From NCBI GenBank assembly GCA_913775095.1, contig CAJYIW010000026.1, positions 1-64,000 on the forward strand: a stretch of 64,000 nucleotides of DNA, in the 5' to 3' direction. Below, one piece after another: positions 1 through 64,000 of this stretch. The notes beneath the pieces are model-generated. The model made no database searches, was not told where the DNA came from, and worked only from the letters and a program-made list of their open reading frames with translations. Position 1 is the stretch's first letter; each line of letters opens with the position of its first letter. The position numbers and the translations under genes are program-made. Origin of the DNA: an uncultured Siphonobacter sp. GTDB taxonomy: Bacteria > Bacteroidota > Bacteroidia > Cytophagales > Spirosomataceae.

Positions 1-119
1 TTCATCTTCTCGACTTTGCGGGCGTCGATGTCCACGCATACCACCTGATTTCCTGTTTCGGCAAAGCACGTTCCCGTGACTAATCCAACGTATCCGGTGC
101 CTACTACGGCTAATTTCAT
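1..119 (-). CDS. UDP-glucose 6-dehydrogenase, N-terminal part (partial)
   Basis: Only the first 39 codons are inside the window; the gene runs off the left edge on the minus strand from an ATG at 117-119. The visible peptide begins [20 protein letters not shown], which contains the Rossmann NAD-binding motif GxGYVG typical of UDP-glucose/GDP-mannose dehydrogenases, followed by the usual acidic end of beta-2 (VVCVDID). The family oxidises a nucleotide sugar to the uronate in the cytoplasm for surface polysaccharide. It lies upstream-to-downstream with the mannose-1-phosphate guanylyltransferase gene on the same strand, which fits a polysaccharide precursor cluster. Exact substrate (UDP-Glc versus GDP-Man) cannot be decided from the fragment. 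Confidence 0.85.
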
Positions 120-172
120 ACTATTGAAAGGTTAAATGTATGGCGGGTAACTTTAGTTATATGGATGAAAAC

Positions 173-1249
173 TTAAACAAACTCTACTCCCCGAGTCGTA
201 GCCTCCGCGACAAACTCCTTCACTTTCTGCTCCTGATCTTTAGGGCAGATGAGCAGTACATTGTCAAATTCGGCGACGATGAAGTCGTGCAGGCCTTCCA
301 CGACAACCAGACGTTCTTTCGGAGTTTTGATGATGGAACCCGTGGTATTATGCGTGACGATGTGGCCATCGGTCACGTTGCCTTGGTAATCTTTCTCACT
401 GACTTCGTAAAGCGACTTCCAGGTGCCGAGGTCCGACCAGCCGATGTCGCTGAGCACCACGTGTACGTTCAGGGCTTTTTCCATCACGCCGTTGTCAATG
501 GAAATGCTCTGGCAGAGGGGGTAAACGCTGAGGAGTTCTTCGGCTTCCGCTTCGCTGTAGTAATGCGATTCCAGCTTTTCGAACACGTCGTGTAAGGCGG
601 GCAGGTAGGAGGCAAAGGCTTTGCGGATGGAACGGGCGTTCCAGACGAAAATGCCCGCATTCCAGACGTAGTCGCCACTTTCGAGGAACGATTGGGCTAC
701 CTCCAGCTGAGGTTTTTCGGTAAAGGTCTTCACCCGTTTGACCTCCCCTTCGTGGCGGTCATCGAACTGAATGTAGCCGTAACCAGTGTCGGGGCGGGTG
801 GGGGTGATGCCCAGGGTGACGAGTAAGTCCGACTGATCCGTTGCCTCCAGGGCAATGCGAATCCGGTTTCTGAATTCCTCTTCCTTGAGAATCAGGTGAT
901 CCGCGGGCGTAACCACGATATTGGCTTCGGGATCGCGGGCGGCAATTTTATAGCAGGCGTACCCAATGCAGGGAGCCGTGTTGCGGCGGGAGGGTTCCAG
1001 CAGAATCTGGTGATCCGAAAGCTCGGGCAGCTGCTCCTTGGTGAGTCCGTAATATTCCTGGGAAGTAACCACGTACACGTTTTCGGCGGGGCAAAGTTCG
1101 GCAAGCCGGTCGAAGGTCATTTGCAGCATGGTACGACCTATGCCCAGTACGTCGTGAAACTGCTTGGGATAACTTTGGCGGGAAAAGGGCCAGAACCGGG
1201 TTCCGACACCCCCGGCCATGATAACTACATAGGTATGAGATGAGCTCAT
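173..1249 (-). CDS. Mannose-1-phosphate guanylyltransferase
   Basis: Cytoplasmic nucleotidyltransferase expected to make GDP-mannose from mannose-1-phosphate and GTP. The N-terminus has the signature MAGGVGTRFWPFSR with the downstream SYPKQF lysine motif, and further on TPADHLI and the metal-binding region typical of the family; the protein is about 358 residues, the usual length for the short guanylyltransferase form without an isomerase domain. ATG at 1249 is preferred; the frame extends two codons further to a TTG at 1255. It precedes the UDP-glucose dehydrogenase-like gene on the same strand with a 53-base gap. This is normal chromosomal content and marks the left flank of the accessory block. 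Confidence 0.93.
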   Translation of the reverse strand: MSSSHTYVVIMAGGVGTRFWPFSRQSYPKQFHDVLGIGRTMLQMTFDRLAELCPAENVYVVTSQEYYGLTKEQLPELSDHQILLEPSRRNTAPCIGYACYKIAARDPEANIVVTPADHLILKEEEFRNRIRIALEATDQSDLLVTLGITPTRPDTGYGYIQFDDRHEGEVKRVKTFTEKPQLEVAQSFLESGDYVWNAGIFVWNARSIRKAFASYLPALHDVFEKLESHYYSEAEAEELLSVYPLCQSISIDNGVMEKALNVHVVLSDIGWSDLGTWKSLYEVSEKDYQGNVTDGHIVTHNTTGSIIKTPKERLVVVEGLHDFIVAEFDNVLLICPKDQEQKVKEFVAEATTRGVEFV

Positions 1250-1912
1250 ATTCAAATGGGCGGATGCATTAACAGGAAGTACAAATGAGGACCATTTGCC
1301 TGGCTGTAGTTGGAAAATGAAAAAGTTTAAGAGCCTGAACGGCCAGTGGTGGGGTAATGAACGCTAGAAAAGAGGATCCGTACCTAAGAAAGGACGACGA
1401 CGAACCCGATTGCTAGTCAAAAGAAAAGAATTCATAAACATTGGCGGTTTAAATCATTGGCGGAATGCAAAGGGCGAGTTTGCATACAACAAAAATAGGA
1501 TTTATCTGGGAATAAAAAAGTTATGAATGACCTTTTTCTGTTATTAAATTGTAAAGATCCCCTATAATAGCTTTTAATGTAGACAAAAGGTTGGTGATGA
1601 TATAAATTTGAACTTATAAGTCTTATCTACGTAAAAATATAGGAATTAGACTCCTCTTAAGAAATTATAATGTTATTGATATATGATTTATGATAAAAAA
1701 AGTGAGTAGTCTTAAATTGTATAATTCTTATATTTATTTTATTGAATCTGTTACTTGAATGACACAATAATGTTACACACATGCAGGAAAACAGTAAATT
1801 CAGACAGAATAAATGGAGTTAGATTTCTCAAATTAGGTTAGAGAAAATATCTATTATAGAGATACGTGAAATTACAACCTTATATAAATACTATAAATTA
1901 AGGGAGATACAG
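1250..1912. other. AT-rich intergenic stretch without a recognised gene
   Basis: About 660 bases between the guanylyltransferase and the XRE gene. Base composition shifts clearly to AT-rich from about 1480, unlike the GC-balanced core genes to the left. I see no convincing coding frame or hairpin. The composition break suggests the left edge of the accessory block lies near here, but I found no matching direct repeat at the right edge. Confidence 0.5.
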
Positions 1913-2176
1913 TTAAAGGGGATTTTCAGGTAAAAAATCTTTTGGAGAACATTCAAGGAGCTTAGCAAGTTGGTTTAACGCTTCTAAATTATATTTCGCT
2001 ATAAACTTTGTGCTTTCAATTTGTCCAATATATCCTTCAGATACTTTCAGAAAATCGGCAATTTGTTCCTGAGTGATTTTTTTAGACTTACGAATTTCTC
2101 TCACCTTATCGATTACATATTGATCGATAGGTGTTAAAATAGACCCCTCGCTATTGTTGCCTTTTCGAATTTCCAT
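1913..2176 (-). CDS. Small XRE-family HTH transcriptional regulator
   Basis: Small DNA-binding protein of about 88 residues. A helix-turn-helix of the Cro/C1 (HTH_3) type spans most of the protein: the core reads KKITQEQIADFLKVSEGYIG, followed by QIE and a LNQLAKLLECSPKDF tail that is typical for the family. ATG at 2176 is chosen; the frame can start five codons earlier from TTG. The gene is AT-rich and faces away from the TlpA operon. Single-domain XRE proteins of this kind often control mobile elements or act as antitoxin-like repressors, but no partner toxin gene lies beside it, so its target is unknown. The upstream region holds an AT-only alternating run at about 2218-2228 that could be promoter DNA. 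Confidence 0.85.
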   Translation of the reverse strand: MEIRKGNNSEGSILTPIDQYVIDKVREIRKSKKITQEQIADFLKVSEGYIGQIESTKFIAKYNLEALNQLAKLLECSPKDFLPENPL

Positions 2177-2305
2177 CTGGCCTGCAAGCAAGGCTATAAA
2201 AATGTTTTGTATTCTTATATATATATAAGAAAAATAGCTATATTCGCACAGCTGTAGTATTATTGCGTTTCTTCAAAAGATATTTGAAGCATTCGCTTAG
2301 AGTCT

Positions 2306-2479
2306 CGCATTAGAAAACTGGTAATTTTCATTAGGAACGAGACAATAAGTAGAATAGCTCACGACCCGGGCGTGGGCTCCATGACTTATTTGTTCCTAAA
2401 AGGTATACCAGTGCCTCTAATGCGATAAGTCGAGTTCCACGCCCTCCCTTTTACCTTTCTCTCTGGCGACTTGACTTAT
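2306..2479. repeat. Nested palindrome block (two adjacent inverted-repeat structures)
   Basis: Outer arms CGCATTAGA (2306-2314) and TCTAATGCG (2416-2424) enclose further nested arms: TTAGGAAC (2331-2338) with GTTCCTAA (2392-2399), AATAAGT (2344-2350) with ACTTATT (2384-2390), and CACG (2360-2363) with CGTG (2371-2374) around CCCGGG. Directly abutting it, ATAAGTCGAG (2425-2434) is an inverted copy, with one mismatch, of CTTGACTTAT (2470-2479). No reading frame explains this. It could be a recombination or transfer site, a miniature element, or a structured RNA leader. Confidence 0.75.
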
Positions 2480-2579
2480 TACGACTCATTTATCGGTTTC
2501 GTTCACCGCTGGCTAGTTAGCTGGTTTAAACAAGTACCGTTATGACGTCTTCTATTTCCCTCGTCATTTGCCCGCCCGA

Positions 2580-2639
2580 CTGAAGCGTAGGCTTCAGGTT
2601 CTACTAGGATAAAACGAATCCTTAGCCCTTAAGCTAAGG
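2580..2639. promoter_or_regulatory. Two small hairpins in the tlpA-like gene leader
   Basis: CTGAAGC/GCTTCAG (2580-2586 and 2591-2597, loop of 4) and CCTTAGC/GCTAAGG (2620-2626 and 2633-2639, loop of 6) are perfect 7-bp stems ending 40 bases before the ATG at 2680. They may be leader structures or remnants; function is not shown. Confidence 0.45.
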
Positions 2640-2679
2640 CTAGAATTCTATTGCTTTTTTCATTCAACTCTATTATGCA

Positions 2680-4023
2680 ATGACCCCACGTTTTTGCAGA
2701 GCGGCACTGCCATGGCTTTCTATAGCCCTAGTGCTCTTCAATACACTGCTCGTTCTACTCGTTATGGGCTTTTTCGTTTCTGCAGCGTACGGCCAAAAGC
2801 CCGAGCGGGCCTATCAAATTGGCGATACACTGCCGTTTTCTGCTCGAACCTACATAGCTTCTCAGGTTCCCTCTAGCCAGGGAAAGCTCGTTGTGCTGGA
2901 TTTCTGGGCTAGCTGGTGCAGTCCCTGCGTAGCCATGATTCCCAAGATGCAAGCCCTTCAAAAAGAATTCGCTTCCGAGCTAGTCATCATTCCCGTTACT
3001 TATCAATCCAAGGCTGAAGTCGAAACCTTCCAAAACCGCCTAAAACGGCAAAAAGGTTACTCAATAGAGCTTGCCCAGCTCGTAGCCGATAGTGTGCTGC
3101 ACGCCTTGTTCCCGCATACGAGTCTGCCGCATTACGTTTGGATTAGCCCCGAAGGCAGGGTGCTGGCCATCACCGATCAAAAGCAGGTTAACGCTTTAAG
3201 CCTTCAAACGCTTTTAAAGCAGCCTTCGCTTGCCTTGAAAGAAAAGCGGGACGCGCCTAGAGTAGCCTACCGAAAAGACAAACCGCTCGTTTTTGAAGGC
3301 AACGGGGCTCAGCCCTCCCAGCTTTTTTACCACTCACTGGCTACGGGCTTTGTTTCGGGCCTATCGGCAGGGGTTAGCTTTCTTTCGGGCGACAGCACAA
3401 AGGGCCCGCGCGTAAGCTTTCGCAACGTATCCTTAAAAAAGCTCTACGAGTGGGCGTACGGCCAGCGGCGGGATTTCTTTCATAGGGATCGTATAGAGGT
3501 AACCGTTCGGGATTCCACACCCTTGCTTTTTCAGATTGATGACTATAAAACCTGGATGAAAGCGCATACTTACTGCTACGAGCTGCAAATGCCGAAAGGA
3601 GCCAGTGAAGCGGATTTGTTTGCCGCCATGCGCCAGGATGTAGCCCGGCTATTTCCTTCCTACCAAGTCCGGCTGCAAACCCGGATGAGACGTTGCTACG
3701 CGCTAAGCCGGCTGAGTGAGAAGCAGCCCTATCAAAGTAAGGGCGGGCCATCGAACATAGCCTTTGATTGCTTTGAGGGGCAAGGCGCACAGCTTAAAAA
3801 CGAAAGCCTAAGTAAGCTGATTGCTAATTTAAGTGGCTTCTACCAGCAAAACAGCCGCCTGCCTTTTTGTGACGCTACGGCCTATCAGGGCAGGGTTGAT
3901 TTACAACTCCGCTGCTCGCTTAGCAGTGTAACGGATCTCAACCGGGCCCTGGCTGTTTACGATCTGGCTTTCCTAGAGAAAGAAGTGCCCGTTTCCGTTT
4001 TGGTCATTCAAGACCAGAACTAA
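2680..4023 (+). CDS. TlpA-like thioredoxin-fold protein with C-terminal DUF3738-like domain
   Basis: Predicted exported or membrane-anchored thiol-redox protein. Residues about 10-35 form a hydrophobic signal/anchor; a thioredoxin fold follows with LVVLDFWASWCSPC (CxxC at residues 80 and 83), the TlpA/ResA pattern. The C-terminal 250 residues are not thioredoxin: they carry a pattern (SLSKLIANLSGF, then a VD-L-L region, then ending VSVLVIQD) that resembles the soil-associated TIGR03435/DUF3738 family; this second assignment is from memory and less certain. It is the first gene of a plus-strand operon; SusC starts 24 bases after its stop. Known family members reduce or isomerise disulfides in the periplasm. 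The operon context suggests it services the SusC/SusD transporter substrate. Confidence 0.82.
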   Translation: MTPRFCRAALPWLSIALVLFNTLLVLLVMGFFVSAAYGQKPERAYQIGDTLPFSARTYIASQVPSSQGKLVVLDFWASWCSPCVAMIPKMQALQKEFASELVIIPVTYQSKAEVETFQNRLKRQKGYSIELAQLVADSVLHALFPHTSLPHYVWISPEGRVLAITDQKQVNALSLQTLLKQPSLALKEKRDAPRVAYRKDKPLVFEGNGAQPSQLFYHSLATGFVSGLSAGVSFLSGDSTKGPRVSFRNVSLKKLYEWAYGQRRDFFHRDRIEVTVRDSTPLLFQIDDYKTWMKAHTYCYELQMPKGASEADLFAAMRQDVARLFPSYQVRLQTRMRRCYALSRLSEKQPYQSKGGPSNIAFDCFEGQGAQLKNESLSKLIANLSGFYQQNSRLPFCDATAYQGRVDLQLRCSLSSVTDLNRALAVYDLAFLEKEVPVSVLVIQDQN

Positions 4024-4047
4024 GCTTCACCCTAACCAAAACCATTC

Positions 4048-7000
4048 ATGAATCTACGAGGTCTGTATTTCGTGCTACTGCTGCTAGCGGCTCCCTATGC
4101 GTTATGGAGTCAGCAGCTTTTGCGGGGGCAGGTGCTTTCCGCGACAACCCGGCAGCCCCTTTCCGGGGTGACCATTCGTCTGGATAATCAGGGCACGGTC
4201 AGTGATTCGCTGGGATACTTTCGTATGTTGACTTCTCAGCCGAATCCCCGCATCACCCTCTCGCACGTGGGCTATCAAAGCCAGCAAGTTACGCTTGTCG
4301 AAGGGCTTCAAATTTACTTAGCTGAAGATGCCCAGCAATTAAACGAAGTCCTGGTGTCGACCGGCTACGAGCAGCTGCCGAAAGAGCGGCTGACGGGATC
4401 CTTTGTTAGCATCAATAAGGAGCTTTTCAACCGCCGGGTAAGTACGAATCTCTTGGACCGGCTTGAGGATGTGACCTCAGGGCTGGTCTTTAACCGCAGT
4501 CCGGGTTCCGGCGGGCGGCCTCTGACCATTCGGGGGCAGAGTACGATCTTTTCAAATGCCAACCCCCTGGTGGTGGTTGATAACTTCCCCTACGAAAACG
4601 ATCTTTCCACGATTAATCCCAATGACGTCGAAAGCGTAACGGTACTCAAGGATGCGGCAGCTGCTTCCATTTGGGGGGCTAGGGCGGCAAACGGCGTCAT
4701 TGTCGTGACTACCAAAAAAGGACAGTTCAACCGACCCTTGCGCGTGTCTTTGAATGCCAACACCACGGTTTCGCAGCGTCCGGATCTTTTTTACCAGCCC
4801 ACGATTTCTACGGCGGACTACATCGGCTTTGAAAAATTTCTTTTTTCCAAGGGGTTTTACGCTTCGGCGGAAGCCTCGGCCAATCACTTGCCTTTAACGC
4901 CCGTCGTGGAACTGCTCATCAAGCAGCGGGAGGGGCTCTTGTCTTCCCAGGCTTTAGAAGCGGAGCTTTCCCGGTTGTCTTCTCGCGACGTGAGACGTGA
5001 AATCGAGCGCTATTATTTGCAGCCGGCTTTTAATCAGCAGTACGCGCTTTCACTCGAGGGGGGCACGGCCCAGTCGCATCATTTTGCCTCGATTGGCTAC
5101 GATCGCAACCGTTCTGAGTTAATGGGCAATAATCTAGAGCGCCTGACGCTTTCGCTTCGCAATACCTATCGCCTGAAAAAGCTCGAACTTTCCTCGACGC
5201 TCACCTTAGCCAAGGGCCTAAGCCGCAACAATCACCCCGATTTACCCAAGCATTACAACGCCCAGGGCCTGCCCGAAACGCTGTATCCCTACGCGCAGCT
5301 CCAAGCAGATGATGGAGAAAACCTAGCCGTGACGGGAAAATACCGCGACAGTTACGGCCTCGAGCGGCAAAAGCAGGGCTTTCTGGATTTTTCTTACCGA
5401 CCCCTGGAGGAGCTATCGCTCATGAATCGAAAGACGCAGAGTCTGGATTACCGCTTAGTGGGGCAAGTCAGCTATCCCCTTATCAAGGGCCTTAAAGCCG
5501 AAGTGCTCTATCAATACGCGGGCAGTAACCGCCTGTCTTCCCAACTGCAAAGCCAGCAGAGCTATTACGTGCGTGATCTGATTAATCAGTATACCCAGCT
5601 TAGCGCCGATGGATCCCTGAGCCGGCCCCTTCCCCTGGGCGCAATTCTGGATGAAAACCAAAGCCGCGGCTATGCCCAGGCCGGACGTTTTCAACTCACG
5701 CTCGACCGTTCCTTTCAAAAGCATCAGGTAGCGGCCCTAGCCGGTGTGGAAGTCAGGGAAGATGCCCTGCAAACCAGGCAGGACCGGCGCTACGGCTACG
5801 ATGAAGAGTATATGCTTAGCCAGCCCGTTGATTATGTGACCCGGTTCACTTCCGTGATTAATCCCTATTTAAACCAACCGATCCCGAATCAACAAAAGCA
5901 AACGCAGACCCTGGATCGTTACCGGTCGTATTACGCGAATGCTTCCTACAGCTATCAGCACCGCTACAGCGCCTCCCTAAGCGCGCGCCTGGATCAGAGT
6001 AATCTCTTCGGGGTGCGTACGAATCAGCGCAGCGTGCCCCTTTACTCACTTGGGGCGGCCTGGACGCTGAGTCAGGAGCCTTTCTTTAAAAGTAGCGTAC
6101 TTTCCTATGCCAAGCTGCGCGGCACCTTTGGCTACAATGGCAACATCAACAAAAGCGTTTCGGCGCTGGTAACAGCCGTCTATCGCAGTCCTTCGGGGCG
6201 CAACCCCCTGTTGAACGCGGAAATTGAAAACCCCGCCAATCCCGATTTACGCTGGGAGCGGGTAGGGGTGTGGAATGTGGGTCTGGATTTTGAACTCTTC
6301 AGGGGCCGGCTGTCGGGAAGTTTGGAGTATTACCGCAAAAACAGTCAGGATTTGATTGCCGAGATGCCTTACCCTTCCTCTTCGGGCGTGAGCAGTTTTA
6401 AGGGCAACCTGGCTTCCATGCAAAACCGGGGCCTTGATCTGCAGCTCAGTTCAGTGAATGTGGAGGGAAAACTAAGCTGGAAAACCGCGTTTCTCTTTAG
6501 CTACGTTAAAAGCTGGGTAAGTGCCTATCAGGCTAGGCCCAGCTCGGTTTCTTCCTATCCTTTGTATGCCGAAGGAGTGATGACCTTGCCGCTGCTGGGT
6601 AAGCCCCTCTACAGCGTCTACAGCTATCCTAGCGCGGGCCTGGATCCCCAAACGGGGGCCATGCAGGGCTTTTTAAACGGAGAAATTAGTCAGGATTACG
6701 CGGCTATTTTCTCTGCCATCACCCTCGATCAGCTGCGCTATCACGGCCCGGCTCAGCCCCGCGTCTTTGGCGCCCTTCGCAACAGCTTTAGCTGGGGCCG
6801 CTGGAGTGCTTCGGCCAACCTAAGCTACCGCCTGGGCTATTTCTTCCGGCGTCCCTCCATTCTGTATTCCTCGCTTTTGCAGGGCAAAGGCGGTCACGCC
6901 GATTACTACAAACGCTGGCAAAAACCCGGCGATGAGGCCTTTACCCAGGTGCCGGCGTTACCTGAGTACGGTAAGCAGAGCTACGATGCCTTATATACCC

Positions 7001-7227
7001 AGGGAGAAACGCTGGTGGAAAAAGGCGATCACCTGCGCTGGCAGGATGTTACGCTGAGTTACCGCTGGCCGCGCCTGGCGGGTGTATCGGCGCTGGAATG
7101 CTACGCCTACGTAAACAATTTGGGCGTGCTTTGGAAGGCCAGCCGCCAGGATCTTGATCCTGATTACGCGGCTGCTACTTACCCGCCTACGCGCACGCTG
7201 GCCTTAGGCATTAAAGCTAACTTTTAA
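4048..7227 (+). CDS. SusC/RagA-family TonB-dependent outer-membrane transporter
   Basis: 1059 residues. Signal peptide at the N-terminus ends near LWSQQ; a carboxypeptidase-regulatory-like beta domain follows (LRGQVLSATTRQPLSGVTI), then a TonB plug with the SusC signatures RGQSTIFSNANPLVVVDN and SVTVLKDAAAASIWGARAANG followed by VIVVTTKKG, then a beta-barrel to a C-terminal aromatic strand ending KANF. It imports ligands across the outer membrane with energy from TonB. The SusD partner starts 16 bases downstream and the TlpA-like gene lies upstream, so the three form an operon. No glycan enzymes are nearby, so the ligand is unlikely to be assigned as a polysaccharide; a peptide or other small molecule is possible. 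Confidence 0.95.
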   Translation: MNLRGLYFVLLLLAAPYALWSQQLLRGQVLSATTRQPLSGVTIRLDNQGTVSDSLGYFRMLTSQPNPRITLSHVGYQSQQVTLVEGLQIYLAEDAQQLNEVLVSTGYEQLPKERLTGSFVSINKELFNRRVSTNLLDRLEDVTSGLVFNRSPGSGGRPLTIRGQSTIFSNANPLVVVDNFPYENDLSTINPNDVESVTVLKDAAAASIWGARAANGVIVVTTKKGQFNRPLRVSLNANTTVSQRPDLFYQPTISTADYIGFEKFLFSKGFYASAEASANHLPLTPVVELLIKQREGLLSSQALEAELSRLSSRDVRREIERYYLQPAFNQQYALSLEGGTAQSHHFASIGYDRNRSELMGNNLERLTLSLRNTYRLKKLELSSTLTLAKGLSRNNHPDLPKHYNAQGLPETLYPYAQLQADDGENLAVTGKYRDSYGLERQKQGFLDFSYRPLEELSLMNRKTQSLDYRLVGQVSYPLIKGLKAEVLYQYAGSNRLSSQLQSQQSYYVRDLINQYTQLSADGSLSRPLPLGAILDENQSRGYAQAGRFQLTLDRSFQKHQVAALAGVEVREDALQTRQDRRYGYDEEYMLSQPVDYVTRFTSVINPYLNQPIPNQQKQTQTLDRYRSYYANASYSYQHRYSASLSARLDQSNLFGVRTNQRSVPLYSLGAAWTLSQEPFFKSSVLSYAKLRGTFGYNGNINKSVSALVTAVYRSPSGRNPLLNAEIENPANPDLRWERVGVWNVGLDFELFRGRLSGSLEYYRKNSQDLIAEMPYPSSSGVSSFKGNLASMQNRGLDLQLSSVNVEGKLSWKTAFLFSYVKSWVSAYQARPSSVSSYPLYAEGVMTLPLLGKPLYSVYSYPSAGLDPQTGAMQGFLNGEISQDYAAIFSAITLDQLRYHGPAQPRVFGALRNSFSWGRWSASANLSYRLGYFFRRPSILYSSLLQGKGGHADYYKRWQKPGDEAFTQVPALPEYGKQSYDALYTQGETLVEKGDHLRWQDVTLSYRWPRLAGVSALECYAYVNNLGVLWKASRQDLDPDYAAATYPPTRTLALGIKANF

Positions 7228-7243
7228 AAAAGGAACGACCTTT

Positions 7244-8593
7244 ATGAAACCCATACAAAAAATAGGGCTTTTGCTGCTGGGGCTGCTAGCGGCTTGCCAG
7301 AAGGATTTTTTAGACGAGCGGGCTGATCGGTCCCTAATGGTTCCTTCCAGTAAAGAAGATTTTCAGGCCCTGCTGGATCATTACGTAGACGTTATGAACT
7401 GGGCAACTACGGGCTTTTCCGTAGAAACGGATGAAGTCAGCATTGCCGATGGCGGCATTCCTTCTTCGGCCATGCTTTATTTTCATTTTTACACCTGGCA
7501 AGACCGTCAGTATTTACCTACGCAAGTGCCGGCCAACTGGCAGTTTGCCTACCGACAGATTTACTACGCTAATGTGGTACTGGAGGGAATCGAAAAAATC
7601 AAGAACGATCCTGCCGCTGGAGCGCTTCGGGGCTCGGCGCTCTTTTTTAGAGCCTGGGCGCATGTTAACCTGCTCCAGCTCTATGCCCCGCCCTATCAGG
7701 GCGCTAAAGCAACCCAGCTGTTAGGCGTTCCCCTGCGCCTGACCACTAACATCAATGAAAAAGCCACCCGGCCTTCGCTTGAAACGTGTTACCAACAGGT
7801 ATTAGGAGATCTTCTAGAGGCCGCTGAGCTACTGCCCGAGCGTTCTAGTCTCATCAACCGGCCCAGTCAGGCAGCGGCGTGGGCCCTGCTGGCCAGAATT
7901 CATTTGATTCGGCAAAACTATCAGGCCGCTCTTGAGGCTTCCACTCGGGCGCTGAATCTACAAAGTGATTTGTTGGATTTTAAAACGGTAGATGCCAGTA
8001 AAAGCCAGCCCTTTGATGATCCGATCGTAAGCCCTCATCCCGAAATTATTTTTTATGCCTGTAACATGATTAGTTCGGTATCCACGAATGCTTTGTACCG
8101 GGTCGATTCCACGCTCTTTGATGCTTACGGGGCGGGCGATCTTCGGAAAGCCATCTTTTTTAATGCCAATCGGAATGTGAAAGCTTCATACCTGGGAAGA
8201 GCGACCCGGCTTTTTGGCGGGCTGGCAACCGATGAACTGTATCTGATCCGGGCCGAGTGTGAAGCCCGGTTAGACCGCCCCACTGAAGCCCGAACGGACC
8301 TGCTTACGCTCCTAGAAAAGCGCTACCAAGCAGGCAAACTACCGGAGCTGTCGGCCTTGCAAGGGGAGGCCTTACTGGAGTACATCCTTTGGGAACGGCG
8401 CAAAGAGCTCTACTTGCGGGGGCTGCGCTGGCAGGATTTACGGCGATTGAACCTGGAGCCCCGCTACGCGGTGAGCCTGCATCGGCAGTTTGAAGGCAAA
8501 AGCTACGTATTGCCCGCCAATGATCCGCGCTATACGCTGCTATTACCCGATGATGAAGTAGCCGCTTACGGCCTAGCGCAGAATCCAAGATAA
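7244..8593 (+). CDS. RagB/SusD-family outer-membrane lipoprotein
   Basis: 449 residues, surface ligand-binding lid of the SusC channel. The N-terminus is a lipoprotein signal with lipobox LLAAC (acylated Cys near residue 18). The typical SusD helical repeats follow, with the conserved ALFFRAWAHVNLLQLYAPPY segment and C-terminal LIRAECEARL and ERRKELYLRGLRWQDLRRL blocks that close most SusD proteins. It is translationally close to SusC (16-base gap) and ends just before a bidirectional hairpin. It is shorter than many polysaccharide SusDs, which fits a small ligand. Gene family assignment is firm, ligand unknown. Confidence 0.94.
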   Translation: MKPIQKIGLLLLGLLAACQKDFLDERADRSLMVPSSKEDFQALLDHYVDVMNWATTGFSVETDEVSIADGGIPSSAMLYFHFYTWQDRQYLPTQVPANWQFAYRQIYYANVVLEGIEKIKNDPAAGALRGSALFFRAWAHVNLLQLYAPPYQGAKATQLLGVPLRLTTNINEKATRPSLETCYQQVLGDLLEAAELLPERSSLINRPSQAAAWALLARIHLIRQNYQAALEASTRALNLQSDLLDFKTVDASKSQPFDDPIVSPHPEIIFYACNMISSVSTNALYRVDSTLFDAYGAGDLRKAIFFNANRNVKASYLGRATRLFGGLATDELYLIRAECEARLDRPTEARTDLLTLLEKRYQAGKLPELSALQGEALLEYILWERRKELYLRGLRWQDLRRLNLEPRYAVSLHRQFEGKSYVLPANDPRYTLLLPDDEVAAYGLAQNPR

Positions 8594-8597
8594 AAAA

Positions 8598-8626
8598 ATT
8601 CCCGGCCTGCAGGGCGGGCCGGGAAT
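8598..8626. terminator. Bidirectional hairpin between converging operons
   Basis: ATTCCCGGCC and GGCCGGGAAT pair perfectly (10 bp) around an 9-base loop, right after the SusD stop and before the convergent DUF6520 gene. A run of A residues at 8592-8598 gives a T-run on the minus transcript, so it probably terminates both. Confidence 0.75.
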
Positions 8627-8661
8627 CACGCTAAATGATCGGGAACTCAATCTTGGAAAAC

Positions 8662-8913
8662 TTAGGGTACAAATTGACCGCTTTGCTCATCGCTGATGTT
8701 ACCCTGGCTATCCCGGTGAGCCGTGCAGACATTATCTAAGGCCTCACATTGATAGTTGGTAGTGGTCAACGGCTGCCAGTTAGGATTCTGCTTGGAGCCC
8801 GAATTATACACATTTTGCTCGGCTACGGGCTTGGTGAAGGCAAAAGCAGTGGTAGCCGTGAGCAAAAAAGCAAACAGACCTGCTTTGTGAAGTGATGATT
8901 TGAAAGAATTCAT
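8662..8913 (-). CDS. DUF6520-like small exported protein with two cysteines
   Basis: 83 residues. A signal peptide (residues 1-25, AGLFAFLLTATTAFA) is followed by a short mature part with exactly two cysteines, C56 and C63, in the pattern CEALDNVCTA. This matches my recollection of the DUF6520 family of Bacteroidota, small exported peptides of unknown role often next to MauE-like genes. ATG at 8911-8913. The upstream neighbour is the MauE-like gene on the same strand, but a strong hairpin (8997-9035) sits between them, so it may have its own promoter. A pair of cysteines in an exported peptide next to redox membrane proteins suggests a disulfide; this is inference. Confidence 0.75.
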   Translation of the reverse strand: MNSFKSSLHKAGLFAFLLTATTAFAFTKPVAEQNVYNSGSKQNPNWQPLTTTNYQCEALDNVCTAHRDSQGNISDEQSGQFVP

Positions 8914-8924
8914 AATACGACACG

Positions 8925-8956
8925 TTTAAAGATGAAAAGATTTAAAGATGAAAAAG
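8925..8956. repeat. Tandem 16-base duplication in the DUF6520 gene leader
   Basis: TTTAAAGATGAAAAGA (8925-8940) is followed directly by a near-identical copy (8941-8956, differing in the last bases). It lies 12 bases upstream of the DUF6520 ATG, so it is within its leader or promoter. Could be a regulator site pair or replication slippage. Confidence 0.7.
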
Positions 8957-8996
8957 AAACGATGGGGCTTGGGTTTTCAGACGGCCCTAGCGCCTG

Positions 8997-9035
8997 GCCC
9001 CTCCCCAAGGCACTCCCGCCTTCAGGGGATGGGGT
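8997..9035 (-). terminator. Hairpin after the MauE-like gene
   Basis: AAGGC/GCCTT (around ACTCCC) is extended by C-rich and G-rich flanks (CCCC-T-CCCC versus GGGG-A-TGGGG), giving a long GC-rich stem directly after the minus-strand stop at 9037. It probably ends the mauE transcript or reduces read-through into the DUF6520 gene. Confidence 0.55.
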
Positions 9036-9036
9036 C

Positions 9037-9447
9037 TTAAGAAGTTATCTTTTGCCAGGCCAATGCGTGTTTGCATTCCCACAGGCTCAGCAGCAGAAAA
9101 AAGGCATTAAAAAGCAAATGCGCCGGCCAGTCCAGCCGGCTGAGCACCCCACCGCAGCTGCAGGGAATGCGCTCAAAAACGCCTAGAAGAATCAGGGCAA
9201 TGTAGACCGTGAACAGACTCATGAGCCCTGCGTAGGCCCAGAGCCCATAGAGTCTCAGGCCTGGAATCAGTAGGCTCAACGCGATTACGAGCTCAAGCAG
9301 GGGCAGACCATAGGTCAGATAGGGGACCCAGCCTTCGGGCAGGGGTTGCAAGTAGAGTTGCCGGGAGAATTCCCGGGCATCTGCTAGCTTACTGCCCCCA
9401 GCGTAGGCAAAAAGAATGACGAGTAATACCGTGCGTAGCTGACTCAT
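9037..9447 (-). CDS. MauE/DoxX-like redox-associated membrane protein
   Basis: 136 residues from ATG 9445-9447 (a TTG four codons earlier is possible). Four hydrophobic helices are visible: about 5-20, 44-63, 68-91 and 108-125. The pattern FAYAGGSKL at the first helix and the GLPLLELVIALSLL second helix match the MauE/DoxX_7 family. A CSCGG motif (Cys 96 and 98) lies in the loop before the last helix, a likely redox-active thiol pair. MauE in methylamine utilisation helps supply disulfides to exported proteins; here the neighbours are a two-cysteine exported peptide and, across the convergent point, a TlpA-like protein. Role in this locus is inferred. Confidence 0.83.
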   Translation of the reverse strand: MSQLRTVLLVILFAYAGGSKLADAREFSRQLYLQPLPEGWVPYLTYGLPLLELVIALSLLIPGLRLYGLWAYAGLMSLFTVYIALILLGVFERIPCSCGGVLSRLDWPAHLLFNAFFLLLSLWECKHALAWQKITS

Positions 9448-9512
9448 AGATTTGACCAACCAAAATAGGAAAACAGGCCACTGATGACGCCAGTAAAGCT
9501 AGAGCGCTGGTT

Positions 9513-9571
9513 GGGTTTCATTTCTGCCCCGGGGCAGAAAGCGGCCTGTCTTGGGGCAGGAAATGAAACCC
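9513..9571 (-). promoter_or_regulatory. Mutually exclusive hairpins between Crp gene and mauE
   Basis: On the plus strand, TTTCTGCCCCGGGGCAGAAA (9521-9540) is a perfect 20-base palindrome. The 18-base stretch 9513-9530 also pairs with 9553-9571 (same sequence inverted, with one extra G). Both pairings use the same bases, so only one can form. In the minus-strand transcript this lies just after the Crp-family stop codon and 66 bases before the mauE ATG, the place where an attenuator would act. Confidence 0.6.
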
Positions 9572-9572
9572 A

Positions 9573-10130
9573 CTAGAGCCGGCGGCGCAGCCGGCTGATG
9601 GAAGTAGGGTACGCATAGAGATAGGAAGCGATATCCTGGACGGCCAGCTGATGGCAGGGAAAACGCTGGCAGAAATAGCGGTAGCGCTCGGGCAGAGGTA
9701 AGCCCGAAAGAAAGCTACGAAGATCTCGTTGTTGCATGCAATCCGCCAGAACGAGGCGGGCAATCCTTAGGGCCTGGCTGGATTGCTGCAGCAACGTCTG
9801 TAATTCACCAAACGAAAGGCTGGAGAGCTGACTAGTCGTGATGATTTGAAGGGAAAGCTGGCTGGGTTTACGGGAAAGAAAAGCCTGGGCATCCCAAACC
9901 AGGCAGGGCGATTTGAAAAACTGCCGTACTTCGATGCGTCCATCGGCGTGGGCGTAGAAGGCTTTGGCTAAACCCTGTTCGAGAAAATAAATCCGGGAGG
10001 GAATTTTTCCGGGTCTGAGCAAGTAATCACCTGCAAGAAAGCCTTCCCGCCGAATGATTAACTCTAACTTGCCAATAAGGAGCTGATCCACCTCCGAAAG
10101 GGAGTGCAGGTAGTCAATGAAAGCATTCAT
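9573..10130 (-). CDS. Crp/Fnr-family regulator in the LanB operon
   Basis: 185 residues. The N-terminal two thirds is a cyclic-nucleotide-binding-like beta-roll (IIRREGFLAGDYLLRPGKIPSRIYFLEQGLAKAFY) followed by the dimer helix and a short C-terminal HTH (VQDIASYLYAYPTSISRLRRRL). Bacteroidota have many such divergent Crp paralogues; the cAMP-contacting residues are not evident, so the effector is unknown. It begins 10 bases after the LanB stop and is in the same minus-strand operon, so it may feed back on the locus. The last helix of the HTH runs to the C-terminus, which is compact but normal for this subgroup. Confidence 0.85.
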   Translation of the reverse strand: MNAFIDYLHSLSEVDQLLIGKLELIIRREGFLAGDYLLRPGKIPSRIYFLEQGLAKAFYAHADGRIEVRQFFKSPCLVWDAQAFLSRKPSQLSLQIITTSQLSSLSFGELQTLLQQSSQALRIARLVLADCMQQRDLRSFLSGLPLPERYRYFCQRFPCHQLAVQDIASYLYAYPTSISRLRRRL

Positions 10131-10140
10131 AAGTCGTGGG

Positions 10141-12990
10141 CTAGTAGGTGGAAGAGCGGGCCAGACGAGAGGCGTAATGCCGGCTTAAAAAGCAGTACAC
10201 CAGCAGCTCATGCTGGCGGGGATGATGGATAAATAAGCGGTTGATGCTCATGTGCAAGTAATGCGGCAGTAGCGAAAGAGGATCCCCCTTTTCTTTGATC
10301 TGCCTTAAGCTACAAGCTGCTCTTTGTTGCCAGGATTCTTTCCAGACCGGTGGGCGGGAAAGGCTTTCTTCAAGCGTGGGTCGGTAGAGCCGGTAGCGCT
10401 TTTGAAGCCGGCGCCGCAGGGAAATAGGTTCTGCGTGTTCCCTAAAAAAGCGCTGCTCTAGATTCTCTAAAAGCGAAAGCCGGGTAGGAAGATCTAGCTC
10501 AAAGGCCGTAAGATAGGTATCCATCATTTGAAAAGCCATGGACAGGCGATCCCCGGCCGAGGGTTTGCTTTGAAAGAAGGTAAGCATCCACTCACTTTCT
10601 AAGCAAAACCAGTCTTCGCTAACTCGCATGAGAGCAGGACCCCCGTAGCGCTGGGTTTCTGGTTCATAGGTATCGACTTGCAGCGTTAATAATCCACTCG
10701 AAAGCTGGGAAGCTAAGTGCTTTTGGAGTTGCACCAGGGCCCTTGCTGCCCGCCCAGCGCTGGTAAAGTGAAACCTCAGCCGAAGGTGCGGCTCGGGATC
10801 CGAGTAGCGAATAAAAAACCAGCGCTTACGTAGAAGCGTTGCTAAAAAGCTTGGTAGCTGCTCACTGAGCCACTCCTCGAGCAGTTCCCAGCCCCCGTAA
10901 AGCTTTACATACAGGTAAGAAGAGCCCGGGCTGTAGCGATTCTGGGCTCGTGAAAGGACGGGAAAGCTAGCTGCCGGGGAAATAGAATTCGCCTGGTAGA
11001 GCAGCACTACCTCGCTGGTAAAGTGCTCCCGGCGCTGGTTTTGAATCCAGCAATTTTCCGGGGGTTGCAACCACTCGTAGACAAAGACCGATCCTTTTTT
11101 TTCAAGGGTGGCCTCTAGCAGTTGCCGGCAAAGCTTTTGGTGAAGATCCAGCACGAGTTCCTGATCGCCTTCTGCTAGGCACACCCAGCGCGGCAGCGAG
11201 TGGGGCCAGATTTGAGCGGGTTCCAACTGCCAGCGGGCCCGGTAGAGAATTAAAGGGCCTAGCATCAGGCGGGGAAGAAAGGCGTGGGGTAGGCTTAGGG
11301 GCCAGTCACCAGTAAAGTGCAGGGCGTCCTGCTGAAATTGCAACGCACTTAAAAAGGCGTAAATGCCTAGGCCGTTTTTGAAATTATGAGCCGAAGAAAG
11401 CCGGGGAATGATTTGTCTTTTGAGCCGCTTGGAGTGCAGCACGATGCGGCCGTCGGCATTTACGCTTACCAAAAGATCTGATAAAGGAATTTGTCTGGAT
11501 TTGGGAACGCCGGGCTGGCCTAAACAGGCAATCTCATAATCACTTAAAATGGGCCGGGCGATGACGTTGCCCGCCCGCCCCGGGGGCAAGTGAATGATTT
11601 CGGCCGTTAGGGCTTCTGAGGCGGTGTAAAGGGCCTTTTTTAACTGCTTGGCTAGTTGTTTATCATGGCAAGCAAAGCGGCCCAAGAGTCTGGAAAAGCC
11701 TGGACCCTGTAGAATGCGGACGTGAAAGCTAAAATGCCCGTTGTCTAGGGCCTGAGCATGGGATGATAGAAAGCTTCCCAGCACAAAAAAAGAAGGCGGG
11801 CTGCTGGGCTGAGGTAGGTCTTCTGGTTGGAGTGTAATTGTAGGCATGTTCACTTCCATAACACTTAGGCGGGAAAGAGCCAGTTTGGTAAGTCTGTCTA
11901 GAGAATCCGTAGCCTGGGTCACCGGAGTTAGAGCGAAGTCTTCTAAGTAAGAAGGCCACAGGGGTTGCTCATCGCCTACGCCCCAGTCATGGTCAAGCGC
12001 TTCCAGTAAGGGCACAGCTTGAGAGCCATAGCGGGCTGTAAAGCGCTCGGCAAAGGCTTTAAGCTCATCGGTTTGGGAAACAAATACGCATCCAGCCAGC
12101 GCCTTAACATACGGCTCAAGGCGGGATGCGGCCGTGTGGCTCAACTCACAGTCCTGCATGCGAAAAAAAAGATCGCTTTGGTACTCGGGCTTGATTCTTG
12201 CCAGGGGGCTATAAAAGGTTTCAAGACTTAGTTTTTTGGAAAAAGGACCCGCTTTTTTAAGGAATTGTAAAAAGCGCAGGTGCTCGGCAGTTCCCTGCTT
12301 TTTTTTGAGGATGCCGAGCAGCTGATCAAGGGCGGGTTTTCCCGTAGGCCTCAGGCGCAGCTCGCTAAAAAGCAACTGCTCTTGGATGAGCTCTTCAAGT
12401 AAATCACGCGCACGACTGGTCGGAAGGCCCTGACTTTCGATTCTTTTTAAAAGGCAATCGTAGGAGAGTCCTACTTGAGCCTGCTTGAGGAGCTGTAACA
12501 AAGAAGCCGGAACTTTGGAGAGTTCGCTGAGCACAAACTTCTCCTGGATTCGTTGCAAATACCGCAGCCGGTCGGCTTTTGAGTAGAGGGATTCATTGCT
12601 AAAGTAGCGAAGCTGGCAGCGAAGCGGCGGCTCGGATTCTAAGGTTTCAATCAGGCGCTGGGCGTAGGCACTGTCCAGCCGGTGGTGCAAGCGGTAGCCC
12701 TGCCGCGTGATTTTGGTTTGAGCGGCAAGCGCTCCGCTACTCACGCCGGCAAAGCAGCCAAAGGGCGTCGGGCGGGAACTCATGCGAATAAAGTACTTCA
12801 AAAGACTTTCATAGGCCGCTTGGGGTAAGGGATGGGTCTTGTCAAGCTGCCCGGAAAACTCTCTAGAGGCCAGGGACAGGGCCCGGCGGAACAGGGGTTT
12901 TTTAGTGAGTATCGAAGCGGAGGGTAAGGGCAAAAGGCTTTCCAGCGGATACGCCGGCATCCGCAAAAGAAAAAAAGGAAGAAAAGACAT
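10141..12990 (-). CDS. Full-length LanB lanthipeptide dehydratase
   Basis: 949 residues. The N-terminal part holds the glutamylation-domain signature SSRPTPFGCFAGV (residues 71-83), equivalent to the RxTPFG block of NisB-type enzymes. The C-terminal elimination (SpaB_C, thiopeptide-type) domain begins near 723 with RWFFIRYSDPEPHLRLRF, then YEPETQRYGG (about 774-783) and HMSINRL (about 913), the conserved His block. Family members use glutamyl-tRNA to dehydrate Ser/Thr of a precursor peptide in the cytoplasm. Both domains are in one chain, as in class I lanthipeptide enzymes, unlike the split pairs of thiopeptides. A 46-residue precursor candidate lies 90 bases upstream on the same strand. No LanC cyclase, peptidase or intact exporter is seen in the window. 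Confidence 0.92.
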   Translation of the reverse strand: MSFLPFFLLRMPAYPLESLLPLPSASILTKKPLFRRALSLASREFSGQLDKTHPLPQAAYESLLKYFIRMSSRPTPFGCFAGVSSGALAAQTKITRQGYRLHHRLDSAYAQRLIETLESEPPLRCQLRYFSNESLYSKADRLRYLQRIQEKFVLSELSKVPASLLQLLKQAQVGLSYDCLLKRIESQGLPTSRARDLLEELIQEQLLFSELRLRPTGKPALDQLLGILKKKQGTAEHLRFLQFLKKAGPFSKKLSLETFYSPLARIKPEYQSDLFFRMQDCELSHTAASRLEPYVKALAGCVFVSQTDELKAFAERFTARYGSQAVPLLEALDHDWGVGDEQPLWPSYLEDFALTPVTQATDSLDRLTKLALSRLSVMEVNMPTITLQPEDLPQPSSPPSFFVLGSFLSSHAQALDNGHFSFHVRILQGPGFSRLLGRFACHDKQLAKQLKKALYTASEALTAEIIHLPPGRAGNVIARPILSDYEIACLGQPGVPKSRQIPLSDLLVSVNADGRIVLHSKRLKRQIIPRLSSAHNFKNGLGIYAFLSALQFQQDALHFTGDWPLSLPHAFLPRLMLGPLILYRARWQLEPAQIWPHSLPRWVCLAEGDQELVLDLHQKLCRQLLEATLEKKGSVFVYEWLQPPENCWIQNQRREHFTSEVVLLYQANSISPAASFPVLSRAQNRYSPGSSYLYVKLYGGWELLEEWLSEQLPSFLATLLRKRWFFIRYSDPEPHLRLRFHFTSAGRAARALVQLQKHLASQLSSGLLTLQVDTYEPETQRYGGPALMRVSEDWFCLESEWMLTFFQSKPSAGDRLSMAFQMMDTYLTAFELDLPTRLSLLENLEQRFFREHAEPISLRRRLQKRYRLYRPTLEESLSRPPVWKESWQQRAACSLRQIKEKGDPLSLLPHYLHMSINRLFIHHPRQHELLVYCFLSRHYASRLARSSTY

Positions 12991-13027
12991 AGAATGAAAA
13001 AATAGCGTTCGGAGATGAAAAGAAATG

Positions 13028-13054
13028 AGGCCCCCTTGGATCGAAAAGGGGCCT
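13028..13054 (-). terminator. Hairpin between precursor gene and lanB
   Basis: AGGCCCC and GGGGCCT are inverted copies separated by 13 bases, in the 90-base gap between the precursor stop and the LanB start. No strong T-run follows in the direction of transcription. Such a hairpin in RiPP operons often stabilises the precursor RNA or lets only part of transcription continue to the enzyme gene. Confidence 0.55.
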
Positions 13055-13080
13055 ATATTTACGAGTTACCAGCCCTTAAA

Positions 13081-13221
13081 TCATCCGGTTGTAGCAAGCG
13101 TGCAGGGAATGGTGGATAGCTGAGTTGGCAGAGCCTTGGGGTCCGGCCGGGCATCGGCACTCGCAATGATTTTTTTAGTAAGGCTGGAGAATCCAGCCAG
13201 GGAGAGACGGGCATTTTTCAT
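13081..13221 (-). CDS. Lanthipeptide-like precursor peptide (46 aa)
   Basis: A short frame of 46 residues from ATG 13219-13221 to TGA 13081-13083, on the same strand as LanB and directly between the LytTR regulator and LanB. The leader part carries LSLAGFSSLTKKIIAS (residues 6-21), which resembles the LSL-K-xTI leader motif of Bacteroidota RiPP precursors. The C-terminal part is rich in dehydratable residues with a single cysteine: STIPCTLATTG (36-46), with Thr 33, 37, 41, 44, 45, Ser 36 and Cys 40. It has no signal peptide. One cysteine allows at most one lanthionine ring. The cleavage site is unknown; there is no GG motif. The coding call rests on position, length and composition. Confidence 0.72.
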   Translation of the reverse strand: MKNARLSLAGFSSLTKKIIASADARPDPKALPTQLSTIPCTLATTG

Positions 13222-13330
13222 AAGAAATCGGGTTTGTTTACCATCTCTAAGCTAAAAAAGCTCCGATGAGAGAATCAATTGCCAGCGTCAGTTATTTCGT
13301 GAACTCCCCACCTATCTTCCGCAAATCCCC

Positions 13331-14074
13331 CTATATATTCCGTGAATTAGTTAAAGAGAAGTCAGGGAAATAAAGCCCTAACCAGCTTTCAAACGCCTTT
13401 TGGTAACTTTCACCGATGGGAATGGAAGTTAATTGGCCTTGGGCGTCCTTGAGATAAATCTCTTTTTTATGGATCTTATCAATTGCTGATACATTGACTA
13501 TAAAGGAGCGATGCACGCGTAAAAAATGCGTGGGTGGAAACTGATCTTCAAACGATTTTAATGGCCGGTGAGCCATTAAAAAGGAACCCTGTTGAAGATG
13601 AATCTTCACGTACTTATCCAGGCTTTCAATGAAGAGAATTTTCTGAGGGATAACTTTTGTATAGGCATGGCCCTCCCTTGTTAAAACATCCCTGATCAAA
13701 AAAGGCTCGAGTTCAGTTTCAGCTGGGGGAATTTTCTGAACGGCTTTTAAAAATCGCTCGTAGGAAAAAGGCTTTTTTAAAAAATCAATGACTTCATAGG
13801 CAAAGACCTGCTGGGCTGAGGGCTCCTGAGCCGTTGTGAAAATGACTTTGGGCCTGAAAGCGGCCGGTAACTGATCTAATAGCTCAAATCCGGAGGAACC
13901 CGGAAGCGCTAGATCAAGAAACAAAAGCCGGGGCCGGCTCTCCAGAATGGCTGCTTGGGCTGAGAATGCATTTTCATACGAGCCGAGTAATCGCAGCCTG
14001 GGCGTTTGGCTGATGTAGCGCTCGAGTAAGCGCTGGGCGGGAAAGTCATCTTCAATAATTAGGCAAGTCGTCAT
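13331..14074 (-). CDS. LytTR-family response regulator
   Basis: 247 residues. The N-terminal receiver shows the acidic pair (IIEDD, residues 6-10), phospho-acceptor in LLFLDLALPGSSGFELL, the TTAQ switch and KKPF. The C-terminal LytTR DNA-binding domain includes ILFIESLDKYVKIHL and HFLRVHRSFIVNVSAIDKI. It starts 8 bases after the kinase stop on the same strand, so the two form a two-component pair. The precursor gene lies 109 bases downstream, so the pair probably controls peptide production, as LytTR systems do for many bacteriocins; that link is inferred from position. Its last codons overlap one copy of a TTCACGGAA-like motif repeated 44 bases away, upstream of the precursor. Confidence 0.93.
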   Translation of the reverse strand: MTTCLIIEDDFPAQRLLERYISQTPRLRLLGSYENAFSAQAAILESRPRLLFLDLALPGSSGFELLDQLPAAFRPKVIFTTAQEPSAQQVFAYEVIDFLKKPFSYERFLKAVQKIPPAETELEPFLIRDVLTREGHAYTKVIPQKILFIESLDKYVKIHLQQGSFLMAHRPLKSFEDQFPPTHFLRVHRSFIVNVSAIDKIHKKEIYLKDAQGQLTSIPIGESYQKAFESWLGLYFPDFSLTNSRNI

Positions 14075-14082
14075 GGCAAAAG

Positions 14083-15174
14083 TTAGCGAAGCAAAAGCGT
14101 GAGCTGGGTTGTGAACACGGATCCGTTTTGTTGATAGCTTAAATGGTGGCGCTGGGGATAAAGTAGATGGAGCCGCTGCTGGGTAAGAGCCAGGCCCCGA
14201 CCGGGAGGGTGAGCGGGTGTAAAAGCAGAGTTCTCAATGCGTAGTTTGAGCTCACCCGAAGCTTGAATAACCAAGTCAATGGTAATCCAGGAAGGTTCGC
14301 CCCTAGGAGAAATGCCGTGCTTAAAGGCATTTTCAATGCAGGTAATTAAAAGAAACGGATAAATTTCAAGCTCTTCTTGAATGGAAGTGACGTTAAAACG
14401 CAGGGGAAAATCCGGCTTGAAGCGCAGCCTTTGCAGGGCTACGTAGTGGCTGATGAAGGCAATTTCCCGTGATAAAGGCAGGGGCGTATCTCTGTCGGGT
14501 TGACTTTGGTAATCAATGAGCTGGGAGACGTTTAAAATTTGGGTGGCCAGGTCGTTATCCCGTTCTAAAGCCAGTGCGTAAAGGTTATGCAGGGTATTAA
14601 GAACAAAATGCGGCTGGATCTGCGCTTTTAGGGAACTGATTTCTAGCTCAGCCTTTTGTTGAAGCAAGCGCTGCTGCTCATAACGAAGGAGGTAGTGTAG
14701 TTTAAATCCTTTGGCAAGCAGGGGCAACAAAAGCGTAGAAAAACTAAACGACCAGTTAAAGATGAATACATATTTACTCTTGAGTGCATGAATAAACCCG
14801 CCTTTAGTATACATGTAATTTATTCGCTGGAAAGCCCAATATGGATATTTTAAGAAAGATAATCCATAGTAAAAAATGACTGTTGTAATGGTATAGGTCA
14901 GTATAAGAGTAAACACAGCTTTTAAGTAATTTTGCTCCTGAAGGGCACCTAAGGTTCCGATACTAAGAATGTAGTAAGACATTATAAGTGTGAGCAGAAT
15001 CAATGCCAGCAGACTAAGTAGCGATTCAGTCGGCACATTCTTTCCCGCACTCATTTGAAGCTGACTGAAGGTGAATGTAGCTACCAGCAACCAAAACGCA
15101 AGATGAAAGATCCAGCGGATGCGGGCATTGGGATAGGGGCGGTCTAAAAAAAGCCACGCAAATAGCATATTCAT
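14083..15174 (-). CDS. LytS-like sensor histidine kinase (His_kinase family)
   Basis: 363 residues. Four or more hydrophobic segments fill the first 160 residues (for example WIFHLAFWLLVATFTF and LLSLLALILLTLIMSYYIL), without a large extracellular sensor. A coiled linker precedes the His_kinase phospho-acceptor block QIQPHFVLNTLHNLYALAL, then the ATPase N-box CIENAFKHGI and a terminal G-box GRGLALTQQRLHLLY. This is the usual partner of LytTR regulators, and it is followed by one 8 bases downstream. The membrane-only sensor fits detection of a peptide or an envelope state. Start at 15174 is taken, with a second Met two codons later. Confidence 0.92.
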   Translation of the reverse strand: MNMLFAWLFLDRPYPNARIRWIFHLAFWLLVATFTFSQLQMSAGKNVPTESLLSLLALILLTLIMSYYILSIGTLGALQEQNYLKAVFTLILTYTITTVIFYYGLSFLKYPYWAFQRINYMYTKGGFIHALKSKYVFIFNWSFSFSTLLLPLLAKGFKLHYLLRYEQQRLLQQKAELEISSLKAQIQPHFVLNTLHNLYALALERDNDLATQILNVSQLIDYQSQPDRDTPLPLSREIAFISHYVALQRLRFKPDFPLRFNVTSIQEELEIYPFLLITCIENAFKHGISPRGEPSWITIDLVIQASGELKLRIENSAFTPAHPPGRGLALTQQRLHLLYPQRHHLSYQQNGSVFTTQLTLLLR

Positions 15175-15864
15175 GGCCAGTTCAAATTACAAAGGGAAGA
15201 CGGAAGGCTGGAAAAGGGCAACAGTCATGGAATCAACTGCTAGAATAAAGCTAAACCCTTTTCCAATAGTTAATATTACAAAATAATCGCTGGATTTTAA
15301 AGGAAAGTGGATCGATTTAGGCGGGCTAAAGGCAAAAACGCTGTTTCAAAAACGCTTTTCATCGGTCTTTTTCTTAAAAAAGTTCATGGGGTCATTTGCT
15401 TCTTTTTTAACGTACCAGTAACTGATTTTGCAAGGCAGATCGCCCTTTATTCATCTAGGATCTAATGGATCAATGTACTTTTATAAGCCCTTTATGAAAC
15501 GTTTTTTTGCCTTAGGGTCGCTGCTTTTTTACTGGGTTCTGGCTCTTTTACCAAGCATTGGCACGGCAGTGCTACCGAGCAGTTAAAGAATTGCAGGGAA
15601 AGCAAACGTTTTACTAAGGGTTCCTAGCAACGACACCTACCTGCAGGTATAAATTAAGAAGGGATGAAAGGGATCTCAAGGCTATTCTTAAGTCCGATTC
15701 TAAATCAATCTTTGTCCAAAACATGCTCTTTCGGCAAGCTAATACGCTGCATTTAGTGAATCAAAAAGGAAAAGAATCTATTCTAACGCTTCAAGATAAA
15801 CGTGCAGCGGGCTTCAGCGCCTTAGCAGCTAAGGCAGCACCTTCACTCAGGAAAAGAATTATGA
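15175..15864. other. Gap with broken coding remnants
   Basis: About 690 bases upstream of the kinase. A short frame from 15494 (MKRFFALGSLLFYWVLALL, 30 residues) reads like a signal peptide but stops at once. Interrupted frames continue up to the HlyD-like remnant that is intact from 15865. I interpret the stretch as decayed coding DNA, but the parts before 15865 have no recognisable family. Confidence 0.45.
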
Positions 15865-16200
15865 TCAGTAGCGCCAACGGCTCAAAGTTTTCGAGGGTAC
15901 ATTTCTCTCGCTCAGGGAAAGCTCGGGAAAGTAGTGGAGGGCCAGAGAGTAATCATCAAGTTTGAGGGCTATCCATACCGAGAATATGGAGTAGTAGAGG
16001 GTATCATATCCAAATTATCAATCACTCCAGGGGCTGATAGTACCTTTTGGAGCCATATCGATCTGCCCAATCAATTAACAACTCGGCAGGGCAATACGCT
16101 TCTGTATAAAAATGGACTGAAGGGGACAGCAGAAATGATTACAGCTGATCGAAGACTGATTCAACGATTTTTGTCAGCAATAAGTCGCGCAGGACAATAA
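15865..16200 (+). pseudogene. C-terminal remnant of an HlyD-family secretion adaptor
   Basis: About 111 codons are open in one frame after a stop at 15862, ending at the stop 16198-16200. The translation contains GQRVIIKFEGYPYREYGVVEG and LPNQLTTRQGNTLLYKNGLK, then GTAEMITADRRLIQRFL, the standard C-terminal beta-barrel and end of HlyD-like membrane fusion proteins that work with peptidase-containing ABC transporters. The N-terminal anchor and coiled-coil are missing and no ABC transporter is nearby, so this is a broken gene. Such adaptors export RiPPs, so it may be the lost exporter of the adjacent lanthipeptide-like locus. Confidence 0.8.
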
Positions 16201-16823
16201 CCATCTAATTATGATCCCATTCCAGCAGCATAGAAAGTTACTGTTCAACAAGATAAGGCTATGAAAGGCAAAGAAATGGGGTTTAGCTTATATCGCTGTA
16301 AATAATGCGAAAAAAGTCTTACCCTTGCTTCATGAAATCATTAAGAATCAAAGTTCCTTCACCGGCAGGCTAGTTGCTGACTAGAAAAGTTGAGAGAAAC
16401 GAATCAATTGAAGTCCCTTACATTCCAGGTGATAAAAAGGCTACTAGTCCATTAGCCTACTAAAGGCTTGAACTTATAAACCTTACTTAGGTTAGGCGTC
16501 GCCTAAAATCAGACTCCAGCCCCATGGGCTAAAGAAACCTGTCTGGTTCTCTATTAGAGATGGCATCGCGGTTTATTTTAGTCAGTTGTCAGCGTAAATG
16601 TGAAGCAGGTTAGGCCATTAAATTAAAAATTCAATAAAATCTTGACACTTTTGAGTTTATGGCCTTTTTTAGCCTGTTCAGAGGCCTATTTTTACGGCCT
16701 ACCTCCCTTAACTCAATGGTTAGGGCCTTGCATCCTAGCATAAACCCGCACCGATTGCAAATGCTAATTTTTAAGACTGATAATTCAGATTGTAAAGAGT
16801 TTGATTAATCACCTTGAAAACGT
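16201..16823. other. Intergenic stretch with a 15-base palindrome
   Basis: A frame of about 35 codons without an obvious start (WGLAYIAVNNAKKVLPLLHE, about 16278-16384) may be another gene fragment; I cannot assign it. TTAGGCGTCGCCTAA (16492-16506) is a perfect 7-bp inverted repeat with a one-base centre, a shape usual for dimeric regulator sites. The segment 16630-16800 is AT-richer and is the likely promoter area for the gene at 16824. Confidence 0.4.
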
Positions 16824-17963
16824 ATGAAACCATCTTTGCGTATTGTTAAAAATCTGGAGAGTTGCTTAGCCCTTCCAGTGGATCATCCGGCCTTTGAGGA
16901 TGGCCAGAGCTGTGAGCAATTTTTACTGGAGCTCACGCGGCTACAAATCCAGCTCAAAGAATTTTTGCTAGAGCTGCGCCTAGAACCTGAGCGAAGTGTG
17001 CTCTTGGGTAGTTTTTATCAACATCTTCTTAGTACCCACAATCACATCAGCCTTCGGCTGCGGGAATCCTTAAGTGATTCGGCCCGTAGCCTGCATGAAC
17101 AGCTCTGGCAACAACTCGATGAATTACTGCATTTCTTTTACGAGCTTTATCATCAGGAACTGGATTTAGAACTCCGGATTCCTCAGTACTACCAGCAACG
17201 GGCCAGTGACAAACGCCAAGATCGGCTTGATCGGCTCCGAAGTTCTTTGGTGAAAAAAAACTATCAATCTGCGTTGATTGATTTGGTAATCGCCCAAATA
17301 GATGAGTGCTGGTTAAATACTACGAATACATTCAAGCAGGTCCTTTTTCTAAAGGAGGTATTGACTCATTTGGAATCGTTGCCTAGGCACGAAAGGCCAA
17401 TCACGGAGTTTAATGACTTGGAGCGGTGTATACTTAAGTATAATTTCAACACGTCTTTGTTCCAATGTTTCTTTCAAAACAGAATTCAGCAAATGCTGGA
17501 GAGCGCGCTTTTGCCTGAATCGCTGGGCATTAAAAGCCTCATCAAACAAATCAAACAGCTGCCCCGGCTTAAAAAGCAGCCGCGGCTGGATCCGCGCCTG
17601 GAATCTATGCGTAAATTCTTGCTGCGTTATTGCCAGCAGGAAATGGCTGCTCTGGAAAGTAACCCCAGCTTCTCTCAAGAACCCTTGAAAGTTCGCCTGC
17701 TGGCTTCTGCCGACGAGGTGGCTTTGTTATTCAAAGCAGCGGTTGATGCTAAAATTATAGAGTGCATTTCTCTGCAATACCTTTTTAAAGTACTCTCGCC
17801 GCATTTAGCTTCTCAACGACAATCTTCCCTTTCAGCCGGTAGCCTTCGATCTAAAACTTATGAATTAAATGAAATCAGTGTGAAGCGGGTGAGGACGATG
17901 CTTGAAAAAACCATTCATTCCCTAGAAAACGCTTATCAGGAGCAGCTACGCCACCTTCCTTAG
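16824..17963 (+). CDS. Large helical protein, possibly RteC-like regulator
   Basis: 379 residues, almost entirely helical and rich in Leu, Gln and Arg, with no signal peptide or membrane segment. Parts resemble RteC, the CTnDOT-type regulator of excision and transfer: LKEFLLELRLEPE near residue 45, HFFYELYHQELDLELR near 110, and a C-terminal module (VALLFKAAVDAKIIE, then SKTYELNEISVKRV) that recalls the winged-helix end of RteC. The match is from memory and weak; the protein is longer than usual RteC (about 300 residues). It lies directly before the conjugation operon, where an RteC-type activator would be expected. A terminator-like hairpin at 18143 follows. Confidence 0.5.
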   Translation: MKPSLRIVKNLESCLALPVDHPAFEDGQSCEQFLLELTRLQIQLKEFLLELRLEPERSVLLGSFYQHLLSTHNHISLRLRESLSDSARSLHEQLWQQLDELLHFFYELYHQELDLELRIPQYYQQRASDKRQDRLDRLRSSLVKKNYQSALIDLVIAQIDECWLNTTNTFKQVLFLKEVLTHLESLPRHERPITEFNDLERCILKYNFNTSLFQCFFQNRIQQMLESALLPESLGIKSLIKQIKQLPRLKKQPRLDPRLESMRKFLLRYCQQEMAALESNPSFSQEPLKVRLLASADEVALLFKAAVDAKIIECISLQYLFKVLSPHLASQRQSSLSAGSLRSKTYELNEISVKRVRTMLEKTIHSLENAYQEQLRHLP

Positions 17964-18747
17964 TCTAGTTCTACTCTGATCCAGCGGATAAACGTAGTTA
18001 TTCTTTCTAAAAAGATTCAGGCAAAAGGGCAGAGATCTATGACGTGGATAGCAAAATGATTCTGTGAGTTTAATAAGGCAATAGCTGGCCGTCTAGGCCT
18101 GGAAAGTTACCTGGGTTTAGAAAGGTAAGTAGAATACTTTCGAAAAGGCGCTTGGTTTTACCAGCGCCTTTTTTAGGTAGGCATTCCATTTTCTTTAATC
18201 AAGCCCGGACTTAATATAGATACCTACAATTTCAAAGCACACGTAACGACTTCGGTGAAAAACGTACGGGATTCATGGGCTAAGATAGGTTAGTGCCCTA
18301 AAAACCCCTAGACCCCTATAGTAGCTGGCTGGCGTGGACTCTTTAGAATGGAAAAGAGTTGGTAGCTAGCATGAAAGGCTAGCAATGCAGGGATTTAATC
18401 AACAGAAGATTTTTGGAAATAACGGAATTTCTGCTCTTACCGTGAATTCTGAAGAAATAGTCAGGTTGATTTTCGCTTTAAGACATCAGCTCAGAGAATA
18501 GACTTCTAACCCCTGCTTGGCTCATGTAAGATCAAACTTCTTGCCTCGGAAAGCTTAGGGGCTGCTACTGCTGCTGCCAATAAAAGTCTGACTTATAGTG
18601 CTAAAAATAAGGATTAAAATACTTGTAGTTGAGGTACAGTGGGGTACAGCAAAAATGTACTTTTTTCGCTTGCCTGCAGTAGCTTGTTTTACAGGCGTAA
18701 CCTGCCTGCTGAAGCAGGACCTAACGTGTCATTAAATCCTTACTGCT
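17964..18747. other. 784-base gap before the conjugation operon
   Basis: Apart from the hairpin at 18143-18174 I see no gene. Near the right end, CCTGCTGAAGCAGG (about 18706-18719) forms a small hairpin about 28 bases before the first transfer gene. The stretch probably holds the promoter of the tra operon, and a nicking site cannot be excluded. Confidence 0.4.
18143..18174 (+). terminator. Rho-independent terminator
   Basis: AAAAGGCGCT and AGCGCCTTTT pair perfectly (stem extended by GG/CC with one bulge) and the right arm runs into six or more T residues. It lies 180 bases after the RteC-like gene. Confidence 0.75.
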
Positions 18748-19215
18748 ATGTTGCATTCTGTATCCTGGCTCACTTTCGGTGGGATCGTTGGTGGGGGTCT
18801 TTTGCTGTACTATGCCTGGCTTGTCGGCCGAATCTTATGGCCTATCAAAGCCGCTCCACCGCCGGCCCCCGTGGATATTTCACTGCGGGTACAAGCTGTG
18901 GATCCGCGCAAAGAAGATGAAAACCTAGAATCTTCATTGGACCCTGACGAGCCCCTGCTGGCTAATGAGCTCGAACTGCAAACGGAGTATTTTGAAACGG
19001 TATTAGGGGAGATTTTTTCCTTTCTAGCAAACCAAGCTCCCCAGCAGCTTAGCTCCGAACGCATCCAGTCGTTTCTTTCCACGCTGTTTAGACAATACCC
19101 CGAGCTTCAAAAATCTGCTTACCGGATCGGAATCGCCCGTTTGCTGCAAGCGGAATACCAAAAGCGGGGGCTTGTTCCCTTATCTGATGAGGAATTTGAA
19201 CAGCTCTGGTATTAA
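18748..19215 (+). CDS. Hypothetical single-span membrane protein at the head of the tra operon
   Basis: 155 residues. One hydrophobic helix (residues about 6-32, FGGIVGGGLLLYYAWLVGRILW) is followed by a Pro-rich linker and an acidic, helical soluble part ending DEEFEQLWY. I recognise no family. It lies 30 bases before traE on the same strand and is the first gene of the conjugation run, so it is likely part of the mating-pore set or its regulation. Topology would place the large part in the cytoplasm or periplasm depending on orientation, which I cannot decide. Confidence 0.7.
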   Translation: MLHSVSWLTFGGIVGGGLLLYYAWLVGRILWPIKAAPPPAPVDISLRVQAVDPRKEDENLESSLDPDEPLLANELELQTEYFETVLGEIFSFLANQAPQQLSSERIQSFLSTLFRQYPELQKSAYRIGIARLLQAEYQKRGLVPLSDEEFEQLWY

Positions 19216-19245
19216 ACTCTTTTTCACCTTAAATCACAACTATCT

Positions 19246-19557
19246 ATGAAATCTCTCATTAGTAAACGTGGGCTGATTAGCCTTTTAATGAGTACTTTTT
19301 TACCTCTTAGTCTCTGGGCTCAGGATGGGAATAGTGGCATTCAGGAGGCCAATACCATGATTCGTGGCTACTTTGAGTCCGGTACCCAGCTTATGTACGC
19401 TGTTGGAGCTATTTTGGGCCTGATTGGTGCCATCAAAGTGTTTCAAAAGTGGAACAGTGGCGATAACGATACCAATAAATCAGCAGCGGCCTGGTTTGGT
19501 TCCTGCGTTTTCTTAGTGGTAGTGGCCACCGTCATTAAGTCCTTCTTTAGCGTATAG
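19246..19557 (+). CDS. traE: TraE-family conjugal transfer protein (DUF4134)
   Basis: 103 residues: a signal peptide (to LWAQ, residue about 24), then a short polar part GIQEANTMIRGYFESG, and two membrane helices (TQLMYAVGAILGLIGAIKVF and AAWFGSCVFLVVVATVIKSF) separated by KWNSGDNDTNKS. This is the standard TraE/DUF4134 pattern of Bacteroidota conjugative elements, regarded as a VirB2-like small inner-membrane or pilin-like subunit. It is followed 21 bases later by TraF. Confidence 0.93.
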   Translation: MKSLISKRGLISLLMSTFLPLSLWAQDGNSGIQEANTMIRGYFESGTQLMYAVGAILGLIGAIKVFQKWNSGDNDTNKSAAAWFGSCVFLVVVATVIKSFFSV

Positions 19558-19578
19558 CTACTAGCGTTAGGCGTTTTT

Positions 19579-19908
19579 ATGAACTCGTATACGCTGCACG
19601 AACGCATTAACCGGCCCCTTGAATTTGCCGGTCTTCAAGCTCATTACATTAGCTATGGGGCTATAGGGAGCGTAAGTCTGCTGTTGCTTTTTACGCTTCT
19701 GTATCTACTAGGTCTGGGGGCACTGCTTTGCCTGGTACTAACGGCGGGCCTGGGCCTGGGTTTATGGCTGAGTGTTAGCCGGCTGAGTAGCCGTTACGGT
19801 CCTTATGGGCTGGTCAAGAAAAAGATGTATCAACGATTGCCCCGGGCCATCCGGGTGTATTCGCCTCATGATGTACGTTTAATTAAAGATCCATGGAAAA
19901 AAAGCTAA
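19579..19908 (+). CDS. traF: TraF-family conjugal transfer protein (DUF4133)
   Basis: 109 residues with two adjacent membrane helices (YGAIGSVSLLLLFTLLYLLGL and ALLCLVLTAGLGLGLWLSV), preceded by NRPLEFAGLQAHYI, the conserved DUF4133 N-terminal block, and followed by a basic tail. Members are VirB3-like partners of the VirB4-type ATPase. Its end overlaps the start of traG by 16 bases, which indicates coupled translation. Confidence 0.92.
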   Translation: MNSYTLHERINRPLEFAGLQAHYISYGAIGSVSLLLLFTLLYLLGLGALLCLVLTAGLGLGLWLSVSRLSSRYGPYGLVKKKMYQRLPRAIRVYSPHDVRLIKDPWKKS

Positions 19909-22349
19909 CGCAGGCCTTTCCCCTCTGGGCCGTGGAGGATGACTGGCTGATTTCTAGAAAGGGAGATATCACCATCGGCTTTGAATTACAACTTCCTGAG
20001 TTATTTACCCTTTCGGCTCCGGAATACACCCAGCTTGAACAAAACTGGATTAAAGCCGTCAAGCTTCTACCCCCGGGCACGATTCTGCACAAACAGGATT
20101 TTTTTCTGGAGCGGACCTTTCAAGCCTCCGATCAGGGCTGTCGGAGTTTTCTCCAGCAAAGCAGTGATGCTTTTTTCCAGGGACGCCCTTATCTCCAGCA
20201 CCGCTGCTACGTGTTTTTAACCCAAATGGCCCGGAGGGCCCAGGTTCTGCCGGGGTATCTGATGCATTCGCTGATTCAGCCGAGTTTTACCGCCCGCTCC
20301 AAAGCCGACGAAAAACAAGTCAGAGCCTTTCTCTCGCAAATCCGGCAGTTTAAGCTCGTGCTCGAATCCAATTCGTTTTTACAGCTGCGTCTCATCCAGG
20401 GCAGCGAATACGATTCGAGTGCTACAGAGCCGGGAATTCTGCACCGGTATTTGTTTCTGGATTCCTCACCCTCAGTTTTGAAGGATATTCAAATCAAAGA
20501 ATCCTTGAGAATTGGGAATCAGACCCTAGGAGTATACTCCCTGGCCAATACCAAAGACTGGCCCTCCCAGATCATGTCCAGTAGAAAGCTGGATCGTTAT
20601 TCCACGGAAAGTTCTGATTTTGTCACGGGTTTTGTCAGCCCTTTAGGCCCCCTGTTGACCTGCTCTCACGTCTATAATCAGTACGTATGCATTGAGGAGG
20701 CGGGCCGAATTATTAAGACCCTAGAGCAGAAGCGCTTACGTCTGCAGGCCCTTTCCTCGTATTCCCGGGAAAACCAGCTGTCGCGCGAAAGCATTGATGC
20801 CTTTTTGAATGAAGCCTTGGCTAGGGGCAGTCTACCGGTTCGGGCTCATTTTAACCTCATGCTTTGGGGACCTACCCAAGAAAGATTAATGCAGGCCCGG
20901 GAGCAAGCTTTTTCCGCCCTGTCGGCAATGAATATCCTAGCCAAAGAAGAAACCCTGGGGGCGGCGCCTTTATTCTGGGCCGGAATACCGGGCAATGCTT
21001 CGGATTTACCCGCGGAGGAAACCTTTCTAATGCTAGTAGAACCCGCCGTATGTTTGTTGAATCACGAGGGCAGCAGTCGAAACAATACCCAGCTGCCAGG
21101 CGTGCGGCTGGGGGAGCGTTTGACGGGCAAGCCTCTGCAAATTGATTTAAGTGAAGAACCCTACAATCAGGGGCTTATTACCAACTATAATAAGTTCATT
21201 TTGGGTCCTTCGGGCAGTGGAAAGTCCTTCTTTACCAATCACCTGATCCGAAGCTATTTTGATCAGGGGGCTCACATTGTCTTAGTCGACGTGGGCCACA
21301 GCTATCAAGGGCTGTGTGAAATGCTCAAAGGTTCGTATTTTACCTATGAGGAAAAGGCATCGCTGAGTTTTAATCCTTTTATTCCCAACGATGAGCTCCA
21401 GGGCTATGATCTGGAAAAAAGGGAATTTTTAAAGGCCCTTTTGCTTTCCCTTTGGAAAAAAAAGAGAGAGGACCATTCCCAAACCGAGTATTCGGCCTTA
21501 TCACATGCCCTGTATTCGTATCTGTCCTGGCTCAAAGAGCATCCATATTTTCGCCCCTGCTTTAATTCTTTCTACGAGTTTGTTGCCCTAGACTACAAAG
21601 ACCCGGCCGCCGATGCCGAAGACAGATTTCTCGACTGGCAGAGCTTTCTCTTTGTGCTCAGACCCTTTTACGAAGGGGGCGAATTTGAGTATCTGTTAAA
21701 TGCCTCTGAGCAGGTAGATCTTTTGGCCCAGCGCTTTATTGTCTTTGAGCTGCAACGCATTCGGGATCACCCCTTGCTTTTTCCAGTGGTGACGCTCATG
21801 ATTATGGATGTATTCTGGTCGAAAGTACGCAAACTGGAAGGCGTTCGAAAAATGATCCTGCTGGAAGAAGCCTGGAAATCCATTGCTCAGGAAACGATGG
21901 CTACCTACATACAAACCCTCTTTAAAACGCTTCGAAAGCATACGGGCGAAGCCATTGTGGTAACCCAGGAAATCGAAGATATCATTTCAAGCCCCATCGT
22001 CAAGCACACCATCATTAATAACTCGGACTGTAAAATCATTCTGGATCAAAGCAAGCAGCAGCATAAGTTTGAGCAGATTCAACAGCTACTGGGTCTGACC
22101 CAAAAACAAAAAGCCCAAATACTGTCCTTAAACCGGGCCAATGATCCGTCCCGGCGCTACAAGGAAGTCTTCATTAGTTTAGGCGCGGAGTGGTCGAATG
22201 TCTTTCGGGTAGAAACCTCACCGCAGGAATACTGGTGTTATACGTCCAAAGAAAGCGAAAAGCTAAAGCGAGATACCGCTAGCCAGCACTACGGAAGTTT
22301 GCAAGCCGGCATCCAGGCACTAGTTGACTCTCAATCCTTTCAGTCATGA
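19893..22349 (+). CDS. traG: TraG-family conjugation ATPase (VirB4-like)
   Basis: 818 residues. The N-terminal half is the pore-binding domain typical of the family; the C-terminal half is the ATPase, with Walker A GPSGSGKSFF near residues 438-447 and Walker B MILLEEAW near 654-661, then VTQEIEDIISSPIV and NNSDCKIILDQSK, characteristic of Bacteroidota TraG. It powers assembly of the transfer pore at the inner membrane. The family name TraG is used here as in CTnDOT; it is not the VirD4 coupling protein, which is at 30103. The stop overlaps the next start by 4 bases (ATGA). Confidence 0.95.
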   Translation: MEKKLTQAFPLWAVEDDWLISRKGDITIGFELQLPELFTLSAPEYTQLEQNWIKAVKLLPPGTILHKQDFFLERTFQASDQGCRSFLQQSSDAFFQGRPYLQHRCYVFLTQMARRAQVLPGYLMHSLIQPSFTARSKADEKQVRAFLSQIRQFKLVLESNSFLQLRLIQGSEYDSSATEPGILHRYLFLDSSPSVLKDIQIKESLRIGNQTLGVYSLANTKDWPSQIMSSRKLDRYSTESSDFVTGFVSPLGPLLTCSHVYNQYVCIEEAGRIIKTLEQKRLRLQALSSYSRENQLSRESIDAFLNEALARGSLPVRAHFNLMLWGPTQERLMQAREQAFSALSAMNILAKEETLGAAPLFWAGIPGNASDLPAEETFLMLVEPAVCLLNHEGSSRNNTQLPGVRLGERLTGKPLQIDLSEEPYNQGLITNYNKFILGPSGSGKSFFTNHLIRSYFDQGAHIVLVDVGHSYQGLCEMLKGSYFTYEEKASLSFNPFIPNDELQGYDLEKREFLKALLLSLWKKKREDHSQTEYSALSHALYSYLSWLKEHPYFRPCFNSFYEFVALDYKDPAADAEDRFLDWQSFLFVLRPFYEGGEFEYLLNASEQVDLLAQRFIVFELQRIRDHPLLFPVVTLMIMDVFWSKVRKLEGVRKMILLEEAWKSIAQETMATYIQTLFKTLRKHTGEAIVVTQEIEDIISSPIVKHTIINNSDCKIILDQSKQQHKFEQIQQLLGLTQKQKAQILSLNRANDPSRRYKEVFISLGAEWSNVFRVETSPQEYWCYTSKESEKLKRDTASQHYGSLQAGIQALVDSQSFQS

Positions 22350-23017
22350 GAAAGCGTGTTTTTTTTCTAAGTCTACTGCTAAGTAGCTGGCCCATGGCCT
22401 CGGCCCATTCAGCCTTACCCATTGCCGAAATCATCAAGCAGGCAGTCGTTAAGGTCATTAAAGCTGCCGATTTATACATTCAGCGCCAGCAAAGTCAGAT
22501 TATTCACCTGCAAAATGCGCAAAAAGCCCTAGAAAATGCCATGGCTGAGTTAAAGCTCAAGGAAATTGCTTCCTGGCTTGAGAAGCATCAGAAGCTCTAC
22601 GAGGAATACTTTCAGGAGCTTGATGAAATCAAACAGGCCATTGCCCGCTATGAGCGCATTACCCACGTGAGTTTTCGCCTGCGCAAGCTTCAGCAGATGT
22701 ATACCCAGCGCTGGAAGCTCATCGAAAAAGACCAAAGCTTCACCCCAGCCGAACGGCAGTACATGGATCAGGTCTATACGGGTATTTTAAAGAGCAGCTT
22801 GGAGTCCATGGACCACATCCTCACCAGTCTTACGCCTTTAAAAGCCCGAATGACGGATGGCGAGCGCTTGAGTCTCATCAACGAAGCGGCGGCAAAAATG
22901 GAGCGTTGCTACGGAGACTTTCTACGCTTTAATGAAGAAATTTTTCAACTGCGGGCTTCCCGCTCGCGTTCCCAACGCGAATTAAATCAGCTAAAAACAT
23001 GGTATGGCGTGCCTTGA
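22346..23017 (+). CDS. Exported coiled conjugal transfer protein (TraI-like)
   Basis: 223 residues. A signal peptide (to about residue 22, MASAHS) is followed by AVVKVIKAADLYIQRQQSQI and IIHLQNAQKALENAMAELKL, a long helical/coiled protein matching my memory of TraI-annotated conjugal transfer proteins in Bacteroidota. It starts inside the traG stop (ATGA overlap) and its own 3' end overlaps the next gene by 19 bases. It resembles the two following proteins in length, export signal and coiled design, and ends with the same kind of short LKTWYG tail (LQRWYS in the gene at 23598). Likely a periplasmic pore component; precise role unknown. Confidence 0.8.
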   Translation: MRKRVFFLSLLLSSWPMASAHSALPIAEIIKQAVVKVIKAADLYIQRQQSQIIHLQNAQKALENAMAELKLKEIASWLEKHQKLYEEYFQELDEIKQAIARYERITHVSFRLRKLQQMYTQRWKLIEKDQSFTPAERQYMDQVYTGILKSSLESMDHILTSLTPLKARMTDGERLSLINEAAAKMERCYGDFLRFNEEIFQLRASRSRSQRELNQLKTWYGVP

Positions 23018-23589
23018 TTCTTTGGCTGATGGGGGGCCTGATGACTTGGCCGGTTTGCGCTCAGAATACCCAGGAGTTTCTGGAGCAGAAAGCGACCCAG
23101 CGCAACTATTTACTCGAACAAATTGCGGCTTACCGCCTTTACGCGGCTTTTCTCAAACAGGGGTATGAAACGGCTCATCAGGGGCTTTCGTCACTGGCCA
23201 CCTTGCAGGGCAAACAAACCAGCGATCATACTCATCACTTTGAGCTGTATGAGTCGAGTCATGTTTTGTTAGACGTGCTAATCTTGCAAGGCCTTCACCA
23301 GCGCACTACACAACTGTTAAGCCAAGCGCGAAAACAGGCCCAGGATCTTCCGGGGGCAACCAGGTCTTCCGGTTTACACCTAATTGCTGGGCTAGAAACG
23401 CAGGCTCGTACACCCGCATGGCTTGGGTATTTGCGGGCACCCCTTTATCAGCGCCGAAAGGTCCTTGACCAGCAAATCCACCGGCTTACCCAGCTACAAA
23501 GCAGGGCCGCGGCCCTGTTAACTGATTTACAATTTCTTACCCAACAGCGGGCGCAGCAGCGCCAAAGCTTGCAGCGACGCCTTCCCTAA
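22999..23589 (+). CDS. Exported helical protein of the tra operon, unknown
   Basis: 196 residues with signal peptide (ALILWLMGGLMTWPVCAQ, residues about 5-22) and a helical mature part (AAYRLYAAFLKQGYETAHQG). The segment layout, AAYRLYAAFLKQGYETAHQGL, parallels the LSNLEKSYRILEGGYQTIKGL segment of the following gene, so the two look like distant paralogues. It overlaps the previous gene by 19 bases and is 8 bases from the next, so all are one transcript. I cannot name a family. Confidence 0.75.
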   Translation: MVWRALILWLMGGLMTWPVCAQNTQEFLEQKATQRNYLLEQIAAYRLYAAFLKQGYETAHQGLSSLATLQGKQTSDHTHHFELYESSHVLLDVLILQGLHQRTTQLLSQARKQAQDLPGATRSSGLHLIAGLETQARTPAWLGYLRAPLYQRRKVLDQQIHRLTQLQSRAAALLTDLQFLTQQRAQQRQSLQRRLP

Positions 23590-23597
23590 TCAAATGC

Positions 23598-24209
23598 ATG
23601 AAAAAGCTCCTTTTTTTTCTGTTGTGCTGTAGCAGTCCTTCGGCTTTTGCCCAAAGCGATGAAATTCAGCAATTGGTCTTGAACGTAGAGAAGCTGGCCC
23701 AGCTCAAAGAAATCCTTTCGAATCTGGAAAAAAGCTACCGCATTCTCGAAGGAGGCTATCAAACCATTAAAGGACTCTCCGAGGGGAATTTTAAACTTCA
23801 CCAGGTATTTTTAGACCGCCTCTTAGAGGTGAGTCCTGTGGTTCAGGATTACCAGCGGGTGAAAGTGATTTTAACCCGCCAGCGCCAGATGATCTATGGC
23901 CTTGAGCAGTTGCGCAGACAGGCCCTGGGCCCCCTACGAGTGGAAGAATATACCTACCTCGAGGCGGCCTTTAGGCGCCTGTATGAGCAAAGCCTAGCCC
24001 ATGTGAATAGCTTGACGCTGCTGTTAACGCCCCGGCAGCTTCGCATGAACGATGCCGAACGCCTTTCGGCCATTGATGTCCTCTACGAGCAGTCCGAGCA
24101 TCAGTATCGGTTCATGCGGCAATTCACTCAGCAAACCAAACTTCTCATTGAAAGCCGCCAGCGGGAAAAAGCCTCCCTGGAAGGTTTGCAACGCTGGTAC
24201 AGCCACTAA
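23598..24209 (+). CDS. Exported tra-operon protein (annotated TerB-like in relatives)
   Basis: 203 residues. Signal peptide to SAFAQ (about residue 19), then VLNVEKLAQLKEILSNLEKS and GYQTIKGLSEGNFKLHQVFL, and later LRMNDAERLSAIDVLYE. Close relatives in Bacteroidota conjugation operons are usually labelled TerB-family tellurite resistance proteins, but nothing here indicates tellurite function; it is more probably a periplasmic part of the mating pore. It lies 12 bases before TraJ. Confidence 0.82.
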   Translation: MKKLLFFLLCCSSPSAFAQSDEIQQLVLNVEKLAQLKEILSNLEKSYRILEGGYQTIKGLSEGNFKLHQVFLDRLLEVSPVVQDYQRVKVILTRQRQMIYGLEQLRRQALGPLRVEEYTYLEAAFRRLYEQSLAHVNSLTLLLTPRQLRMNDAERLSAIDVLYEQSEHQYRFMRQFTQQTKLLIESRQREKASLEGLQRWYSH

Positions 24210-24221
24210 AGCCCTTTCGGT

Positions 24222-25175
24222 ATGTCAAATTTTCATCAGGTCCTTGATCAGATTTACCAGCAAATGCTGCCCCTTTGCAGCGAGCTGATGGGCGTAGGAA
24301 GAGCTCTGGGTGGATTTGCGGCCCTTTTTTACATCACCATCCGGGTAGGCAAGCACCTTTCTGCCGCCGAACCCATTGATTTTTTTCCCCTGCTGCGGCC
24401 CTTCGCCCTGGGCCTGGCCATTACGCTCTATCCCCAGGTACTGGCCCTGATGAACGGACTGTTAAAGCCTATTACCCAGGCCACCGAGCGCATGGCGCAA
24501 GGATCAAATCAGGCTATTGAAAACCTACTCAGGCAAAAACAAAAGGCCTTGGAAAGCTCGCCTTCCTATCAGATGTATTTGGGCCTGGACGGACAAGGGG
24601 ATCGGCAGCGCTGGTATGAGTACACCCACGGAGACAGCAACTCTGAAGGTTGGCTGGAAAGCGTGGGGCATGACCTGGAATTTGCTATGGCCCGGGCGGC
24701 CTATCAGTTTCGCAACTCCATCAAAGAATGGATGAGTCAGGTCCTGGAGCTTTTGTTTGAATCCGCTGCCTTATGCATTAATACCATCCGCACCTTCAAT
24801 TTGATTGTGCTTTCCATTCTAGGTCCCATTGTATTGGGTTTGTCCATTTTTGATGGTTTTACGGGCAGCTTAACGGCTTGGATTTCACGGTACATTCACG
24901 TGTATTTATGGCTTCCCGTAGCCAACATCTTTGGTAGTATCATCGGGAAAATTCAGGAAAACATGCTGCGGCTAGATCTGGATCAAATTGCCCAGCAAGG
25001 GGATACCTATTTCAGTAGTACCGATAGCGCCTATCTGATCTTTTTAATCATGGGTATTCTAGGTTATTTCTGCGTGCCTTCCGTAGCCGGCTACGTTGTG
25101 CAGGCGGGCCGCTCTTCGGCACTCGTTGAAAAAGTCAACAGCATTGTCACGCTTCCCTTTCATTCCAAATCTTAA
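24222..25175 (+). CDS. traJ: TraJ-family conjugal transfer membrane protein
   Basis: 317 residues, polytopic: hydrophobic segments at about 24-40 (ALGGFAALFYITI), 55-75 (PLLRPFALGLAITLYPQVLAL), 170-190 and 195-215, 220-240, and near the C-terminus (YLIFLIMGILGYFCVPSVAGYV). The segment PIDFFPLLRPFALGL and the C-terminal AGY block are the TraJ hallmarks. TraJ is the VirB6-like inner-membrane channel component of Bacteroidota systems. TraK follows 5 bases later. Confidence 0.93.
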   Translation: MSNFHQVLDQIYQQMLPLCSELMGVGRALGGFAALFYITIRVGKHLSAAEPIDFFPLLRPFALGLAITLYPQVLALMNGLLKPITQATERMAQGSNQAIENLLRQKQKALESSPSYQMYLGLDGQGDRQRWYEYTHGDSNSEGWLESVGHDLEFAMARAAYQFRNSIKEWMSQVLELLFESAALCINTIRTFNLIVLSILGPIVLGLSIFDGFTGSLTAWISRYIHVYLWLPVANIFGSIIGKIQENMLRLDLDQIAQQGDTYFSSTDSAYLIFLIMGILGYFCVPSVAGYVVQAGRSSALVEKVNSIVTLPFHSKS

Positions 25176-25180
25176 CTTCT

Positions 25181-25789
25181 ATGTTCAAGCGCATTCAAAA
25201 CATTGAGTCGTCCTTTCAGACGATCCGGCTTTTTACGCTCTCGGTGAGTCTGGGGAGTATATCGCTCGGTGCGTATGCCGTATTTCAGAGCCGAAAAATC
25301 GTTTCAGACGCTCAGCACAAAGTACTCGTGCTGGCTCCCGGTCAGGTCTATGAAAGCTTTCCCGTGAGCCCTTCCCAGCAGCTAGAGATTGAAGCCCGGG
25401 ATCACATTCGAAATTTTCATCAGTACTTCTTTTGTCTGGATCCCGATGAAAAGCTACTCGAGAATAATCTCAAGCGGGCTCTATATCTGGCCGATAACTC
25501 GGCCAAACAAGCCTATGATCTGCTTCGGGAAAAAGGCTATTACGCGGGTCTGGTGGCCGGCAATATTTCCCAGCGTTTACTCATCGATAGTCTACAGCTA
25601 CAACTCAAGCACGAACCCTTTACGTTTCGATGCGTAGCTACCCAGCACATCATTCGCAGCAGCGGTGTGAATCGCCGCCGGTTAGTGACCCAGGGTAAAC
25701 TGCGACGGGTCGCGCGCTCGGAGCACAATTCCCACGGATTGCTGATCGAAAGCTGGCAAACCCTAGAGCATACCGACCTAAAGCCATGA
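25181..25789 (+). CDS. traK: TraK-family conjugal transfer protein
   Basis: 202 residues. A single N-terminal membrane helix (about 18-40, FTLSVSLGSISLGAYAVF) is followed by a soluble part with IEARDHIRNFHQYFFCLDPDE and NSAKQAYDLLREKGYY, the conserved TraK core. TraK is considered VirB8-like, a bitopic inner-membrane scaffold. It overlaps the next small gene by 4 bases (ATGA), a sign of coupled translation. Confidence 0.92.
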   Translation: MFKRIQNIESSFQTIRLFTLSVSLGSISLGAYAVFQSRKIVSDAQHKVLVLAPGQVYESFPVSPSQQLEIEARDHIRNFHQYFFCLDPDEKLLENNLKRALYLADNSAKQAYDLLREKGYYAGLVAGNISQRLLIDSLQLQLKHEPFTFRCVATQHIIRSSGVNRRRLVTQGKLRRVARSEHNSHGLLIESWQTLEHTDLKP

Positions 25790-25923
25790 AAATCAAATCT
25801 TATTTGAAAGATCCTCAAGCCGTAATTGCCGCTTTGCTAGGCCTTACTCTACTGGTTTTGCTGCTTTGGACGGCTTATGATTTATGGAATCCGCAAAATC
25901 AGTATTTCTTTTCATCTTTTTAA
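25786..25923 (+). CDS. Very small TraL-like membrane protein (45 aa)
   Basis: 45 residues from ATG 25786-25788 to TAA 25921-25923. One strong membrane helix (residues about 12-29, VIAALLGLTLLVLLLWTA) is flanked by a basic N-terminus and a short aromatic tail. The start overlaps the TraK stop in an ATGA arrangement and TraM begins 13 bases later, exactly the position of traL in CTnDOT-like operons. Sequence is too short for a firm family call. Confidence 0.72.
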   Translation: MKIKSYLKDPQAVIAALLGLTLLVLLLWTAYDLWNPQNQYFFSSF

Positions 25924-25936
25924 CCTATTCAAGCTC

Positions 25937-26962
25937 ATGCAACTTTCCAGCCTGGAGCGAAAGCAGAAACTTTTACTAGGCTTTCCCCTGCTCATTCTTC
26001 CTTTTTTAGGCTTAGCCTTTTACAGCTTGGGGGGGGGCGCGTCCACTGATGTAGCGGCCCTGGATACGACTCATCGGGGGTTAAACTGGCAGTTACCCGC
26101 CTTAAAGATGGAGCAATCTTTTGACAAGCTGGCTTTGTATCAAAAGGCGCGGCTCGATTCAATCGAGCGCATCAAAGGCAAAGCGGCTAGCGACAGCACG
26201 CTAGAAGCTAAGCCAGGTTTTGCCGGCCCTTCTCAGCAGCAGCAGATGCTGAGAAGTTTAGAGAAACTCGAAGCCTTAACCCAAAAAAAGCCTGCTTACC
26301 GCCCCGAACCAGCCTACGATTTTGCTCTCCCCACGTTATCCGTCTCTCCGGCAAGTACTCCTGAAAAAGATCCCCAGCTCGAGCAGCTGCACGCGTTGTT
26401 AGATAAGGTACTGGCCGTTCAAAAAGCTCAAACTACTTCTGACACGGGCCGGTCAGAAGCAGGCCCTGTGCAAACCGGATCTGGGCAGGAAGGGAGTGGT
26501 TTTTGGGGTCTAAGTCAGACCAATGAAGAAAACCTGGAAGCCCGGCTTACGGCGGTGGTGACTCAAAATCAGATCATCAAGAACGGATCCCTTCTTTCCT
26601 TGCAAGTAGCGAAGGTCTCAAATCTTAAGCTCACCCCGGGTCAGCTGATTACCGGGCACGTGAAAATACAGGACCAGCGGCTATTCATTGAAATCCGGGA
26701 GCCGGGCTATACCCTCCAGGCCTACGAGCAGGAGGCAGTAAGGGGACTCTCCATTGACTTGCCAACTAAGCCCACTTCGCTATTGAATCCAGCTAGTCGG
26801 TTAAGCCAGCAGTTAATGATGGCAGCTGTCGAGCCAGGCTTGCCGGCTCAGTTGGCTCAAACCGGACTGGAAACGGCCCGCAGTCTGCTGCGTTCGACCC
26901 CGCCAGGCTTACGCCTAGATAAGGGCCATCAACTCTTTTTTAAAGTCTCACCTAATCCTTGA
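25937..26962 (+). CDS. traM: TraM-family conjugal transfer protein
   Basis: 341 residues from ATG 25937; the longer frame from 25877 overlaps the small upstream gene and is not used. An N-terminal membrane helix (LLLGFPLLILPFLGLAFYSLG) is followed by a long Gln/Pro/Ala-rich periplasmic linker, then a folded C-terminal domain with LTAVVTQNQIIKNGSLLSLQ and LTPGQLITGHV, the conserved TraM core, and SRLSQQLMMAAVEPG. This is the VirB10-like component spanning the periplasm. It overlaps the next reading frame by a few bases. Confidence 0.92.
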   Translation: MQLSSLERKQKLLLGFPLLILPFLGLAFYSLGGGASTDVAALDTTHRGLNWQLPALKMEQSFDKLALYQKARLDSIERIKGKAASDSTLEAKPGFAGPSQQQQMLRSLEKLEALTQKKPAYRPEPAYDFALPTLSVSPASTPEKDPQLEQLHALLDKVLAVQKAQTTSDTGRSEAGPVQTGSGQEGSGFWGLSQTNEENLEARLTAVVTQNQIIKNGSLLSLQVAKVSNLKLTPGQLITGHVKIQDQRLFIEIREPGYTLQAYEQEAVRGLSIDLPTKPTSLLNPASRLSQQLMMAAVEPGLPAQLAQTGLETARSLLRSTPPGLRLDKGHQLFFKVSPNP

Positions 26963-26967
26963 AACTC

Positions 26968-27738
26968 ATGAAAGCCTTCCTGTTTGTTAGTATGCTCTGG
27001 GCGGGTAGTCTGCAAGCTCAGACCCTTCTCAAGCCCATCGATTTATTTATTACCACGCATAAAACCACGCATATAGTGTTTTCTTCGCCCATCATTAGTG
27101 CCGACCGGGGAAGCCAGGCCATTTTAATTCAGAAAGTACAAGCGGCCGAAAATCTTCTGCAAATCAAAGCAGCCCAGGCCCACTTCGAACCCACTAATCT
27201 TACCGTTCTCACGGCCGATGGCTGTTTGCATAGCTTTGATATACACTTTCAGGACCATCCCCAAAAGCTAATGATTCCCATTGGGGATTCAATTGCTATC
27301 CATTGGTCGGGCATTAACAAATTTCAGGTGCAGAAGCTAGCCCGGCAACTTGCTTGGCAAAAAGGTGATCTAGGGCGGCCCCGCCAGCAAAAAAACGGTC
27401 AGCGCTTACGGCTGACTGGTCTTTACCAAAGTAAAAAAGTCTTGTATGTAAAGCTTGAATGGAGCCCTGAGACTGCCCTAGGCCCGTGTCAACTGCATTA
27501 CTGGGCGCGCCGCTCGTCCCGAAAAACGATTGCCCAGCACTTAAGTGTCCTTGCCTTGGTGCCACCTGAGCTGCACCGGCTGACGGCCCGGAAAGCCTGC
27601 GGAGTTCTGGCTTTTGAGCGTTCGCAGATTCCATCTGATGAGCCCTTGCGCCTAGAGGTGCAGGTAGGAAATCAAAATTTTGAATTGAGCCTTTCCCGAA
27701 AGCGGCTTTTAAAAGCCCGCCTGGTCACTGAAGGATAA
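26968..27738 (+). CDS. traN: TraN-family conjugal transfer protein (DUF4138)
   Basis: 256 residues from ATG 26968 (a TTG start three codons earlier would overlap traM). A signal peptide ends at LQAQ (residue about 18). The mature part begins PIDLFITTHKTTHIVFSSPI and ISADRGSQAILIQK, then LTVLTADGCLHSFDIHF, the DUF4138/TraN signature. TraN is VirB9-like and sits at the outer membrane with TraM. It is the last mating-pore gene here; TraO, TraP and TraQ, which normally follow, are absent. Confidence 0.92.
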   Translation: MKAFLFVSMLWAGSLQAQTLLKPIDLFITTHKTTHIVFSSPIISADRGSQAILIQKVQAAENLLQIKAAQAHFEPTNLTVLTADGCLHSFDIHFQDHPQKLMIPIGDSIAIHWSGINKFQVQKLARQLAWQKGDLGRPRQQKNGQRLRLTGLYQSKKVLYVKLEWSPETALGPCQLHYWARRSSRKTIAQHLSVLALVPPELHRLTARKACGVLAFERSQIPSDEPLRLEVQVGNQNFELSLSRKRLLKARLVTEG

Positions 27739-27798
27739 CGAGGGTTGCCTTTAATCAATACGTATAGTGAGTATCGTCTTTTTTAGAAGGTAATCTCT

Positions 27799-28671
27799 AT
27801 GGTTATGAAAAGCAGCCTTGAAAAAGAGATAAAAAGCTTTAATCGTACCCAGAAGCGTCTGCAGAAGCTGTTGGGACCCTCTGCTTTTTCATCGAAAGAA
27901 TACGCCCAAGAAAAACTTCGTTTTCTAAGGCAACTCCGCCAGCAGTACCATAAGGGAGCCGATGGCCTAGTGATGGCTTTGCTAAGAAGCGAAGAAAGAG
28001 GCCTTGAAAAGCTACTTTACCCCAACCGGATCATTCGGCTCTTAAGACGGATAGCCCGAAAGATAACGGAATCGCCACGGCCTGCCGAATCCGGTGCCCC
28101 GGCGGCTTCAAAACTAGAGAAAATTCCTTTTTCTCAGCCTCTGTCTTCCCGGGAGCGTTTGGAAGTAGAAATTTATTTTCAGCCGAGTGCGCACCGAGCC
28201 GGGAAAATTCAGGCTTACCGGGCTCGCTTGCTGAAGGCCGGAAGGCCCGAAGTCTCCTTTACGTTTAAACGCGGAAAAGCACTCATAGCCCCCCGGGTAT
28301 TATCTAATTTACTCCGTGGAAGGCCCGTTCAGTTAGAGGCCAAAGGCCCGTGGTTTCAACTAGAGATCAGGCAACAACAAGCGCAGCTTCGCGGCTTTAC
28401 CCCGAGCTTTGACTTAAAAAAAAGCCTTCAGGCCCTTCCCCTGAAGGAAAATGAGAATCCCCAGCTACAAAAGCAGTTACTCGAGAAGCTACGCCGGGGC
28501 GAAAGGCCTTGGGTGCAAATGGGAGCCGAACGCGCGTATTTGGAAGTAGATCCTCAGTTTAAGCTTCTTCACTTGGTTCCTCAGCAGAAAGCTTCTTGCC
28601 TAAACCCTCAAACCACCGTTAAACCCGCCCGCAAACGATCCATTCGCCGCTCCGGGCCCCGTCTATCCTAA
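27799..28671 (+). CDS. Basic protein with DUF3945-like segments, mobilization region
   Basis: 290 residues, strongly basic, no signal or membrane helix. The first 90 residues are charged helix; residues about 115-175 (ERLEVEIYFQPSAHRAGKIQ, then VSFTFKRGKALIAPRVLSNLL) and 215-265 (LLEKLRRGERPWVQMGAERA) look like repeated beta-rich modules recalling DUF3945/DUF4099 proteins of Bacteroidota mobile elements. That resemblance is weak. It starts 60 bases after traN and ends 4 bases before the MobC-like gene, so it is part of the DNA-processing cluster. The basic charge fits DNA binding. Confidence 0.65.
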   Translation: MVMKSSLEKEIKSFNRTQKRLQKLLGPSAFSSKEYAQEKLRFLRQLRQQYHKGADGLVMALLRSEERGLEKLLYPNRIIRLLRRIARKITESPRPAESGAPAASKLEKIPFSQPLSSRERLEVEIYFQPSAHRAGKIQAYRARLLKAGRPEVSFTFKRGKALIAPRVLSNLLRGRPVQLEAKGPWFQLEIRQQQAQLRGFTPSFDLKKSLQALPLKENENPQLQKQLLEKLRRGERPWVQMGAERAYLEVDPQFKLLHLVPQQKASCLNPQTTVKPARKRSIRRSGPRLS

Positions 28672-28675
28672 GGTT

Positions 28676-29002
28676 ATGCACGACAATAAACGATCCAAAT
28701 CCCTGACCATCTGGTTAACTTCTAAAGAATTTGAACAGATTCAAACTCAAGTCCTCACCAGCAATTGCCGACATTTGAGTATCTACGCCCGGCAGGTATT
28801 ACTCTTGCAACCCGTAACCTTTTTCTATCGCAATGCTTCCCTGGATGCCCTCATGGAAGAACTTTCAGTGTTGAAACCCCGGCTTGATTGGCTGCTTGCT
28901 ACGTTAGAGAAGGGTCATTATCCCCTTCAGCCAGCCTTAGAGGATACCCTGAATCGTCTGGAACATCTTCTCCTCAAAATCGCCGATGAATGGTTGCAGT
29001 AA
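28676..29002 (+). CDS. MobC-like relaxosome accessory protein (RHH)
   Basis: 108 residues. The N-terminus KSLTIWLTSKEFEQIQTQVL followed by HLSIYARQVLLLQPV reads as a ribbon-helix-helix motif of the MobC/BfmB type, with a helical C-terminal dimer part. Such proteins bind oriT and help the relaxase open the strands. The gene overlaps the relaxase start by 13 bases. No oriT consensus could be fixed by eye in the neighbourhood. Confidence 0.82.
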   Translation: MHDNKRSKSLTIWLTSKEFEQIQTQVLTSNCRHLSIYARQVLLLQPVTFFYRNASLDALMEELSVLKPRLDWLLATLEKGHYPLQPALEDTLNRLEHLLLKIADEWLQ

Positions 29003-30090
29003 TGCACGCGATTAAAAGCGCCAAGGCCGCGCTTCGCTATAACGAAACCAAAGTAAAGAAGGGAGAAGCTCAACTCATCAGCGCGGGTTATTATCTAAAG
29101 AACGCCGAGCAACTAAGTAAAGCTCAGAAACTAGCCCGTCTCTACCAGAGAGCTGCTCTGAATTTGCGTACGGTCCATCCCTTCACGCACTTGTCGCTGA
29201 ATTTTCATCCGTCCGAACAAATTCCCCTCGAGACGCTCAAGCAGATTGCCGAGCATTACCTCAAAAGGATTGGCTACCACCAACAACCCTACCTGGTGTA
29301 TCAGCATTGGGACGCAGCTCACCCGCATTTGCACGTGCTTTCAACCTGCATTAAAAGTAGCGGTGAGCGCATTGATGTAGGCCCGAGCCTGATTAAAAGG
29401 GCCAGTGAGCAAACCGAGCAGCAGTTTAATCTGCGTCCGGCCCAAAGCTCTAGCCGGCGGGTATTGTCTGGACAAGCCCTGCGGGCTGAATATGCCAAAA
29501 GACCCACGCTCGAAGCCCTTGACGAAGTAGTCTCCCAGGTACTGCCGCGGTATAGTTTCACGAGTGAATCAGAAATGAATGCCCTGCTTTCCCTCTACGG
29601 GGTTCGTCTGTCCATTCACCGCAGCAAGGGTAGAAAAAAAAGCCTGCGCTACCAAATGATTTCGGCTGAGGGCAGGCCCCAGGGCGTTCCCATTAAAGCC
29701 TTCGATTTAACCCTTAATCCCAACCGGATGTATCTACGCAAGCAGTATAGCTTTCACGCCCTGCAGCGAAAACACCAGTCTTTGCAACCTTTACTCAGCC
29801 GCCTAAGTGGATGCATGCATCCGGCCCGGTCTCTGGCTGATTTTGTGGCCGCACTTGCCTGTCAAGCCCTGCAGGTAGTCTGGGAATCCAGGTCTCAAAG
29901 CTTGGTCTACATTGACCATCAGGGTAAAGGAGTCTTTTCAGCGGCGAGTCTGGGCTTGTCTTGGCAAGCTCCTGGCTTGCAGGCTCGCTTTGAGATTTCC
30001 CTGGTTCAACTTAAAGAGCAGTTAAACCCTTCTCAGCAGTCCTTGCGCAGGTTAGGCCCCCGGCGTCAATCCGTTTCTTTTCACCTATAA
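28990..30090 (+). CDS. Relaxase, MobB/MobP-like mobilization nuclease
   Basis: 366 residues. Start at 28990 aligns with the usual relaxase opening (a beta strand, then ALRYNETKVKKGEAQLI). The relaxase core has a histidine cluster HWDAAHPHLHV (H106, D108, H111, H113, H115) that binds the metal, and a candidate catalytic Tyr lies among the YN (residue 17-18) and other tyrosines. It nicks oriT and stays attached to the transferred strand. C-terminal 150 residues are variable. It overlaps the RHH gene, and the coupling protein follows 12 bases later: a normal mobilization set. Confidence 0.92.
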   Translation: MVAVMHAIKSAKAALRYNETKVKKGEAQLISAGYYLKNAEQLSKAQKLARLYQRAALNLRTVHPFTHLSLNFHPSEQIPLETLKQIAEHYLKRIGYHQQPYLVYQHWDAAHPHLHVLSTCIKSSGERIDVGPSLIKRASEQTEQQFNLRPAQSSSRRVLSGQALRAEYAKRPTLEALDEVVSQVLPRYSFTSESEMNALLSLYGVRLSIHRSKGRKKSLRYQMISAEGRPQGVPIKAFDLTLNPNRMYLRKQYSFHALQRKHQSLQPLLSRLSGCMHPARSLADFVAALACQALQVVWESRSQSLVYIDHQGKGVFSAASLGLSWQAPGLQARFEISLVQLKEQLNPSQQSLRRLGPRRQSVSFHL

Positions 30091-30102
30091 ACCTTTCTAG
30101 GT

Positions 30103-32118
30103 ATGGCTACCGGAGAAAATAACCAAGCGTTTTTGAAAATCACGGATATGACCCGGGCCCTGAGCTTAGCTTTACTGGCCCTGCATCTGTATTATTACGG
30201 CTATGCGTACTTTGCCAGTCAAAGACTTACCTGGGGAATCTTGGATGAACTGCTGCTTCGATGTAGCCAGACGGGACTCTTTAACCATGCTTGGTATTCC
30301 AAAGGCTGGGCTCTGTTGCTACTTTCGATTTCCCTACTGGCCATCAAAGGCCGTAAAGAGCCCGGCTTTACACCCTTGAAGACGGGCCTTCTGCTGGTGA
30401 TGGGATTGATTCTCTACTGGGCGAGTGCGTTTATCTTTTACAGCAAGCTAAGCCCGCCTCGGCAGTGGGAAGGCTATATGATCCTTACGCTGACGGGCTT
30501 TATGGTTTACTTGATGGCAGGAACGTATCTCTCAAGAATTATTCAGAAGCGTTTTCGTTGGGATAATCCCTTCAATGATGAAAACGAAACCTTTCCTCAG
30601 CAGTCCCGCAAAATGACCAATGCCTACTCCATTAATTTGCCGGCAGCCTACTCCTATAAAGGACGTAAACGTTCCAGCTGGATCAACATCATTAATCCCT
30701 TTCGTGGGCTTTTGGTGCTGGGAACGCCCGGGGCTGGAAAATCGTACTTTGTCATCCGGCACATCATTACCCAGCACCTAAACAAGGGCTTTACGATGTT
30801 TGTCTATGATTTCAAATACGATGATCTAACGCGCATTGCTTATAATACGTACTTAGATACACTCCAAAGCAGGGGTGGGTTCTTAGCGGCCCAGGAGCGT
30901 ATTCGGCCTTCGTTTTACGTTATTAACTTTGACGATCTTTCCCGTTCTCATCGCTGTAATCCCCTGCAGGGAATTATCGATAAAGACCAAGCGGTGGAAG
31001 CAGCCAAGACCATCCTGCTGGGTTTGAACCGGGAATGGATCAAACGGCAAGGGGATTTTTTCGTAGAGTCCGCCGTCAATTTTTTGGCGGCTATTATCTT
31101 CTTTCTTGCTCGTTACCAGGGCGGGAAATACTGTTCCTTACCCCATGCCATTGAACTCTTGCAGACTGATTATGACCGATTACTGAGCATTCTAAGGGTT
31201 GAAACGGAAAACGAAGCACTCATCAATGCTTTTGTGAATGCCTACCTGCACGGAGCTATGGAACAGCTCGAAGGGCAAATGGCCTCCCCGAAGATAGCGC
31301 TGGGCCGGATTTCCTCGGCGCGGCTTTATTATGTTCTTTCGGGCCAAGACTTTCAACTCGATGTGAATAATCCCCAGGAGCCTAAGATTGTTTGTCTGGG
31401 CAGTAATCCGCAAAAATCTCAGGTGTACGGAGCCGTCTTATCGCTTTACGCCAACCGCCTCTTTAAAGACATCAACCAGCCGAATAAGCTTCCCTGTAGT
31501 CTGATTTTTGATGAATTTCCTACCCTATACCTGCGGGGAATGGATCAACTGATGGCTACATCCCGGTCCAATAAAGTCGCTACGACGCTGGGACTTCAGG
31601 ATCTAACTCAGTTGCGTAAAGAATACGGTCGGGAAGAAGCGGACGTTATGATGAATCTAGCCGGTAACATCATTTCGGGGCAGGTAACGGGAGATACAGC
31701 TAAGTATCTTTCCGAACGGATTGGTAAAATTCTTCAACTGCGTCCGAGCTACTCCATCAATAGCTCAGATACCTCCCATAGTTATGCCCGCCAATTGGAA
31801 TTAGCTTTGCCCGTGTCGCGTATTTCCACGCTTTCTTCGGGAGAATTCGTGGGTTATGTAGCCGATGATCCCCAGCAGCGTATTGTCTTAAAAGCTTTTC
31901 ACGCGGAGATAAAAAACAATCATCAGGCCATTGCCAAGCAGCAGAACAACTACCAGCCGCTTCCCCTGATTAGAGAAGTAACCCATGAAATGGTAGAAAA
32001 AAACTATGAGCTCATTCGCCAGCAAGCCCGGCAAATCATTGATATCACCCTTGACCGCATGTACCGCGATCCGGCTTTATCGCACCTGATTGTTTGTAAA
32101 TACAAGCCCGATGACTAA
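30103..32118 (+). CDS. Type IV coupling protein (TraG/TraD/VirD4-like)
   Basis: 671 residues. Four N-terminal membrane helices (within about residues 12-150) precede a RecA-like ATPase: Walker A GTPGAGKSYF (about 207-216), Walker B LIFDEFPTLYL (about 467-477), and the coupling-protein motif ATSRSNKVATTLGLQDLTQL followed by GNIISGQVTGDTAKYLSERI. It carries the relaxase-DNA complex to the transfer pore; Bacteroidota versions are often called MobC or TraG-like. It is the last gene of the transfer block. Confidence 0.94.
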   Translation: MATGENNQAFLKITDMTRALSLALLALHLYYYGYAYFASQRLTWGILDELLLRCSQTGLFNHAWYSKGWALLLLSISLLAIKGRKEPGFTPLKTGLLLVMGLILYWASAFIFYSKLSPPRQWEGYMILTLTGFMVYLMAGTYLSRIIQKRFRWDNPFNDENETFPQQSRKMTNAYSINLPAAYSYKGRKRSSWINIINPFRGLLVLGTPGAGKSYFVIRHIITQHLNKGFTMFVYDFKYDDLTRIAYNTYLDTLQSRGGFLAAQERIRPSFYVINFDDLSRSHRCNPLQGIIDKDQAVEAAKTILLGLNREWIKRQGDFFVESAVNFLAAIIFFLARYQGGKYCSLPHAIELLQTDYDRLLSILRVETENEALINAFVNAYLHGAMEQLEGQMASPKIALGRISSARLYYVLSGQDFQLDVNNPQEPKIVCLGSNPQKSQVYGAVLSLYANRLFKDINQPNKLPCSLIFDEFPTLYLRGMDQLMATSRSNKVATTLGLQDLTQLRKEYGREEADVMMNLAGNIISGQVTGDTAKYLSERIGKILQLRPSYSINSSDTSHSYARQLELALPVSRISTLSSGEFVGYVADDPQQRIVLKAFHAEIKNNHQAIAKQQNNYQPLPLIREVTHEMVEKNYELIRQQARQIIDITLDRMYRDPALSHLIVCKYKPDD

Positions 32119-32624
32119 GTCTTAGATAGGAAAGCAGGAGTTTTTTACCGGATTCGATCTTCAAGCCATAGAGTAGAGTGCCTAACGCTAATACCAAACA
32201 ATAAACCACTTAGAGGGCAAGGCAAAGGACTCAAGGGCCTATACTTGCTGGCACCGTCAGGATCAACGGGTACGATAAGTAGGGGTGGGTGACTTGAGGT
32301 AAATCGATCTTTAGCAAGGCTCGCATTATTAGTTTAGAGCATTGATTTGCTCCCGTTGGATTAAGACTTTGCTGGCATGGAGGGCTTAAAGGGCCCCGTT
32401 GCCCCTCTGGCTTTAAACGAGTAAATTCACTGCCGTCAAGGAATCGCTTAAGAAAGGTTTTTTCAAGAAAAGCCAAGCCACAAAATATCCCAGCGTTGGT
32501 CAACAGCTCTGGTCCGAACCCGAGCTTTAGGGGCTGCCCCAGCCCCTAAAGCTCACAGAAAAGAGTGTTTTCTGGATGACTTTTACAATAAGGGTTGTAG
32601 GATTGCTTTTAGAAAGCAAAAAGA
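32119..32624. other. Right edge of the accessory block, no gene
   Basis: About 500 bases separate the coupling protein from the chromosomal response regulator. It holds the perfect inverted repeat at 32522-32554 and a small TTGCTTT/AAAGCAA hairpin (32603-32619) that may end the receiver transcript. No frame here looks coding. I compared it by eye with 1250-1500 for target-site repeats and found none. Confidence 0.45.
32522..32554. repeat. Perfect 15-bp inverted repeat with 3-base loop
   Basis: GAGCTTTAGGGGCTG and CAGCCCCTAAAGCTC pair without mismatch around CCC. No T-run follows on either strand, so it is not a typical terminator; its place at the junction between transfer genes and core genes could mean an element end. 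Confidence 0.75.
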
Positions 32625-33047
32625 TTAGAACTGTCTCTCAAAGTGCTCTTCTACTAACTCAATAAACATTTCGGGCCGCAGGGGTTTATGCAGGAAGTTG
32701 ACGATCTGATTGTCGAGTCTGGCCCGCTCTTCATCGTCGGGGTTCAGGGAAGTCGTGAGCATGGTCACAATGACCTTCACTTTAAAACGGTCCTCAAGGG
32801 CATGATAGGCCTTCATGAAATCCCAGCCACTCAGACCGGGCATGTTAATATCGAGCAGGATGATGCCCGGTTTAGCCTGGGAAGAATCTTCCTGCTCAGT
32901 AAGAAAGGCCAGCGCATCGGTTACATTGGAAACGGCCGTCACGACCACGTCTACACCCGAGCGTTCAATGGCTTTGGTATGAATGAGATTGGTAAAACGG
33001 TCATCATCGACGAGTAGGACGCCGTGTAAATCCTGGTATTTTTTCAT
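32625..33047 (-). CDS. Single-domain response regulator
   Basis: 140 residues, receiver only: VLLVDDDRFTNLIH (acidic pair), phospho-acceptor in IILLDINMPGLSGWDF, T in VTMLTTS, and the lysine in LHKPLRP. It has no output domain, so it relays phosphate or acts on a partner protein, as with Rcp1-type receivers. It starts 4 bases after the kinase stop; the two form an operon. Confidence 0.94.
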   Translation of the reverse strand: MKKYQDLHGVLLVDDDRFTNLIHTKAIERSGVDVVVTAVSNVTDALAFLTEQEDSSQAKPGIILLDINMPGLSGWDFMKAYHALEDRFKVKVIVTMLTTSLNPDDEERARLDNQIVNFLHKPLRPEMFIELVEEHFERQF

Positions 33048-33051
33048 AAAA

Positions 33052-34179
33052 CTAGAGACTTAGAAAAGGAAGGGTAATGAGAAACGTACTGCCCCGGCCG
33101 GGTTCGGACTCGACCGAAATATCCCCGCCGTGCATTTCAACAATTTTTTTGCAGTGAGCCAGTCCAATGCCGTTGCCTTCGTAGGCTTCGCGTTCGTGGA
33201 GCCGCTGAAAGATCAGGAAGATTTTCTCTTTGAACTCCGGAGCAATGCCGATGCCGTTGTCGGAAATGCGGAAGCACCAGCTCGTGGCCTGCCGCTCGGC
33301 CCGCACCTGGATTTGGGGAGCGATGCCGGGTTTGCGGAATTTAAGAGCGTTGCTGAGAAGGTTCTGAAAAAGCTGGTTCAGCTCCGTTTCGTAGCCCACC
33401 AGCGTGGGTAAAGGCTCCACGTGAATGGTGGCCTGAGCGTTTTTAATGGAAACCGACAGATCGCTCTGGATGCTCTCCAGCAGGGCCTGACAATCGACTT
33501 CTTTGAGCTCGATCTGCTGGCCCAGACGGGAGTAATCCAGCAGACATCGAATCAGATTCCGCATGCGGCTGGCTCCCTGGGTAATCACGTCAAAGTACAT
33601 TCCGGCCGTTTCGTCAAAAAGAGGACCGTATTCGTACTGAAGGAGTTCCACGAAATTCGTCAGATTCAGCAGCGGTTCCTGCAAATCGTGGGAAGCGATG
33701 TAGACAAACTGCTCGAGTTCTTTGTTTTTCCGCTCAATCTGCTGGGCGTGCTGACGGATCGTTTTTTCCGCCAGCCGTTGCTGGGTGAGATCCCGGGTGA
33801 TTTTGGCAAACCCGATGGTAGCTCCCTGCTCGTCGTGAATGGCAGTCATGGTCACCGAACCCCAGAACATGGATTGATCCTTCTTGACCCGCCAGCCTTC
33901 GCGGTTGATGGTTCCTTTCGCCGCCGCTTCCCGCAGGATCTCGCCGGGAGTATCCATGAGGCAATCCGCCGCTGAGTAAAAAATCCGGAAGTTTTTGCCG
34001 ATGACTTCCTCTGCAGAATAGCCCTTGATTCGTTGTGCCCCTTTGTTCCAGGACTCGATGTTGCCTGACTGGTCCAGCAGGAGAATGGCGTAGTCTTCTA
34101 CTTCTTCCATCATCTGTAGAAGCCGCAGTTTAATGTGATCGGACTGAAGAGCGTCTCCAGCGGTGTTGGGAGTGGTCAT
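33052..34179 (-). CDS. PAS-domain sensor histidine kinase
   Basis: 375 residues from ATG 34177-34179; the frame is open 28 codons further up but the start chosen (MTTPNTAGDALQS) leads directly into the PAS domain. PAS: YAILLLDQSGNIESWNKGAQ and IKGYSAEEVIGKNF, with a PAC tail IGFAKITRDLTQQ. After a coiled linker comes HisKA (FVYIASHDLQEPLLNL), then HATPase (N-box NALKFR, DNGIGIAPEFKEKIF, GNGIGLAHCKKIVEMHGG). No membrane helices, so a cytoplasmic sensor, possibly of light, oxygen or redox by its PAS. The receiver at 32625 is its partner. Confidence 0.93.
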   Translation of the reverse strand: MTTPNTAGDALQSDHIKLRLLQMMEEVEDYAILLLDQSGNIESWNKGAQRIKGYSAEEVIGKNFRIFYSAADCLMDTPGEILREAAAKGTINREGWRVKKDQSMFWGSVTMTAIHDEQGATIGFAKITRDLTQQRLAEKTIRQHAQQIERKNKELEQFVYIASHDLQEPLLNLTNFVELLQYEYGPLFDETAGMYFDVITQGASRMRNLIRCLLDYSRLGQQIELKEVDCQALLESIQSDLSVSIKNAQATIHVEPLPTLVGYETELNQLFQNLLSNALKFRKPGIAPQIQVRAERQATSWCFRISDNGIGIAPEFKEKIFLIFQRLHEREAYEGNGIGLAHCKKIVEMHGGDISVESEPGRGSTFLITLPFLSL

Positions 34180-34651
34180 TAGATTATCAATAACTTCTAC
34201 TGGACAAAATCTGGCAGATTCCTGATTCCCGTCAGGGGCTGTAGAAACCTGCCAGGTCACCAAAGCTGTTCAAAAGGGGGCGATAAAACGTATGATGAAA
34301 AGAAATCGTCTTTTCAGGCATCCGGACTGCTTTTGCTTAGGGCCATAAGAAGAAAGTGCCGGAGGGTGATAGTACTACAAAAAAGTCAATTTTTTAATAA
34401 AAAGCCTAGAATTACTCAAGGAAACCGGGTTAGAATTCCTAGCCCAAATCCTGGAGTGATCCACTTATACAACTCAATTTCTTTTTAATGGTTTGATAAA
34501 AAATGTTGATTATGAGAATAGTAATCTTGATGAGTCGATGGGAGAGGCCAGCGGATCCTGAGGGGAAAAGGCCGGATGGATTGACGCGAAAGCCCCCGGC
34601 CTGATAGCCGGGGGCTTTCGCGTCAATCCATCAATCCATCCGAAGATTCGT
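34180..34651. other. Gap between PAS kinase and hybrid regulator
   Basis: About 470 bases. The right third holds the long hairpin at 34577-34630; the rest, 34260-34550, is somewhat AT-rich and presumably contains the kinase promoter. I see no coding sequence. Confidence 0.4.
34577..34630. terminator. 24-bp perfect stem terminator-like hairpin
   Basis: The arms 34577-34600 and 34607-34630 pair perfectly around a 6-base loop (CTGATA), with the core AAGCCCCCGGC/GCCGGGGGCTT. It lies just past the stop of the hybrid regulator at 34652 and would terminate that transcript. Confidence 0.75.
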
Positions 34652-37600
34652 TTAATTCTGAGTCTGTCTGGTGTACTCCGAAGGGGTGAGCTGATACAGA
34701 TCCCTGAAGCATTTGGTAAAATACGCCGGACTCTCAAAACCAACCCGGTAGGCGGTCTGAGAGCTGTTGAGGCCCTGTTCCAGAAAGGAGGTGGCCCGTT
34801 TCAGCCGGTAATTCCGGATGACTTCGCTGACGGGAAGTCCCGTGAGGGCCTTGATTTTCCGGTGCAGACTGACCCGGCTCATGCCCACGAGCTGAGCCAG
34901 TTCCTCCACGCCCAGACTTGAATCATCAAGTTTTTCTTCCAGCAAGGTGTAACACTTGGTCAGGAACGGATCTTCCGGGGCTACCGGAGCATCCATCTGC
35001 GTAAGGCCCAGCAACGCGTGCTGCTGAATGAGTTTTTGCTGCTCGAGCAGGTTACGGATCTTGAGTTGCAGCTCCTGGAGGTGAAAGGGCTTGGAAAGGT
35101 AGGCGTTGGCTCCGTAACTCAGCCCTTCAATGCGGCTTTCGTAGCCGGACTTGGCCGTCAGCATGATGACGGGAATGTGATTGGTCTGCTCGTCCTGTTT
35201 AAGGGCTTTACACATCTCCAGTCCGTTTAATACCGGCATCATGACGTCCGTGATGATCAAATCGGGTCCCAGGGCGTAGGCCTGTTTGAGCCCTTCCGCA
35301 CCGTTGGTAGCCCAGCTTACCTGATACGACTGCCGCAGGCTATCCATGGTGAATTCCGCCAGCTCCGCGTTGTCTTCCACCAGCAGCAGGTGGGGCAGCG
35401 ACCCGTTTTGCTGTGGAGTCGGGGGAATGGCTTCGGTATTTACGCGTTGGTAAGGAAGATAGATTACAAAGGTAGTGCCCTGATGAACGACGCTGTGGAC
35501 GTGAATTTTTCCGCCCTGTAGGTCGACGAGTTCTTTCACCAGCGAAAGCCCGATGCCCGTTCCCTGAGCGTAGTGGCTTTCATCAACCTGATAAAAGCGG
35601 TCAAAAATGTGCGGCAGGGCCTCGGCAGGAATGCCGATGGCGGTGTCCTGCACGCTCAGATAAATGCCTTCCTGGTGGGTGGACCAGTCTTCGGGCACCG
35701 GCAGGGGAGGGTGCAGGGAAACCCGAAGCCGGATCTGATCTCCCTCCCTGGAAAACTTCAGGGCGTTGGATAGGAGGTTATAGGCAATTCGCTCGAGCTT
35801 ATCGACATCCAGCCAGTACAGACCCGGCAGGAGTTCGCAGGAGGTCAGGATGCGGATGTGTTTACGTTCCGCTTCGGGCTGGAAAGATTCGGCCAGTTGC
35901 TGGATGATGTCACTGACGTGGCCACTGACCAGCGAAGGCTGCATCAGCCCGGATTCTACTTTGGCCAGATCCATGAGCTGGTTAATGAGCCGGAGCAGCT
36001 GCTGGGCATTGCGTTCAATGCTGGCAATCCAGCGTTGCTGATGCGGGGCTTCGATTTCCTGCCGGAGGCGTTCGGCCGGCGTCAGAATCAGCGTCAGCGG
36101 CGTTCGGAATTCGTGGGTAATGTTCGAGAAAAAGCGGGTTTTCAGCTCATCGATCATCCGTAGCTGACTGGCTTCTTTTTCCTTCAAGGCAATGGCCTGC
36201 TGATACCGTTCCTGATGGATGCGGTAGCGGATGTAAGCCCAGATTAACCCGATTCCCAGCAACAGGTAGGCACTGTAGGCCCACCAAGTCCGGTAAAAGG
36301 GTGGTTCAATGTTGAGTAGAAGCCGATACACGTGCGGGCTCCACTGACCGCTGGTATTGGTTACGCTGACTTCAAAAACGTACCGTCCGGGGGGTAACTT
36401 GGTGTAATGAGCCAGCGAGGTGTGGCCCGTGTAGTTCCAGTCTTCGTCGTAACCCCGCAGCTGGTAGCGGTAGTTGAGCTTGCGGGGCTGGTTGTACTGC
36501 AGGCCCGAAAAATCCAGCATCAGCGAGTTCTGGTCATAGGGGAGCCGAAGTTCCTTCAGGCTGGAGAGGCCTTGAGCAAAGGGGGTTTGCTCCAGAGGAA
36601 TGTTATTGATGCTAAGTCCAGTAAGAGCGGCCTGGGGCTGGAAACGGTCCACGAAGTTTTTCGTGGGTGTAAAGAGGGTCCAGCCTTCAATGCCGCCAAA
36701 GGCAAGCTGGCCATCGGGCAGACGTACACAGTGAAAGCGGTTGAACTCTTCGCCGGGCAAACCGTCGGAGGCCCGAAACACCCGCATGCGGTGCGTTTGG
36801 GGGTGAAACTGGCAAAGGCCTTTGTTGGTAGCCAGCCAGAGGTTTCCTGAGGAGTCGGGTAAGATGGAGTAAATCGTATTATCGGGAAGACCCTGTTCCT
36901 GAGTGAATATCTCACTGCGGCGGGTGCTTTTATGAAAACAGATCAGCCCGTCGTAGCTGCCTATCCACAGAATATCGGGCCGGTGGGGATCCGTAACGAG
37001 ACTGATGAGCTGATTGGTGGGCAGGGTGCGGGGACTGTTCTCGTAGGTAAGGTATTGGGTCTGATGCGTGCGGCGATCAATGATGAGCAACCCGTTGTAC
37101 TCGGTGGTAAGGTAAAAATGATGCTCATCCACGGCAAAGTCAACCGGATTAACGGGCTGAAACTTGTCTTTATCCCGGAGGGAACCGAAAAAAGCGGAAG
37201 CAGAAAATTCGGTTTTCCACTGCCGGGTCTGGGCATTGAAGGAAGCCAGGTAGCCGTCCTGCCCCATGGTATAAAGCTGTCCCTGAGCATCAAAGCTCAG
37301 ACCCCGAATGCCCTGATAGAGGAAGTTATGAACGACTAACTCAGGCGGCGAGGGGATCAGCACGAAACGACGCTGCTTTTCATCAAAGTAACCCAACTGC
37401 TTCCACAGGGCCAGCCAAAGCCGATTCTGAGCATCGTACCGGGACCGGACGGTATAGCTTGATAGTTGATAATCAGGATGGTTTCGCGGCCAGCCGAAGG
37501 TTTGAGCCAGCGAGAAGCCGTACTGTTTCTGAAAAAGATCTTCGTGAAACGAATAGGTATTTTCAAAGCTCTGGAAATAGGGAGCGTCCAGGTCAATCTG

Positions 37601-38623
37601 GTGAATCCCCGCTGCATTGGTGCCCAGCCAGATCAGGCCCGAGCGGTCGACCAGAAAGCTGCAGGCTTCTTTCAGGTTGTCCAGGGAGGTTTCGCCCACC
37701 AGACGAATGCCCTGCCGATCCGAATACTGATAGACACTGCCTTTGATTTCCCAGTACTCTTTGCCATCGGGCCCCCGGCGAATCCAGCGGATGGAAAGAT
37801 CGTCGTTCTTTAGAAAAGGAACCTGCCGAAAGCGGTGACGCCCGGGATGATAGAAGATGAGTTTATGGGCATCACTGAACATGATTTCGCCGTTGGGGCG
37901 TTCCAGCATGGAAATGATGTCGGTAAACATGGCCTGGCTCGAACCAAACTCCAGGGGAAAGGGCAGGGGAATGTGCTGATACCGGCCCGTCTTCGGATCG
38001 ATGGTGCCCAGCCCTTTCATGCTCATAACCCAGACGCGGTGGTGACGGTCTTCCATCACGCCCCGGAGGGTATCACTGGCCAGCCCGTGCGTGCGGCGGG
38101 TAAAATGAGTGGATTTCTGTTGCTGACGGTCGTAATAATACAGGCCGTTTTGCCGCTCAATGCCCCAGACGTTGCTTTGATGGTCAATCATCAGTCCCTG
38201 ACTGACAAAATAACGGGGCGTTTTCAAAAAGACGGGTTCCTGAGAAACGTGAGTGATCTGCTCGGTTTCGGGATTGAAGAGATCCAGGGCCGGGCCCTCG
38301 TACTGAACCCAGATCTGATTCCGGTCGTCGGGAATCAAATACGAGATGACGTTGGACTGCAGGCTCGTCGAGTCGTTTTTGTGATGCTGGAAGACTTTGA
38401 AATGACTGCCGTCGTAGCGGGCCAGCCCATTGCGGGTTCCTGCCCAGACAAAGCCGGTACGGTCCTGAACCAACCCCGAAACAAAGGCCTGAGGAAGTCC
38501 ATCCCGGGGAGTAATGATGCGTTTGGGACGGTGAATACGGGAAGGAGACTGTCCGTAGATTATCCACGGAACGAATACAATCAACCTCAGCCACTGGCGG
38601 AAGCTACGGGTTAATAGGGGCAT
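34652..38623 (-). CDS. Hybrid two-component system regulator (HTCS)
   Basis: 1323 residues from ATG 38621-38623, which gives a signal peptide (WLRLIVFVPWIIYGQS); the frame extends 21 codons upstream. The periplasmic part has Reg_prop beta-propeller repeats (for example DRTGFVWAGTRNGLARYDG, SSGNLWLATNKGLCQFHP) and a Y_Y_Y domain (YRYQLRGYDEDWNYTG). A membrane helix (AYLLLGIGLIWAYIRY) leads to HisKA (FSNITHEFRTPLTLILTPAE), HATPase (GTGIGLSLVKELVDLQGG), a receiver (LIITDVMMPVLNGLEM) and a C-terminal AraC HTH (VGFESPAYFTKCFRDLYQLT). It joins sensing and transcription in one chain. The molybdoenzyme gene is divergent, so that may be its target. Confidence 0.95.
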   Translation of the reverse strand: MPLLTRSFRQWLRLIVFVPWIIYGQSPSRIHRPKRIITPRDGLPQAFVSGLVQDRTGFVWAGTRNGLARYDGSHFKVFQHHKNDSTSLQSNVISYLIPDDRNQIWVQYEGPALDLFNPETEQITHVSQEPVFLKTPRYFVSQGLMIDHQSNVWGIERQNGLYYYDRQQQKSTHFTRRTHGLASDTLRGVMEDRHHRVWVMSMKGLGTIDPKTGRYQHIPLPFPLEFGSSQAMFTDIISMLERPNGEIMFSDAHKLIFYHPGRHRFRQVPFLKNDDLSIRWIRRGPDGKEYWEIKGSVYQYSDRQGIRLVGETSLDNLKEACSFLVDRSGLIWLGTNAAGIHQIDLDAPYFQSFENTYSFHEDLFQKQYGFSLAQTFGWPRNHPDYQLSSYTVRSRYDAQNRLWLALWKQLGYFDEKQRRFVLIPSPPELVVHNFLYQGIRGLSFDAQGQLYTMGQDGYLASFNAQTRQWKTEFSASAFFGSLRDKDKFQPVNPVDFAVDEHHFYLTTEYNGLLIIDRRTHQTQYLTYENSPRTLPTNQLISLVTDPHRPDILWIGSYDGLICFHKSTRRSEIFTQEQGLPDNTIYSILPDSSGNLWLATNKGLCQFHPQTHRMRVFRASDGLPGEEFNRFHCVRLPDGQLAFGGIEGWTLFTPTKNFVDRFQPQAALTGLSINNIPLEQTPFAQGLSSLKELRLPYDQNSLMLDFSGLQYNQPRKLNYRYQLRGYDEDWNYTGHTSLAHYTKLPPGRYVFEVSVTNTSGQWSPHVYRLLLNIEPPFYRTWWAYSAYLLLGIGLIWAYIRYRIHQERYQQAIALKEKEASQLRMIDELKTRFFSNITHEFRTPLTLILTPAERLRQEIEAPHQQRWIASIERNAQQLLRLINQLMDLAKVESGLMQPSLVSGHVSDIIQQLAESFQPEAERKHIRILTSCELLPGLYWLDVDKLERIAYNLLSNALKFSREGDQIRLRVSLHPPLPVPEDWSTHQEGIYLSVQDTAIGIPAEALPHIFDRFYQVDESHYAQGTGIGLSLVKELVDLQGGKIHVHSVVHQGTTFVIYLPYQRVNTEAIPPTPQQNGSLPHLLLVEDNAELAEFTMDSLRQSYQVSWATNGAEGLKQAYALGPDLIITDVMMPVLNGLEMCKALKQDEQTNHIPVIMLTAKSGYESRIEGLSYGANAYLSKPFHLQELQLKIRNLLEQQKLIQQHALLGLTQMDAPVAPEDPFLTKCYTLLEEKLDDSSLGVEELAQLVGMSRVSLHRKIKALTGLPVSEVIRNYRLKRATSFLEQGLNSSQTAYRVGFESPAYFTKCFRDLYQLTPSEYTRQTQN

Positions 38624-39021
38624 GGGCAAATAAAGCAATTGGGGCGGTGGCGAACCTTTGAACAATATTACAATGCGATTGACCAAGAATCCGATTCATA
38701 AGGCAGAATTTACCGGAAAAGGCTACGAAAATACGATATGTTAAGATGACTTCCGAAGCCGGCCCGGCCCGGGAAATTTTCATGGCGAAAGAGCAAACGA
38801 AAAAAAGACCTGGTTTGACCGATGAACTTTTTGGTAATCAAAGCATTAAAGGGCGAAAGTGAGGGCTTTAGGCGGGTATTTCCGGTCTGCTATCTGCCTG
38901 AATGCTACTTATGAAGAGTGAAACCTAAGGTAAATTTTATAGGCTAGCATAGTAATTTTTCAGTTAACTTACTACTGATTACATAAGTAGTTAACCAGCC
39001 TTCTTGGCAAACCCCGATCGT
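38624..39021. promoter_or_regulatory. Divergent intergenic region of HTCS and molybdoenzyme
   Basis: About 400 bases between two divergent genes, so it must hold both promoters. It has AT-rich patches (38930-38995) typical of promoters, but I cannot assign operator sites. No coding frame is seen. Confidence 0.4.
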
Positions 39022-41343
39022 ATGTCATCCTCGAATGAAACCATATTAGCCCAACCCCCTCAGACGCTGACCGGGCTCAAACAAGGCTCTACCTCCAAAG
39101 TAGCGGCGGGCCTCAAGGCAGTTATTCAGTCCATGGAATTTGCCTGGAGCGAAGGCGGAGTGGGCCGGGGGACCCAGGCTCTGCTCAAGCTGAATCAGAA
39201 GGACGGGTTCGATTGTTCTTCGTGTGCCTGGCCCGATCCCGACGGGCACCGCTCGATTGCAGAATTTTGCGAAAATGGAGCCAAAGCCACCGCTTCGGAT
39301 GCCGATACCCGCCGGGCCGATCCCGAATTTTTTGCCCGCCACAGTCTCGCTCAGTTATCGCTCATGACCGATCGGGACCTGAACAATGCGGGGCGGCTCA
39401 CGCATCCCCTGATTAAGAAGCCGGGGGCTTCGCATTACACTGCCGTATCCTGGCTGGAGGCTTTTACACTCATCGGGGAGCAGCTCAATCGTCTGGCTTC
39501 TCCGGACGAGGCCCTGTTTTATACCTCGGGCAAAGTCCCCAACGAACCCGCCTTCCTCTATCAGCTGTTTGCCCGGCAGTTTGGGACCAATAACCTTCCC
39601 GACTGCTCGAACATGTGCCACGAAAGCAGCACCTCGGCTCTGTCCCCAACGCTTGGGCTGGGGAAGGGCTCGGTAACGCTGCACGATCTTCACGAAGCGG
39701 AGGTCATCATCATCATGGGGCAGAATCCGGGCACGAACCACCCCCGCATGCTGACCGCCCTGCAGATTGCCAAGAAGAAAGGGGCTAAAATTATTGCCAT
39801 CAATCCTCTGCACGAAACGGGGCTGGATCACTTCAAAAATCCGCAGGATTTCATGAATCCCCTCAAAGCCGTGGGCACGCTGCTGGGCAAAGGAACGCCC
39901 GTGGCGGATGTGTTTCTACAGGTGAAAATCAACGGAGACATGGCCGTTTTGAAGGGCATCATCAAGCACCTGCTGGTGCTTGAAAATCAGCATCCGGGAA
40001 AAGTGATTGATCAAGCCTTTATTGAAGAGTTTACGGCCGGGTATGCTGATTTTCTGGCCTCCACTCAAAACGACGACTGGGCGGAAATCGAAGCCCTGAG
40101 CGGGCTGAGCCGTTCAGAAATTGAGACCGCCGCCGAAGTGCTGGCCTTCAAAGATAAAATAGTGACCTGCTGGGCGATGGGCATTACCCAGCACACCAAC
40201 GGCGTGGATACTATTAAGGAAATTGTGAATCTGCACCTGCTGAAGGGAGCGATTGGTAAAAAAGGAGCCGGCACCTGTCCGGTACGGGGGCATTCCAACG
40301 TGCAGGGCGACCGGACGATGGGCATCTGGGAACGTCCCGAAGAGAAATTCCTGGATGCCCTGCAAAACGAATTTCACTTTAATCCGCCCCGCGAGCATGG
40401 CCTCGATGTCGTCAAAGGCCTAAAAGCCATGCACCAGGGAAAGCTCAAGGTCTTGGTTAGCCTGGGCGGAAATCTGCTTTCGGCGGCTTCGGATACGGAA
40501 TTTGTGGCCGAGGCTCTTCGCAAACTCAGTCTGAGCGTGTACGTGAGTACCAAACTCAACCGGGGACACCTGACTACGGGGGAAACGGCCCTGATTCTGC
40601 CCTGTTACGCTCACCTGGATAAGGACATGCAACGCTCGGGCCAGCAGTTTACCTCCTGCGAAAATTCCATGGGTGTGGTCAGTCAAAGCAAAGGAGCCCT
40701 GGATCCGCTGGAAGGAGAAATGCTCAGCGAAGTGGCCATTATCTCGGGTATGGCTCTGGCTACGCTGGGCGAAAAATCCCCCGTGGACTGGGTAGGGTTT
40801 ACCGAGAACTACGATACCATCCGGGATTCGGTGGCACGGGTCGTGCCCGGCTTTGAAAACTTCAATGAACGCATTCGCAAACCCGGCGGTTTTTACCTGC
40901 CCAATGGCCCCAGAAACCGGAAGTTTTCGACGAAAAACGGCCGGGCGAATTTCTCCGTTACTTCGCTGGAGCCTCATCAGCTAACGGAAGACCAATTGGT
41001 GCTGATGACCATTCGCAGCCACGATCAGTTCAATACCACGGTCTATGATTATAACGACCGCTACCGGGGCGTGTTCGGGGAGCGGCGGGTTATTTTCATG
41101 AATGAAGCCGATATGCAGAGGCGTAATATCAAGCCCCGACAGCTGGTGAACCTTACCAGTTATTTTCAGGGGCAGAAGCGGCGACTGGAGAATTTCATTG
41201 CGTTGCCCTACGATATTCCCCGGGGGAACACCGCCGCCTATTATCCCGAGGCGAATCCGCTGATCTCGATGGATAGTGTCGCCCGGGAAAGTAATACGCC
41301 CACCTCCAAATTTGTCATTGTGACGGTGGAAACAGCTTCATAG
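39022..41343 (+). CDS. FdhF/YdeP-family molybdopterin oxidoreductase
   Basis: 773 residues from ATG 39022 (a TTG six codons earlier extends the frame). N-terminal Cys pair DCSSCAWPDPDGHRS, then NMCHESSTSALSPTLGLG and EVIIIMGQNPGTNHPRMLTA, characteristic of the YdeP/FdhF-like alpha subunits. The molybdopterin-binding domain follows (VRGHSNVQGDRTMGIWERP), and a C-terminal dinucleotide-binding domain (LVLMTIRSHDQFNTTVYDYN). No selenocysteine codon is needed. The family resembles formate dehydrogenase alpha subunits but lacks the full ferredoxin-like Cys set, and its substrate is unknown. Cytoplasmic (no signal peptide). Confidence 0.93.
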   Translation: MSSSNETILAQPPQTLTGLKQGSTSKVAAGLKAVIQSMEFAWSEGGVGRGTQALLKLNQKDGFDCSSCAWPDPDGHRSIAEFCENGAKATASDADTRRADPEFFARHSLAQLSLMTDRDLNNAGRLTHPLIKKPGASHYTAVSWLEAFTLIGEQLNRLASPDEALFYTSGKVPNEPAFLYQLFARQFGTNNLPDCSNMCHESSTSALSPTLGLGKGSVTLHDLHEAEVIIIMGQNPGTNHPRMLTALQIAKKKGAKIIAINPLHETGLDHFKNPQDFMNPLKAVGTLLGKGTPVADVFLQVKINGDMAVLKGIIKHLLVLENQHPGKVIDQAFIEEFTAGYADFLASTQNDDWAEIEALSGLSRSEIETAAEVLAFKDKIVTCWAMGITQHTNGVDTIKEIVNLHLLKGAIGKKGAGTCPVRGHSNVQGDRTMGIWERPEEKFLDALQNEFHFNPPREHGLDVVKGLKAMHQGKLKVLVSLGGNLLSAASDTEFVAEALRKLSLSVYVSTKLNRGHLTTGETALILPCYAHLDKDMQRSGQQFTSCENSMGVVSQSKGALDPLEGEMLSEVAIISGMALATLGEKSPVDWVGFTENYDTIRDSVARVVPGFENFNERIRKPGGFYLPNGPRNRKFSTKNGRANFSVTSLEPHQLTEDQLVLMTIRSHDQFNTTVYDYNDRYRGVFGERRVIFMNEADMQRRNIKPRQLVNLTSYFQGQKRRLENFIALPYDIPRGNTAAYYPEANPLISMDSVARESNTPTSKFVIVTVETAS

Positions 41344-41386
41344 AAATGAAAAGAGTCGCCGGAAGCCCCGGCGACTCTTTTCATTT
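41344..41386 (+). terminator. Strong hairpin after the molybdoenzyme gene
   Basis: Arms 41344-41362 and 41368-41386 pair perfectly (19 bp, loop of 5), with the core AAAAGAGTCGCCGG/CCGGCGACTCTTTT. It begins right at the stop codon and the right arm includes a T-run. Confidence 0.85.
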
Positions 41387-41431
41387 TAGAAAAAAGGTCC
41401 ATCTTTAACCCTCGCTTACGATCGAAGGTTT

Positions 41432-42292
41432 ATGCACATCAAACGCGTCATTTTTGTAGCCCTGTTACTGGTTAGCAGCTTTTGTTCCGCTCAGCAGGGA
41501 CTTCTGCGGGAAAGTCTGAGTCTTCCCAGTAAAATTCTGGGGCGGGAGGTCCGCTACAGTATTCTTTTACCGGCGGAGTATGAGGCTACCAATCGAAAAT
41601 ATCCCGTACTCTACCTCCTGCATGGATTTGGCGACGACGAAACGGCCTGGACTCAGCGGGGGGAGGTCGAAAAGATTGCGGCCGCTTCCGTGGCCGGGCC
41701 GATGATTATTGTCATGCCTGACGCCGGTAAGACCTGGTACATGAATAGCTCGGATGGCAACATCCGTTACGAAGATTTCTTTGTGAATGAATTGATCGCC
41801 CACATCGACTCCAGCTACCGAACCCGAAGTCAGAAAGGCTTCCGGGCCATTGCCGGGCTGTCCATGGGTGGATACGGCAGCCTGCTGCTGGCCCTGAAAC
41901 ATCCCGAACTTTTTGCCGCCGCGGCTCCTTTGAGTGCCGCCGTTTTCACCGACGAAGAAATGATAACTATGAAGCCGGAAGATTTCAAACGACGTTTTTC
42001 GCTCATGATGCCCGAAACGCTTACCGGGAAAGATCGCCTGAAACCGTATCAGCATTCTTCGGTATTTACGCTCGTGCGCACGAAGCCCTTAGCTTCGCTA
42101 AGCTCCCTTCGCTGGTACATCGACTGCGGGGATGACGATCATTTGATTCGGGCGAATATGGCTCTGCACTCCGCCTTGCTGGATCAGAACGTGAGTCATG
42201 AATTCAGGGTGTACGACGGCGGGCATACCTGGACCTACTGGCGGAAAGCCCTGCCCAAGGTGCTCGATTTTGTGGGGAAAAGCTTTCATTAA
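41432..42292 (+). CDS. Exported alpha/beta-hydrolase esterase
   Basis: 286 residues with signal peptide (VIFVALLLVSSFCSAQ). Conserved YLLHGFGDDETAW oxyanion segment, nucleophile elbow GLSMGGYGS, an acidic residue in DCGDDDHLI and His in DGGHTWTYW give a complete triad. Family: esterase D / FrmB-like (PF00756). It hydrolyses ester bonds in the periplasm or outside; feruloyl or similar esters are possible, but the substrate is unknown. Followed 12 bases later by the ThuA gene, so likely cotranscribed. Confidence 0.93.
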   Translation: MHIKRVIFVALLLVSSFCSAQQGLLRESLSLPSKILGREVRYSILLPAEYEATNRKYPVLYLLHGFGDDETAWTQRGEVEKIAAASVAGPMIIVMPDAGKTWYMNSSDGNIRYEDFFVNELIAHIDSSYRTRSQKGFRAIAGLSMGGYGSLLLALKHPELFAAAAPLSAAVFTDEEMITMKPEDFKRRFSLMMPETLTGKDRLKPYQHSSVFTLVRTKPLASLSSLRWYIDCGDDDHLIRANMALHSALLDQNVSHEFRVYDGGHTWTYWRKALPKVLDFVGKSFH

Positions 42293-42304
42293 TAACCGCC
42301 TGAA

Positions 42305-43129
42305 ATGGCTACGGTCTTGAAACGAATGATCCTCTTGCTGGCTTTTCTGGGCCTGAACCTGACGGGCTACCCTCAGCATTTTAAGGTGCTGGCCTTTTAT
42401 ACGGCTCGGGAAGATGCGGCTCACCTTAGTTTTGTTCAGGAAGCCCACCGGTATTTTGCCGCCCTTTCTCAGGAGCTGGGCTTTCGCTACGATTCTACCT
42501 CCAACTGGGACCGGCTTTCCGCCGATGGCATCAGGGATTATCAGGTGCTCATTTTTCTGGATACCCGGCCCGAAGCAATGGCTCAGCGGAAAGCCTTCGA
42601 AGCGTACATGGAACAGGGGGGCGGTTTTCTGGGCTTCCACTTTTCAGCTTTTGCCCTGACGCCGTCGAAATATCCCCAGAACTGGGACTGGTATCACAAC
42701 CAACTACTGGGATCGGGTGAATACAAGGGGAATACCTGGCGGCCTACGGCGGCCGTGCTACGGGTAGAAAACCCTCAGCATCCGGCCACCAGAAATCTGC
42801 CTGAAACCTTTACTTCCGCTCCCAATGAATGGTACAGCTGGCAGAATGATCTTCGGAAAAATCCGGCGATTCAGGTGCTGCTTTCCATTGATTCATCCAG
42901 CTTCCCGGTGGGAACGGGCCCCAAGCCCCACGAAATCTGGCACCGGGGCGATTACCCCGTGGTGTGGACCCACCGTCACTACCGCATGCTGTACGTAAAC
43001 ATGGGTCATAACGACATGGATTATGAACACCAGCCCGCCCGCGAAGTATCGTTTACTTTTCAGAATCAACTTCAGAATCAACTCATCCGGGACGGACTGA
43101 TGTGGCTGGGAAAACAGGCCGGTAACTAG
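42305..43129 (+). CDS. ThuA-domain protein
   Basis: 274 residues, signal peptide with hydrophobic RMILLLAFLGLNLTGYPQ. ThuA features: VLAFYTAREDAAHLSFVQEA, MEQGGGFLGFHFSAF and YRMLYVNMGHNDMDY. ThuA proteins are glutamine-amidotransferase-like folds often found with sugar oxidation or hydrolase genes. Its stop overlaps the convergent repeat-protein gene by 4 bases. Function in the neighbourhood is likely carbohydrate-related but unproven. Confidence 0.92.
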   Translation: MATVLKRMILLLAFLGLNLTGYPQHFKVLAFYTAREDAAHLSFVQEAHRYFAALSQELGFRYDSTSNWDRLSADGIRDYQVLIFLDTRPEAMAQRKAFEAYMEQGGGFLGFHFSAFALTPSKYPQNWDWYHNQLLGSGEYKGNTWRPTAAVLRVENPQHPATRNLPETFTSAPNEWYSWQNDLRKNPAIQVLLSIDSSSFPVGTGPKPHEIWHRGDYPVVWTHRHYRMLYVNMGHNDMDYEHQPAREVSFTFQNQLQNQLIRDGLMWLGKQAGN

Positions 43130-44205
43130 AGCCTGAACTGAATTCCGCCGGTCAGACCCAGACTCAGGCCGTGGGTCTGGCGTGCCCCCACTTTTTCCCA
43201 GAGCTTCAGGCCGGAAACCGAGAAGCCATCTTCGTTTTCAAAGTTGATCTGATTCAGGGAAGGTCCGGCAAAGATTTCCCAGCGGTTCTGGAATTTAAGA
43301 CTCGGCAGTACCCGAATGGCGTAGCGATAGTAATCCCGTTTGTTGAAATTACTAACCCATAAACTGGCCACTTCCAGCTTTAAACGAAAGGCAGGGCCGT
43401 CGAGTAAATGAGCTCCCAAACCGCCTTCCACCGCGGGCAGGGGCGTGGTCCGAAAATGATACCCCAGTCCTAAAATACCGTAGAGTACCCGCCCGCCCGA
43501 GCGAAAGGTAAGCAGGCTGGTCAGGGATTCATCGGAAGAAAGGCTCAACGATTTTTCGCCGTTTTTAACGAAATTCAGCAGGGCAATGGGGTAATCGCTC
43601 GTATCGGCAATGTTAATTAAACCCGCCAGCTGAATACCCCTGACCGTACCCGCTACGTTGACTATTCCCGCGATCTGATTTTGCGTTTGGCGGGCCCGGT
43701 TGAAAACACCCGCCATTTGAGTAGCTCCGCTCTCGCCCCGGCTAACGTTTCCAATGCCTGCCATTTGCAGACCCTGGGTTTTTCCGGCTACGTTCAAAAC
43801 TCCCGCCAGCTGAACGCCCCTGAAGTCGGCTTGAACCAGATTCGTTATTCCGGCCATTTGTACACCTGTGGCGGACTGCGTCGTGTTGACTACCCCCGAA
43901 AGCTGGGTACCCTGCAAATGATCGCCCACGTGTGTGAATACGCCCGAAAGCTGTAAGCCCTGAGCGGCCCCGTGAATGCTTAATCCTACGCCAGCCATGG
44001 CAAGACCCGTTTCCTGACCCGATACTCCGATAAGCCCATGCAGGGAGAAAGGATTGGAATACTCAGCGGCGATGCGGCCATTGCTGCTGAGCGGGTAGAT
44101 TAACCCAATATGAGCTACGCTGGTTTTGCTGGGCTGGTGCTGAGCAAAAAGTTGCGGACTGAAAAGCAGAGGTAAAAAAAGTGAGATAAAAAAGAAAGGT
44201 TTCAT
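43126..44205 (-). CDS. AG-x-N repeat surface protein (LA_2272-like)
   Basis: 359 residues. Signal peptide (ISLFLPLLFSPQLFAQ). Residues about 60-225 consist of roughly ten 20-residue repeats with the pattern G-hydrophobic-Q-hydrophobic-AG-hydrophobic-x-N, for example GVQMAGITNLVQADFRGVQL and LQMAGIGNVSRGE. The C-terminal 130 residues are beta-rich and look like a small outer-membrane barrel, ending GLTGGIQFRL. The repeats recall the LA_2272-family surface repeat. A paralogue with the same repeats and the same C-terminal block is encoded at 45433. Role unknown, probably cell-surface. Confidence 0.85.
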   Translation of the reverse strand: MKPFFFISLFLPLLFSPQLFAQHQPSKTSVAHIGLIYPLSSNGRIAAEYSNPFSLHGLIGVSGQETGLAMAGVGLSIHGAAQGLQLSGVFTHVGDHLQGTQLSGVVNTTQSATGVQMAGITNLVQADFRGVQLAGVLNVAGKTQGLQMAGIGNVSRGESGATQMAGVFNRARQTQNQIAGIVNVAGTVRGIQLAGLINIADTSDYPIALLNFVKNGEKSLSLSSDESLTSLLTFRSGGRVLYGILGLGYHFRTTPLPAVEGGLGAHLLDGPAFRLKLEVASLWVSNFNKRDYYRYAIRVLPSLKFQNRWEIFAGPSLNQINFENEDGFSVSGLKLWEKVGARQTHGLSLGLTGGIQFRL

Positions 44206-44828
44206 TGATTTGGCTGAAAAAGATCATGAATAATCACTGCTTTCAAAGTCATGCATGAACCCTTAAAAGCAATCCTATGACAGCTTACCCTGAAAAACCC
44301 CTATTGCTCGTGTAAAAAAATAAATCGCCCCGCTGCCAAAACCAGCGGCTGGTCAATCCAGCCGAGTGAACATAGGGGGGACGACTGATGCGGCAGATGG
44401 AGTCTGGAGAAGTAGATAAATTACTTATGAACTACTAGTGGATACGATCATTGCTTCAACTAAGTAGTATATAGTACTTAAAGGTACCTGACTCACCGTC
44501 AGAATACTTATGTTTCTGGTAAAGACTATTTTTTAACATCGAAAGGTTGCTATATTCAATGTTGGTACCTACATTTAGCAGGAGTTCATAAGAATTGTAT
44601 ATTTAGTTTAGTACGGTTGAAGGGGTTGGAGTCCGGTCTGAAGCCGTTTTAAAGGGCCACCGAAGGATTTTACCCACGTGTTTACTTCTTGAAAACAGGC
44701 TTGGCCCTCTGCCTGAAATTGATTCTTTACTTTATTTTTGCGTGCGTACATCTGGCCTCCACTTCCCGGCAGGGTAGTGGCCTGACATGAGTATGTTTAC
44801 GTATTGAAAACCTATTCCTTATCATCGC
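44206..44828. other. Promoter region with no recognised gene
   Basis: About 620 bases between the divergent repeat protein and Crp/Fnr gene. AT-rich patches occur near 44420-44610. No coding frame or strong hairpin was seen; it probably carries both promoters. Confidence 0.4.
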
Positions 44829-45425
44829 ATGAAACCCCCTGTTGAAATTCAGCCTTTACTGGGTTATATCAGTCGCTTTGTGGATTTTCCGGCGAAGGAA
44901 ATTCCATTACTTCAAACCTATTTCCGGTCGGAATCCATTGCCATGGGAGCTTCCTGGTTACAGCAGGGAGAGGCCATTCAGGAGATTGGCTTCGTCTACG
45001 AAGGGCTCCTACGCGTTTTTCGCACCGACCAGGGGCGGGAAATTACCTTGTTTCTCAAGAAAGAAAACGATTTTACGGGTTCACTGACCGACTATACCAA
45101 TCGTAAACTGAGTCCTTACACGGTTGAAGCCATCGAAGAAACCCGACTACTGGTGATCTCCAGATCCGACCAGCGGCAACTGCTGGAGAAGAGTGCGGCC
45201 TACCGCGAGTTTACCTTCAAGGTTTTGGAAGAGACAGCCACGCAGGCCCAGTTCCGGGTGGATTCGCTCATTAGCCAGCGGGGACACGAGCGTTACCTGG
45301 GTTTCCTGCAAAACCAGACCTCTCTGGCGGGCCGGGTTACTCAGTACCACGTAGCTTCTTATCTAGGGCTGGCTCCTGAATCCCTGAGCCGTTTGCGTCG
45401 GTTGAAGCTCATTACGAACGCTTGA
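44829..45425 (+). CDS. Crp/Fnr-family regulator
   Basis: 198 residues. cNMP-binding-like domain (GASWLQQGEAIQEIGFVYEG, then LRVFRTDQGREITLFLKKEN) and an HTH at the C-terminus (VTQYHVASYLGLAPESLSRLRRLKL). Typical Bacteroidota Crp paralogue of the kind without clear cAMP contacts. It is placed exactly between two minus-strand paralogous repeat proteins and may control them; it ends 7 bases before the convergent gene. Confidence 0.93.
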   Translation: MKPPVEIQPLLGYISRFVDFPAKEIPLLQTYFRSESIAMGASWLQQGEAIQEIGFVYEGLLRVFRTDQGREITLFLKKENDFTGSLTDYTNRKLSPYTVEAIEETRLLVISRSDQRQLLEKSAAYREFTFKVLEETATQAQFRVDSLISQRGHERYLGFLQNQTSLAGRVTQYHVASYLGLAPESLSRLRRLKLITNA

Positions 45426-45432
45426 ACTGAAG

Positions 45433-47133
45433 TTACCAGCTAAATTCCAGCCCTACCTGTCCGCCCAGCCACGCCCGGCTGGGACCCAGATCCGCACTGG
45501 GTAGCCTTCTGCCCGGTTGAGCCAGGTACGAGGTAGGGAAAATAAGCTGCGTGGAATGATACAACGAGCCCGTGGGACCGATGATAAAGACCCAGGGGCT
45601 CCTGGTTTTATAGCGAACGATGGGCTGAAAGCGGTAGAGTGAAGCCATTTCTTTCCAGCTCCCCTGATACAGACTCTGGGAGCTGAATTCAGCCGCAAAA
45701 TCAAAACGTTCGCTCAGACGAAATTCCCTTCCAATGCCCAGTCCGAACGTGAAGGCCTGGCTTTCGTAGATGGGAGAATATCCCGCCAGCAACACCGTAT
45801 AGAAATAACGGTTACCACTTTTAAAGGCAAGCTGAAGGGGCACTAACTCATTCGCCGAAAGCGACAGGGTGCGTTTGCCGTATCGGGTAAGGTTCACCAG
45901 GCCAATGCTGACTCCCGAAGTGCTGTCGGTCTGATTGACGATACCAATCTGAACGCCCTTCAGGTTTTTGGAGTAGTTGTAGAGCCCCGCAATCTGAATG
46001 CGGGTATGCTCCCCGGAATGAGAGTTAAAAAGTCCGGCAATCTGAAAGCGGCTCGATCCCTGCCGGATGTGATTGGAAAGGCCCGCAATCTGCATGGCGT
46101 GAGCCGACTGCCGGGCCACGTTGACAAGTCCCGCCACCTGCAACGCTCGCTGGCTCACCTGGGTAACGTTGGTTAGGCCAGCAACCTGAACGCCCGCCAG
46201 CGTATCCAGAACATTGTTATGAAGACCCGCGAGTTGTACGCCCCTGACCTGGCCTCCCACCAAATTGAAAAGACCCGCTACCTGAAGCGACCTGACGTTG
46301 TTTTTGGTAATGTTAAAGACCCCGGCCAGCTCTACGCCGTTTACACCGGCGTTGTAGCCCCCCAGAAGATTGATAGATACTTTGTTGACTACCTGCGTGC
46401 TGAGCCGGCCCCGGCTGCTGAGACCGGGCGTGAGGGCGATCTGATAGGGGAGGTTTACGAAAAATTCTCCCAGATTCTGACTCTGGGTTCGGAGCCTTCT
46501 GGAAAGCAGTCGGTTAGCCAGCCAGGAGTTTTCGCCCTTGGCGTAGGGGTTAACTACCACTTCGTTTAGGTGAACGGCTTTGGGCTTCAGACGAATCGTT
46601 ACCTGTTCGGCGGGCGGAATGACCAGTGTGGTATCGGCGTAGCCAAGTCTGGAAACGGTAAACAGGGGGGCTGACCGCTGAGCTTTCAGACGTAAACGAA
46701 AGTATCCCTCCTGATTACTCGAGGTAACAATCATCTGACTTTTGTCGTAAATACTGGCCAGCTCCACTTTCTCGCCCGTTTCGGCATCCAGCACGATACC
46801 GCTGACGCTATAATACCGCTCGTGACTATTGAGCTGAATGATGAGGTAATTTCCCGTTTCCTTGTACATAAACCGATCGCCCAGCAGTTGTTCCAGTGCG
46901 TAGCTGACTGGCTGCTGCTGGAGGCGAAGGCTCACCAGACTATCGGAATTGAAGAGCTGAGCGTTGTAAGAAAAAGAAAAGCCTCCCTGCTGTCCCACCT
47001 GTTCCAGTACTCTGGAAATCGGCTGCCTGTGCAGGGCGATGGTAACGGGTCGGGTCAGCAAACGCTGAGCCAGGCTACCCTTGGAAAGGCAGACTCCTGA
47101 AACAAGTAAAAAAAGCCATCGAACAAACTTCAT
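45433..47133 (-). CDS. STN/carboxypeptidase-regulatory protein with AG-x-N repeats
   Basis: 566 residues from ATG 47131-47133 (frame open 11 codons further). Signal peptide (RWLFLLVSGVCLSKGSLAQ). Residues about 25-95 form an STN-like domain (VTIALHRQPISRVLEQVGQQ) and 107-205 a carboxypeptidase-regulatory-like beta domain (VSGIVLDAETGEKVELASIY and LKPKAVHLNEVVV), as at the start of SusC-type transporters. But no TonB plug or full barrel follows: instead come about ten AG-x-N repeats (LQVAGLFNLVGGQVRGVQLA) and a C-terminal block like that of the gene at 43126. This is a transporter-like front end fused to a surface repeat domain. Confidence 0.85.
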   Translation of the reverse strand: MKFVRWLFLLVSGVCLSKGSLAQRLLTRPVTIALHRQPISRVLEQVGQQGGFSFSYNAQLFNSDSLVSLRLQQQPVSYALEQLLGDRFMYKETGNYLIIQLNSHERYYSVSGIVLDAETGEKVELASIYDKSQMIVTSSNQEGYFRLRLKAQRSAPLFTVSRLGYADTTLVIPPAEQVTIRLKPKAVHLNEVVVNPYAKGENSWLANRLLSRRLRTQSQNLGEFFVNLPYQIALTPGLSSRGRLSTQVVNKVSINLLGGYNAGVNGVELAGVFNITKNNVRSLQVAGLFNLVGGQVRGVQLAGLHNNVLDTLAGVQVAGLTNVTQVSQRALQVAGLVNVARQSAHAMQIAGLSNHIRQGSSRFQIAGLFNSHSGEHTRIQIAGLYNYSKNLKGVQIGIVNQTDSTSGVSIGLVNLTRYGKRTLSLSANELVPLQLAFKSGNRYFYTVLLAGYSPIYESQAFTFGLGIGREFRLSERFDFAAEFSSQSLYQGSWKEMASLYRFQPIVRYKTRSPWVFIIGPTGSLYHSTQLIFPTSYLAQPGRRLPSADLGPSRAWLGGQVGLEFSW

Positions 47134-47222
47134 AGAGCGGGCTGGGGCAGTAAGTATAGCAATCATAACGTGAACCAGATTTTACCAACGTTGCCGAAAC
47201 CAAAGGTCAGCGGACGGTTTGC

Positions 47223-49124
47223 TTACTCCATGAATTCCCAGGCACTCTGGTAGGATTCGTGTTGCTCGGCGTAGGCAATGAAGTCCGCGTAAAAAGCAGA
47301 TTGCGAAAGTGTAGCACTGTCGCCCACCACGACGAGTCGTTTGCGGGCCCGGGTCATGGCCACGTTCATGCGTCGAATATCCGAGAGAAACCCAATCTGG
47401 CCTTCAGGGTTGCTTCGGGTGAGGCTGATGTAAATGACGTCGCGTTCCTGCCCCTGAAAGCTGTCAATGGTATTGACGGAAATCTGATGCTGATAGGCTT
47501 CCAGTTCAGGCGTATGCAGCACCTGTTCCTTCAGTAAATTAATCTGCTCTTTGTAGGGAGAGATCACGCCAATGCTGGGAAAATGCTCGGGAGCGTAGCG
47601 GTGTTTGAGTTCTTCCAGTAGTCCGGTCAAATGCCGGATGGTAAAGGCGGCTTCTTCGGGATTGGTGGAGGAAGTCCCTTCGAGTTTTTCTTCAAACCCA
47701 CACCCCGCCGTATCCACAAAGCTCAAAGGCGGCTGCCCGGCAAACAGTTGATGGCTGGCAACGGAAGGATGAGCCTTGAGGCGTTCCTGATAGAAAACCC
47801 GGGAAGAATACCCCATGATGAGCTGATTCATCCGGTATTGTTCGTCCAGTAATGTCACGGCTTCCGGATGCATTTCCACGCACTTTTCCAGTAAGGTTTT
47901 GCTCAGTCCTTTGGCGGCGGCCTCGCCGGATTTGATGGTAGGCGAAAGCTGGAAGTGATCGCCCGCCAAAACCACTTTTTTCGCCTTCAGGATCGGAATC
48001 CAGCAGGCGGGTTCCAGGGCCTGACCCGCTTCGTCAATAATGACGGTGTGAAAGGTAAGGTTACGAACCGTATAGTGATTCGATCCCACCAGCGTAGCAG
48101 TAATCACCTGAGCTTTGCTTACCAAATCATCAATGGTATATTCTTCCAGATCGGCCACTTCCTTCATGATGCGGTGGGCTTCATCGAAAAGAGCTTTCCG
48201 CTGCTGCCGCTCGGCGTGGCCGAAGTTTCGCTTATACTTGTGGGCCATGTTTTTAAACTCCTGAGCCCGTTTTTTAAGTTCTTTGACTTCCTTACTGCGG
48301 GTATGATCGGCCATTTTATGATCCAGCGTCAACGCCGTCAGTCGCGACGACACCCGGGCCGGATTTCCGACCCGCAGCACATTCAGTCCCTGTTCGGAGA
48401 GTTTTTCACTGAGCAGGTCCACCGCCGTATTGCTGGGAGCCACCACCAGCACTTTTTCATTATGATGCCTGACCAGCGTCTGGATGGCCTGCACCAGGGT
48501 TGTCGTTTTACCGGTGCCCGGAGGTCCGTGAATAATGGCCAGTTCATTGGCCTGCTGAATTTTCTCTACGGCTGCTGCCTGAGAATCATTGAGGCGAGGC
48601 TGGGGAACCTTAAATACACTCGCATTGAAGCTGGGAGATCGCTGCCCCGTGAGCACTTCCAGCAGGGGATGACCGGATTCAGTGAGGCGTTTGGCCGCGA
48701 CGTTTAAAGCCGCCTGCATTTCCTCGTAGGAATTTTCGTCAAAGAGTACATCCACGCCCAGTTTACCATCGCGGCTCCATTCGGGCAGCTCGTCGGTTCG
48801 CAGGGTAAGCCGGAGGCGGTTGCCGCTTTGATGGGTAATGACGCCTTCTACGCGGTCTTGTTTAGGATCGTGATTGGAAAACAAAACGGCCGGCATGCCA
48901 AAGCGAAGCTGGTGGGGCAGGTCCTGATGAGTGGTACGTTCGATGTCTACCGTCAGGTAATCGCCCCGGCTCATTTCCGTCCCGCGAATGGCAATGGGAT
49001 ACCAGCTAAGTCCGGCGGCTCTACGCTCGGTCACTGAAGAGGTTTCCGTCAAGCGTACGTACGACTGCCGATCTTCTTCCCGCTCGATCTTCAGCAATTC
49101 GGTGAGTTTTTTAAAGTAATCCAT
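47223..49124 (-). CDS. SF1 DNA/RNA helicase, IGHMBP2/Upf1-like
   Basis: 633 residues from ATG 49122-49124; the frame runs 50 codons further upstream without support. Motifs in order: Walker A GPPGTGKTTTLVQAI, DEAGQALEP (motif II), GDHFQLSPT (III), FVDTAGCGFEEKL region, TIDSFQGQERDVIYISLTRSN (V) and MNVAMTRARKRLVVVGD (VI). The N-terminal SMUBP-2-like beta barrel (GDYLTVDIERTT) and a long coiled insert (KELKKRAQEFKNMAHKYKRN) are typical. ATP-driven 5'-3' unwinding in the cytoplasm; no partner genes are evident. Confidence 0.95.
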   Translation of the reverse strand: MDYFKKLTELLKIEREEDRQSYVRLTETSSVTERRAAGLSWYPIAIRGTEMSRGDYLTVDIERTTHQDLPHQLRFGMPAVLFSNHDPKQDRVEGVITHQSGNRLRLTLRTDELPEWSRDGKLGVDVLFDENSYEEMQAALNVAAKRLTESGHPLLEVLTGQRSPSFNASVFKVPQPRLNDSQAAAVEKIQQANELAIIHGPPGTGKTTTLVQAIQTLVRHHNEKVLVVAPSNTAVDLLSEKLSEQGLNVLRVGNPARVSSRLTALTLDHKMADHTRSKEVKELKKRAQEFKNMAHKYKRNFGHAERQQRKALFDEAHRIMKEVADLEEYTIDDLVSKAQVITATLVGSNHYTVRNLTFHTVIIDEAGQALEPACWIPILKAKKVVLAGDHFQLSPTIKSGEAAAKGLSKTLLEKCVEMHPEAVTLLDEQYRMNQLIMGYSSRVFYQERLKAHPSVASHQLFAGQPPLSFVDTAGCGFEEKLEGTSSTNPEEAAFTIRHLTGLLEELKHRYAPEHFPSIGVISPYKEQINLLKEQVLHTPELEAYQHQISVNTIDSFQGQERDVIYISLTRSNPEGQIGFLSDIRRMNVAMTRARKRLVVVGDSATLSQSAFYADFIAYAEQHESYQSAWEFME

Positions 49125-49485
49125 GCACAAAGGTAAGGGGCTTTTGGCTTGCTCACATTCCTTTCGCAGCGGGAGACTGGATTTATCCTCACCCGGACCA
49201 CAGGACCAGGGCAGGAGTTGGTTCGGGACCGATCGGTAGTGGTTTTGTTTGGGCCTGAAAATAAAAATATTCATTTTTGCGTACAGATCGAGCTGAGCCT
49301 GGCTGGGAAATAAAGCTTTTAACCCCGTTCATGGGCCGGAATAGTCTGGTAATTACGAAGGGTGAATGGAACAAAACCGTCCCTGGTAAGTACTTACTAT
49401 TTGTAGAGAACCTACCTCATTGATAATCCTGTTAGTCCAACCCGAATGGGAACGAATCAGGACCGCACGCTTGCGTTAAAAACAA
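49125..49485. other. Intergenic promoter region
   Basis: About 360 bases between divergent helicase and glycosyltransferase genes. No hairpin or coding frame that I can support; the last 130 bases are AT-balanced and probably carry the glycosyltransferase promoter. Confidence 0.35.
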
Positions 49486-51375
49486 ATGGATTCTAAAAAA
49501 AGATTTTTGCTGATAGCTCCCTGGGATTATCAATTATATGCAGTAATTGAAAAAAATCTGATTCATCTAGGCTATGAAGTAGTCGTATTACATAACAATA
49601 CGTATCCTTTTGTTTACAAAGACAAACGCCAGCGTACTACCAACTTTTTAAGAAAAACCTTTCTTAACGACAAAGGCTATAAAAACGCGTTAATCCGCAC
49701 GTATTCAGATTATAAGCGGATGTCGGTGGTGCAGAGTTACGACCATTTTGATGTAACGCTGGTCATTCGGGCCGATTTTTTCGATACAGAACTGTTACTG
49801 GAAGCCAGGAAAAGAAGTGATAAATTCATTTCCTTTCATTACGATGGAATCTCCAGAAATCTGACGATTCTTCCCCGCATTCACCTCTTTGATCACTTCT
49901 ATGTTTTTGATCGTCAGGATGTGATTACGTATCAAAAATACGGCGTGGAATACGCTCCTAATTTTTACTTTGATTATCCCGAAGAAGACACGCAGGCAGA
50001 AGAAGCAGACGTTCAGAACAAGATTTATTACATCAGTTCCTATCACCCTTCGCGGCTCGATATTATTCAGTCTTTTTATAAGTTTATTACCACCAAGCTC
50101 AGCCCCGTTCAGTTTGATTTTGTCTACAATCATTACGACGAAGACCATATTCCGGCTTTTGTAAAGGAAAATTTTAAGTGCCATTACCGGGTACTTCCTT
50201 ACGAATATCAGCTGCGAATGATCAAAAACAGCGAGATTATCCTCGACTTTTGTATCGATGAACATTCGGGCTTTTCCTTCCGGATTTTCGATGGGATTAA
50301 ACTGGAGAAAAAGGTTATTACCACCAATCCTTATGTGGTGCATGAAGACTTTTATCACCCCAATAATTTCTTCGTTTTAACGGAAGAAAACAAGGATGAA
50401 TTGGACGCGTTTCTGGCCTTACCTTTTGTAAAACTTGACGAGCATATTCGCCGCAAGTATTACCTGGGTAGCTGGCTTGAAAGCGTTACCAATTATCCCT
50501 CGGCTCCCGGGAAAACACTCGCTGAACCTTTAATCAGCGTCATTATTCCCTGTTACAATAATGAACGGGTCATCATCGAAGCCATTGAGTCGGTGGAGAA
50601 GCAGACCTATTCCAACGTAGAAATCATAGTCGTCAACGATGGCTCTACGGATCGCACGGCCGAGGTGGTCAGCCAGTATATTCAGGGAAAACCCAGGATC
50701 AAGCTCTTCAGCAAACCCAACGGCGGCCCGGCCTCCACGCGGAACTACGGATTTGACCAGTCCACCGGACAGTTCATCGTCTTCCTCGATGGTGACGACC
50801 GGCTGCATCCTGATTTCGTCAAGGAGCATTTTGAGATTTTCAGGAAACACATTCACCTGAGTCTGGTGTATTCCAATGCCGAGTTTTTTGAAGGAAAAAC
50901 CGGACCCTGGGACATCATTGATTACAACAGCGATGAATTCCTGATCTCCAATGCCATACCCATTTTTGCCATGGTCAGTGCGGCTGCTTTTGAGCGGGCG
51001 GGTAAGTTCGACGAAAAGCTTAAGGGATTGGAAGACTGGGAGTTATGGATTCGAATCCTGACGAAAAACAGTCATGTCTATAAGATCAAGAAGCCGCTGT
51101 ATTATTACCGAAAAAGAATTGAACAAAACTCCTTAACCGATCACGAGGATTTTCACGTACACTCGGTAGAGTATTACCATTACATCTACAATAAACACAT
51201 CGATGCCTACCGGGCCCGGCACCTGGATTTACTGCATTTACTGGAAAGCCATCGCTACAACAAGCGGATCTATCAGGACTTTATTAAATTCCGGCGGAAG
51301 TATTATTCCGTCTGGTATCGCAAGTGGTTTTATTACTTCTTTAGAAAAGAAAAGTATAAGGAAATTTTCTCCTGA
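49486..51375 (+). CDS. Two-domain glycosyltransferase (CgeB-like plus GT2)
   Basis: 629 residues. N-terminal domain of about 340 residues (FLLIAPWDYQLYAVIEKNLI, FHYDGISRNLTILPRIHLFD, YVFDRQDVITYQKYGVEYAP, ILDFCIDEHSGFSFRIFDGI) resembles CgeB-type glycan transferases. The C-terminal domain is GT2: LISVIIPCYNNERVIIEAIE, VVNDGSTDRT, PNGGPASTRNYGF, DGDDRLHPDF. Codon usage is more AT-rich than neighbours. It probably adds sugars to a surface glycan; two active domains in one chain suggest sequential transfer. No other polysaccharide genes are adjacent. Confidence 0.85.
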   Translation: MDSKKRFLLIAPWDYQLYAVIEKNLIHLGYEVVVLHNNTYPFVYKDKRQRTTNFLRKTFLNDKGYKNALIRTYSDYKRMSVVQSYDHFDVTLVIRADFFDTELLLEARKRSDKFISFHYDGISRNLTILPRIHLFDHFYVFDRQDVITYQKYGVEYAPNFYFDYPEEDTQAEEADVQNKIYYISSYHPSRLDIIQSFYKFITTKLSPVQFDFVYNHYDEDHIPAFVKENFKCHYRVLPYEYQLRMIKNSEIILDFCIDEHSGFSFRIFDGIKLEKKVITTNPYVVHEDFYHPNNFFVLTEENKDELDAFLALPFVKLDEHIRRKYYLGSWLESVTNYPSAPGKTLAEPLISVIIPCYNNERVIIEAIESVEKQTYSNVEIIVVNDGSTDRTAEVVSQYIQGKPRIKLFSKPNGGPASTRNYGFDQSTGQFIVFLDGDDRLHPDFVKEHFEIFRKHIHLSLVYSNAEFFEGKTGPWDIIDYNSDEFLISNAIPIFAMVSAAAFERAGKFDEKLKGLEDWELWIRILTKNSHVYKIKKPLYYYRKRIEQNSLTDHEDFHVHSVEYYHYIYNKHIDAYRARHLDLLHLLESHRYNKRIYQDFIKFRRKYYSVWYRKWFYYFFRKEKYKEIFS

Positions 51376-51381
51376 ATTTAG

Positions 51382-51433
51382 ATAAAGGCAAAAATCCGGC
51401 TGGTTAACTAACCAGTCGGATTTTTGCCTTTAT
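51382..51433. terminator. Bidirectional terminator between GT and S41 peptidase
   Basis: AAAGGCAAAAATCCG pairs with CGGATTTTTGCCTTT, with an inner CTGGTTA/TAACCAG stem, giving a long nearly perfect hairpin between convergent genes. A- and T-runs on both sides make it work in both directions. Confidence 0.85.
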
Positions 51434-51478
51434 AAGCCCACTGCCTGAGGAAAGCTTCCGGGTACGTATTAAAACTGG

Positions 51479-52882
51479 TTATGACTCGACATACGTTACG
51501 GCAAAGGCTATCCAGTCGGCTATCGATGCATCCATGTATACGTCTGGCTGAAGGCCAATGGTATCAATCGGGTAGTCAGGCAAACGTAAAGCCCGGTAGG
51601 TAGGCATAAATAACTCGTAGGGAGGACAGTCAAAATCAATGAGATAGGCATTGCCGTAATCCAGGGCTCCGTAGCTGGGCGTACCAAGCACTTTGACTTT
51701 GCTGCTTTGTTTGGCAATGAATAAAAAGTATTCGGCCGAGCTACCCGTGCCTTTATTGGCCAGAATCACAATTCGCCGGGGACTTTTGTGAGCCACCTTA
51801 ACTTTTTCTATGAAAACAGGCTGGCCCGCCGCATTAAAATTAACGAACGTCCCCAAATGTGCTTTCAGCGTCTTGATCTGTTGATCCAATCCTGTCGTAG
51901 ACGCCTGGGGATCCAGGCTTTTCCGGTAGCGTTCCAGGTTGGAAATGTAGGTTTGGGTAGCTAGAAATTCCACGCCCGTATGACGGATTTCTTTTCCTAA
52001 CAGGTAAGGCAATAGACGAGCGTAGGCGTCGGTAGTACCACCAGGATTACCGCGAATATCAATAATAAGGTTTTCACTCGTTTCCAGGATTGATTTTTGC
52101 TGCTCCAGAAGTGTATTGATGGTGGCTACGTGCTGGTATTCAAAACTCGGCAGCTTCAACAGGGCCGTTTTTTCAGAAAGTTTTTTTACGTAAAAACCTT
52201 CTAATTCCTGTAGTTGGTTTTTGAGCTGGGTCTCGTTCAGCCGGCCTTTGGGAAGCTGCCTGGTCAGAGCCATATGGATTGCGTCTAAAAAGATGATCGT
52301 TTCGCTATAGCATTGATAGCGTCCTTTTTTGATGGATCGGTCGCTTAGGGCATAGCTAAACGTATGGTTAGAAAAGAGCCTGAATTTGACATCTTTGGGT
52401 TGCCAGGCAGGGGAGCTGGCCTTGATAATGAAGCCAACGTATTCGTCTGAATTGATTCTTTTTACGCCAAACGTATAGCCTTCTGCCGTATAGATGCCCT
52501 CTAAACTATCACGGGTGGTTTGGAGTTGCCGCTCGAATTCCTGGAGTTCAAAGGTAATTTTCTCCGTCGATTCTCCGACAGCGGCTGAAAAGGGAGCCTT
52601 ATGGGCTCCCACCCAAAGGTGAGGATCCTTAAAATAATCCGTGTAGGTTTTCAGAATACGCGGGCAATCCTCCTGCTGAGGTGCCTGAGCCTGAGTGTAA
52701 AGCGTTCGCTTAAAACTTCTGTAGAGCGAAGTATCCTGAGTTTTTGCCGAAAAACCAGGGTATTCTTCTTCCACTTTGGTGATCAGCTTTCCCAGAGCCT
52801 GGGAGCAGGAACAGCCGGGCGACTGAGCCCAGAGCTGAAAAGGGAGCAAAAGCAGTGTGGCTACGTAAAGTACGCTTCTCAT
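51479..52882 (-). CDS. S41-family peptidase (C-terminal processing peptidase-like)
   Basis: 467 residues with signal peptide (ATLLLLPFQLWAQ). The catalytic core shows LIIDIRGNPGGTTDAYARLL, the nucleophile Ser in NKGTGSSAEYFLF, and the following Lys-containing segment SSKVKVLGTPSYGALDYG. No clear PDZ domain is visible. The family cleaves C-termini or damaged envelope proteins in the periplasm; here a single Cys-rich start (CSCSQALG) follows the signal. No specific substrate can be named. ATG at 52880-52882. Confidence 0.9.
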   Translation of the reverse strand: MRSVLYVATLLLLPFQLWAQSPGCSCSQALGKLITKVEEEYPGFSAKTQDTSLYRSFKRTLYTQAQAPQQEDCPRILKTYTDYFKDPHLWVGAHKAPFSAAVGESTEKITFELQEFERQLQTTRDSLEGIYTAEGYTFGVKRINSDEYVGFIIKASSPAWQPKDVKFRLFSNHTFSYALSDRSIKKGRYQCYSETIIFLDAIHMALTRQLPKGRLNETQLKNQLQELEGFYVKKLSEKTALLKLPSFEYQHVATINTLLEQQKSILETSENLIIDIRGNPGGTTDAYARLLPYLLGKEIRHTGVEFLATQTYISNLERYRKSLDPQASTTGLDQQIKTLKAHLGTFVNFNAAGQPVFIEKVKVAHKSPRRIVILANKGTGSSAEYFLFIAKQSSKVKVLGTPSYGALDYGNAYLIDFDCPPYELFMPTYRALRLPDYPIDTIGLQPDVYMDASIADWIAFAVTYVES

Positions 52883-52958
52883 AATTAAGTCAAATCAACG
52901 AGTGATCTGACAAAAGTAGAGGACTGCCTAGGGGTAAAATTGTAAAAATGGAAACGCC

Positions 52959-53765
52959 CTATAGAAACAACCAGATGCAAGCCTGATGGGTAGCCACCTT
53001 TTTAAAGAAGCTGTGGGGGTTAATACGGGTAAGCTGTTTAAAATCTTTGATGAGGTGAGACTGATCGTAAAACAAGCTCTCGTAGGAGAGTTCCGTTAAA
53101 CTCATCGAGGGTTTATGCGTGTGAATGGCCGTTCTGAATCGGTGAACCTTGCGGTATTCGCTGGGAGATTTACCCACGGCTCTGGTCACCATCGTACGCA
53201 GGTGTTGCCGGGAAAAACCGTTCTTATGGGCAATGTCTTCTATTTTTTGCTCCGATTCAATATCCTGGATAATTTCTTTCATGAGCTGCAAATCCTGGAC
53301 TACCCGTTTGGATAGCCAGTAGTTTTCCAGGGTTTTACGCTGAAGATCTCGGTCGGACATCTCAAGAATCTGTTTCATGACGATCATGAAATCAGGAAAG
53401 GGGTTAAAATTCAGAGCGGTTTTTTGCTGGAAAAGCAAAGGAGCATCCTGAATAAACTGCTGAATTCCGAGTGGTTTAAAGTAAAGGGTGATTTCTTTCA
53501 CCGGACCTTGATAGATTACTTCAATGGGAGTCGTGTAGCTGGAAACATAATCAGAAATCAGGGTGTTAGAGGAACTGGGCGTAACAATAATTTGATTGGC
53601 CTGCATATGCACGGCAGCTCCCAGGCTTACGGAAACGATAAAGAAATTATTTGGAAAGGTCCAGTAATGAAGGGGTTTGGAATGCTCTCCAGGGGAAACA
53701 AAATAATACCCCTCCAGGTAAGGATTCAAAGCCTCCAGTAAAGGCTTGTAAAACTCTATGGACAT
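52959..53765 (-). CDS. AraC-family transcriptional regulator
   Basis: 268 residues. The N-terminal part is a cupin-like sensor (LEGYYFVSPGEHSKPLHYWT). The C-terminal AraC HTH pair shows KIEDIAHKNGFSRQHLRTMV and SLTELSYESLFYDQSHLIKD followed by FKQLTRINPHSFF. Binds DNA as a response to an unknown small ligand. Stands alone with no divergent partner adjacent. Confidence 0.92.
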   Translation of the reverse strand: MSIEFYKPLLEALNPYLEGYYFVSPGEHSKPLHYWTFPNNFFIVSVSLGAAVHMQANQIIVTPSSSNTLISDYVSSYTTPIEVIYQGPVKEITLYFKPLGIQQFIQDAPLLFQQKTALNFNPFPDFMIVMKQILEMSDRDLQRKTLENYWLSKRVVQDLQLMKEIIQDIESEQKIEDIAHKNGFSRQHLRTMVTRAVGKSPSEYRKVHRFRTAIHTHKPSMSLTELSYESLFYDQSHLIKDFKQLTRINPHSFFKKVATHQACIWLFL

Positions 53766-54068
53766 GTAAAATCGAGATTAACGGGCAGAAAGGAAGCTAA
53801 ATCACTTATGCATCTATGAAAGTACGAAAGTTGACTCATACCGCTTTGCTTAGGCCCCTAAAAGAACGAAGAAACCCGCTTTTGTTGCCTTAATTGCTTC
53901 GTTAAGAATCAGGCTTTTAGCACTCAGGGTAGGGCAGAACTAAAACGTTCTTGCGAAATAAAGTTTTTATATTTAGTGAAAGCTGTCGTTTGATTAAGCC
54001 CGCCATTTTTAGTTTTGTAGTCCATTACCAAACAGGTATGGGTTCTGGTCTCGCTTTCGTTTCATGTT
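53766..54068. other. Intergenic promoter region
   Basis: About 300 bases between divergent AraC and DUF1349 genes. No hairpin or repeat recognised; a short frame at 53951 overlaps the DUF1349 signal peptide in another frame and is not supported. Confidence 0.35.
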
Positions 54069-54689
54069 ATGCAAAAAATCTTTTTTACTGCTTTTTTTAT
54101 CGGAGCTTCCCTTTGGGGATCCGCTCAATCCCAGCCCCGTATGCAATGGTTTAATACCCCCAAAGAGTGGAAGGGAGATGCTCAGAAACTGAGCTTAACC
54201 GTGGAGCCCAACACCGATTTCTGGCGGATTACCCACTATGATTTCATCCGGGATTCCGGCCCTTTTTATTACCAGGAAATGACGGGAGATTTTGAAGCCA
54301 CGGTCAAAGTATCGGGTCAGTATCAGGAGCTATTTCATCAGGCCGGACTTATGGTTCGCATTGATAATAAAAACTGGATTAAAACGGGCATTGAATACGT
54401 AGACGGCGTTCAGAATGTGAGTGCAGTGGTAACCCGTGAGTTTTCAGACTGGTCGGTCGTACCACGGCACGACAGTCCGGCTTCGATCTGGATTAAGCTC
54501 CTGCGAAAAGGGGATTACGTACAGATTGAATATTCCTTTGATAACCAGAAGTTTGATATGCTCCGACTGGCGTATTTTCCACCGAAAGTGAAAGCTCAGA
54601 TTGGCCTGGTGGCGGCGGCTCCGGGCAAGAAAAGTTTTCCGGTAGTCTTCGAAAATTTCGTGGTCAGGCCGGTTAAAAGCGACAAGTAG
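54069..54689 (+). CDS. DUF1349 exported protein
   Basis: 206 residues, signal peptide to GSAQS (about residue 21). The DUF1349 pattern is clear: YEMTGDFEATVKVSG-type strand (here YYQEMTGDFEATVKVSGQYQ), FHQAGLMVRIDNKNWIKTGI, EYVDGVQNVSAVVTREFSDW. A beta-jelly-roll concanavalin-like fold, often linked to carbohydrate binding. It stands 140 bases before the DUF1080 gene on the same strand; the two may be functionally linked but are separately expressed. Confidence 0.92.
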   Translation: MQKIFFTAFFIGASLWGSAQSQPRMQWFNTPKEWKGDAQKLSLTVEPNTDFWRITHYDFIRDSGPFYYQEMTGDFEATVKVSGQYQELFHQAGLMVRIDNKNWIKTGIEYVDGVQNVSAVVTREFSDWSVVPRHDSPASIWIKLLRKGDYVQIEYSFDNQKFDMLRLAYFPPKVKAQIGLVAAAPGKKSFPVVFENFVVRPVKSDK

Positions 54690-54833
54690 AGTCTGGCAGC
54701 GGTTGGCCCTGATATCCTTCTCCCGACTGTCAGCATTGGGGGAATGTTGTAATTTGCCTCAGCTTTCATTCTGAAAAAAGGGATGCGAGCGAATGAGTAT
54801 AGTCAGAACATGCATTTTTAATTCAGTACGACA

Positions 54834-55604
54834 ATGAATGATCAGAGGAAGCCTGGTTTGCGGACGTTAGCCGCCTGGTTATGCATCCTGGGAGGACTGC
54901 TTGCGGCCTGCGAGTCAACTCCCAAAGAAGAGACTCCCCACGAGAAGGCTTTCAATACGCTGAGTGAAGAAGAAAAAAAGCAGGGCTGGAAACTGCTTTT
55001 TGATGGAAAAAGCACCCAGGGATGGCACGTATATAACCACGGGGATACGACTTCCAAGTGGTCGGTGGAGAACGGCGAACTGTGGTGTAATCCTGAATCG
55101 AAAGCCGGAGATTTCGGCGATCTGGTTACCAATGAATCCTTTACAAATTTCGAGTTGGTCTACGACTGGAAAATTGCGAAAGGCGGTAACGGGGGCGTCT
55201 TCGTAAACGTCCAGGAGAACCAGCAAAACCCTACGGCCTACATGACTGGTCTGGAAATGCAGCTTCTGGATAACGAAAACGGGGAAGAACGCCACAAGAT
55301 TAATCCCACCCACTGGGCGGGTTGTCTGTATGACATCAGCGGAAAGGCGGAAAATTCCAAACCTAAGCCTTTTGGGGAGTGGAATCACTCCCGGATTGTG
55401 CACCGGGATGGAAGAGTCATTTTTTTCCTGAATGGTCTAAAGACCGCCGATGCCAACATCACGGCTCCCGACTGGAAGACGAAAGTCCAGAAAAGTAACC
55501 TGAGGAACTTCCCGGACTTTGCCAAAGCTATCAGCGGGAAAATTGCCTTGCAGGATCATACTGATGCGGTCTGGTTTCGGAATATGAAGATTCGGGAATT
55601 GTAA
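54834..55604 (+). CDS. DUF1080 lipoprotein (3-keto-disaccharide hydrolase family)
   Basis: 256 residues. Lipoprotein signal with lipobox GLLAAC (Cys near residue 24). DUF1080 features: KLLFDGKSTQGWHVYNHGD, WSVENGELWCNPE, LVYDWKIAKGGNGGVFVNVQ, and C-terminal IALQDHTDAVWFRNMKIREL. Concanavalin-like fold; members act as 3-keto-glycoside hydrolases or sugar-binding proteins. Anchored to a membrane, probably the outer. With the ThuA and esterase genes this suggests carbohydrate degradation in the neighbourhood. Confidence 0.93.
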   Translation: MNDQRKPGLRTLAAWLCILGGLLAACESTPKEETPHEKAFNTLSEEEKKQGWKLLFDGKSTQGWHVYNHGDTTSKWSVENGELWCNPESKAGDFGDLVTNESFTNFELVYDWKIAKGGNGGVFVNVQENQQNPTAYMTGLEMQLLDNENGEERHKINPTHWAGCLYDISGKAENSKPKPFGEWNHSRIVHRDGRVIFFLNGLKTADANITAPDWKTKVQKSNLRNFPDFAKAISGKIALQDHTDAVWFRNMKIREL

Positions 55605-55622
55605 AAAAGCTTTGAGGGAATG

Positions 55623-55654
55623 AAAAGGGCGTCGAAATTTTTCGACACCCTTTT
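55623..55654. terminator. Terminator between DUF1080 and M28 genes
   Basis: AAAAGGGCGTCGAAA and TTTCGACACCCTTTT pair with one mismatch around TT. The T-run on the right arm (plus strand) and A-run on the left arm make it bidirectional between convergent genes. Confidence 0.8.
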
Positions 55655-55663
55655 GCCTGGTTA

Positions 55664-57178
55664 TTACTTCGAATACAACTGCTGACCAGCCGCTTCGTAT
55701 TTATCACCTTTCACCCAATGAGGCCGCTGAGGCATATTGGCAATCAGCCGGGCGGCATAGGCGTAGGTTTGACAAAACTTCAGCAAATAGGGATAGCTGA
55801 TGGTCTCGGGATTATCAGCTACCTGGTGATAGAATTTGAAGAGCGATTCATCAAATTTGGTAAAACCAGGGGTAAACGTCGGGGCGGGAATACCCTTGGC
55901 GGCAAAGCTCACGTTATCGGAACGATCAAATAAGCCCTGCTCGGGAGCGGGATCGGCATTCACCTTCAAACCGAAGGCTTTCGCTGCTGTTTCAATCTGC
56001 GACTGAGTACCCGTGCGTTCCAGACCAATCACCGTGACCCGTGTCGTATCGTTATAGCCTGCTCCGTCATTGTTAAGGTTATACACGCATTCTTTCAGCG
56101 GAATGAGCGGGTGCTCGGCGTAATACTTACTGCCCAGCAGTCCCAGTTCTTCGCCCGTGAAATTCAGAAACAGAATCGAGCGTTTGGGCTTCACTTTCGA
56201 AAGCGTCCGGGCTGCTTCCAGTACGGCGGCGGTTCCCATGGCGTTATCGCGGGTACCGTTAAAAATACTGTCGGCTTCCGTGTACTTGCCACCGCCCTGT
56301 TTGCCCGTTCCTACGTGATCAAAGTGAGCGGAAAGAATCACGTATTCATTTTTCAGGGTAGGGTCGGAGCCTTCTAAAACAGCGGCTACGTTATAAGATC
56401 GCAGGGGTTTAACGGCCATCGCCGCCGTTTTGCCACTGATTTGTTTCACCTGATCGCGGTTAAAGCCTTTGGCCGAAGGCCCGCCCAGCCAGATATGAGA
56501 CAGTTTATTCTGCCCGGCATCAGCAGACTTCACCCGCACGCTCTCCTTACCAAAATAGTTGGCTACGGTTACCCAGGGAAGCTGCGGCGGCAAAATTTCA
56601 ATCAGGGCCAACGCTCCGTGCTCGGCGGCAAGTTTGCTTTTCCTGTCAATAGCTTCAAAGCCTTCCATGGGAGATTTGGCATCGGCTGAACCAAACTGGG
56701 CTACCACGATTTTACCCTTCACGTCCAGGCCCTGGTAATCGTTTTCATTCCCGTAAGCGGCAAAAACAACGGGCGTATTGGTAAACGTAGTGGGCTCGCC
56801 GGAAAGGACGATGAAGTTCTGCTTTACCTTCAGCGTATCCGTTCCAAAAAACAGAGAGCCGTCCGCTCCGGGCTTGACGCTTTCCAGTCCAACGGCTTGC
56901 AAATAATCCGTCTGACCGGGAGCGGGCTTCAGACCCAGACTGCGGTACTGCTCGGCGATGTAGCGAGCGGCCACATTGTTGGTGATTTCACCGGTGCGGC
57001 GGCCCAGCATTTCGTCAGCCGCCAGAAAGCGAACGTGAGTAGCGGGCTGTTCCAGCTTCATTTGAAATTCGGGAAGGGAAGCCGCAGGAGCGGCGGCTTT
57101 TTTAGGTTTTTGGGCCTGTGCCAGGGTGCTGCCCAGAACGCAGCCCATCAAAAGAGCCGACTGAAAAAAGATTTTCAT
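55664..57178 (-). CDS. M28-family metallopeptidase with PA domain
   Basis: 504 residues. Signal peptide (LLMGCVLGSTLAQAQ). PA-domain-like insert (residues about 140-250, KGKIVVAQFGSADAKSPMEG). Zinc ligands: VILSAHFDHVG (His, Asp), GTRDNAMGTAAVLEAAR (Asp), FLNFTGEELGLLGSKYYAEH (Glu-Glu), NLNNDGAGYNDT (Asp) and FYHQVAD (His). Two zinc ions bind these. Exported aminopeptidase-like; substrate peptides unknown. A second M28 gene lies at 62125; their domain order is the same but sequence is clearly diverged. Confidence 0.94.
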   Translation of the reverse strand: MKIFFQSALLMGCVLGSTLAQAQKPKKAAAPAASLPEFQMKLEQPATHVRFLAADEMLGRRTGEITNNVAARYIAEQYRSLGLKPAPGQTDYLQAVGLESVKPGADGSLFFGTDTLKVKQNFIVLSGEPTTFTNTPVVFAAYGNENDYQGLDVKGKIVVAQFGSADAKSPMEGFEAIDRKSKLAAEHGALALIEILPPQLPWVTVANYFGKESVRVKSADAGQNKLSHIWLGGPSAKGFNRDQVKQISGKTAAMAVKPLRSYNVAAVLEGSDPTLKNEYVILSAHFDHVGTGKQGGGKYTEADSIFNGTRDNAMGTAAVLEAARTLSKVKPKRSILFLNFTGEELGLLGSKYYAEHPLIPLKECVYNLNNDGAGYNDTTRVTVIGLERTGTQSQIETAAKAFGLKVNADPAPEQGLFDRSDNVSFAAKGIPAPTFTPGFTKFDESLFKFYHQVADNPETISYPYLLKFCQTYAYAARLIANMPQRPHWVKGDKYEAAGQQLYSK

Positions 57179-57452
57179 GAATGTGGAACCAGAGTACGTG
57201 TATTGATTGGGAGAAGATGAATTCGCCCTTTCAGGGAAACGGATGAATAATTGCTATGAACGCAAGATACAGTTTTGTTAACGTTTTAAGGCGGATTTCC
57301 TCATGAATGGCTTTAAGGAAAAACAAACGGAGAACTACTGGTCAAGTAAGCCAGGAAAAAACCAGCGAAAACGGCTCTAAATTTTTAATGGCTTCTCGAC
57401 GAACATTTAGGCAGAAAGGTCGTTTTTTGTATGACTTAACTTTTTGCATCAC

Positions 57453-57989
57453 ATGAAAAACGCACTCCTTACCTTCTTTGTAACCTTCCTGGCTTTCACG
57501 ACTTCTGTTTTTGCTCAGAACGATAAAGCCCCCGAAGACAAATCCAAACGCCCCAGCCCTCCAGCGGTGGCTACGGGAAAAGTAAATGGCAAAACCATTA
57601 CCATTAATTATTCTCAGCCTTCGGTTAAAGGCCGTAACGTATGGGATGCCAACGGTAAAATTGCTCCTTACGGTAAAGTATGGCGTACGGGTGCTAACGA
57701 GGCTACTACCTTCGAAACTTCAGGAGATCTGAAAGTGGAAGGTAAAAATTTGCCTGCGGGTAAATATGGTTTATTCACCATTCCCGGCGAAAAAGAATGG
57801 ACGATCATCTTCAACAAAACGCCTGAGCAGTGGGGTGCCTACAAGTATCAGGAAGCGGATGACGTGCTTCGCGTGAAAGTACCCGCTAAATCCGGTAAGA
57901 TGACCGAAAAATTCATGATCGACGTAGCTAACTCCGGTACAGTTTCGATGGCCTGGGATAAAACCCGCGTGGATTTCAAAGTGAAGTAA
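57453..57989 (+). CDS. DUF2911 exported protein
   Basis: 178 residues from ATG 57453 (a TTG three codons earlier extends the frame). Signal peptide (TFLAFTTSVFAQ). DUF2911 pattern: VNGKTITINYSQPSVKGRNV, YGKVWRTGANEATTFETSGD, LPAGKYGLFTIPGEKEWTII, FNKTPEQWGAYKYQ. Beta-rich periplasmic protein of unknown function, common in Bacteroidota. A strong terminator follows. Confidence 0.93.
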   Translation: MKNALLTFFVTFLAFTTSVFAQNDKAPEDKSKRPSPPAVATGKVNGKTITINYSQPSVKGRNVWDANGKIAPYGKVWRTGANEATTFETSGDLKVEGKNLPAGKYGLFTIPGEKEWTIIFNKTPEQWGAYKYQEADDVLRVKVPAKSGKMTEKFMIDVANSGTVSMAWDKTRVDFKVK

Positions 57990-58008
57990 TACCTTAGATG
58001 TATTATGT

Positions 58009-58045
58009 AAAGAGCCGTTTCTCTAAAGCAGAGAAACGGCTCTTT
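58009..58045 (+). terminator. Terminator after DUF2911 gene
   Basis: AAAGAGCCGTTTCTC and GAGAAACGGCTCTTT pair perfectly (15 bp) around a 7-base loop. Confidence 0.85.
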
Positions 58046-58101
58046 GGCTTTTAAAACCAATGTCATTGGATGAGTAATGTCAATGATAAGTGAAGTAAAA
58101 A

Positions 58102-58130
58102 GCTGTCATTCAGAGCGAAGCGAAGAACTT
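58102..58130. repeat. Dispersed repeat motif (TCATTCAGAGCGAAGCGAAG type)
   Basis: The motif at 58107-58126 resembles short repeats found many times in other Bacteroidota genomes. A single copy is seen in this window, so the repeat nature is from memory, not from this sequence. Confidence 0.4.
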
Positions 58131-58199
58131 TACCGAGGGTTTCATTCCTTTTCCGGATGGGGAAACTTTCTGCTAATCCAATGCCTTTACGCCGCCAGG

Positions 58200-58255
58200 G
58201 CTGGTGAGACACCAGCCATTTCTAAGCGATTAGTGGTTGGTGAGATACCAATCAC
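58200..58255. repeat. Two tandem small palindromes (BIME-like)
   Basis: GCTGGTGAGACACCAGC (58200-58216) is a perfect 7-bp stem with loop AGA. GTGGTTGGT and ACCAATCAC (58233-58241 and 58247-58255) form a 9-bp stem with loop GAGAT. Both share the GGTGAGA centre. They lie in an untranscribed-looking gap, as interspersed palindromic elements do. Confidence 0.6.
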
Positions 58256-58326
58256 GGCATAAAAGGATACGTTGTCGAAGTGCCTATCACTCCGTATGAA
58301 AGATCTTACTTACGTTAGCTTAACAC

Positions 58327-58950
58327 CTATCGCAAATGTTCGGGTAAGGGAATATGCTGCGAAAGATCATCGGCAATGGGGGCCAGACGTTTTTGCTGCA
58401 AAGGGATAATACCCGACCAAATCTCCAGATGACGATCTTCTTCTTCATCGTTAGGCATACCCGTGCGGGCTTTAGCCGAAGCCTGATCCAGCGAAAAAGC
58501 CAGCACTGTTGTTTTACGTATCTCACTTTCGGTCATCGGACGCAGGTAATCCCAACTACCCGGAACGATCTTCTCCGTTAACCACTGTAAAGAATCCCAT
58601 TTGAGTTGGGGGGAGTCAATTTTTTCCGCGTTCGCAAAAACAACGACGGACTTGTAGTTCACCGAATGGCTAAAAGCCGAGCGGGCTACCACCAGAGCAT
58701 CCACCAGCATAACGCTCAGGCAAACGGGAAGGCCCGTCTCAAGACTCCGGATAAAATGACTGCCTACCGAGCCGTGGATGTAGAGTTTGTCTTCGTAACG
58801 CACAAAAGACGTGGGAATGGAAAAAGGCAGACCGTCCTGCACGTAGCTAATGGTGCAAAACAACGCTTCGTCCAGAATCGGATAGATGACTTCTTTTTCT
58901 AAACTGGCTTTTTTGGGGGCCCGGCTGGGAAGTAAAGGCTGTGATTTCAT
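58327..58950 (-). CDS. Pyridoxamine 5'-phosphate oxidase-like flavoprotein
   Basis: 207 residues. FMN-binding split-barrel fold: PILDEALFCTISYVQDGLPF, IPTSFVRYEDKLYIHGSVGS, HFIRSLETGLPVCLSVMLVD, SAFSHSVNYKSVVVFANAEK. Family members bind flavin or heme and reduce small molecules in the cytoplasm; relatives are often labelled Nim-like. ATG at 58948-58950. No operon partners. Which cofactor is used cannot be told. Confidence 0.9.
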   Translation of the reverse strand: MKSQPLLPSRAPKKASLEKEVIYPILDEALFCTISYVQDGLPFSIPTSFVRYEDKLYIHGSVGSHFIRSLETGLPVCLSVMLVDALVVARSAFSHSVNYKSVVVFANAEKIDSPQLKWDSLQWLTEKIVPGSWDYLRPMTESEIRKTTVLAFSLDQASAKARTGMPNDEEEDRHLEIWSGIIPLQQKRLAPIADDLSQHIPLPEHLR

Positions 58951-59157
58951 TGTTTTTTTTCACAAACCTCCAGTTTTACTGGATGAGTGTAATCGTCCAT
59001 TTTTTATATTCTGAATAGTCCAATTCCTTCTCTTTTTCCCGCTTGATCGTATTCTTTAAATTAGCTTACAGATGATTTCATAGGCTTTTCATGCAACGAA
59101 TCCAGGTTAACAGGCATCCTTAGGAGGATTTATAGACAGTCACCTGATCGTTTTGGT

Positions 59158-60546
59158 ATGAAACAGCTCAACCTTACCTTATTCCTGCTAGTTGCCTTTT
59201 GTTATGCTTCCAACGCTCAAACGAAAGTGGAGCTTCTCGACAGCCTTTTTACTACTTTATATAGTCATGGGAAGTTCAACGGAAATGTACTCGTAGCGGA
59301 AGGGGGAAAACCCATCTTTGAAAAAAGCTATGGCAAAGCCGAAGAACAGTCAGGAAGATTACTGACCACTGAATCGGTTTTTGAGCTGGCTTCGGTTTCC
59401 AAGCAGTTTACCGCTATGGGAATCGTGCTTTTGCAAAAGCAGGGAAAACTCAAATACGACGATCTACTTTCCCGGTATATTCCAGAACTTCATTTTTACG
59501 GACCGATTACGATTCGCCATTTGCTTCATCATACGGCAGGATTACCCGATTATATGGAGGTTATGGATGAACACTGGGATAAAACGAAAATCGCTACCAA
59601 CGCTGATGTCATCAAGACCCTGGCCCGGCTTCAGCCTAAAGCGGAATTCGCCCCTAATGAAAAGTATGAATACAGCAATACGGGTTATATGCTATTGGGC
59701 AGTATCATCGAAAGAGTCTCTAAAAAATCCTATGGCGTATATCTGAATAAGTTCATTTTCAAGCCCCTGCAAATGAAACATACGTTGGTCTACCGAAGTC
59801 GTTTTCAGCCTCAGAAACTAGAGAACTATGCCTTAGGCTACGAGCAGGATAGTACGGGCAGAAAAGTGTTACCCGATAGCTACGGCCAAACGTATTACAC
59901 CCACTTTCTCGACGGAATCGTGGGGGATGGGATGGTCAATTCAAACCTGGAAGATTTGCTCCGCTGGGATCAGGCTCTTTACACCGATAAGCTGGTCAAC
60001 CAGGCAGATAAAGATCAAATTTTCAATGGAACGACTACGCTGGATGGCAAGAAAACCGCTTACGGTTTTGGCTGGATGATCAAAGATTCGGACAAGTACG
60101 GTAAGATCGTGAATCATTCGGGTAGCTGGGCGGGTTACATCACCTTCATTGAAAGGCACTTGGATCATCAGAAAACCTTCATCGCCTTACAGAACAACGC
60201 CATGCGAAGAACCAAGATCCCGTCGGCTGAGGTAAGGAAAATTCTTTACGGGGAAAAAGTGGAGATTGAAAGCCATAAACCCATTCAGGTAACCAGCCAG
60301 AGCCTGGCCAGGTATGAAGGCATGTATGCGTCTGCGGATTTATCCTTTAAAATAAAAATATACGTCAAAGATGGCTCTTTATACGGTCATGGTCAGGCGG
60401 AGAAGCAACGGCCATTTAAGCTGGATGCCTTTGAAAATCAGGTCTTTCTCTACGAAGATGCCAGTATAAAAATGATATTTAATCCAGAAAGCCATACTAT
60501 GGATTACACCCAAGGGACTAAAAAAATGCTTTTTACGAAAGAGTAA
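59158..60546 (+). CDS. Serine hydrolase of the beta-lactamase/PBP-like family
   Basis: 462 residues. Signal peptide (FLLVAFCYASNAQ). Active-site motifs: SVSK (S79-K82), YSN (Tyr 172) and HSGSW (His 320, replacing the KTG box as in class C-like esterases). A C-terminal domain of about 100 residues is beta-rich. Members act as carboxypeptidases, beta-lactamases or esterases in the periplasm; this cannot be resolved here. A MocR-like regulator follows on the same strand. Confidence 0.92.
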   Translation: MKQLNLTLFLLVAFCYASNAQTKVELLDSLFTTLYSHGKFNGNVLVAEGGKPIFEKSYGKAEEQSGRLLTTESVFELASVSKQFTAMGIVLLQKQGKLKYDDLLSRYIPELHFYGPITIRHLLHHTAGLPDYMEVMDEHWDKTKIATNADVIKTLARLQPKAEFAPNEKYEYSNTGYMLLGSIIERVSKKSYGVYLNKFIFKPLQMKHTLVYRSRFQPQKLENYALGYEQDSTGRKVLPDSYGQTYYTHFLDGIVGDGMVNSNLEDLLRWDQALYTDKLVNQADKDQIFNGTTTLDGKKTAYGFGWMIKDSDKYGKIVNHSGSWAGYITFIERHLDHQKTFIALQNNAMRRTKIPSAEVRKILYGEKVEIESHKPIQVTSQSLARYEGMYASADLSFKIKIYVKDGSLYGHGQAEKQRPFKLDAFENQVFLYEDASIKMIFNPESHTMDYTQGTKKMLFTKE

Positions 60547-60641
60547 GGCATACGTGAGAAGGGTAGTTGAAAGCCATTTGCTTCTTTTACTGCTTTAATC
60601 AATTAAGCTTCGGTAATCAAAGCAGTACCTTTGTTCTTACG

Positions 60642-62081
60642 ATGTGGACCTTCACCCTTACCCTTGATCGAAGCAGTTCCCAGCCTTTGTACCTTCAGCT
60701 TTCTACGCAGCTGATGGATCACATTCGAAGCGGACACCTGCTTTCTGGTCAGCAGTTACCCAGCAGCCGAAGTCTTGCGGAACGATTGCAGATTCACCGA
60801 AAAACCGTTGTGCAGGCCTACGATGAGCTGCTGGCTCAGGGCTGGCTGGAAAGCCGGACGGGAAGCGGAACATTCGTCAGCACCCACGTTCCGGAGAGTA
60901 AGCTTTCGCTTCAGACGAGTTTTGATCCCTTGAAAAAGGCTGGTTTTTCCTTTGAAACCAAACCCTTTTTGGAACGCCCTCCGTTGATGGCTCAGGGACC
61001 TTACCACTTGGATGACGGGTTTCCGGACGTTCGGCTGGCTCCCTTACTGGATCTTTCCCGGGCGTATCGCAATCAGTTGCTTCGTTCCCATGCGTACAGC
61101 AGGCTGGGGTATGGTGATCCCATGGGCTCCCGGTGGCTGCGGGAGCAATTGTCGCGTTACCTCAATGAAAGCCGGGGACTGCACACGTCGGCCGATAACG
61201 TGCTCATCGTTCGGGGAACGATGATGGGACTTTTCTTAACGAGTATCGCGTTTGTAAAACCCGGCGATTACGTAGCCCTGGATTCGATGAGCTGGTCGGG
61301 TTCGACGCTTAATCTGGAGCAGGCCGGAGCCCGGATGATACCCATTCCTACCGACGAGCATGGACTGGATGTGGAGGCTCTGGCCCGGGTTTGTCAACAA
61401 TATCCCGTTCGGATGCTGTATCTGACTTCGCATCATCATTACCCAACGACGGTAGCCTTAAAAGCCGAACGTCGCATGCGGCTTCTGGGCTTGTCCCGGC
61501 AATACGGCTTTCTCATTTTTGAAGACGATTATGACTTTGATTTTCATTACGAGCGAAGACCGCTTTTTCCACTGGCCAGCGTAGACCCCAGCGGCATGGT
61601 GCTCTATTGCGGATCGTTTACCAAAACCATTGCTCCGGCCTTTCGGGTGGGTTATCTGGTAGGTCCCGAAGATGCCATTCGCCACTTGTCAAAGCTAAGA
61701 AGAATCATTGACCGTCAGGGAGATACCATGCTGGAAAACGCTCTGGCTCAGTTGCTCGAAGAAGGCATCATTCAGCGACACTTACGCAAAGCCCTGCGGG
61801 TCTATAAAGAGCGGCGGGATTACTTCGCTGAGCTTTTAACGGAGGAGTTATCTGATCAGGTGTATTTTCGCAAACCCGAAGGCGGCATGGCACTCTGGAC
61901 CCATTTTACTAAAGGGATAGATCTGGTAGAGCTGTCCAGCCGAGCCCTGAAGAAAGGACTCCACTTCTCCGCGGGAAGTCAGCACGTTACGGGGCCGCTA
62001 CCGGCCACCCGGTTGGGATTTGCTTCGTCAACGCCGGAAGAACTCCGGGAATGCGTACGGATTTTAAAGTCCTGCCTGTAA
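60642..62081 (+). CDS. MocR/PdxR-like GntR-aminotransferase fusion regulator
   Basis: 479 residues from ATG 60642; the frame is open 25 codons earlier but the start MWTFTLTLDRSSSQPLYL begins the winged helix. GntR HTH: LQLSTQLMDHIRSGHLLSGQ and LPSSRSLAERLQIHRKTVVQ. The rest is a fold-type I PLP enzyme: SRLGYGDPMGSRWLREQLSR, EDDYDFDFHYERRPLFPLAS, and the PLP lysine in GSFTKTIAPAFRVGYLVGP. MocR proteins sense pyridoxal phosphate or amino compounds and control vitamin B6 or transport genes. Target is unknown. Confidence 0.93.
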   Translation: MWTFTLTLDRSSSQPLYLQLSTQLMDHIRSGHLLSGQQLPSSRSLAERLQIHRKTVVQAYDELLAQGWLESRTGSGTFVSTHVPESKLSLQTSFDPLKKAGFSFETKPFLERPPLMAQGPYHLDDGFPDVRLAPLLDLSRAYRNQLLRSHAYSRLGYGDPMGSRWLREQLSRYLNESRGLHTSADNVLIVRGTMMGLFLTSIAFVKPGDYVALDSMSWSGSTLNLEQAGARMIPIPTDEHGLDVEALARVCQQYPVRMLYLTSHHHYPTTVALKAERRMRLLGLSRQYGFLIFEDDYDFDFHYERRPLFPLASVDPSGMVLYCGSFTKTIAPAFRVGYLVGPEDAIRHLSKLRRIIDRQGDTMLENALAQLLEEGIIQRHLRKALRVYKERRDYFAELLTEELSDQVYFRKPEGGMALWTHFTKGIDLVELSSRALKKGLHFSAGSQHVTGPLPATRLGFASSTPEELRECVRILKSCL

Positions 62082-62086
62082 AAAAA

Positions 62087-62112
62087 GGTTTCAGAGGCGT
62101 CGCTCTGAAACC
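62087..62112. terminator. Terminator between convergent genes
   Basis: GGTTTCAGAG and CTCTGAAACC pair perfectly (10 bp) around GCGTCG, with A- and T-rich flanks. Confidence 0.8.
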
Positions 62113-62124
62113 CTTTCGATTGGC

Positions 62125-63741
62125 TTATTTACGGGTAATGTTTTTAAACTCGGAATCCTTTTTCCAGCCGGGATAAACGGGCTCGGTAGTTAACTTATAT
62201 GCGATGTTGAACAGGAGCCGCATGTCTTCAATGATGCCCGACAAATCCCAGTTGGGATTGTATTCGTCGGAAGGTTTGTGGTAATGATTGGTATTATAAT
62301 CCTCTTTCTTTTTGCGGCCCCAGGCTTCGCCGTGCTCGACGGAAACCACGCCATTTTCCAGATACATGGAAGGCACCCCGACTTTAGCAAAGTTGAAGTG
62401 ATCCGAGCGGAAATACCAGCCACCCGCCGGGTTAAACTCGGGCCGGGTAAAGCGGCCCTGTTTGCGGGCGGCTTCCTCCACGAAGTCATCGAGATCCGAC
62501 TGGCCTTTGCCCACCACGATGACATCTTTCATGCGGCCAAAAGGCTGAAGAATATCCAGGTTAATGTTGGCAATGGTTTTGGAAAGGGGATACACCGGAT
62601 GAGTCGCGTAATATTCCGAGCCTAATAACCCCTGCTCTTCACCTGTCACGCTCATGAACAGGAGCGAGCGGGAGGGTTTTTTCTTGAGCTGAGTAAAGGC
62701 TTTGGCCAGTTCCATAATAGCTGCTACGCCCGTACCGTTATCGGCCGCTCCATTATAAATCGAATCGCCGTTGATGGGTTCGCCCTTGCCAAAATGATCC
62801 CAGTGAGCCGTATAAATCACCACTTCCTCGGCCCGATCCGTTCCGGGCAGATAGGCCAGCACATTTTTGGAAACCGAAGCTTTGACCTGATTACGGAGAG
62901 CAATGGACGCTTTTACCCCCAGCGGAACGGCTTTGAAACCGCGTTTAGCGGCCTTTACGTACAATTCCGTACTTTGTCCGGCCATCGCAAGTAATTTTTC
63001 GGCGGTCTCTTTGGAAAGCCAGCCTTCCATTTTGGCCCGGCTGTGGTTATTATCCGGACTTTGGAGGTATAACTTGGATTTTGACCAGCCGCTTCTGACC
63101 ACATCCCAGGGATAACTGGCGGCTTTGGTATCGTGAATGAGTAATACGCCCGCGGCTCCCTGCCGGGCGGCTTCTTCGAATTTATAGGTCCAGCGACCGT
63201 AATAGGTCATGGTCTTGCCCTTGAAAAGCGTGGAATCCGCCAGGCCCGGATCGTTCACTAAGACCAGAACCGTTTTGCCCTTGACGTTAAGACCCTGGTA
63301 ATCATTCCAGCCAAACTCGGGAGCGACGATGCCGTAGCCTACGAAAACCATCTCTGAATTTTCCAGACTGACCTGGGCATCCGTCCAGCGGCTGGCCGCC
63401 ACGTAATCCGTGAGGTAATTGAGCTTCAGTTCTTTGTTTTTTCCCGCTAGGGTTAATGAAGCCGAAGGCTTGGATAAAATATCAACCAGCGGCACATCCT
63501 GAAAATAGCTCTGATTATTGCCGGGCCTGAGTCCCATTTTCCTGAATTCAGTCTCCAGGTATTGGACCGTTACTTCTTCTCCCCGGCTAAAAGGCTTGCG
63601 GCCTTCAAAGGCATCCGAAGAGAGATGACGCACGTACTCGGTAAAAGGTTTGCCCGTAATGAGGCTATCGGCGGAAGTTAATTTCTGGGCTGAAACGACG
63701 GTACTGGTCAGCAGCAGCAGGAAGAACAAACGTGTACTCAT
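62125..63741 (-). CDS. M28-family metallopeptidase, second copy
   Basis: 538 residues from ATG 63739-63741; the frame extends 41 codons upstream but the chosen start opens a signal peptide (FFLLLLTSTVVSAQ). PA-like insert (residues about 140-260). Zinc ligands: IYTAHWDHFGKG (His, Asp), GAADNGTGVAAIMELAKAF (Asp), MSVTGEEQGLLGSEYYATH (Glu-Glu), ANINLDILQPFG (Asp), and HYHKPSDEY (His). Same fold and order as the gene at 55664. Exported; likely aminopeptidase. Confidence 0.94.
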   Translation of the reverse strand: MSTRLFFLLLLTSTVVSAQKLTSADSLITGKPFTEYVRHLSSDAFEGRKPFSRGEEVTVQYLETEFRKMGLRPGNNQSYFQDVPLVDILSKPSASLTLAGKNKELKLNYLTDYVAASRWTDAQVSLENSEMVFVGYGIVAPEFGWNDYQGLNVKGKTVLVLVNDPGLADSTLFKGKTMTYYGRWTYKFEEAARQGAAGVLLIHDTKAASYPWDVVRSGWSKSKLYLQSPDNNHSRAKMEGWLSKETAEKLLAMAGQSTELYVKAAKRGFKAVPLGVKASIALRNQVKASVSKNVLAYLPGTDRAEEVVIYTAHWDHFGKGEPINGDSIYNGAADNGTGVAAIMELAKAFTQLKKKPSRSLLFMSVTGEEQGLLGSEYYATHPVYPLSKTIANINLDILQPFGRMKDVIVVGKGQSDLDDFVEEAARKQGRFTRPEFNPAGGWYFRSDHFNFAKVGVPSMYLENGVVSVEHGEAWGRKKKEDYNTNHYHKPSDEYNPNWDLSGIIEDMRLLFNIAYKLTTEPVYPGWKKDSEFKNITRK

Positions 63742-63909
63742 GGGATAAGTTGATGAAAGGCCTGAGCCAAATAAAGTTTTGAAAGACCTGGAATAAATGG
63801 TAAAAATAGAAGGAAATGAAAAGCTATGTCTAAAATAATGGGTATTAAAAAGCTTTTTAGCCATATTTAAAGACCATTACTTTCCTCTTACAGTCTTGCT
63901 GTCAATCCT

Positions 63910-64000
63910 ATGTCGTTAACTTCTACCGCTCCCGAGCCTGAAGTGGCTCAGCCCGTGCCCATCAAACGTTTATTATCGCTGGATACGCTCCGGGGCTTTG
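63910..64000 (+). CDS. Acyltransferase-like membrane protein (partial)
   Basis: Thirty codons from an ATG at 63910 run into the right edge. The segment RLLSLDTLRGF matches the start of the heparan-alpha-glucosaminide N-acetyltransferase-like/DUF5009 membrane acyltransferases, whose first helix follows directly. It diverges from the M28 gene on the minus strand. Truncated by the window. Confidence 0.7.
   Translation, partial: MSLTSTAPEPEVAQPVPIKRLLSLDTLRGF

Follow-up and report, generated by a model that had tools for sequence, protein, structure and literature searches.

We consider it likely that the full-length LanB dehydratase encoded in the window (the whole 64,000-nucleotide stretch of DNA analysed here) dehydrates the tail of a 46-residue peptide encoded beside it, in a LanC-less system that would yield a product either linear or with one ring, under the control of a neighbouring histidine kinase-LytTR pair. 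That the peptide is the substrate of this LanB is very probable, being well supported by homologues in place, by purifying selection on the tail and by the full-length LanB. The adjacent kinase-LytTR pair probably regulates the peptide; that the kinase senses the product is no more than a guess. What we infer from sequence for the window peptide comprises dehydration, cleavage site, ring, export, regulation and signalling. The features concerned are:

13081..13221, minus strand: precursor peptide gene, 46 amino acids plus stop (translation, homologues in place in two relatives, purifying selection)
13120..13221, minus strand: leader-like part, residues 1-34, with conserved KK[VI]IAxA (alignment; putative role)
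13084..13119, minus strand: conserved tail, residues 35-46, LSTIPCTLATTG (alignment, pN/pS, spacing counts)
10141..12990, minus strand: full-length LanB dehydratase, 949 amino acids (PF04738 and PF14028; alignment to solved LanBs)
13331..14074, minus strand: LytTR response regulator (PF00072 and PF04397)
14083..15174, minus strand: histidine kinase (PF06580)
9573..10130, minus strand: Crp/Fnr-like regulator directly 3′ of LanB, syntenic in three genomes (PF00027)
9037..9459, minus strand: MauE-like membrane protein, syntenic (PF07291)
8662..8913, minus strand: DUF6520-like small protein, syntenic (PF20130, just under the cut-off)
13249..13278, minus strand: promoter-like TTG-N21-TAGCTT 5′ of the peptide, a pattern picked after inspection
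13028..13054, minus strand: hairpin and T-rich tail in the gap before lanB, a possible leaky terminator
15877-16176, within 15600-16450, plus strand: decayed HlyD-like remnant (tblastn)

The frame at 13081-13221 translates on the minus strand as MKNARLSLAGFSSLTKKIIASADARPDPKALPTQLSTIPCTLATTG, followed by a stop. The LytTR gene, ending at 13331, is 109 nt away, and the LanB gene, starting at 12990, is 90 nt away; both are on the same strand, where the gene order is histidine kinase, LytTR, peptide, LanB, Crp/Fnr-like, MauE-like and DUF6520-like. The preliminary description had picked out a 46-codon frame between LytTR and LanB on their strand; its coordinates and translation agree with ours, and the frame is conserved in two relatives. 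Two further members of the genus have homologues in the same LytTR-LanB slot (L003:4453-4599 and L004:1196-1333), with 46% and 38% identity, respectively, to the window peptide in an alignment of the three, which has 17 invariant columns and in which residues 35-42 are all invariant. The two genomes, G180 and G177, also have the LanBs closest to that of the window (54% and 41% identity between the LanBs). Across the 12 core codons the three pairwise comparisons gave pS of 0.65-0.75 against pN of 0.12-0.16, so that conservation is of the peptide, beyond that of the DNA alone; for leader codons of the same three genomes pN was 0.39-0.55. The tail that the three peptides share in the alignment, LSTIPCTLxTT, is under strong purifying selection, and a chance ORF is ruled out by this pattern together with the homologues in the same slot.

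A profile of the three peptides recovered its own members at E values of 1.3e-25 to 2.2e-24 among 222 genomes of the family, where the next best match stood at E 9.4e-4; some match at E <= 1 occurred in 110 of the 222, and these we read as noise. Among 395 genomes of the class, the one strong match was in the peptide's own genome, the next best reaching E 0.0012. Of the six genus genomes, the remaining three lack a homologue: two have no LanB match, and the LanB of the third (G179) is a different one. In all three genomes that possess the peptide it adjoins LanB, which argues against its being an unmodified signal for the adjacent kinase-LytTR pair, with LanB working on some other substrate. 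The position of the Ser/Thr-rich peptide directly 3′ of that pair is what would favour such a role, but the conserved residues are those that LanB could use, and a better precursor elsewhere in the operon, which the preliminary description had envisaged, was not seen in the locus; we thus regard the unmodified signal as very unlikely. The DUF6520-like protein was set aside as a substrate by eye, because it looks secreted.

The enzyme itself was correctly called a full-length LanB, as it covers positions 2-649 of the 649 of PF04738 and 2-255 of the 255 of PF14028, so that both dehydratase domains are near complete in one protein of 949 residues; with glutamylation and elimination domains in this single protein, it is not a split LanB of the thiopeptide kind. 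It is the sole PF04738 match in the source genome, and the name TIGR03891 that it receives concerns the C-terminal domain only. It can be aligned to solved LanBs, and its R69, R73, T75, R737, R739 and R781 correspond to R83, R87, T89, R784, R786 and R826 of NisB, which we take to be residues that matter in that enzyme; NisB H961 lies outside the coverage of the alignment. All six are invariant across the three LanBs of the genus. In a FastTree phylogeny of 141 of 143 LanBs, the window LanB forms a clade with those of the two other genus members (support 1.0), and the next enclosing clades, of 8 members (0.973) and 24 members (0.537), consist throughout of LanBs without a nearby LanC; LanC-near LanBs are scattered across the tree, which splits into 40 blocks.

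We propose that the N-terminal part of the peptide, containing KKIIASA, would act as the leader bound by LanB, which would glutamylate Ser and Thr residues of the tail LSTIPCTLATTG and eliminate glutamate to give dehydroalanine and dehydrobutyrine. A leader and a Ser/Thr/Cys tail had been described before: the N-terminus is indeed leader-like and the tail is conserved, but conservation in the leader falls on KK[VI]IAxA and not on LSLAGFSSL. The peptide matches no Pfam or NCBIfam model in hmmscan; NF038153 (lant_leader_L1a) misses it, and the leader holds a degenerate LxLxKx5L at best, the second half of which KK[VI]IAxA resembles by eye. FNLD and LxLxKx5L are known leader motifs of class I lanthipeptides. 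LxLxKx5L leaders are reported in Bacteroidetes by one survey (PMC7268733).

Within the tail, Ser36 and Cys40 sit in S[STG]xxC spacing (S36-T-I-P-C40) and would be placed for one five-residue lanthionine ring. As the search found no LanC, this ring would be self-closing or would need some unrecognised factor, or else the peptide would stay linear. In ring A of nisin, too, a Ser lies four residues ahead of a Cys, but the window peptide has a single Cys, no second ring and no LanC. SxxxC is given as part of the nisin/gallidermin motif in PMC7268733.

This spacing recurs in the tails of other candidate precursors. The 62 LanC-less loci used here gave 57 distinct tails of 18 residues, which contain no Cys in 22 cases, one in 33 and two in 2; for the 28 of the 62 peptides that come from 24 genomes without a LanC match, the figures are 10, 16 and 2. 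Ser stands exactly four residues before the Cys in 25 of the 29 single-Cys tails long enough to reach that position, against a shuffling expectation of 3.2 (maximum 11 in 5000), and Ser or Thr occupies position -3 in 20/32. That count omitted 8 loci with 13 peptides; after their addition, which brought five single-Cys tails, four of them lacking Ser at -4, the figure is 26 of 34 distinct single-Cys tails. The Cys-free peptides L112 and L177 had been lost to a crude GG-leader filter, and neither count includes L090 or, because their E values exceed the cut-off, L157 and L162. Tails within groups share ancestry, which weakens these statistics; among 14 hand-picked group representatives, 11 had Ser at -4 where 1.5 were expected, and in 15 hand-picked LanC-type tails, by contrast, Ser was at -4 for 2 of 38 Cys. 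Several tail families of different sequence (STIPC, SSRIC, SGxxC, STPxC, TSGxxC) have the spacing in common, which suggests selection for a single five-residue ring, though no LanC is known. Beyond the genus, the nearest LanB relatives for which a precursor was found (L081, L083, L084, L085) have Cys-free tails.

The peptide had been described as a class I lanthipeptide precursor, and this stands as far as the conserved gene in place, the LanB and the leader and tail are concerned, but not for LanC (no match in the source genome or in G177), an exporter or a match to a precursor model. Because that name fails on LanC, we place the peptide as a LanC-less variant that would use lanthipeptide dehydratase chemistry. 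It resembles the class I lanthipeptides of Bacteroidetes (pinensins) in having a full-length LanB, a short precursor, a basic hydrophobic leader and a Ser/Thr/Cys tail, and differs in having no LanC match, no double-Gly leader end and at most one Cys. An ordinary class I lanthipeptide, with its thioether ring made by a LanC too divergent for Pfam or off the assembly, seems improbable to us. Ser36 and Cys40 would suit such a ring, and G180 does carry a LanC elsewhere on the contig of its peptide locus (about 33 kb from the peptide's LanB and about 8 kb from a second LanB), being the only one of six genus genomes with a LanC above the cut-off, while G176 has a weak match under it. Yet PF05147 found nothing in the source genome, which is 99% complete, and nothing in its relative G177, and 52 of the LanBs listed across the family fall in 39 genomes without any LanC match.

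No dedicated exporter or leader protease was found among the intact neighbouring genes scanned at the locus, and the lone C39 peptidase match of the source genome is on another contig and has a stop inside. In tblastn, the HlyD-like remnant near the kinase aligned with the HlyD-type exporter adaptor from G180's second LanB cluster (30% across 101 aa, E 6.5e-7, 1.5-kb target); no ORF of the remnant has a Pfam match. It hints at a lost export gene and at a once-fuller cluster, which would favour the ordinary lanthipeptide explanation.

Conjugative-element genes (TraG, TraJ, relaxase, coupling protein) adjoin the LanB locus at about 19318-32118 on the plus strand of the window and are colinear with contig C61 of G180; after them G180 has its second LanB, the LanC and C39 transporters, which do not follow in the window. 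The genus has one further precursor family, MKTPSTSxNRLVLKKER...CExFT, which lies 5′ of another LanB in G180, G179 and G177 (loci L035, L036 and L037; L120, L096, L097), and G179 and G177 have this family and no LanC match.

It seems that the peptide has a promoter of its own and that a leaky terminator stands ahead of lanB; in lanthipeptide operons, a leaky terminator 3′ of the precursor gene is a common arrangement. Each of the three genomes has TTG-N20 or N21-TAGCTT 5′ of the peptide, a pattern picked after inspection; shuffles of the single regions contained a looser pattern in 3%, 3% and 11% of cases, and all three together in 0.02%. The terminator scan, which yielded 16 sites against 10.4 in shuffles, placed a hairpin of 10 pairs with a T-rich tail at 13054-13028; for the 43-nt hairpin piece the folding energy is -16.4 kcal/mol (z -2.76), while a 100-nt piece is not unusual (z -0.83). 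Hairpins of differing sequence are seen by eye at the same place in both relatives.

A T-tailed hairpin directly between ORF and lanB in three genomes (in the relatives by eye) could also mean that the ORF is a regulatory leader peptide, whose translation governs the hairpin and hence lanB expression, and no substrate at all. The C-terminal residues are conserved while synonymous change is free, however, and related LanC-less loci hold similar small ORFs with leader-like motifs, in some cases in tandem, and of the explanations considered we judge this one the least probable.

Returning to the peptide as LanB substrate, the histidine kinase-LytTR pair most likely controls both peptide and LanB, and sensing of the product is possible. 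LytTR autoinducing peptide systems of Firmicutes have a histidine kinase and a LytTR regulator by a small peptide gene, as here, but in the window the peptide adjoins LanB and sensing is putative. LytTR regulators are common here: the source genome has 21 LytTR genes, or about 4% per 11 kb. The kinase homologue of G177 is in two ORFs, 182 and 125 aa long (L034:4498-5046 and 5241-5618), and so is possibly broken there or affected by a sequencing error. Crp/Fnr-like and MauE-like genes are near LanB in 5/143 loci (the window at 2680-10130, L032, L034, L183 and L186); in the three genus genomes they are followed by TlpA-like and SusD-like genes, and by a SusC-like one by eye, while the other two loci belong to one other genus and have a different orientation.

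Across the family, LanB matches were found in 116 of the 222 genomes and LanC matches in 85. The LanBs considered are 150 among the matches listed (more than 150 in total), with up to three candidates scored per genome in most genomes; LanC, counted as near if the contig had a PF05147 match (E <= 0.001) no more than 20 kb away, accompanied 39 of them and not the other 111. Some contigs are short, which makes the 52 LanBs in the 39 genomes without a LanC match the firmer figure. We examined all 111 LanC-less loci and 32 of the 39 LanC-near ones. Homologues of both LytTR and kinase were near 88/111 and 22/32, respectively, so that the pair is not specific to the LanC-less type.

The precursors of the two types of locus differ. 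An iterated profile found one at E < 0.05 in 53 of the 111 LanC-less loci and in 22 of the 32 with LanC; at least two Cys after residue 22 were present in 4/53 against 16/22 (Fisher P 3e-8), and a G[GA] pair after residue 20 in 12/53, most of these lying away from the leader end by eye, against 17/22. Two LanC-type precursors matched NF038153 above its cut-off; for LanC-less precursors the match was weak or lacking. With BLAST-conserved Ser/Thr-rich ORFs within 1 kb upstream added, some of which look like wrong frames, candidates were present at 66/111 LanC-less and 16/32 LanC loci; no precursor candidate lay within 1 kb upstream at 45 of the 111. The window peptide is like the LanC-less precursors of the family in lying beside LanB, mostly with a LytTR-kinase pair, in having 40-50 residues and 0-1 Cys, and in the S[STG]xxC of most single-Cys tails, but sequence similarity is too low for one profile; as the LanC-less precursor profile misses the window peptide family at E < 0.05, membership is by place and pattern only.

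A first scan of further contigs with the window LanB alone was unproductive. A scan with the alignment of three LanBs gave 33 loci, one of them a Siphonobacter relative, and in the 22 of these scanned for precursors, S[STG]xxC outside Siphonobacter occurred in one ORF (L237), which we take for chance. Several Flavobacterium loci have double-Gly peptides 3′ of LanB with Cys-free tails such as ...GG...TITPPTNSGQ (L224, L228, L230, L235, L236, L243 and others), possibly another type of LanB substrate, unable to form thioethers. Directly 3′ of LanB in L152 and L184 are small leader-bearing peptides with repeated HTIPF or HTIPY units, for instance NHTIPFDHTIPFNHTIPFNHTIPF, as though a short product were present several times over in each precursor.

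A full-length LanB is usually taken as half of a LanB/LanC pair. In the literature searched, which excluded most subscription papers, nothing evidently concerned full-length LanB systems without LanC. The survey of PMC7268733 started from LanC and dropped ORFs without Cys, and it would therefore miss LanC-less loci; PMC10352776 describes the opposite case, LanC without LanB in Bacteroidales.

Most of the LanBs listed here (111/150) have no LanC nearby, and these go with their own kind of precursor. We suggest, tentatively and with more doubt than conviction, that in this family of Bacteroidota many full-length LanBs form a LanC-independent class, acting on short precursors from LytTR operons that are dehydrated, remain linear or gain a single five-residue Ser-xxx-Cys ring with no cyclase, and serve as autoinducing signals. 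If such a class is real, genome mining that starts from LanC or requires Cys passes its members over. The locus opens the questions of whether LanB alone may yield a finished peptide, whether a ring of fixed size could form without LanC, and whether LytTR systems may sense dehydrated peptides.
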